Counted from the first letter of the stretch, positions 1-32,582 are shown. The stretch is DNA of 32,582 nt from Chitinophaga pinensis (GCA_943332105.1 CALQOD010000029.1:1-32582), one strand, 5' to 3'. Notes: generated from the sequence alone by a model not told the origin. A program made the numbers and translations.

Positions 1-387
1 GGCGGACAGAATGTAAATAAAGTAGAAACCAAAGTGCAGTTAACGCATAAGCCAACTGGAATTGTTGTTACCTGTCAGATAGAGCGTTCACAACTTGGAA
101 ACCGTGAACGTGCAATGCAAATGTTACGGTCACGCCTATACGAAATGGAGCTTAATAAACGAAATAACGAAGTTTCTAGTCGCCGTAAGACATTAGTTTC
201 TACGGGAGATCGTTCAGCAAAAATCCGCACCTATAATTATCCGCAAAGTCGTGTTACAGATCATCGAATTGGATTTACAAGTCATAATTTACCAGCTACT
301 ATGAATGGAGATATTCAGCAGTTTATTGATGCATTACAATTTGCTGAGAATACCGAGAAGATGAAAGAAGAAACAATGATGAGTTAA
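1..387 (+). CDS. prfA: Peptide chain release factor 1, C-terminal part (5' truncated by window edge)
   Basis: Frame 1 is open from base 1: [23 protein letters not shown]... The GGQ class-I release factor motif is the first three codons, followed by the RF1 tail [11 protein letters not shown]. The ORF-track start at 34 is an internal GTG. Confidence 0.95.
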
Positions 388-391
388 TACC

Positions 392-1216
392 ATGAATCGA
401 TCAGAATTATTTCAGCAAATAAAATTAAAGAAGTCATACTTGTGTGTAGGATTAGATACAGATATTGAGAAAATTCCTTCTCATTTACTGACAGCTGATG
501 ATCCGATTTTTGAGTTTAATAAGGCAATCATAGATGCGACTAAAGAATATTGCGTAGCCTATAAACCTAATTTGGCTTTTTACGAAGTATTAGGCATTAA
601 GGGGTGGGAAAGTTTAAAAAAGACAATTGATTATATTCCAAATGGCTGTTTAATTATTGCGGATGCAAAACGTGGCGATATCGGTAATACGTCGGCGTTA
701 TATGCCAAGGCTTTTTTTAATGAACTTAAGGCGGATGCTGTTACGGTTGCTCCTTATATGGGTAAAGATTCGGTCACTCCCTTTTTGAATTTTGAAAATA
801 AATGGGTAATAGTTTTAGCTTTAACATCAAACGAAGGAGCTAACGATTTTCAAACATCCTTGTTGGAAGAATCAAACGTACCATTATATGAAAAAGTAAT
901 TTGTGCTGTTCAATCATGGGGTAATCCAGATCAGATTATGTTTGTTATTGGTGCAACGCGTGTAGAGCAATTCGCGCATGTTCGTTCTCTAGCACCAAAC
1001 AATTTTTTTCTGGTTCCAGGTATTGGTGCACAAGGCGGTGATTTAAAAGCAATTTCGAAAGCGGGATTTAATAATGAATGCGGATTGCTTGTAAATTCTT
1101 CTCGACAAATTATTTATGCTGGGAATCATGAAGATTTTGCAATGAGGGCTAGGGAAGAGGCAAGAAAGGTTCAGCAAGAGATGGAAGCGTTATTGTCCGA
1201 AGCTGGCTTGATTTAA
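392..1216 (+). CDS. pyrF: Orotidine 5'-phosphate decarboxylase (type 2)
   Basis: [24 protein letters not shown] and [10 protein letters not shown] motifs of OMP decarboxylase; directly follows prfA. Confidence 0.95.
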
Positions 1217-1323
1217 TTTGCAATTTATTTTCTTGAATTTTTAAAAACCAAATTCGTTTTTTGAAGTAATCGTTTTTAAACGACTATAAGTACTTATTAA
1301 CCGAATAATCTTTTTACAGCATT

Positions 1324-1343
1324 ATAATTTTGTACAAAATTAT
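1324..1343. promoter_or_regulatory. 20-bp perfect palindrome overlapping a TAnnTTTG element
   Basis: ATAATTTTGTACAAAATTAT equals its own reverse complement; TAATTTTG (1325-1332) fits the Bacteroidetes -7 consensus; 5 bp from the ATG at 1349. Confidence 0.45.
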
Positions 1344-1348
1344 TTTTC

Positions 1349-2245
1349 ATGCGATTAAATAAATGGAAGTATCTTTTCAAGACCTACTTTAATTACACTG
1401 TTAAAGAGCAGCGAGCAATTAGTGTTTTGATGTTCATTATTTTTTTTCTTCAAACAACTTTAATCGTTATGCATTTTATCCCAATAAATGGCACATCACG
1501 AAACGACACTGTTGTAAATGATAAGGTTGAAGCAAAAGATGGTATTAAGAATTTTGTAACTGTTACATCGCGTACAATAAAAATTCAAAAAGTAAAGCCC
1601 CAACTGTTTTCTTTTAATCCCAATACTATTGTTCTTAATGATTGGGTGCGTTTAGGATTGACCGAAAAACAGAGTCAGGTGATTTTGAAATATATAAGTA
1701 AAGGAGGCTACTTTAAGGTAAAAAATGATTTAAGGAAAATGCGCGTAATAAAACCAGATTTGTTCCAACTATGGCAGAATTATATTTTATTGCCCGATAC
1801 TTTGTCCGACCATAAAAAATATTCAGGCGCTTCAAAACCGATTGAAGAGAAAATAGCAAAAATGAATATTAATCAGGCCTCAATTGAAGAGCTGGATCAG
1901 CTGCCTTTGGTAGGAGAAGGAAGAGCAAAAGCAATTGTATATTATCGGGAAAAACTAGGCGGATTTATTTCTGTTGAGCAGTTATTAGAAATCAAGTGTA
2001 TTCCTGATTCTGTTTATCGGATTATTGAGTCGAAGGTGACTACAGATGGGAAAATCATTAATCCTTTAAACATTAATGCAGACAGTTTATTTCATCCTTA
2101 TCTACCCAAATCACTGGCTAAAATGATTGTAACTTATCGACAACAGCATAAAAATTATCAACGAATTGACGACTTACGCATTTTACCCTTGTATGATGAC
2201 AAAATCATGCGTAAAATTGCACCTTATTTAATAGTAAAGCCATAA
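1349..2245 (+). CDS. Membrane-anchored helix-hairpin-helix (ComEA-like) protein
   Basis: N-terminal TM segment (ISVLMFIIFFLQTTLIVMHF) and repeated HhH signatures such as MNINQASIEELDQLPLVGEGRAKAIVYYREKLGGF. Confidence 0.8.
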   Translation: MRLNKWKYLFKTYFNYTVKEQRAISVLMFIIFFLQTTLIVMHFIPINGTSRNDTVVNDKVEAKDGIKNFVTVTSRTIKIQKVKPQLFSFNPNTIVLNDWVRLGLTEKQSQVILKYISKGGYFKVKNDLRKMRVIKPDLFQLWQNYILLPDTLSDHKKYSGASKPIEEKIAKMNINQASIEELDQLPLVGEGRAKAIVYYREKLGGFISVEQLLEIKCIPDSVYRIIESKVTTDGKIINPLNINADSLFHPYLPKSLAKMIVTYRQQHKNYQRIDDLRILPLYDDKIMRKIAPYLIVKP

Positions 2246-2248
2246 GCC

Positions 2249-3391
2249 ATGGATTTTAAGTCAACAGAAAATCAAGAAATGATTGCGCAGACAGTGCGCG
2301 ATTTTGCAGAAAAAAATATTCGTCCTTTTTTAATGGATTGGGATGAGTCGCAAACATTCCCTATTGAGTTATTTAAAAAGCTAGGTGAATTAGGTTTAAT
2401 GGGAGTATTGGTTCCAGAAGAATATGGCGGAGCTGGTTTAGGGTATTTTGAATATGTAACTGCAATTCAAGAGTTAGCTCGTGTTTGTGGTTCGGTTGGA
2501 TTATCAATGGCTGCACATAATTCTTTATGCACTGGTCATATCTTAACTTTTGGAAATGAAGAGCAGAAGAAAAAATACTTACCGAAGTTAGCATCTGCGG
2601 AGCATATCGGAGCATGGGGTTTAACAGAAGCAAATACAGGTTCTGATGCCATGCGTATGCGTTGTGTAGCGAAGCAAGATGGAGACTATTGGGTAATTAA
2701 TGGAGCGAAAAACTGGATTACGCATGGTATTTCTGGAGATATTGCTGTTGTTTTAGCGCGTACAGGTGAATTATTAGATTCTAGTGGAATTACTGCATTT
2801 GTTGTTGAGCGTGGAACTTCAGGATTTAAAGCGGGCAAGAAAGAAAATAAATTAGGAATGCGTGCTTCTGAAACTGCTGAAATGATTTTTGAAGATTGTC
2901 GCGTACACCAAAGTCAGGTGTTGGGTAAAGTAGGCGACGGATTTAAACAAGCCATGAAAATTTTAGATGGTGGTCGTATATCGATTGCTGCATTAAGTTT
3001 AGGAATTGCAAAAGGTGCGTTTGATGCTTCAGTGAAATATTCTCAAGAGCGCGAACAATTCGGGCAACCAATATCAAATTTTCAAGGAATCTCTTTTAAG
3101 TTGGCCGATATGGCTACTCAGATTGAAGCAGCAGAATTATTGACACTACAAGCAGCAGATTTAAAAAATCGTGGCGAAAAAATGACGAAGCAATCAGCTT
3201 TTGCAAAGTATTATGCAAGTGAAGTTGCTGTTAGGTGTGCTACAGAATCAGTGCAAATTTTTGGTGGTTATGGTTATACAAAGGATTTTCCAGTAGAAAA
3301 ATTTTATCGTGATTCAAAGTTGTGTACGATAGGTGAGGGGACATCTGAAATTCAAAAGCTTGTTATTGCTAGAAACATTTTATCAGCTTAA
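2249..3391 (+). CDS. Acyl-CoA dehydrogenase
   Basis: [55 protein letters not shown] signatures. Confidence 0.95.
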
Positions 3392-3413
3392 TAGTAAAAT
3401 AATACAATTCTAC

Positions 3414-3440
3414 AGGCGTATCATTTGATGCGCCTTTTTT
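3414..3440 (+). terminator. Rho-independent terminator after acyl-CoA dehydrogenase
   Basis: AGGCGTATCA-TT-TGATGCGCCT stem followed by T-run (one T-G wobble). Confidence 0.7.
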
Positions 3441-3684
3441 ATATCCAGCAAATTACAACAATCATCAAAATAAAAAAACTGGCAACCGACAACAGAGTAA
3501 TCATACAACCACTTCCAACACTTGTTCGATTGTAAATTCTATTGTATGCTGCTTTCTTCGGATTGGTGAGCCATCCCCAGCCGCGTGGCGCTTTAAACCC
3601 TAAGCTATGACGAATATATCTTTTTACCGAGGTGCGTGCTGCAATGCGCTTATTAATATTGGGAATGCGAAAACCAAATTTCAT
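3439..3684 (-). CDS. Small basic protein with C-terminal transmembrane helix, unknown function
   Basis: 81 aa; Arg/Lys-rich N-terminal part (KRIAARTSVKRYIRHSLGFKAPRGWGWLTNPKKAAYNRIYNRTSV) and terminal hydrophobic helix (MITLLSVASFFILMIVVICWI). Confidence 0.6.
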   Translation of the reverse strand: MKFGFRIPNINKRIAARTSVKRYIRHSLGFKAPRGWGWLTNPKKAAYNRIYNRTSVGSGCMITLLSVASFFILMIVVICWI

Positions 3685-3704
3685 AGGGTAAAAGATTAAT
3701 ATAA

Positions 3705-3736
3705 AAATAAAAAGTCTTGTATTACTGCAAGACTTT
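3705..3736 (-). terminator. Rho-independent terminator of the TPR/barrel operon
   Basis: AAAGTCTTG...CAAGACTTT stem followed on the minus strand by TTTTTATTTTTAT, just past the stop at 3759. Confidence 0.7.
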
Positions 3737-3758
3737 ACTAAATAATATTTTTTGTTTA

Positions 3759-5507
3759 TTAGAAAGAATAGGTCAATCCTGCCATTCCAACAAAACGATA
3801 ATTTGGATAGTTGTAGTAACGGAAGTAGCGTGTGAATCCTACATTGTTTAAGCTTATAAACACCGAAAGCAATTTCGTGTAACGATAATCAACTGTCAAA
3901 TTAGCATCAACATAGCCTTTTAATTTTATTTCTTTTGTTACAAGTAAATGTGATGCTTGTGTTGTATCGATACCGATACCGTACTCCAGTCCGTTCGATT
4001 CACCAACATAGAATATATCAGCCTTTGCAAATATTTTTTCTGCTATTGCATACGATCCATGTAAGCCCGCTCGTAAAGCTGGAATATAAAGTGGCTTACT
4101 TAATTTATTTGTTTTGTAGTTATTGTATTCAATACTGATTCCTGCAGTCGTTTTCTCTGCAAATTTGTATTCTAATGCGCCAGTTGCTTTGATGTATGTT
4201 GCTTTATCATACTTAACATTAAATGTAGTTGGAAAATCGCGTAATGTGCCAGGACTTACTGTATCAACTGTGTTGTAGAAGAAAGGCATATTCGATAAGT
4301 CGGAATAAGAAGCAGATGCCGTTAAAATTAAATTGTGATCAAGCTTAATCTTAGTTCCTGCTTCAAACATAATTTTGTTGTTAGTGTTTTGAAGGAAAGT
4401 GTATTTACCCAAATATGGATTTTGATTTCCGAATGAGCGAAGGTCGTTACGTTGTAAATCGCCATTAACTTTTCCATAAACACTAAAGGTTTCTGGTATT
4501 AATTGATACGAAGCTAACAAGTAAGGATAAATTCTAAACGATCCGATATTATCTTCTGTTTCTCCTACTAAGTTAGCACCAATACTTAAGGAAGTTAGAT
4601 TCTTTTTAATATTCACTCTTGGCATAATTCTCAAAATATTTCTTGTGAATTCAAGAGCGTCTGCATTGTATTTTCCTGCATCATAAGAAACATCTAACGT
4701 AGCGTTTCCTTTGCTAACTGTTTTCTCTGCGCCAGCTTTTATCGTTATGTTATTTTCTGATGATTTATAGTTATCAGAAAAAGTATAGAATGCAGCGCCA
4801 CCATTAAAGGCAATGGCATCATCATTTTTCTTTTTGGTTTGTATCCCGAATGCCGCATTTACATCTTGTAGGATATGCTTTGTTTCTGCTTTAGAAAATA
4901 AATCCGGTGCTTTATATCCATAGTAGTGAACAAGGTCTCTTTTAAATCCTAAGTCAGCATTGATACTTAACTTATCGAAATAGCGGATACCCGTCGCATT
5001 TAGTGCATCATGGCTGTTTGATGGATTTCCATAATCTGTAATTCCACCCGTACTCGACAAGTGATTGAATCGAACTCCTGCATTAAATTCTTTCGAACGA
5101 AGCGAATTAAAATACAAATCTACCATTGGAAGATTCTCTAATCCGTAACCAGCCTTAATAAATCCCTTGTATAATTTTTTAATATTATCATCCTTGATTT
5201 TAACAGGCTTAATAGGAGAAAGATTATAATTTGAATTTATCGGCTTAGGATCTATTGAGTAAGTAAGGATAGGCGGGTTGAAAATTGATGTATCGCCTAC
5301 TGGTGTAATATTTATTTTATATGCATCATTTAAGATGGGAGTGTATTCTTTATAAACATTAATATCTTCATTGCCTAAATTCTTTGTTCCTAATTTTGTA
5401 GTGTCTGAAACTGTTTGTGCCATACTATTCATCGACACTAACAGTGTAAATATTGCTATCAAAAAACAATGGGTTGCTGTTTTATATTTTGAATTTATCA
5501 TAATCAT
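3759..5507 (-). CDS. Outer-membrane beta-barrel protein (TonB-dependent-receptor-like barrel)
   Basis: Signal peptide (ATHCFLIAIFTLLVSMNSMAQ); alternating amphipathic strands; terminal strand YRFVGMAGLTYSF ending in aromatic F. Start moved from 5522 to the internal ATG at 5507 (or 5501). Confidence 0.75.
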   Translation of the reverse strand: MIMINSKYKTATHCFLIAIFTLLVSMNSMAQTVSDTTKLGTKNLGNEDINVYKEYTPILNDAYKINITPVGDTSIFNPPILTYSIDPKPINSNYNLSPIKPVKIKDDNIKKLYKGFIKAGYGLENLPMVDLYFNSLRSKEFNAGVRFNHLSSTGGITDYGNPSNSHDALNATGIRYFDKLSINADLGFKRDLVHYYGYKAPDLFSKAETKHILQDVNAAFGIQTKKKNDDAIAFNGGAAFYTFSDNYKSSENNITIKAGAEKTVSKGNATLDVSYDAGKYNADALEFTRNILRIMPRVNIKKNLTSLSIGANLVGETEDNIGSFRIYPYLLASYQLIPETFSVYGKVNGDLQRNDLRSFGNQNPYLGKYTFLQNTNNKIMFEAGTKIKLDHNLILTASASYSDLSNMPFFYNTVDTVSPGTLRDFPTTFNVKYDKATYIKATGALEYKFAEKTTAGISIEYNNYKTNKLSKPLYIPALRAGLHGSYAIAEKIFAKADIFYVGESNGLEYGIGIDTTQASHLLVTKEIKLKGYVDANLTVDYRYTKLLSVFISLNNVGFTRYFRYYNYPNYRFVGMAGLTYSF

Positions 5508-5527
5508 TTCTCTTAAGTGCAAAAAAA

Positions 5528-8500
5528 TTATTTATTGTTATTGATATCAGTTTCTTGTTCTTTCGGTTCTTCCGGTTTAAGTAAGTCTTTCGATTCCTTA
5601 GCTTCTAATGCATTTAATTTTTCTGTTGCTAATGCTTTGATATCTTCTGGGTCTAAAGGGTCTACTTCAAAGTTTTCGATTATACTTTGTAGTGTTTGCT
5701 TGGCTTGGAATGTATCTTTTAAAGAAACGTAATTATCTGCAAGTAGGATAAACGATTTACCAATCCAGTAATCATACGATGGTACTTCGTTGATGATTTC
5801 AAAACATTTGTTTTGAGAAGCCTTGAAATTGTTTTGCTTGTATTCTATCAATGCTAGGTTGTATCGCGATTCAGCCCCAATTTCACTACTTTGTTTAGCA
5901 GTCAACTGAAACTCTTTTTTTGAAGTAGAAAAATCATCTGTAAGTAAAGCACAGCGCCCATTTGTTAGATGTGCCTCTGCTGTAATTTCATTGGAAACTT
6001 TTTCTGCAGACAATAATTTTTGAGAGTATAACAGAGCCTGATCATATTGCTTGTTATTGAAATGGCATCTCATTAATCCTGTTTGAGCATAAATAATATT
6101 GTCTCTTAAATCAGCAGTTTGCTCTAGCTTAGTATAATGTAGAATTGCTTTTTCGTATGCTTTGTTTTTGTAATTAATATTACCCGCTTTCAGCAATGAC
6201 TTTTCAGAAAATATATTTTTCGGCTGTCCAACTATTAATTCATATCCAGATAATGCCTCTCCAAATTTATTTGATCTATAATCACATTCTGATATATAGA
6301 AAGTGGCATTTAACTTAAATATTCCATTTTCAAATTGGTCTAGGTATTTTTTGAATGATATTTTTGCTTCGTCAAATTTTTGATTTAAATATTGTTGCTC
6401 TGCTGCTTCAAATGTGATTGAATCCTGCGCACTTTCACTAATGCTTACATTAGATACATTTTTAGCATACTCAAAATATTTATCTGGTGTTCCGTTTGAA
6501 ATATAAATACTTTTAATAGTAGCCAATGCTTCAGATGCTTCCGGCGATCCAGGATATTCGCTAACTACTTTTTTGAAGATATTTAACGCTTCATCATCTT
6601 CTTTATTATTAAAATAGATCAATCCAAGATTTAACTGCGCCTTCTTGGCATAAATACTATTAGGAAATTCACGTAGTAAATCATTAAATAATTTTTTTGC
6701 TTCATTAGAATTTCCTGATGACATTTGTGCTTTTCCTTGTTCGTATAATCCATCTGCCTTGAATTTTGATTTAGGGTATTGCGTGAGCAATGTATTCATC
6801 GTTGCTGTTTTACCATCAATATCTCCAAGTAATCCTTGCAAAATTCCCTTTTGAAATAATGCATAATCGCTAGATGCTGCCTGATCGTCGATAGCTTGCT
6901 GGTAATAAGGTAATGCAGGTTCAAACTGTCTCGTAACATAAAAACAATCTCCTATTCTAATTAAACAGTCATCAAATGTAGATTTAGAAACTTCTCCTTT
7001 TTTGGCTATGTATTTTCTAAACCAAGTAGAAGCTTCGTTATATTCAATGTTTTTAAAATAGGCATATCCTAAATTGTAATGGCCTAATTCGTAAAATTCG
7101 GTATTAACTGATGATGGATTGAATATGAAAATTCTATACTGTTTAGTTGCAGCTGCAAATTTATTCTGCTTGTATAGCGCCTCCGCTTTCCAATACATTG
7201 CTAATGCTCTTAAATTTTGATCGATATCATTTATAATAGCTTTTTCGAACATCGTAATAGCATTATCAAGGTAACCATCATTAAATAGTTCAACTCCTCT
7301 GTAATAGGCAACTTTTTGGTAAGCTTCTTTTGAACGGTTCGTTTTAACTTTAATGTTATCGAGAGCAGTTAGTGCGTCTTTGTAGTTTCTTGTATTTAAA
7401 TATAAAACAGCAATTAATTCGTTCGATTCATCAGCATATTTCGAATTAGGATAATTAATTAAAAAGTTTCTGAAAGCATTTAATGCTACGGGTTGAAATC
7501 CTAGTTCATACGAAAGTTTAGCGTAATTGAATTGAGATGATTCACTAATACTTGGGTCGAAGGTGTTCTTGCCAGCAAATTGAAATGCATTTCTTGCTGC
7601 CTGTTTGTTCTTCGCTTTCAAATAGCAATCTGCTAAATGGTAATATGCATTCTGACCTGTTGAGTCATTCACTTCTGTTACTTTTTCGAAATTCGCAGCA
7701 GCGGTTTTGTAGTCGCCAATATTATATTCGCAATATGCAATTGAATAACGATCATCTCTATTGATAGCAGGAACACTCGATTGGTAAGTATCAAAATAAA
7801 TTAAAGCATTTTTATAATCGCCAGAACGGTAATACGACTCTGCAATTATTCGATTAATTTCTGAAGCGTTTTGCGGATTTGATTTTTTTAGAATGTCTGT
7901 ACCGTATTTTATTACTTCGTTATATTTTTGCTGTTCAAAATACATTTGAGTAATGTAGTATGGCACTAGTGGGCTAAATGTGGCTGAAGAATCTAATTTC
8001 TTGAAATATTCTAATGCCGTATTAAAATTATTTTGAGTGTATGCAATATGTCCGTAATAATATTGTGCAGCAGTTTGGTACTTAGACTGAACTTCTAAAA
8101 TTTCATGAAATTTTTTAGATGCATTTTCTTGATCATTTTTAGCAAAATAGCAATAGCCTGATTTAAAATAATATTCTGATATTTCGTCACCAGACAAATA
8201 ATAAACATCTGCTTTTTCAAGTGCAGTCAATGATTTTCCATATTGCTTGGTTCGGTAGTACATTTTTCCTAGACAAAACCAAGCAAGAGGCGCTTTTGTG
8301 CTTTCTGGATATTTCTCAATAAAGAATTGTAGCTTGGCTTCTGCATCAGGATTAAAGAGCTCAAAAGATGATACTGCAGAGTAATAAGCCGCATTTATTT
8401 TATAGGGCAAAGCGCCCTTTAAAGAAATCGAATAGCTGTCAAACAAATCGATGGCCGCACCATATTTTTCTTTAATGAATAGCTCGTAAGCTGTTTTATA

Positions 8501-8599
8501 GTCTTTGTCGGCCTCAGTATATAATTCTGTATGCTGTGCGAATGAAATCCTAGAGCAAAGCAATCCTGCCAGGATTAAAATTTTTAGTTTATGCTTCAT
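5528..8599 (-). CDS. Exported multi-TPR protein
   Basis: Signal peptide MKHKLKILILAGLLCSRISFAQ; many TPR-type repeats (e.g. ALEYFKKLDSSATFSPLVPYYITQMYFEQQKYNEVIKY, AKKAQLNLGLIYFNNKEDDEALNIFKKVVSEYPGS). ATG at 8599 preferred over the GTG at 8611. Confidence 0.85.
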   Translation of the reverse strand: MKHKLKILILAGLLCSRISFAQHTELYTEADKDYKTAYELFIKEKYGAAIDLFDSYSISLKGALPYKINAAYYSAVSSFELFNPDAEAKLQFFIEKYPESTKAPLAWFCLGKMYYRTKQYGKSLTALEKADVYYLSGDEISEYYFKSGYCYFAKNDQENASKKFHEILEVQSKYQTAAQYYYGHIAYTQNNFNTALEYFKKLDSSATFSPLVPYYITQMYFEQQKYNEVIKYGTDILKKSNPQNASEINRIIAESYYRSGDYKNALIYFDTYQSSVPAINRDDRYSIAYCEYNIGDYKTAAANFEKVTEVNDSTGQNAYYHLADCYLKAKNKQAARNAFQFAGKNTFDPSISESSQFNYAKLSYELGFQPVALNAFRNFLINYPNSKYADESNELIAVLYLNTRNYKDALTALDNIKVKTNRSKEAYQKVAYYRGVELFNDGYLDNAITMFEKAIINDIDQNLRALAMYWKAEALYKQNKFAAATKQYRIFIFNPSSVNTEFYELGHYNLGYAYFKNIEYNEASTWFRKYIAKKGEVSKSTFDDCLIRIGDCFYVTRQFEPALPYYQQAIDDQAASSDYALFQKGILQGLLGDIDGKTATMNTLLTQYPKSKFKADGLYEQGKAQMSSGNSNEAKKLFNDLLREFPNSIYAKKAQLNLGLIYFNNKEDDEALNIFKKVVSEYPGSPEASEALATIKSIYISNGTPDKYFEYAKNVSNVSISESAQDSITFEAAEQQYLNQKFDEAKISFKKYLDQFENGIFKLNATFYISECDYRSNKFGEALSGYELIVGQPKNIFSEKSLLKAGNINYKNKAYEKAILHYTKLEQTADLRDNIIYAQTGLMRCHFNNKQYDQALLYSQKLLSAEKVSNEITAEAHLTNGRCALLTDDFSTSKKEFQLTAKQSSEIGAESRYNLALIEYKQNNFKASQNKCFEIINEVPSYDYWIGKSFILLADNYVSLKDTFQAKQTLQSIIENFEVDPLDPEDIKALATEKLNALEAKESKDLLKPEEPKEQETDINNNK

Positions 8600-8783
8600 G
8601 TTTGGGTACACCTATGGAAGTTCAAAATTACAGCTATGAAACGGCAGTAGTGAATGAATTAGTGTATTAATGCCCTATTTTATCAACAGCAAAGTGTATA
8701 TAATTAACATCGTAAACAAGTTATGTAATCGGTGCAACATAATATTTTTACCTTCGTTATAATTAGCTATTAATTTAAAAATC

Positions 8784-9626
8784 ATGAAAAAACTTTCATT
8801 AGTTCTAATTTCAATCGTTCTTTTTGCTTTTAGCTCGTGTAAGAAGGATAAGCCTGCAATTTCTGGCGACAATGATACTTCAACAAGTATTGAAAATGCA
8901 ATGTCAGATGCAGCTTTTAACGATGTTGCGAATATCGTCGATGAAGGCTATACGGGTTCTATTAGTTCATACAAAACGGCTGGGTATTCAGTGTTCTTAT
9001 CAACTTGTGCTGCTGTTACATTTGATACGACATCAAATCCTAAATCATTTAGCGTTGATTTTGGTGCTACTAATTGTTTATGCAATGATGGCAATTATCG
9101 AAGAGGGAAAATCAATGTTGGTTTTCAAGGCTTTTACAGAGATAGTGGAAGTGTGCATTCTATAACTTTTGATAATTATTTTGTCAACAACAATAAAATT
9201 GATGGTGCAAAAACAGTCACAAATAAAGGCAGAAATAGCAATGGAAAATTAACTTATGATGTTGTTATAAATGGAACAATAACCTGGGATGCTGCTTATT
9301 TTGGAAGTGTATGTACTAGCAGTTATTTAGCAAATCGCACTCGAGTTTGGAGTCAGGGTGAATCAACATTATTATGGACAGATGATGTATATCTGATTAG
9401 CGGAACACAGAGTGGAGTGACACATACTGGTTTGTCTTATTCTGCCAATACGGTCTCACCATTAAAAAAGGAAATTGGCTACCGACATATTACAGATGGA
9501 ACATTGGCTTTCACTCCGCAAGGGTTGTTTACTAGATATATCAATTATGGTTATCCGAATGGGGCTAGAGATAATTTAGCACGAGTTACTATCAATGGCT
9601 ATGATTTTGTAATTCAGCTTAAATAA
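8784..9626 (+). CDS. Hypothetical lipoprotein
   Basis: MKKLSLVLISIVLFAFSSCKKDKP: signal peptide with lipobox and Bacteroidetes-style charged residues after Cys; no domain recognised. Confidence 0.75.
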   Translation: MKKLSLVLISIVLFAFSSCKKDKPAISGDNDTSTSIENAMSDAAFNDVANIVDEGYTGSISSYKTAGYSVFLSTCAAVTFDTTSNPKSFSVDFGATNCLCNDGNYRRGKINVGFQGFYRDSGSVHSITFDNYFVNNNKIDGAKTVTNKGRNSNGKLTYDVVINGTITWDAAYFGSVCTSSYLANRTRVWSQGESTLLWTDDVYLISGTQSGVTHTGLSYSANTVSPLKKEIGYRHITDGTLAFTPQGLFTRYINYGYPNGARDNLARVTINGYDFVIQLK

Positions 9627-9640
9627 GAATTGTGGTAATT

Positions 9641-9670
9641 AAAAATGGGACGAAAATTCGTCCCGTTTTT
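9641..9670. terminator. Bidirectional terminator between convergent genes
   Basis: GGGACGAA-AA-TTCGTCCC stem flanked by A-run on the left and GTTTTTGTTTT on the right. Confidence 0.75.
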
Positions 9671-9673
9671 GTT

Positions 9674-12600
9674 TTATCGAATAATGGTTATATCTCCTGT
9701 ATCCTCGTGCTTTTTGTTGTTTACATCCTTCGTTCTAGCTCGGTAAACGTAAACTCCCGGAGGACATTCTTCATATTCGTTGAGGTATTTACCATTCCAG
9801 ACTTCATCAGCATTGGTCGTGTGCCATACAATCTGTCCTCTTCTATTGTACACCCATAATTCTAGACTTCTAATTCCTTTTGAAAATATTTGTAATACAT
9901 CATTTAAGCCATCATTGTTAGGCGAAAATGCATTTGGAAGTGTTAAATTATAAATGTCTTTAACCTCTACAGTAACAAAAGAAGAGTCAGAGCAGCCGCC
10001 AGCATTTATTGTGACAAATTTCACTATAAATGTTCCAGTGTCTTGGTAAATATGTTGCGTATAACATGCACTATCCACGGACCCATCTCCAAAGTCATAA
10101 TAACAATTTGTTCCTGGAGCAAAAGCAGTAAAAGTGATTAGCGGATTCATTGTTGTAACAACCAATGGGCTTGCTATAAATGAGGTGTTGGGTAAGCTTG
10201 TTACATTAATTGTACTCGACAGATTTTGAATTGTAGAACAGGTATCAGCGCTAGTAATCGTTAACGAAGGCTGGTAAGTTCCACCAAGCGAATAGGTGTA
10301 TGTTGGACTTGAAACAGTAGAATTATTTCCATCACCAAAATCCCATTCTAATGTTGAGCTTGGAAATGAAGGGGAGTTGTTACTGAAGTTAACTGTTACT
10401 GGAGGACAACCTCCTGTTAAGTCTGAACCAATTACTACAGAAGGATTGGGTTTGATATAAACACTATCTATATAGACATCTGCTAGGCATCCGGGCGTTG
10501 ATGTGCTAAGCGTAATTACTTGCCATCCAGTTGAGCTAAATGTCACATTACTAACAGCGGCATTTGCAGCTATTGGCGTGTTTGAATTGATGCCAAAGTT
10601 CCAATTGAATAATGCTCCAGGAACTATTGCATTCGCAGGGCTAAAATTGTAAGTGTTTCCAATTTCACATTGTGCTCCTGGTCTGTTGTACAAAGCCAAT
10701 TGAACAGGATGGACGGTTATGATAACACTGTCTTTTGAACTGCAGAAACCTTGTGTGGTAGTTACAACAAAATTAACTAGCGTATCTGCATTTCCGAAAT
10801 TAGGTACGGACGCTATTGGGTCAGATGTATTAGCATTGTTCAAGAAACTGGAAGGTGTCCAAGAATAAGTGTACCCAGGAGTAACTGGAGCTCCAATATT
10901 TACGATTTGATTTGAACATGTCGCTGCTGGACTTCCTGCATTGGCTGTGGGGTAATCCGCAACCGTTATAGTTTGTTTTGTTGTGTCAGAAGAGCAATAT
11001 GCGTCTGCTAAAACCAAATAAACCGTATAGCTCCCAGCTGATGGGAAATTAACTGTTTGTGGCCCACTTGCAGGACCTGATCCAATACCTCCATTTAATC
11101 CCCAGGTAAAAGTGGTGCCTGGTTGCTGCGTACTTCCAGTAAATGTTAAAATGGTATTATCGTTTCCACAAACTTGATTATTACTAACAGTAAATGTGGA
11201 TGTAGGATTTGCTCTGACTAAAATACTGGAAGTGTCTGATGAGCTACAACCATTAGCTGATGTTCCTGTAGCAATCCAAGAGGTTATTCCTGCTGTTGGC
11301 CATGCGAAAACGCCATTACCAGTGGTGACAGGGTTACCCGAAATAACTGTTGTTGTTCCAAAATTCCAAGTATAAGTTAATCCAGCGGGTGCGCCACTAA
11401 CAATATTATTTAATAATAGTGTGTCTCCTTCACAAACTGCCGTTGGCGCTGTAACACTAACGGTAGGGGACTGACTAATTATAATATTGTTTGAAGTAGG
11501 AAATGATAAGCATCCATGATCTTGAACGGCAAGTCCTATTGAATATGTTCCTGGAGCTGCCCATGAAATATTAAAAGATTGATTAGTAGAATTAGTTACT
11601 GTTCCAGTTCCATATGACCATCCATAAATTGCAGTACTGCTTGCATTACCTGTATAGTTAACAGGTATAGGTGTGCTGGAGCATCCTGTTGTAGGCAGAC
11701 TAAAACTAGAAGTAGGATAGTCATAAACAAATATGGTATCTCTTGTAGTATCCGATACACAACCATTTTCAGTTGCCACTAGCCATACAGGTTGTGCGCC
11801 TGAGGTGTTCCAGAATACCGTATTGGTGCCAATTCCAGTTCCTATTACACCTGCATTGTTAGGGTAGTTCCAATTATAGTTTGCTAAGAAAGAAACTGAA
11901 TTAACTGTAAAATCAACAGAAATTGGATTCGTTCCATCTGTACAGCCGCTGTTGGTGCTTACTGAAAAGGATGCCGTAGGTCTTGAAGTAACTACGATTT
12001 GGCGTGTGTAGTTACTTGAACATCCATTTGGATGATTTAGAATTAATGTTACATAATAGGTGCCTGGTCCGTAATTGTGTGAAGGATATGAAAATGGTCC
12101 TGATGCTGCACTTCCGTTTACTAACGGAGATCCATCACCGTAATCAAGCACATAACTTGTAAGATTTGAATAAGTAGAAAAATCAGAAATATTTAAGTTT
12201 AGTGAACCACAAGCCGAAGTGCTATCCACATTGAATCCTGCAGTCGGCAACATGTTTAATGCGCTGCCCCATTTCATGTTAAATCCAGAGCCTGATTCAC
12301 TGGTATCATCAATCATCAGTGCATATGTTTTACCTGAAGTAACGGTTACTGGTGGGCAAAATGGAGTAGTATTGCAATTCGTTGCACTTGCAGATAATCC
12401 AAATGGAAGAGATGGATTATAAATGTTATTACATGCTATCTCAATTCCAGGGCAACCACCACTTATATCAAACAATGCCCAACGAAATCCTCCAATACCA
12501 GAAGGGGTACAAGTAAATTCTAAAGGGGCTGTATTTCCCGGTATAAACTTATACCACATTTCGCGATTCGGCGGAGTAGAAAAACAAGAAGGGGATGCAG

Positions 12601-13195
12601 TTGTACTATTAATTGCAGATCCTGGGCAGCTAAAATCTACTTTATTACAAACTGGTACTGCACTTGCGCAATTGATTCCAGGACTTATAAATCCTTGTGT
12701 TGAGTTGATGCAAAGAGAGAAGCTTCCGTCGCTAACAAGAGCAGTAACAGAAAACCAAATTTGTGTGCCAGTTGCAATATTTAATGCGGCAAATGCCTGA
12801 CCGCCATTGGTCAATGCAGCATTACAAACATTCGTTCCTCCAATTGAACAATTGCCATTGGAAATAGTAACCGATGCCTTTTGTATTGGGGTTGCTCCAG
12901 AGGGAGTGATAGTGATTGTATTGATTGGGCCTGATGTGATGTAAGTGTACCATACCTCATGGCCACCTGGAGGAAGTGGAAAAGCGGCTCCCGCGTCACA
13001 AGTATTGGAATATCCATCACCAGAGGCAAATTGGTTGGAGCTTGTGAAACAAATATTTCCTGTTACATCGAGATTTATAAACTTGGCGTTTAAACAATTA
13101 TCATTAGTTGGCACCTGAGCAAAAACATTCAAAGAGATTATTAATAATGTAATTAACAAGCAACTAAATTTATTTATAAATATTCTATTTTTCAT
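9674..13195 (-). CDS. Large secreted PKD-repeat protein with T9SS type B (gliding-motility-associated) C-terminal sorting domain
   Basis: Repeated PKD-like cores (YDFGDGSV, WDFGDGNN, LDYGDGSP) and C-terminus LPNAFSPNNDGLNDVLQIFSKGIRSLELWVYNRRGQIVWHT...PPGVYVYRA. Confidence 0.92.
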   Translation of the reverse strand: MKNRIFINKFSCLLITLLIISLNVFAQVPTNDNCLNAKFINLDVTGNICFTSSNQFASGDGYSNTCDAGAAFPLPPGGHEVWYTYITSGPINTITITPSGATPIQKASVTISNGNCSIGGTNVCNAALTNGGQAFAALNIATGTQIWFSVTALVSDGSFSLCINSTQGFISPGINCASAVPVCNKVDFSCPGSAINSTTASPSCFSTPPNREMWYKFIPGNTAPLEFTCTPSGIGGFRWALFDISGGCPGIEIACNNIYNPSLPFGLSASATNCNTTPFCPPVTVTSGKTYALMIDDTSESGSGFNMKWGSALNMLPTAGFNVDSTSACGSLNLNISDFSTYSNLTSYVLDYGDGSPLVNGSAASGPFSYPSHNYGPGTYYVTLILNHPNGCSSNYTRQIVVTSRPTASFSVSTNSGCTDGTNPISVDFTVNSVSFLANYNWNYPNNAGVIGTGIGTNTVFWNTSGAQPVWLVATENGCVSDTTRDTIFVYDYPTSSFSLPTTGCSSTPIPVNYTGNASSTAIYGWSYGTGTVTNSTNQSFNISWAAPGTYSIGLAVQDHGCLSFPTSNNIIISQSPTVSVTAPTAVCEGDTLLLNNIVSGAPAGLTYTWNFGTTTVISGNPVTTGNGVFAWPTAGITSWIATGTSANGCSSSDTSSILVRANPTSTFTVSNNQVCGNDNTILTFTGSTQQPGTTFTWGLNGGIGSGPASGPQTVNFPSAGSYTVYLVLADAYCSSDTTKQTITVADYPTANAGSPAATCSNQIVNIGAPVTPGYTYSWTPSSFLNNANTSDPIASVPNFGNADTLVNFVVTTTQGFCSSKDSVIITVHPVQLALYNRPGAQCEIGNTYNFSPANAIVPGALFNWNFGINSNTPIAANAAVSNVTFSSTGWQVITLSTSTPGCLADVYIDSVYIKPNPSVVIGSDLTGGCPPVTVNFSNNSPSFPSSTLEWDFGDGNNSTVSSPTYTYSLGGTYQPSLTITSADTCSTIQNLSSTINVTSLPNTSFIASPLVVTTMNPLITFTAFAPGTNCYYDFGDGSVDSACYTQHIYQDTGTFIVKFVTINAGGCSDSSFVTVEVKDIYNLTLPNAFSPNNDGLNDVLQIFSKGIRSLELWVYNRRGQIVWHTTNADEVWNGKYLNEYEECPPGVYVYRARTKDVNNKKHEDTGDITIIR

Positions 13196-13258
13196 TCTTA
13201 AATGAATTGACTTTTAAACTATATTTGGACTCTAATTCAACAAAGTTAAGCCAAATTT

Positions 13259-14629
13259 ATGGAACATATTAAACAATACATTGAAGAAAATAAAGATCGG
13301 TTTTTAGCGGAGCTAATGGATATGCTTCGTATTCCTTCTGTGAGCGCAGATTCTAAGCATAAAGAGGATGTTCAACGAAATGCAGAATTTGTAAAAAATA
13401 GTTTAATAGCAGCTGGTGCAGATAATGTAGAGGTGTGTCCTACTCCCGGACATCCTATCGTCTACGGAGAGAAAATTATTGATCTCGCATTGCCAACTAT
13501 AATAGTTTATGGACACTATGATGTTCAGCCTGCTGATCCGTTAGAATTATGGGATTCGCCTCCGTTTGAGCCCGTGATTAAAAATGGTTTGATTGTAGCT
13601 CGTGGATCATGTGACGACAAAGGTCAGATGTTTATGCATGTTAAGGCGTTTGAATTAATGATGAAAACGAATTCACTTCCTTGCAATGTAAAATTTATGA
13701 TCGAAGGAGAAGAAGAAGTAGGTTCATCGAATTTAGGCACATGGATTCATGATAATAAAGAGCGTTTAAAAGGTGATATTATTTTAATTAGTGATACATC
13801 TATTATTGCTAATGATATTCCTTCTATTGATGTAGGTTTACGCGGATTAAGTTATGTGGAAGTTGAAGTAACTGGTCCGAACCGCGATTTACATTCTGGA
13901 GTTTACGGTGGAGCAGTAGCTAATCCTATCACTATTTTATGCGAGATGATAGCTAAGACAAAAGACGAGAACAACCATATTACGATTCCAGGATTTTATG
14001 ATGATGTTGTTGCTTTAACCGATGCAGAACGTGCAGATTTAAATCGTGCACCTTTCAGTCTTGATGAATATAAAAAAGATTTAAATGTAGAAGAAGTTCA
14101 TGGAGAAACTGGTTATACAACTCTTGAGCGCACAGGGACTCGTCCTACGTTTGAATTAAATGGAATTTGGGGTGGTTATATTGGAGAAGGTGCAAAGACC
14201 GTTTTACCAAGTAAAGCATATGCAAAAATCTCTATGCGCTTAGTGCCGAATCAAACTACTGATAAAATTACAGAGCTATTTACAAAGCATTTTGAATCAA
14301 TCACACCTAAGTCGGTGAAAGTGAAAGTTACTCCTCATCATGGTGGTGAGCCAGTTGTTACTCCAACTGATTCATTAGCATTTAAAGCAGCGAGCATGGC
14401 AATGGAAACTACATTTGGTAAGAAGCCAATCCCTACTCGTGGTGGAGGAAGTATTCCGATTGTCGCTTTGTTTGAAAAAGAGTTAGGTTTGAAGAGTGTA
14501 TTAATGGGATTCGGATTAGATAGTGATTTGATTCACTCTCCAAACGAGCACTATGGCATCTTCAATTTCTTAAAAGGAATCGAAACGATTCCTTTGTTCT
14601 ACAAGAACTTTACAGAGATGAGTAAGTAA
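13259..14629 (+). CDS. M20 family dipeptidase
   Basis: YGHYDVQPADPLELWDSPPFEP, ARGSCDDKGQ, EGEEEVGSSNL, RDLHSGVYGG motifs of M20 metallopeptidases. Confidence 0.93.
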   Translation: MEHIKQYIEENKDRFLAELMDMLRIPSVSADSKHKEDVQRNAEFVKNSLIAAGADNVEVCPTPGHPIVYGEKIIDLALPTIIVYGHYDVQPADPLELWDSPPFEPVIKNGLIVARGSCDDKGQMFMHVKAFELMMKTNSLPCNVKFMIEGEEEVGSSNLGTWIHDNKERLKGDIILISDTSIIANDIPSIDVGLRGLSYVEVEVTGPNRDLHSGVYGGAVANPITILCEMIAKTKDENNHITIPGFYDDVVALTDAERADLNRAPFSLDEYKKDLNVEEVHGETGYTTLERTGTRPTFELNGIWGGYIGEGAKTVLPSKAYAKISMRLVPNQTTDKITELFTKHFESITPKSVKVKVTPHHGGEPVVTPTDSLAFKAASMAMETTFGKKPIPTRGGGSIPIVALFEKELGLKSVLMGFGLDSDLIHSPNEHYGIFNFLKGIETIPLFYKNFTEMSK

Positions 14630-14717
14630 TATAAATTGATTAGTTTTTTCGATTTTCTCAATTATTGAATATGAATTTGTTTAGAAACTGAAAAACATCA
14701 TAAATAAAAAATATAAT

Positions 14718-15200
14718 ATGCGTAGACTGCCAATACTCTTATTTATTATTTCGATTTTTAATTGTGCCTTTGGTCAAAATGTAGATTATGTTAAATATAA
14801 TAAAGGGCAGATAAGTTTTGAATTGCCTAAGCACATGAAATTGAAAAATATGTATGAAGAGCCAACTCCTGATTCAAAAAATTTCGAAGTAATTACAGGA
14901 GATGCAAATATAATAATTGAATTACATTCATTAATATCAAGTAGATTTGGTTGTGAAGGAATTCAAGATTGTTATAGCGATGCATTAAGTAGAACTAAAT
15001 TGAATGTTACTTATAAAATGAAATCTAATAACTATTTCGTCATATCAGGTTTTAATAAACACAATGGTAATATAGTTTATTGGAAAAGGGTTGTTGGAGA
15101 ATGGTATATAAGTGATTTACATATCGAATATAGTCCATTGAAAAAAAATAAAATCGAACCTTATATTGGCCAAATTTCAAAATCATTTAAAAGTCAGTAA
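14718..15200 (+). CDS. Hypothetical secreted protein
   Basis: 160 aa with signal peptide MRRLPILLFIISIFNCAFGQ; no recognised domain. Confidence 0.6.
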   Translation: MRRLPILLFIISIFNCAFGQNVDYVKYNKGQISFELPKHMKLKNMYEEPTPDSKNFEVITGDANIIIELHSLISSRFGCEGIQDCYSDALSRTKLNVTYKMKSNNYFVISGFNKHNGNIVYWKRVVGEWYISDLHIEYSPLKKNKIEPYIGQISKSFKSQ

Positions 15201-15303
15201 TAGCAAAGCGTTTTACGGGAATTTTTGGTAATAATAATTTACGGGAAATCAATTTAAGAATATAACATTAATGAATAAGCAATTCAATACAATACAATAA
15301 TGG

Positions 15304-15341
15304 AAAGCCCCCTCAGAAAGCTAAATCTGCAGGGGCTTTTT
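15304..15341 (+). terminator. Rho-independent terminator
   Basis: AAAGCCCCCT...AGGGGCTTTTT stem and T-run. Confidence 0.75.
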
Positions 15342-15463
15342 ATTTTGATTTGATTTTCTTTTTAATCTTAGGTGTAATCGAATTATCTTTTTCTTTTTTT
15401 ATAACTTAAAACAATTAAACTTGTTTACTATTTACAATATCAGAAATTAGCAGTCAGTAACTC

Positions 15464-16582
15464 ATGCATAAACAACAAAAAAAAGGATTTTTATTTAAAA
15501 AATACGACGCGCCGATTCAATCTCCTTTTGATAGGCTGTTTGATATTTTTAAGGAACTTATTGTTCATACAGCTGGCGATTTCGATGAGGCGATTACATG
15601 GCTTCGCGAGATAGATGTAGAGTATAAGTTGACCGATAAAGATTATACTATTGATGATTTTATTGCGGACTTGAAAAAGAAAGGATATATACGCGATGAG
15701 ATCAATGAAGATGGTAGTGGTGGTATCGGTATTACTGCAAAAACGGAACGTGCAATTCGTCAGCAAGCCTTAGATCAAATTTTTGGAAATCTAAAAAAGA
15801 CTGGACAGGGTAATCACAAAACAAAACACGTCGGAAGTGGTGATGAACAAACAGGGGAGTTTCGAAATTATAATTTCGGGGATGGATTAGAAAGTATATC
15901 GTTGACCGAAAGTTTGCGCAATGCACAAATCAATAATGGTGTTGATGAATTTAAGTTGACTGAAAATGATTTGATAGTGGAGGAGTCGACTTATAAGGCG
16001 CAGATGAGTACAGTGCTGATGATTGATATAAGTCATAGTATGATTTTGTATGGAGAAGATCGGATTACACCTGCTAAAAAAGTAGCGATGGCATTAGCAG
16101 AATTAATCACTACTCGTTATCCGAAAGATACCATTGATGTTTTAGTTTTTGGTAATGATGCCTGGCCTATAGCAATAAAAGATTTGCCTTATTTGAAAGT
16201 AGGTCCTTATCATACAAATACAGTTGCTGGGTTGCAATTAGCTATGGATATTTTACGTCGGAAGAGAAATACCAACAAACAAATTTTTATGATTACCGAC
16301 GGCAAGCCAAGTTGTGTTCGTGAGAAAGATGGAACGTATTATATGAATTCAAACGGGCTTGATGAATACATCGTTGAACAGTGTTATAATCAAGCGGCAC
16401 AAGCACGAAAACTACATATCCCCATTACTACTTTTATGATTGCTAATGATCCTTACTTGCAGCGATTCGTCAATCGATTTACAGAAGCAAATCAAGGAAA
16501 AGCATTTTATACTGGATTAAAAGGATTAGGCGAAATGATTTTTGAAGATTATGAAACCAATAGAAAAAAGAGGATTAAATAA
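15464..16582 (+). CDS. VWA-domain protein
   Basis: MIDAS motif DISHS in STVLMIDISHSMILYGEDRITPAKKVAMALAELI; later MITDGKPS. Confidence 0.88.
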   Translation: MHKQQKKGFLFKKYDAPIQSPFDRLFDIFKELIVHTAGDFDEAITWLREIDVEYKLTDKDYTIDDFIADLKKKGYIRDEINEDGSGGIGITAKTERAIRQQALDQIFGNLKKTGQGNHKTKHVGSGDEQTGEFRNYNFGDGLESISLTESLRNAQINNGVDEFKLTENDLIVEESTYKAQMSTVLMIDISHSMILYGEDRITPAKKVAMALAELITTRYPKDTIDVLVFGNDAWPIAIKDLPYLKVGPYHTNTVAGLQLAMDILRRKRNTNKQIFMITDGKPSCVREKDGTYYMNSNGLDEYIVEQCYNQAAQARKLHIPITTFMIANDPYLQRFVNRFTEANQGKAFYTGLKGLGEMIFEDYETNRKKRIK

Positions 16583-16648
16583 CGAGTGATTTATCAAACG
16601 TTGATAATTGAATAAAAATAATTGAAACAAATTTTACAAACTCAGATA

Positions 16649-18112
16649 ATGAAAATAGATAAAATAAAAACGGTAGGTGATTTAAAAAAATCGGGATATC
16701 AATCGAAGTCAATTAAAGATGAATTAAGAAATAACTTAATTGAAAAATTAAAATCAGGCAATCCTGTATTCGAAGGTGTTCATGGATTTGAAAATACGGT
16801 TATACCTGAACTTGAACGTGCTATTTTATCTCGACATAATATTAATTTATTAGGACTTCGTGGACAAGCGAAAACTAGGTTAGCGCGTAAAATGGTGGAG
16901 TTGTTGGATGAGTATATTCCTTTTATTGCTGGTTCTGAAATTAATGATGATCCATTAAGTCCAATTTCACGTTACGCACAAAATTTAATTCAAGAAAAAG
17001 GCGACGATACTCCAATTGAGTGGCTTCACAGAAGTAATCGATTTTTTGAAAAATTAGCGACGCCTGATGTAACTGTTGCAGATTTAATTGGTGATATCGA
17101 TCCAATAAAAGCAGCTAATTTAAAATTGTCTTTTGCAGATGACAGAGTCATTCACTTTGGAATGATTCCTCGTGCGAACAGATGTATTTTTGTGATTAAT
17201 GAGTTGCCCGATTTACAAGCGAGAATTCAAGTGGCGTTATTTAATATTTTGCAAGAAGGGGACATTCAAATTCGTGGTTTTAAATTGCGATTGAATTTAG
17301 ATATTCAATTTGTATTTACAGCTAACCCCGAAGATTATACGAATCGAGGAAGTATTGTAACTCCATTAAAAGATCGTATCGGTTCTCAGATATTAACGCA
17401 TTACCCGGAGTCAGTTTCTATTGCACGAACAATTACAAGTCAAGAAGCAAAATTGCATAAGCAGCAATCTGATAGCGTTTACGTTACAAGTTTAGCAAAG
17501 GATTTATTGGAGCAGGTTTCATTTGAGGCACGTGAAAGTGAGTACATCGATAATAAGAGTGGAGTAAGTGCGCGTTTAAGCATTACGGCTTATGAAAATC
17601 TAATAAGCACTGCAGAACGTCGTGCATTAAAATCAGGTTTATCAAATACGAGTGTTCGATTGTCTGATTTTATGGGGATTATTCCTGCAATAACAGGAAA
17701 GCTAGAACTCGTATACGAAGGCGAACAAGAAGGAGCGGTAATTGTTGCGCAGCATTTAATTAATGATGCAATAAAAAGTTATTTCCCAGCCTATTTTCCT
17801 AAGATTGAAAAGTTGGAAAAGAATCCAGATAAAAGTCCGTATGCAAAAATTATTGAATGGTTTTTTAATGAATCAGGATTTGAATTATTGGACGATTGCA
17901 GTGATGCTGAATATAAGAAGCAACTAGATTTGATTAAACCACTTGATGAGCTAATTCAAAAATACCAGCCGGAGTTAGCGAAAGAAGATATTTATTTCAT
18001 CAAAGAATTTGTTCTGTGGGGATTAGTATCGTATGATAAATTGTCGAAGGATCGTATTGTTGATGGTTTTCAGTTCAGTGATATGATTGGGAATTACATT
18101 AACAAAATGTAA
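16649..18112 (+). CDS. MoxR/Mg-chelatase-like AAA+ ATPase, partner of the upstream VWA protein
   Basis: P-loop-like GLRGQAKTRLARKM, Walker B-like CIFVINELPDL, sensor-like FVFTANPEDYTNRG, DRIG. ATG at 16649 preferred over the TTG at 16622. Confidence 0.85.
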   Translation: MKIDKIKTVGDLKKSGYQSKSIKDELRNNLIEKLKSGNPVFEGVHGFENTVIPELERAILSRHNINLLGLRGQAKTRLARKMVELLDEYIPFIAGSEINDDPLSPISRYAQNLIQEKGDDTPIEWLHRSNRFFEKLATPDVTVADLIGDIDPIKAANLKLSFADDRVIHFGMIPRANRCIFVINELPDLQARIQVALFNILQEGDIQIRGFKLRLNLDIQFVFTANPEDYTNRGSIVTPLKDRIGSQILTHYPESVSIARTITSQEAKLHKQQSDSVYVTSLAKDLLEQVSFEARESEYIDNKSGVSARLSITAYENLISTAERRALKSGLSNTSVRLSDFMGIIPAITGKLELVYEGEQEGAVIVAQHLINDAIKSYFPAYFPKIEKLEKNPDKSPYAKIIEWFFNESGFELLDDCSDAEYKKQLDLIKPLDELIQKYQPELAKEDIYFIKEFVLWGLVSYDKLSKDRIVDGFQFSDMIGNYINKM

Positions 18113-18267
18113 TGCTTTGATAATTTTATCGGTGGTTTGTCTGACTTTATTTCAGATGAACCGTTTGCAATCCGTTTCACAATAGGTTTGGTTGTATTAT
18201 TAATATTTCGGAATTAGAAATTTATTAGCGAATTTTGATATTCGATTTAATTTTAAATAAAATTCCT

Positions 18268-18849
18268 ATGAAAAACCTATTTTTTATTGTTGGATTAATC
18301 CTAACAACATCATTAAGCCAAGCACAAATCTGTCCTGTAGTTATTACCCACATAATTAATGGTAATCAGGTTCAGTACTACGGTTCGTGTGCATCTAATC
18401 CGAGTGGATGGAGTTGGTTTTTTAATGGTGGCTCTCCTCTAACATCCAGTCAGCAGAATCCTGTTGTTAATTATAGCGTACCCGGGCAGTACATCACGGC
18501 ATTATCTGTATATGGCGGACCCAATAGTTGCAGCGCGGCATTATCGAATAAAAATGATACAGTCGTAATTGTTGCAACTGGTATTGAAAATAATAATGCT
18601 GATGGTTTTAGTATGAATGTCATTCAATCACAGAATCCACAATTAGAAATCATCAATAATAAATCGCAAAGAGTTCAAATTGCCTTGCATGATTTAAACG
18701 GACAATTAATAGAAACTGTTTTTGAAGGTGTGTTAAATCAGGGCCAGAATATGTTATCAATGCAGACATTTAACATTCCATCTGGAGTTTATTTGATTTC
18801 ACTTAGTAAGGAAGATGGGGTGGTGTGTAAGAGAGTTTTGATACCATAG
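18268..18849 (+). CDS. Small secreted protein with PKD-like segment and T9SS type A C-terminal sorting tail
   Basis: Signal peptide MKNLFFIVGLILTTSLSQA; PKD-like GWSWFFNGGSPLTSSQQNPVVNYSVPGQY; tail LHDLNGQLIETVFEG...IPSGVYLISLSKEDGVVCKRVLIP. Confidence 0.8.
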   Translation: MKNLFFIVGLILTTSLSQAQICPVVITHIINGNQVQYYGSCASNPSGWSWFFNGGSPLTSSQQNPVVNYSVPGQYITALSVYGGPNSCSAALSNKNDTVVIVATGIENNNADGFSMNVIQSQNPQLEIINNKSQRVQIALHDLNGQLIETVFEGVLNQGQNMLSMQTFNIPSGVYLISLSKEDGVVCKRVLIP

Positions 18850-18877
18850 GTTAGGTAGAACTATGCCGTATAATTAT

Positions 18878-18909
18878 TTTGATTTAACGGTTGTTTTTAA
18901 TTAAATTTG
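18878..18909 (+). promoter_or_regulatory. Bacteroidetes-type promoter (TTTG-N20-TAAATTTG) for the mntA/hepT pair
   Basis: TTTG at 18878-18881 and TAAATTTG at 18902-18909; ATG at 18915. Confidence 0.55.
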
Positions 18910-18914
18910 TTGTC

Positions 18915-19214
18915 ATGGGTATTTTAGAACAAAATATGGAAGATATTAAAAGACTTTGTGTTTTATACAATGTCGATAAGATGTATCTATTCGGTTCAGT
19001 TCTAAATTCAACTTTTAATGAGAAAAGCGACATTGATTTATTAGTTAAATTTAAATCTATGGAGCTCTCAAATTATCTCGATAATTATATCGGATTTAAA
19101 GATAAATTAGAAGATTTGTTTGGGAGAGAGGTTGACTTATTAGAAGAGCAAACCTTGCGTAATCCAGTTTTGATAAAGTCGATAAATAAATCAAAGTCTC
19201 TGATTTATGGATGA
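18915..19214 (+). CDS. mntA: MNT-family nucleotidyltransferase antitoxin
   Basis: GSVLNSTFNEKSDID matches GSX10DXD exactly; overlaps the downstream HEPN gene by 8 bp. ATG at 18915 preferred over the upstream TTG at 18891. Confidence 0.88.
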   Translation: MGILEQNMEDIKRLCVLYNVDKMYLFGSVLNSTFNEKSDIDLLVKFKSMELSNYLDNYIGFKDKLEDLFGREVDLLEEQTLRNPVLIKSINKSKSLIYG

Positions 19215-19563
19215 AAGAATTCTAAAATGGCTTTTTGATATTAAATTAAGTATTGACGAAATCGAGAGTTTTTTCGAGGGTCCAGCAAAAGATTTTTTTC
19301 AGTATAAACAGAATCTTATTCTTAAACGAGCAGTTGAACGAAATTTAGAAATAATTGGAGAAGCCGTCAATCGTATAATAACTCGTGATAATTCATTTTC
19401 AGAGAAAATAAGCAATGCCAAGGCAATCATAGGACTGAGAAATCAAGTTATACATTCTTATGATAGTATTTCTGATGAGAATATTTGGTCTGTTTTAATT
19501 AATCATCTGCCAAAGTTGAAAATTGAAATTGAAAATTTGATTTCAAACGAGTGGGAAGATTAG
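19207..19563 (+). CDS. hepT: HEPN-family (DUF86) toxin
   Basis: RNQVIHSY matches the RX4HXY motif of HepT; partner of the MNT gene. Confidence 0.9.
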   Translation: MDERILKWLFDIKLSIDEIESFFEGPAKDFFQYKQNLILKRAVERNLEIIGEAVNRIITRDNSFSEKISNAKAIIGLRNQVIHSYDSISDENIWSVLINHLPKLKIEIENLISNEWED

Positions 19564-19582
19564 ATTAAATTAAATAATTACA

Positions 19583-21958
19583 CTAAAACTCAAATATTAC
19601 ACCTATCGTAGGTACTACATTGCCAGAGGCGTTTTCTAGTTCTTTTAGCTTGTATGAATCTAAATTGTCAGGATCTATTGCAGGTGATCCATTCGCATCA
19701 AGGACAGCAGTTAAATACGGATTGAAGTAGGTTTTCTGATTTAAAAAGTTTTGAATATCGAGGTAAAAATTCAATGCAGATTTTTTAAAGAAGTATTTTT
19801 TATCGACGCGAATATCCAATTGAGTAAACGTGTTTGTTCTTCCCGTATTCAGTAAGGAATAATCGCGGATAGCCTGTCCCGTTACATTCCAGTTGTTTGT
19901 ATCTGCGCTCGCAGCATAATTATTTGGAGTGTAAGGCGCACCCGAACTCATTCTGAATTTTAATCCTGCTTCCCAGTTCTTGTTAAATATTTTTCCGGCT
20001 GTTAAACTTAGCGTATTACGGAAATCAGAGCCCGATGCAACATATCTGTCATCGCCATTGGTAAATTCACTCTTGCCAAAAGTATAAGCTAGTAATGCAT
20101 AAAAGTTCTTATAAAGCTTTTGTTGTACTAATAATTCAACTCCATAAGCGCGTCCTTTCGAGTTAGCATCCACCGGTACATTTCCTACAACACCAAAGTC
20201 GCCGCCCAGATTAGCAATGCTGATAGAGTCAATTAAATTTAAAGGGTAATTATCGTAAATTTTATAGTAACCTTCTAATGTCACGCGAATGTTATTCTGA
20301 CTGACATATTCAAGTCCTGCCACTGCTTGCTGGTTCCGGATATAAGGTATGTTCGTGTTCGTAAATGAACCAGCGCTATCTTTATATCCTAAGATTGTAT
20401 ATGCTGGTAATTGATAAAATATGCCAGCGCTCGCATTAAAGTAAAATCCTTTATGCAATTGCTGACTTAAAGATAATCGAGGTGAAAATTGCTCTAACGG
20501 ATTTTTCATTTTCGATCCGTAATTGTTACCATCAACTCTAGCTCCAAGTGAGATTGTCGTATACGATTTTGCAAACGTTCTACTGATTTGTCCGAACGCA
20601 CTGTATTTTTGAAAATTGATTTTAGAATTAAAATCCAACGTGATTTCGTTCGGAAGTTTATTGTAGGTACTATTTGAATAATTCACATCTTCTAAACCAA
20701 CTCCATAATTAATTTTCCAATCGCTAACACGAACTGTTTCTTCCAGTCGTAATTTGTTTTCAATTTCCGCCGATTGATAATCTAATATTTTGCCTGCTGA
20801 ATTTGCCAAATCATTATTCTTATACTTATTACTTGAATTGTCTAGGTGATTTCTGCTGATGACAAGAGTAGTGAAACGATTTTTTGAAAAGTGTCTGTAA
20901 GTTCCTCCAATTGTGTAATTCCACTGTTGGCTAGATGGCAATGTGCCCAATAAATATTTTTGTTTATCTGTTTCGTTTGCATCCAGATTTAATTTTAAAT
21001 TATCAAATGCACCCAATCCAATAAAGGTGAATTCATTTTTATTATTTGGCTTAATCTTGTATTTGAATTGAATGTCGTTGTAAATTGGTAAGAACGGCAA
21101 GCCTAATGCGCTAAATAAAAATTGCAAATACGAACGGCGATAAGACGCAATCAATGTAGAGTTTTTCGATACTGGTCCATCATAAACTGCTGCTAAATCA
21201 CTCGCTCCTAATGTAAGTGAGTAGAACGGTTTGTCATTTCTTCCATCTTTAAATTTAAAATCGAGCACAGAACTCATAGTGTTTCCTCTATTAGCAGGGA
21301 AAGCACCTGAATAAAAATTGACATCCTGAATAAAATCCACATTCAACATTCCAACAGGTCCGCCTGATGCTCCTTGCGTAGCAAAGTGATTGATGTTTGG
21401 TATTTCAATTCCATCGAGGTAAAAACGATTTTCATTCGATGAGCCACCTCTAACGATAAGGTCGTTACGAAATGTAGGAATGGATGCAACGCCCGGTAAT
21501 GATTGAATCACTTTAGAAATATCTCTATTGCCTCCAGGATTGCGTTTAATCTCTGCCACGCCTAATGTTCTTAAAGAAACAGGACTCTCTTCTTTCTTCG
21601 GATAAACAGCAGTCGTAATAACTACTTCACTTAATTTCTTCACATCTTCTTCTAAGGCAATATTGATAATAGCTCGCTTGTTGGGTTGCAGCACGACTTC
21701 ATAGGCAGTACCTTTTACATAACCGGTAAGCATGACTTCGATGTTGTATGTGCCGGGCTTTTCAATACTTAAAAAATAATTTCCTAAGGTATCAGAAGTA
21801 GTACTCGAAACAGAGGTTCCATTTTTGACTACCACCACTGCAAATGGCAAGAGATCATTGCTAATGGAATTGGTAATAGTTCCTGAAACAATACAATTTT
21901 GAGCATTGGTGTAGCTAATCGTAAAAAGCAGAGAGAGGATGAGAATTAGTTTTTTCAT
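19583..21958 (-). CDS. TonB-dependent receptor with N-terminal carboxypeptidase-regulatory-like domain
   Basis: Signal peptide; CarboxypepD_reg-like domain (ISNDLLPFAVVVVKNGTSVSSTTSDTLGNYFLSIEKPGTYNIEV); plug (KVIQSLPGVASIPTFRNDLIVRGGSSNENRFYLDGIEIP); long barrel. Confidence 0.93.
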   Translation of the reverse strand: MKKLILILSLLFTISYTNAQNCIVSGTITNSISNDLLPFAVVVVKNGTSVSSTTSDTLGNYFLSIEKPGTYNIEVMLTGYVKGTAYEVVLQPNKRAIINIALEEDVKKLSEVVITTAVYPKKEESPVSLRTLGVAEIKRNPGGNRDISKVIQSLPGVASIPTFRNDLIVRGGSSNENRFYLDGIEIPNINHFATQGASGGPVGMLNVDFIQDVNFYSGAFPANRGNTMSSVLDFKFKDGRNDKPFYSLTLGASDLAAVYDGPVSKNSTLIASYRRSYLQFLFSALGLPFLPIYNDIQFKYKIKPNNKNEFTFIGLGAFDNLKLNLDANETDKQKYLLGTLPSSQQWNYTIGGTYRHFSKNRFTTLVISRNHLDNSSNKYKNNDLANSAGKILDYQSAEIENKLRLEETVRVSDWKINYGVGLEDVNYSNSTYNKLPNEITLDFNSKINFQKYSAFGQISRTFAKSYTTISLGARVDGNNYGSKMKNPLEQFSPRLSLSQQLHKGFYFNASAGIFYQLPAYTILGYKDSAGSFTNTNIPYIRNQQAVAGLEYVSQNNIRVTLEGYYKIYDNYPLNLIDSISIANLGGDFGVVGNVPVDANSKGRAYGVELLVQQKLYKNFYALLAYTFGKSEFTNGDDRYVASGSDFRNTLSLTAGKIFNKNWEAGLKFRMSSGAPYTPNNYAASADTNNWNVTGQAIRDYSLLNTGRTNTFTQLDIRVDKKYFFKKSALNFYLDIQNFLNQKTYFNPYLTAVLDANGSPAIDPDNLDSYKLKELENASGNVVPTIGVIFEF

Positions 21959-22074
21959 AGATAATTAAAGCACTTAAACAATGCAATAGGTGTTTTGTTC
22001 ATGCAAAGATAAAATTCAGTGGCAAGTATTTTAAAAATCGATGGAAAATTCCTTACAGTTAAGTAAGTTTGTGC

Positions 22075-23307
22075 ATGGTTAACAGTGAAACGGTTATTCT
22101 TAAAAACGGACTTAAAGTTTTATATGAGCATCATCCAACCGCGGCGGTTTCGCATGTTGCTGTAATGGTGAAGGCAGGTACGCGCGACGAAGGAAAAAAT
22201 GAAGAGGGGCTTGCACATTATATCGAACATTGTTTATTCAAAGGAACTAAGAATCGTAAGTCGTTTCATATTTTAAATCGCCTAGAAGTAATAGGAGGTG
22301 ATTTGAATGCTTACACGACGAAAGAAGAAACCTGTTTGCATGCATCGGTGATGAATCAATATTTACCAAGAGCAGTAGAATTAATTGCCGACATTTTCCA
22401 TAATTCCATTTTTCCAGAAAAAGAAATTGAAAAAGAAAAGGATGTCATTATCGATGAAATCCACTCGTATCAGGATACCCCTTACGAACAGATTTTTGAT
22501 GATTTCGAAGGGCAGGTTTTTAAAGGACATACACTAGGGCATCCTATATTAGGTACAGAAAAATCACTTCGTTCATTCAAAAGAAAAAATATTGTCGATT
22601 TTATCAAACGTAATTATCACCCTTCGGTAACCGTGTTTTCGGTGAGTGGTTCTATCGGATTAGAAAAAGCGATAGCGTTGGCAGAAGAATTTTTTGGAAT
22701 GAAAAAATCCACGACATCTATTCCTAAACGTACTGCTTTTAAAAAACATCAATCATCCGAAGTTGAAGTTCCGAAAGCTATTTCACAAGTGCATTATATC
22801 AGCGGAACTCCTGCTTATGCATTGAATGATCCGAGACGTTATACATTGGTTTTATTAAATAATTTACTCGGTGGACCAGGCATGAATTCACGTTTGAATT
22901 TGAATGTACGTGAGAAGTACGGATTTACATATACAATAGAAACAGGTTATCATACATATAGTGATACTGGAATTTTCTTTTTGTATTTTGCTACTGATCA
23001 AAAGCATTTTAATAAAACATTAAAGTTGGCGAATCAAGAGTTAGATAAGTTATGTGATAAGCCATTAGGCGATAAATTATTTTTGCAATATCGTGAGCAA
23101 TTATTAGGACAAATCATGATGGCACAAGAAAATAGATTAAGTGTTTTGTTATCCCGGTCAAAAGCGTTTTTGAATTTTGGTTCCGTTATATCTGTTGATG
23201 AAATCAGAGCGAAAGTGAAGAGTGTATCTGCAAAGGATATTCAGTCAGCAGCAAAAGATTTGTTGGGAAGCAAAGAAAGGTCAGCATTAATATACAAACC
23301 CGTTTAG
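22075..23307 (+). CDS. M16 family (pitrilysin-like) zinc protease
   Basis: HXXEH motif HYIEHCLFKGT with downstream EKDVIIDEIHSYQDTP. ATG at 22075 preferred over the TTG at 22069. Confidence 0.93.
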   Translation: MVNSETVILKNGLKVLYEHHPTAAVSHVAVMVKAGTRDEGKNEEGLAHYIEHCLFKGTKNRKSFHILNRLEVIGGDLNAYTTKEETCLHASVMNQYLPRAVELIADIFHNSIFPEKEIEKEKDVIIDEIHSYQDTPYEQIFDDFEGQVFKGHTLGHPILGTEKSLRSFKRKNIVDFIKRNYHPSVTVFSVSGSIGLEKAIALAEEFFGMKKSTTSIPKRTAFKKHQSSEVEVPKAISQVHYISGTPAYALNDPRRYTLVLLNNLLGGPGMNSRLNLNVREKYGFTYTIETGYHTYSDTGIFFLYFATDQKHFNKTLKLANQELDKLCDKPLGDKLFLQYREQLLGQIMMAQENRLSVLLSRSKAFLNFGSVISVDEIRAKVKSVSAKDIQSAAKDLLGSKERSALIYKPV

Positions 23308-23334
23308 TTTAAATTAAACTCGTAATTTAGCATT

Positions 23335-23886
23335 ATGATGAAATATGTATTATCGGCATTGGTGGTTTTTGCAATGATTTCTTCTTGTAAAAAAGATCAA
23401 ACTTTTTCTGCCACTCCTGAAGTGAGCTTCGATAATTTTATTAAGTATTCAGATGCTTCTGGTGTTGATACTGCCGTTGATTTTATATTTACAATAAAAG
23501 ATGGCGATGGTGATATCGGATTTTTAGAGAATGAATTTAATGCTTCTTGCGGAGCAGATAATAGCAATTTATACATTTCTTACGAAGAAAAAAATGGAGC
23601 TGGATATCGTCCGAAAAAAATATGGACGCAAGTGACAGACATTACTACTAATTGCGATACAAACATTTATTTCGATAGTGTGCAAGTAAAGTTCAATCAA
23701 CGTATGCAATACATCGAGCCTCCAGGAAATAGCAAATCGATTGAGGCGACTGTAACTTATCGAATGGATTATATCAGTGCTTTGATTTTACTTAGCACGC
23801 AAGGTCGTTTTCAATTTTATATTCGCGATCGTGCAAATAACATTAGCAATACTTCGGCGAGTGCTGAGTTGTTGCTAAGCAAATAG
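23335..23886 (+). CDS. Hypothetical lipoprotein
   Basis: MMKYVLSALVVFAMISSCKKDQ signal peptide/lipobox; no other domain recognised. Confidence 0.75.
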   Translation: MMKYVLSALVVFAMISSCKKDQTFSATPEVSFDNFIKYSDASGVDTAVDFIFTIKDGDGDIGFLENEFNASCGADNSNLYISYEEKNGAGYRPKKIWTQVTDITTNCDTNIYFDSVQVKFNQRMQYIEPPGNSKSIEATVTYRMDYISALILLSTQGRFQFYIRDRANNISNTSASAELLLSK

Positions 23887-23887
23887 T

Positions 23888-24955
23888 TTAGTTAAACGCA
23901 AATCCATTAGGAGCAATCCCTGCAAGTGCCGAATCGATTAAAGTACCATCCGAAGTAAATCGCAACACATAAGCTCTTCCAGAAAAATCTCCTCGTCCTG
24001 CAAATATTTCATTTGTGGTAGGGTTAATTCCTAATCCGTAAAATGAAGAACTAACAATAGTTGCTGGCGATTGTGTAGCAGCATAAATACTCAACTTTTT
24101 AATCTCTCCAGCATAACCGTATTCGCCATCTAAAAAGAATAACTCATCTTTTGATTTATTAATCTGCATTTTAACAGGATGGCTATTATAGGCAAACGTG
24201 AATTGTTGTTCGATAGCATTACTTGATGGATTTATTTGTATCAAAGCACCCGCAGCATCATCAGGAGTAGGTGTGTAGTCACTTCCTAAACTTCCCTTGC
24301 ATAGCGCCCAAACCTTTCCGTCTTTGTCCAGCTTAATAGAAGAAGGATTAAGTGGTGTGTTTATAGTAGCAATTACTGAATTGGAATTAATATCAATTAC
24401 TGTTATGGTACTATCATCTCCAAATCCACCACTGTTACATACATATAATTTATTATTGACGATAAGCATTTCTTCTGGTCCGCTTCCAGCAGGAATAGTA
24501 TCGATGATTTGATAGTTATTTAAATTCAAAACATACACATTGTCGGAGATCCAGTCGGAGATATATCCTTTACTTCCGTTTCCAATAAAAAATCGAGGTG
24601 ATGAAAGTCCCTGAATAGTAGTGATGCGTTTAAAATTTTCTAATGAAACCACTTCCATTTTTTGAGAGTTGTTTACTGCAATAAAAGCGCGGTTGTCATA
24701 TAACGCTATCGACTGTGCAACATCTCCCAATGGTAAATTATTAGCAGCAAAATAAAGATCTTCGCTAAATGTATTTGAATCCGTATTCAAAAAAGAAATA
24801 CTTCCGTTACCTTGTCCAAAGGCACCCTCATTGCAAATGAATACACCATTTAAATTGTTCGGAACAATTGACGGAGTTGATTCAGGCGTATTTTTACAAG
24901 AAGAAAAAAGAATAACTGGGATGAAGATAGCAATAAGTGTGTTTAAGTTTTTCAT
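23888..24955 (-). CDS. YncE/DUF5074-like beta-propeller lipoprotein, candidate BtuG-like surface cobalamin-binding protein
   Basis: Lipobox LFSSCKNTPE; propeller-like repeats (LYVCNSGGFGDDSTITVIDINSNSVIATINTPLNPSSIKLDKDGKVWALCKG); directly downstream of a cobalamin riboswitch. ATG at 24955 preferred over 25018. Confidence 0.75.
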   Translation of the reverse strand: MKNLNTLIAIFIPVILFSSCKNTPESTPSIVPNNLNGVFICNEGAFGQGNGSISFLNTDSNTFSEDLYFAANNLPLGDVAQSIALYDNRAFIAVNNSQKMEVVSLENFKRITTIQGLSSPRFFIGNGSKGYISDWISDNVYVLNLNNYQIIDTIPAGSGPEEMLIVNNKLYVCNSGGFGDDSTITVIDINSNSVIATINTPLNPSSIKLDKDGKVWALCKGSLGSDYTPTPDDAAGALIQINPSSNAIEQQFTFAYNSHPVKMQINKSKDELFFLDGEYGYAGEIKKLSIYAATQSPATIVSSSFYGLGINPTTNEIFAGRGDFSGRAYVLRFTSDGTLIDSALAGIAPNGFAFN

Positions 24956-25054
24956 AGATATTAATTTTAATAGCGAAAAAATATCCATGAAGCGTACAGG
25001 CATAGCCGTTATACGCATTTACAATGGATGCCTTTCCTCCGAAGGTTTCGTTGT

Positions 25055-25232
25055 TATTGCATTGAGGCAGGTCTTCTGACTTACAGTTCATGCACCTTCC
25101 CGTTTTCACAGTGGTTGTTGCATTCAATGGCTATTGCCAAAGCTGTTTACAGCAGCGGGGACTGTCCCGGATTCACACCGGATTCCCTTTTCATCCCGCT
25201 TTTAAGCGGGAACCTTAACGCACTACAATAGT
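25055..25232 (-). ncRNA. Cobalamin (B12) riboswitch
   Basis: Minus strand reads GGTTCCCGCTTAAAAGCGGGATGAAAAGGGAATCCGGTGTGAATCCGGGACAGTCCCCGCTGCTGTAA...CACTGTGAAAACGGGAAGGTGCATGAACTGTAAGTCAGAAGACCTGCC, carrying the conserved B12-box blocks. Confidence 0.95.
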
Positions 25233-25242
25233 AGCGAAAAAA

Positions 25243-26316
25243 TTAAAACGAAAGTTTATCAATTGCTTCTAATAATAGCTTGTCTGACGAAAATGACAAT
25301 TGTCTAACATCGGATAAATCTTGAAATCCTTTCTCCCAATTCATTTGATGTTGTTCTTGAAAAACTATTTTATGTTGGTTGGATAAATGCTTTGCTAAAT
25401 ATAATTGCTCTGTTTGGCCTGGAGTGGGAATGCACAAAGCTGTTTTGTTCAGTTTGGCTAAGTCCATTAAGGTAGAATAGCCCGAACGACAAACAATATA
25501 CTGAGCGCTTTTAATAATTGGTGCAAGTTGATTGTTTCCTAGATGTGAAACGAGTGTAATACTTCCTTTCGTTATTTGCTCGTTTTTATTCGGCTGACCT
25601 AATAGGATTAATGTTTTTTTGTTGATACGCATTGCTTCTTGCAAACAGGCTTCTTGAAAAATACTTCGTTGTGGTTCTGGTCCTGAGATGAGTACTACTA
25701 CTTCGTAATTATTTTCTGTTGGAATATTATCTGAACTATTGAATCGTGATAAAGGTCCGATGAATTCACAATTTAAACTTTGAGCAATTGAAGGATGATT
25801 AGCTAAAATTCCACTTAAATTATTTTCACCTGATGCATCAGGAATCCAGATTTTCAAAAATCGTTTTAAAAATTTCGAGTGAAAATGAAATAGGATTGGT
25901 TCAATCCATTTTGCAAAACGATTAGGTGCTTGCAAGTATAACTGGTGACCAATAAAAATACTTGGTCTTGTTAGATGCCAAGCGCCATAACGATTATCGC
26001 TAATGATTAAATCAGGCTTTATTTCGTCACATAATACAAGAAACTGTTGATGTTCTTGTTTAATTGATTTTAGCAACGATGGAATCATCCAAACAATTCC
26101 GAAGGAAGAATCCGTAAAACGCACTTGAATACCGAATAAGTCATGCGCTTTTAAATCGGGAAAATAATTTTTTAATAGCAGCAATGAATTTCCTTCTCCT
26201 GCTAGATGTACATTATATCCACGTTGCAACATGGCTTCAATCACGGGAATACTTCTTGTGGCATGTCCAAGTCCCCAATCGAGCACCGTAAATAAAACCC
26301 GTTTTTGCTGTTGCAT
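25243..26316 (-). CDS. MurG-like glycosyltransferase (GT-B fold)
   Basis: VLFTVLDWGLGHATRSIPVIEAMLQRGYNVHLAG N-terminus and C-terminal SAQYIVCRSGYSTLMDLAKLNKTALCIPTPGQTEQLYLAKHL. Confidence 0.8.
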   Translation of the reverse strand: MQQQKRVLFTVLDWGLGHATRSIPVIEAMLQRGYNVHLAGEGNSLLLLKNYFPDLKAHDLFGIQVRFTDSSFGIVWMIPSLLKSIKQEHQQFLVLCDEIKPDLIISDNRYGAWHLTRPSIFIGHQLYLQAPNRFAKWIEPILFHFHSKFLKRFLKIWIPDASGENNLSGILANHPSIAQSLNCEFIGPLSRFNSSDNIPTENNYEVVVLISGPEPQRSIFQEACLQEAMRINKKTLILLGQPNKNEQITKGSITLVSHLGNNQLAPIIKSAQYIVCRSGYSTLMDLAKLNKTALCIPTPGQTEQLYLAKHLSNQHKIVFQEQHQMNWEKGFQDLSDVRQLSFSSDKLLLEAIDKLSF

Positions 26317-26387
26317 AAAAACAAAGTTAGTGAACCAATTCTGTTTTGAATGATGGGTAGGGTTGCTTATTTTCGTTTGCTGAAATT

Positions 26388-27050
26388 ATGTCGAAGAGAA
26401 AACTACAACGATTTGATGAGCTCACCCGTTTAGAGCGCGTTTATCAATTCCCATTTCCGTTGGTGCATACCGATCATGGAATGAAGGGAAACTGGAATAA
26501 AAATGTATTTAAGAATGATAATCCGATTGTGCTGGAAATAGGCTGCGGACGAGGAGAATATACGGTGGCTTTATCGAAAGATAATCCCGATAAAAATTTT
26601 ATTGGTATCGATATCAAAGGAGCTAGAATCTGGAGAGGGGCTAAAACAGCCAACGAACAAAATATTTTAAATGCAGCTTTCTTACGCGTGCACATCGAAT
26701 GGCTTGCACAATTTTTTGAGAAGGGAGAAGTGAGTGAAATATGGATTACCTTTCCTGATCCTCAGCCGCAGTTAACGCGCGAGAATCGTCGTCTAACAAA
26801 TAAGAAGTTTATAAATCTTTATCGGATGTTGCTAAAGCCAGGTGGTAAGTTGCACTTGAAAACAGACAATATCGGATTGTTTGAATATACGCTCGAAGTA
26901 TTGACGACAGAAGAAGGAGAAATGGAAGTCTGTACGAAAGATTTATACATGGATACTCCGAAAGGATTTAACTTAAGTATACAAACCACTTACGAAAAGA
27001 TATTTATGGCCGAGGGTTATAAAATAAATTACCTTCGTTTTAAAATATGA
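26388..27050 (+). CDS. trmB: tRNA (guanine-N7-)-methyltransferase
   Basis: VLEIGCGRGEYTVALS, FIGIDIKGARIWRGAKTA, ITFPDPQPQLTRENRRLTNKKFINLY motifs. Confidence 0.93.
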   Translation: MSKRKLQRFDELTRLERVYQFPFPLVHTDHGMKGNWNKNVFKNDNPIVLEIGCGRGEYTVALSKDNPDKNFIGIDIKGARIWRGAKTANEQNILNAAFLRVHIEWLAQFFEKGEVSEIWITFPDPQPQLTRENRRLTNKKFINLYRMLLKPGGKLHLKTDNIGLFEYTLEVLTTEEGEMEVCTKDLYMDTPKGFNLSIQTTYEKIFMAEGYKINYLRFKI

Positions 27051-27097
27051 AAATAAAATTACACTACATTCGTTAACGCAATTAAACCTATTCAAAT

Positions 27098-27703
27098 ATG
27101 AAACCTATTTACAAAGTATTGCTGATTATCTTCGCAGCTTTCTTACTAATTATTTTTGCAGCTTACCAATTTATTGCTGGTAATTATAATATAATGGTGG
27201 CAAAAGATCTTGCTATTAAAACGGCATGGGCACAAGTAGAAAATAACTATCAGCGTCGTGCAGACTTAATCCCAAGCTTAGTAGAAACAATCAAAGGTTC
27301 CGCTAAGTTTGAACAGGAAACATTGAAGCAGGTGATGGAAGCAAGAGCGAATGCAACATCTATGAAAATAGATCCGAGTAATATTACTCCGGAGCAATTA
27401 GCAAAATTCCAGGCTGCACAAAACCAGGCAGGTGGTGCAATCAGTCGTTTGTTAGCTGTTGCTGAAAATTATCCGCAACTAAAAACTACGGAAGCTTTTC
27501 AAGGCTTGATGAATGAACTAGCTGGTACAGAAAACAGAATTTCATTCGCACGCAAAACATTTAATGAGTCGGTGCAGGATTACAACTTGGCAATAAAAAC
27601 ATTTCCTCGCAATATAGTTGCAGGCTTCTTCGGATTCCAGGAGAAAGCATTCTTTCAGGCTGATCCAGGCACTAACAAACCGGTAGTTCCTAATTTCAAC
27701 TAA
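27098..27703 (+). CDS. lemA: LemA family protein
   Basis: N-terminal TM then KTAWAQVENNYQRRADLIPSLVETIKG...ENYPQLKTTEAFQGLMNELAGTENRISFARKTFNESVQDYN. Confidence 0.93.
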   Translation: MKPIYKVLLIIFAAFLLIIFAAYQFIAGNYNIMVAKDLAIKTAWAQVENNYQRRADLIPSLVETIKGSAKFEQETLKQVMEARANATSMKIDPSNITPEQLAKFQAAQNQAGGAISRLLAVAENYPQLKTTEAFQGLMNELAGTENRISFARKTFNESVQDYNLAIKTFPRNIVAGFFGFQEKAFFQADPGTNKPVVPNFN

Positions 27704-27707
27704 GCAT

Positions 27708-28142
27708 ATGCCTAACACCGGAAGTTTAACAGAGCAAAATTTGCAGCAATTAAAAGCTGCGATTGCCAGTGCGGAGGAAAAGACTTCGGGCGAGATACGT
27801 TTATACTTAGAAGAAGAGTGCGAAACGGATGTAATGGACCGTGCGGCATTTATTTTTGAAAAGTTAAAAATGCATGAGACGGAACTTCGTAACGGCGTAC
27901 TGTTATACGTTGCATTCGGACATAAAAAATTTGCTATTATTGGCGATGCAGGAATACATCAGAAAGTAGGAGAAGAGTTTTGGAGAGCAATCAAGCAAAA
28001 GATGGTTGCATCCTTTAAAGAAGAAAAGTATGTAGATGGATTAACACTTGCCATTCAGGAAACTGGATTGGCATTATCGAGTTTTTTTCCACCTCGTGAA
28101 AATGATAGAAATGAATTGCCGAACGATGTAATCCTAGGATAG
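27708..28142 (+). CDS. TPM-domain protein without signal peptide
   Basis: AAIASAEEKTSGEIRLYLEEECE...RNGVLLYVAFGHKKFAIIGDAGIHQKVGEEFW; 4 bp after lemA. Confidence 0.85.
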   Translation: MPNTGSLTEQNLQQLKAAIASAEEKTSGEIRLYLEEECETDVMDRAAFIFEKLKMHETELRNGVLLYVAFGHKKFAIIGDAGIHQKVGEEFWRAIKQKMVASFKEEKYVDGLTLAIQETGLALSSFFPPRENDRNELPNDVILG

Positions 28143-28949
28143 ATGAAAAAACTCGGAATTATACTCGTACTTATTATTACGATGTTCAGCAATAGCTGGG
28201 CGCAGGTCGAGTATCCCAAGCCATCAGATCCTCCTCGGTTGGTCAACGATTTTACAAAAACACTTGATGCAGGTCAGGTAAAGACACTAGAAGACAAGCT
28301 GGTTGCCTTTGCAGATTCAACATCAACACAGATTGCGGTGGTAGTTATTGAGACTACAGCGGATATGCCAATCAGTGATTATACTTTTGAGTTGGGTAAT
28401 CAGTGGAAGATAGGAACTAAGGGAAATGAAAATGGGGTGTTGTTTTGTATTGCTTTAAACGATAAGCAACTTTTTATCGCAACTGGTTATGGTGTAGAAG
28501 GTGCATTGCCAGATGCATTATGCGGAAAGATTATTGAAAATGATATTCGTCCCTTTTTTAAGCAAGGAAAATACATTGAGGGTATAGACAATGGCGTTAG
28601 TAAGATTATTAATGCTGTAAAAGGTGAACCTTATAAAGCTACTGCGCAGAATAGAGGATATCGTAAGTTTAAATCGGGACCAATATTTTTTGTATTGTTC
28701 TTTTTTGTATTGATAATGCTATTTAAAGCCATTAGTGTCCGCAGGTATGCTATCAGCAATGGAATAACCTTTTTTGTAGCTTGGCAGTTATTAAACGCAG
28801 CTACTCGCACGCAGAGCGGACGATATTCCGATTTCACTCGAGGAGGTGGAAGTTTTGGTTATGGCAGTTCAAGTAATAACAGCAGCGGAGGTTTCGGCGG
28901 CTTTGGTGGTGGTGGCTTTGGTGGAGGTGGTGCTGGGGGAGGCTGGTAG
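28143..28949 (+). CDS. TPM-domain membrane protein with Gly-rich C-terminal tail (YgcG-like)
   Basis: Signal peptide; LVNDFTKTLDAGQVKTLEDKLVAFADSTSTQIAVVVIET...ENGVLFCIALNDKQLFIATGYGVEGALPD; TM; tail SGGFGGFGGGGFGGGGAGGGW. Starts immediately after the previous stop. Confidence 0.88.
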   Translation: MKKLGIILVLIITMFSNSWAQVEYPKPSDPPRLVNDFTKTLDAGQVKTLEDKLVAFADSTSTQIAVVVIETTADMPISDYTFELGNQWKIGTKGNENGVLFCIALNDKQLFIATGYGVEGALPDALCGKIIENDIRPFFKQGKYIEGIDNGVSKIINAVKGEPYKATAQNRGYRKFKSGPIFFVLFFFVLIMLFKAISVRRYAISNGITFFVAWQLLNAATRTQSGRYSDFTRGGGSFGYGSSSNNSSGGFGGFGGGGFGGGGAGGGW

Positions 28950-28950
28950 C

Positions 28951-28988
28951 CGTAAAGCAGAGTTCCGAATTTCGGAACACGCTTTACG
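28951..28988. repeat. Nested inverted repeat after the TPM gene (terminator-like or REP-like hairpin)
   Basis: CGTAAAGC ... GTTCCGA-ATT-TCGGAAC ... GCTTTACG. Confidence 0.6.
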
Positions 28989-29015
28989 TTAATTTGGTGA
29001 TTTGATAATTTGCTA

Positions 29016-29165
29016 ATTTGAAGATGTAATGAGTTGATTTTTTCGGAAGTATTTGGAATTTTAGAAATACGCTTTAGGCTACTTTGATCGCGAGGCGGTC
29101 CCTGCTTGTGCCGAGCCTGTCGAGGTAAGGCGACTCGAAGGGCTTCGAGATTTGAAGATGTAATG
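29016..29165. repeat. Two exact 16-bp copies of ATTTGAAGATGTAATG (29016-29031 and 29150-29165)
   Basis: Direct inspection; the unit between them contains CTCGAAG-GG-CTTCGAG (29134-29149). Confidence 0.6.
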
Positions 29166-29424
29166 TTGAAGCATCCTCGCGGATGTCTTCTGCATTGTGG
29201 GATGATGTGCTCCCCGAAAGTTATCTATGCTTCTAAGCGGTATTCAAAATGTTACACAGTATCAACACGTTTCAGCATATGAAACGCAAATCAGTTTGTC
29301 AATAGGCAGCAAGGGATAATTATAATCGAACGAAAAATAATTGCTATAATATCGCACCAAGCCTGAATAACTCTCATTTTTGATTTATTTAGTGAGCAGA
29401 ATTTAATAACAGAAACATTAGCAC

Positions 29425-29442
29425 ATCCCGAAGCCTCGGGAT
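29425..29442. repeat. Palindromic hairpin ATCCCGA-AGCC-TCGGGAT
   Basis: Direct inspection, perfect 7-bp stem with 4-nt loop. Confidence 0.6.
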
Positions 29443-29539
29443 CAAATTGACACATTTTCAAATTAATTTCTGCTATATTATATTTTATCTAACGGCAATC
29501 GTTGGTTTAATTAGAAATAAATCACAAAGTTTTTTTTAA

Positions 29540-29698
29540 ATAACAATATTAATCGTCGGACTTTTCTTAAACATCCTTCTTTTCACCGACCTGGAAAATT
29601 TTAAAGGTGGTGGCTCCTTGGCGGTTTTGTTTTGCTCAGTGATTATCTTGATTGTTCAAGTGATAGGTTGGGTGGTGGTGGGGAAGAGGAGGAGTTAA
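29540..29698 (+). pseudogene. Possible remnant of a small membrane protein (no ATG/GTG/TTG at the start)
   Basis: Open frame ITILIVGLFLNILLFTDLENFKGGGSLAVLFCSVIILIVQVIGWVVVGKRRS*: two hydrophobic segments, stop at 29696-29698, no canonical start before the upstream stop. Not in the ORF track. Confidence 0.35.
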
Positions 29699-29761
29699 TC
29701 TTAGAATTTTGGGGAGTGGGAGGGTTGGCGCTGTAATGTATAGAAATATTAATCAGTATAT

Positions 29762-29809
29762 TTTGGTAGTTATTATGTAAAAAGTTATATTTGATATAAC
29801 ATTTTACAT
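29762..29809 (+). promoter_or_regulatory. Promoter TTTG-N20-TATATTTG with -7 element centred in a 35-bp near-perfect palindrome
   Basis: TTTG 29762-29765; TATATTTG 29786-29793; palindrome ATGTAAAAAGTTATAT-TTG-ATATAACATTTTACAT 29775-29809 (15 of 16 positions paired); GTG start at 29818. Confidence 0.65.
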
Positions 29810-29817
29810 TTATTCGG

Positions 29818-30414
29818 GTGAGTTTATCTGATTTGCTATTTAATCCTTGGACTTCAATCGTTGTTGCTGCATTTGCTGTTTTGTATTTTGTCTATTTGAA
29901 GTACAAAACTGAAGTGTTTTTTGTTTTAACGGTTGTATGTAGATTTCTTTTGATCTTATTTAAATGGAAAAAGCGAATTAAAAAGCATGAACTTTATTGT
30001 AATACTAAGTCAATTTTTAAGGGAAGTTATTTGACAATTAATTATGACTTTGAAAATGTATTGTGGTTCGAATTTAAAGGTATTTGTCATAAACTTAATT
30101 CTGGCAAATTGACAATTGATTTAACAAATTATGATAAAAAAGAAATTTTGTTAATTGCACATGGCTTTCTTTATTCGAGAAAATATGTTTTGGAAGTATT
30201 GCCAGAAGTATCACTAAATAGCACAACCTTTTTTGTAAAAATAAAAGATTTAAATTCGATTTCTGACCAGTTGAAAATTAAAAAATTCGAGTCGTTGCCG
30301 TTTAAAATAAGCATTAAAAACTTTCTAATAAAAACTAGGCAAAGTAAGACTAGTTTTAAATTGCAAAAAATCAAAACCCAATATTCATCATTTAATTTAA
30401 AAGATAATTTATGA
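29818..30414 (+). CDS. Membrane-anchored protein of unknown function, first gene of the DUF4407 cassette
   Basis: 198 aa; N-terminal hydrophobic segments (TSIVVAAFAVLYFVYLKY, VFFVLTVVCRFLLILF) then a strand-rich soluble region; overlaps the next gene by ATGA. Confidence 0.7.
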   Translation: MSLSDLLFNPWTSIVVAAFAVLYFVYLKYKTEVFFVLTVVCRFLLILFKWKKRIKKHELYCNTKSIFKGSYLTINYDFENVLWFEFKGICHKLNSGKLTIDLTNYDKKEILLIAHGFLYSRKYVLEVLPEVSLNSTTFFVKIKDLNSISDQLKIKKFESLPFKISIKNFLIKTRQSKTSFKLQKIKTQYSSFNLKDNL

Positions 30415-31688
30415 TAAAGAGAGATTATTATGAAACTCCAAGCTCTTCAAGAGTCATGCGCGCATTATGGAAAGCTGCAGGAGGAGATAGATATATTCTG
30501 GAACGCGCTACTTATAGTGATCAAATTAAGTATATGTGTTTAGGGGGGATTGTTGTTGCTACTGGACTAATGGCAGGATTAGCTGGAGGTTATGCATTTT
30601 ATACGATTTTTTCTCCTAAATCAATTGAGGGAGAGTTACTTGATTCAATACCTCATTACTTTATGGCCATTTTGTTTGGGGTAATTTGGGGGTTGATAAT
30701 ATACAATATTGATAGATTTATTGTAACAAGTACAGGAAAGGGGGATGGAACAGAAAAAATAACTTTGGAAGAATTTAAGACAGCCATTCCAAGGATAATA
30801 ATGGGGATAATTATAGCAATTACAATATCTAAACCGATAGAAATTAGGATGTTTCAAAGTGAAATACAATCGGAATTGATTAAGAAAAAACAAGATCAAG
30901 AAAATGTGTATAAAATTGGAGTAGAAAATAGACATAAAAATAAATTAGCACTGTTGGAAAAGGATATTCAAAATCAAACTGATCAAATAAACCAAAAAAA
31001 AATAGCACTAGATTTATCAAATACTACTGCAATTGAGAAATGTGGTTCAAACAATCCTAATTGTAAATATCACATAGGAATATGGAATATCGTTAAAAGT
31101 GAAGAAAATAATTACAATACCACTAGAATAAATAATGGTAACAGAATTAATAATCTTATTATTGAAAGAGATACTGTTTTGGCGATTCAAAAGAGGGAGC
31201 TTGGGCAAGCTCAAAGTGATGGAAAAAAATTAGATGGCTTATTAGCGAGAATTAAAATTTGTCATGAAATTGCAGGTTTTTGGATAACATTATTTATTAC
31301 ATTACTTTTTGTGGCTATTGAATTAACACCAATATTTTTTAAATTGATGTTGACAAAAACACCGTATGATTATTTAACAGAAAATAGAGATGACCTTATT
31401 CGAGCAGAAAATGGCATCGAGGTTAAATATGAATATTATACTGATAAAAAGGGGATAGAAAGACATTTGGTAATTAATCATGAGGCAGAAAAATTAGTTT
31501 TTGAAAGGTCCAAACTAGCAGAAATTCAACGTGATTTGACTGAATATGCCTTACAGAAATATAAAGAGCGGGAGCAGAAGAAAATAGATGAAAACCTTGA
31601 TAACTTCATTTTTACTGACTATAAGTATGGGGACACTTTAAATGACAAAGGTGAGCAAGGTAATGACCCATTAAATCCAAATGCCTGA
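30411..31688 (+). CDS. DUF4407-like polytopic membrane protein with coiled-coil loop
   Basis: LWKAAGGDRYILERATYSDQIKYMCLGGIVVATGLMAGLAGGYAFYTIF, WGLIIYNIDRFIV, IIAITISKPIEIRMFQSEI, long Lys/Gln/Glu-rich coiled-coil, then TM4 AGFWITLFITLLFVAIELTPIFFKLML. Confidence 0.8.
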   Translation: MIKRDYYETPSSSRVMRALWKAAGGDRYILERATYSDQIKYMCLGGIVVATGLMAGLAGGYAFYTIFSPKSIEGELLDSIPHYFMAILFGVIWGLIIYNIDRFIVTSTGKGDGTEKITLEEFKTAIPRIIMGIIIAITISKPIEIRMFQSEIQSELIKKKQDQENVYKIGVENRHKNKLALLEKDIQNQTDQINQKKIALDLSNTTAIEKCGSNNPNCKYHIGIWNIVKSEENNYNTTRINNGNRINNLIIERDTVLAIQKRELGQAQSDGKKLDGLLARIKICHEIAGFWITLFITLLFVAIELTPIFFKLMLTKTPYDYLTENRDDLIRAENGIEVKYEYYTDKKGIERHLVINHEAEKLVFERSKLAEIQRDLTEYALQKYKEREQKKIDENLDNFIFTDYKYGDTLNDKGEQGNDPLNPNA

Positions 31689-31711
31689 TTAAATAGCTGA
31701 AATAATATAAA

Positions 31712-32582
31712 ATGAATTTTATTTCAAAAGTCAAGCGATTTCTTTGGATTTATTCAGGAGAAGATCCTCAGATTATAGGTTCAGATACTATCGATGAATC
31801 GGATAAGAATCTTTTCGCATTCATTGGATTGTTTGTTCTATCAATTTTCTTCGCGACTGGTATAAGTATTTATCTATTTGTGTCGAATCTATTTTACAGT
31901 TACATCTTAGATGTTTTTATATCTGCGATGGTCGCGTTGATTTTTACAAATTTATATTTGTTAACCCTATATACAATCACACCTCCTCTTTTACCAGTTC
32001 AAAAATCTATTATAATTCAAAGTAAAAGTTTTAAGTTCGTTAATATTGATATTCCAATCAACGAATTTTCTATTAGCCCTTCATTATTTTTTAGATTATG
32101 TATTTTGATTTTGTTGGCTTTATTTATAGCGCAACCTTTTAATGTTATTATATTTTCTACAAAACCAGCACATAATGAATTTGCCAAAGAAATTCAAGAA
32201 GTATTGGCAAGTAATAGTTTGACTTGGATGGTAAATATAATTTGCGGTATTTTGTTTTTGTTCCCTGTTTATCTAAAATATTTAATAAGAAGAAACACTG
32301 AATTTTATATTGGAAAACAAATTATTGAACGTAGATTTGTCGAAGATAATTATGCCGATTTTTTGAAGAATTATTCTTCAATTTTAAATTCAAAAGCAAA
32401 TTATTATAATGAACAAACTTTTAAGCGAATCTATCCAGTTTTATCTAAACTAGAAGATTTAAATAAAAATAATTTTTTGCACTATAAGAATCAAATTATA
32501 CAGGAATTAAATGATGGTGTAATTCAGAAGTATGAAAATTATAGCAATCCGCCATTCAATACTCAAAAAAAGTCAATTGTTA
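31712..32582 (+). CDS. Polytopic membrane protein, probable shortened DUF4407 paralogue (3' truncated by window edge)
   Basis: Frame open from ATG 31712 to window end, hence absent from the ORF track: MNFISKVKRFLWIYSGEDPQIIGSDTIDESDKNLFAFIGLFVLSIFFATGISIYLFV...ILILLALFIAQPFNVIIFSTK...; about four TM segments. Confidence 0.8.
   Translation, partial: MNFISKVKRFLWIYSGEDPQIIGSDTIDESDKNLFAFIGLFVLSIFFATGISIYLFVSNLFYSYILDVFISAMVALIFTNLYLLTLYTITPPLLPVQKSIIIQSKSFKFVNIDIPINEFSISPSLFFRLCILILLALFIAQPFNVIIFSTKPAHNEFAKEIQEVLASNSLTWMVNIICGILFLFPVYLKYLIRRNTEFYIGKQIIERRFVEDNYADFLKNYSSILNSKANYYNEQTFKRIYPVLSKLEDLNKNNFLHYKNQIIQELNDGVIQKYENYSNPPFNTQKKSIV

Follow-up and report, generated by a model that had tools for sequence, protein, structure and literature searches.

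What do three closely packed membrane protein genes at the very end of a contig encode, and is the unit to which they belong complete? The stretch of DNA analyzed here (the window, 32,582 nt) is the whole of contig C29 (CALQOD010000029.1) of Chitinophaga pinensis (GCA_943332105.1). A sequence-only reading had described at its end a three-gene DUF4407 cassette under one apparently regulated promoter, proposed that the three proteins form one membrane complex, and suspected an effector beyond the window edge. The genes were found as that reading had them, namely three membrane protein genes on the + strand (198, 425 and at least 290 aa), the first two overlapping by 4 bp and the last two 23 bp apart. 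The contig ends inside the third of these. The final 21 bases of the window have a single second copy in the genome, which lies at one end of contig C107, and joining C29 to C107 allows gene 3 to be read to a stop (joined position 32635), giving a protein of 307 aa. C107 supplies the last 17 aa of gene 3 and its stop, followed by two further genes, such that the supposed three-gene unit is in fact one of five genes (Table 1). The intergenic gaps are, in order, -4, 23, 0 and 5 bp; the first base of gene 4 is the base directly after the gene 3 stop, and gene 5 lies 5 bp beyond gene 4. The cassette is apparently transcribed as a single transcript.

If the join were false, genes 4 and 5 of C107 would not be downstream of the window, and it is the case that C29 and C107 are separate in the assembly and overlap by just 21 bp. 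Against this, the 21-mer is confined to the two contig ends, the C-terminus of gene 3 after the join (FLNLIYNQE) agrees with homologues, resembling that of the L011 homologue (LLDFIYNQEL), and the same gene order is present at nine other loci. We consider a false join exceedingly improbable and the five-gene anatomy of the cassette well supported, to the point of near certainty. (Past gene 5, C107 carries a gene for a 158-aa membrane protein and then HipB/HipA-like genes, at L018:3165-4687, approximately 0.8 kb downstream of gene 5.)

Table 1. Features of the cassette, its upstream region and a second type of DUF4407 gene pair. Plain coordinates refer to the window; L018 is on C107 of the same genome.
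Feature	Coordinates	Strand	Description
Non-coding stretch, TPM-domain gene to cassette	28950-29762	.	Short direct and inverted repeats; boundary, not working part
Promoter	29763-29793	+	TTG (29763-29765), 20-nt spacer, TATATTTG (29786-29793)
Palindrome, probable operator	29775-29809	.	35 bp; 16-nt arms, 15/16 complementary; 3-nt spacer
Gene 1	29818-30414	+	198 aa, GTG start
Gene 2	30411-31688	+	425 aa, DUF4407
Gene 3	31712-32582 (open at window end)	+	290 of 307 aa in window; divergent DUF4407 paralogue
Gene 4	L018:7792-6032 (outside window)	-	586 aa, transglutaminase-like
Gene 5	L018:6026-5532 (outside window)	-	164 aa, DUF350-like
DUF4407-type gene and gene for ~1150-aa protein	L073:4490-6019 and 803-4261; L075:6157-7722 and 8003-11470		Pair in two genomes

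The repeat-rich non-coding stretch and the one promoter-like site that had been described upstream of the genes are both present. Some pieces of the non-coding stretch, 33-65 bp in length, recur at other places in the genome with 78-90% identity, and the repeats look like ordinary dispersed intergenic repeats. The promoter agrees with the Bacteroidota -33/-7 pattern; it is also a weak sigma-70-like match, of a kind no commoner than in shuffles. Overlapping the promoter is the top-scoring palindrome of the window, equaled in 0 of 500 Markov shuffles, whose 17-bp core occurs once in the genome. Because the palindrome is centered on the -7 element, it is more suggestive of an operator than of an RNA hairpin. 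The description of the promoter as apparently regulated has thereby gained a concrete basis, although regulation itself is something that we infer. The palindrome was not found in the upstream regions of eight other cassette copies, and the candidate operator is thus not conserved. (Directly before the non-coding stretch lie a LemA-like gene and then two TPM-domain-type genes, at 27098-28949, which are outside the cassette at other loci. Elsewhere in the window are a probable MNT-HEPN toxin-antitoxin pair, as judged from sequence only, with a nucleotidyltransferase gene followed by a HEPN/DUF86-like gene at 18891-19214 and 19207-19563, and a vWA-type gene adjoining a MoxR/chelatase-type ATPase gene at 15464-18112.)

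The products of genes 1, 2 and 3 are predicted to have two, four and four transmembrane (TM) helices, respectively. Gene 2 was confirmed as DUF4407 (PF14362; E 2e-59, 201.7 bits against a gathering score of 31.3). The window copies of genes 1 and 3 had no Pfam match, and NCBIfam gave no matches for any of the three window genes. Missed by the sequence-only reading, along with the two genes downstream, was the relationship of gene 3 to DUF4407. A profile of gene 3 aligns with that of gene 2 (hhalign 98.2%, E 4e-14), and two gene 3 homologues match DUF4407 in Pfam above the 31.3-bit cut-off, that of L002 with 60.7 bits (E 1.8e-16) and that of genome G211 with 37.8 bits. These profile comparisons make gene 3 the second DUF4407 gene of the cassette, and a divergent one. 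(Weak gene 3 matches in G191 and G036 were spurious, being a stop-containing ORF or an unrelated locus.) The segment between helices 3 and 4 is 143 aa long in gene 2, 184 aa in gene 3 of L002 and just 22 aa in the gene 3 of the window. A structure prediction for gene 2 made from two sequences was poor (pLDDT 55) and fairly confident in a helical hairpin alone; the helix 3-4 segment of gene 2 is predicted as a long helical hairpin on the periplasmic side. No fold match to the predicted structure was obtained with Foldseek at E ≤ 0.001. Matches to ABC transporters (TM-score 0.1-0.24) were discarded as a product of long helices, as was a DUF4407-MotB PDB profile match (E 0.014) that fell mostly within a predicted coiled coil. 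Gene 1 encodes two predicted TM helices and then a basic domain that is probably beta-rich, and it has homologues in L002 (29%, E 2e-16) and L011.

The effector suspected past the window edge has a candidate in gene 4, which carries a transglutaminase-like domain. The protein consists of a cytoplasmic-type N-domain, three close TM helices and a C-terminal enzyme-like domain, with an extra hydrophobic stretch at the extreme N-terminus in the window genome. Across eight diverse homologues, with identity down to 24%, the C-terminal domain has invariant G-D-C-D, H and E-(T/L)-T motifs, in the order of a Cys-His-acidic triad with Glu as the acidic residue; in the gene 4 of the window genome the candidate residues are Cys504, His532 and Glu557. 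The gene 4 of the window genome has no Transglut_core (PF01841) match, and every homologue tested scored below the 23-bit Pfam cut-off, the L029 homologue at 21.1 bits (E 3.9e-4) and the L028 homologue at 14.4 bits (E 0.048). The top PDB profile match was to LapG (4fgo) and was weak (E 0.7, not significant), and the BTLCP/peptidase C93 family of LapG was absent from Pfam scans of the homologues. From its motifs and weak profile matches, we regard gene 4 as a putative membrane-anchored enzyme of the transglutaminase/cysteine-protease type. Single-sequence AlphaFold of the L002 gene 4 gave an unusable model (pLDDT 39). In L027, gene 4 (L027:7327-9237) begins with a DnaJ domain (Pfam, E 6.8e-23), which implies that a chaperone would be recruited on the cytoplasmic side. 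Moreover, since three TM helices follow the N-domain and the J-domain at the L027 N-terminus is of a cytosolic type, the enzyme domain would lie outside; in L028, where gene 4 has two clear TM helices only, the topology would be ambiguous. Gene 5 is, by profile comparison, a four-helix relative of DUF350 (PF03994). Against a gathering score of 26, the L029 relative scores 73.6 bits (E 2e-20) and the L028 relative 21.5 bits; gene 5 of L002 has no DUF350 match in Pfam.

The transglutaminase-like C-terminal domain of gene 4 might instead be catalytically dead and serve for binding, and the cassette would then be a membrane assembly resembling a transporter or scaffold. The third residue is Glu where Asp is usual, the Pfam scores are under the cut-off, and the cassette consists largely of membrane protein, all of which fit such an idea. 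The invariance of Cys, His and Glu among homologues so diverged would, however, be unexpected at a dead site, and we judge this explanation very unlikely.

The order gene 1, DUF4407, second DUF4407, transglutaminase-like gene, DUF350 recurs at ten loci in at least eight families. Assignments that rely, in part or in full, on position and size are those of gene 1 in L027 and L028, where the position-1 genes could not be aligned with gene 1 by profile and are placed by position only, of gene 3 in L028 (86%) and L115, and of gene 5 in L027. The plain five-gene order is also found at L002 (from a Paludibacter-labelled MAG), L011, L012 and L027; an extra gene, X, precedes gene 4 at L028, L112, L113 and L115; and L117 has the swapped order gene 1, DUF4407, X, second DUF4407, transglutaminase-like gene, DUF350. 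Gene X encodes a TM protein that in L028, L112 and L115 has an OmpA peptidoglycan-binding domain, which ties this variant to the cell wall, and that in L113 and L117 ends in a different, short C-terminal domain. A profile alignment (hhalign 91-92% over approximately 40 columns) indicates that the N-domains of genes X and 4 are probably related. In profile searches the transglutaminase-like and DUF350 genes were adjacent at 13 loci, among them L116, which has no DUF4407. L029 and L030 have the pair reversed, with DUF350 followed by the transglutaminase-like gene (L029:7649-9138; L030:7804-9291) and likewise without DUF4407, and this two-gene unit, from two genomes of another class, is possibly the ancestral core. 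The cassette has apparently not been described before. The literature that we searched, which included few subscription papers and preprints, held no description of it and no link between DUF350 and a transglutaminase in such a cassette, and in the parts of that literature seen DUF4407 was found as a bare annotation in expression tables.

The idea of a single system had been staked on homologues of genes 1 and 3 being found next to DUF4407 genes elsewhere, and they do adjoin cassette-type DUF4407 genes, with the order kept. The survey of DUF4407 neighborhoods proposed by the same reading gave a conserved order for cassette-type copies; it does not extend to DUF4407 as a whole, as the majority of Bacteroidota DUF4407 genes stand alone, outside any such cassette. 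Of 396 Bacteroidota genomes sampled, 121 have a DUF4407 match above the Pfam cut-off. A first profile detected gene 4 in 6 of the 396 (weakly in two of the six), and a broader, domain-only profile detected it in 44 of 388, about a dozen of these being strong; the five members of the window genome's family within the 388-genome sample had no gene 4 by the broader profile. The neighborhoods of solitary DUF4407 genes showed no conserved partner, and the cassette can thus not be inferred from DUF4407 in general. (A different pairing occurs in two genomes, where a DUF4407-type protein of approximately 510-520 aa is followed by a membrane-anchored protein of approximately 1150 aa, as listed in Table 1. 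At L072:4198-7284, a DUF4407-like protein of approximately 1029 aa is encoded near kinase-like and PP2C-like phosphatase genes.)

The DUF4407 proteins of the cassettes fall into a single clade (99/96; a value as low was reached in 0 of 500 shuffles), with solitary copies outside it, and a solitary copy accompanies the cassette copy in genomes G211 and G503. Branching within the clade disagrees with taxonomy, in that two genomes of one family (f29) fall in different subclades, and two of another (f23) each group with other families. The GC content of the cassette is 26-31%, versus 35%. The L002 copy is on a conjugative element, with RteC upstream of the cassette, and four further upstream genes are common to L002 and L011. 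Taken together, the clade, RteC, the low GC content and the patchy distribution argue that the cassette is mobile and has been transferred between distantly related Bacteroidota. Relatives of gene 4 or DUF4407 were not found in viral contigs, nor were relatives of gene 4 in phages; plasmids had no gene 2 and, for gene 4, one remote partial match, in Halorubrum. These near-empty searches do not point to phages or plasmids as the home of the cassette.

Several copies have defense genes close by, as seen at individual loci. DndC is encoded downstream of the L002 cassette together with DndF, DndG and DndH, and both L011 and L111 have downstream a pair consisting of a MazG-like protein and an SLFN-g3 (Schlafen) helicase; L011 also has an RdrA-like ATPase as a neighbor. 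A NACHT protein next to L112 is partly like a protein of L028, which is itself like a protein of L117, and L117 has MoxR-type and vWA/DUF2201 genes as neighbors. The L027 copy has no obvious defense neighbors, and genes 1-5 gave no matches in PADLOC-DB 2023.

How might the five proteins act together? In the mechanism that we propose, the two DUF4407 paralogues would form an inner-membrane hub, and gene 1, as a small membrane-linked protein, would probably be a cytoplasmic sensor or adaptor. Gene 4 would place a Cys-His-Glu enzyme domain in the periplasm, tethered by TM helices to a beta-rich domain in the cytoplasm, with the DUF350-type gene 5 as its constant partner. The hub would restrain the enzyme until a signal arrived from the cytoplasm or envelope, such as membrane damage caused by a phage or other element; the freed enzyme would then cleave or cross-link an envelope target, and the outcome would be envelope remodeling or self-limiting damage. 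The periplasmic location, complex formation, gating, trigger and target are all what we infer. That the cassette encodes a mobile DUF4407/DUF350 envelope complex restraining a periplasmic cysteine-protease-like effector is a reading we hold tentatively, at somewhat less than an even chance. In its more specific form, which is possible and which we hold more loosely still, the cassette would be an undescribed mobile anti-invader system of the Bacteroidota envelope, in which a hetero-DUF4407/DUF350 hub fires the periplasmic transglutaminase-like enzyme and a modular slot, between or on the constant parts, takes an OmpA anchor, another periplasmic domain or a J-domain fusion.

A role in stress repair is nearly as likely as one in defense. 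The cassette might be an envelope-stress maintenance complex, whose hub senses strain in the membrane or cell wall and whose enzyme trims or cross-links envelope proteins for repair in the manner of PspA-network operons. DUF350 (YjfL) proteins are known from PspA/polyamine envelope-stress operons (PMC11237479), several cassette copies include the OmpA peptidoglycan-binding proteins, an SH3_3-domain gene is directly upstream of the L011 cassette, and solitary DUF4407 genes, which are common and lie on the chromosome, point to a housekeeping function of the domain in the envelope. The cassette itself, however, is rare, patchy and moved between families, unlike housekeeping systems; defense genes adjoin several copies; and no PspA-like gene was noticed when the translated neighborhoods were read. 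On balance we find stress maintenance doubtful, if far from negligible. It is a good deal less probable that the cassette is a surface-remodeling switch, in which the enzyme cleaves an outer-membrane adhesin or controls the capsule and so alters attachment or the exposure of a phage receptor. LapG, which the gene 4 domain faintly resembles, frees an adhesin (PMC4359373), and HvyA of Caulobacter, a BTLCP protein of the periplasm with a Cys-His-Asp triad, blocks capsulation and so shifts phage sensitivity (PMC4241560). The LapG match falls short of significance, however, and at the loci examined neither a conserved adhesin or capsule gene next to the cassette nor a c-di-GMP receptor was seen.

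The cassette links one separate clade of DUF4407 proteins to a putative enzyme whose catalytic residues can be identified, which opens a domain of unknown function to experiment. If it is a defense or stress system, it would add to the small set of these that act from the periplasm.

The cassette can be compared with several known systems. Solitary DUF4407 proteins of Flavobacteriaceae and their relatives share the domain and topology of gene 2, but they belong to a separate clade and have no conserved partners. The DUF350/YjfL operons of the PspA network likewise place a four-helix DUF350 membrane protein within a multi-gene envelope operon; the cassette, in contrast, shows no PspA, CesT/Tir chaperone, spermine synthase or ATP-grasp gene, and the account of those operons mentions neither DUF4407 nor a transglutaminase (PMC11237479). 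The membrane-associated conflict systems of multicellular prokaryotes (PMC7159879) resemble the cassette in their protease-type domains, TM segments, OmpA anchors and MoxR/vWA or STAND neighbors; they differ in that the cassette is without a constant NTPase, and none described there has DUF4407 or DUF350. HvyA is secreted, lies outside any such cassette and has Asp in its triad, but it too is transglutaminase-like, with conserved Cys and His, and shares the periplasmic location that we presume for the gene 4 domain. In the LapD-LapG system (PMC4359373), a transglutaminase-like protease of the periplasm is under the control of a receptor in the inner membrane. The enzyme of the cassette is membrane-tethered, whereas LapG is soluble; the hub of the cassette is formed by DUF4407 and DUF350, its triad would contain Glu, no large adhesin was seen, and GGDEF, EAL and HAMP domains were absent from Pfam scans of the cassette proteins. 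The two would nevertheless share an inside-out logic, in which an inner-membrane assembly controls a transglutaminase-like cysteine protease on the periplasmic side.
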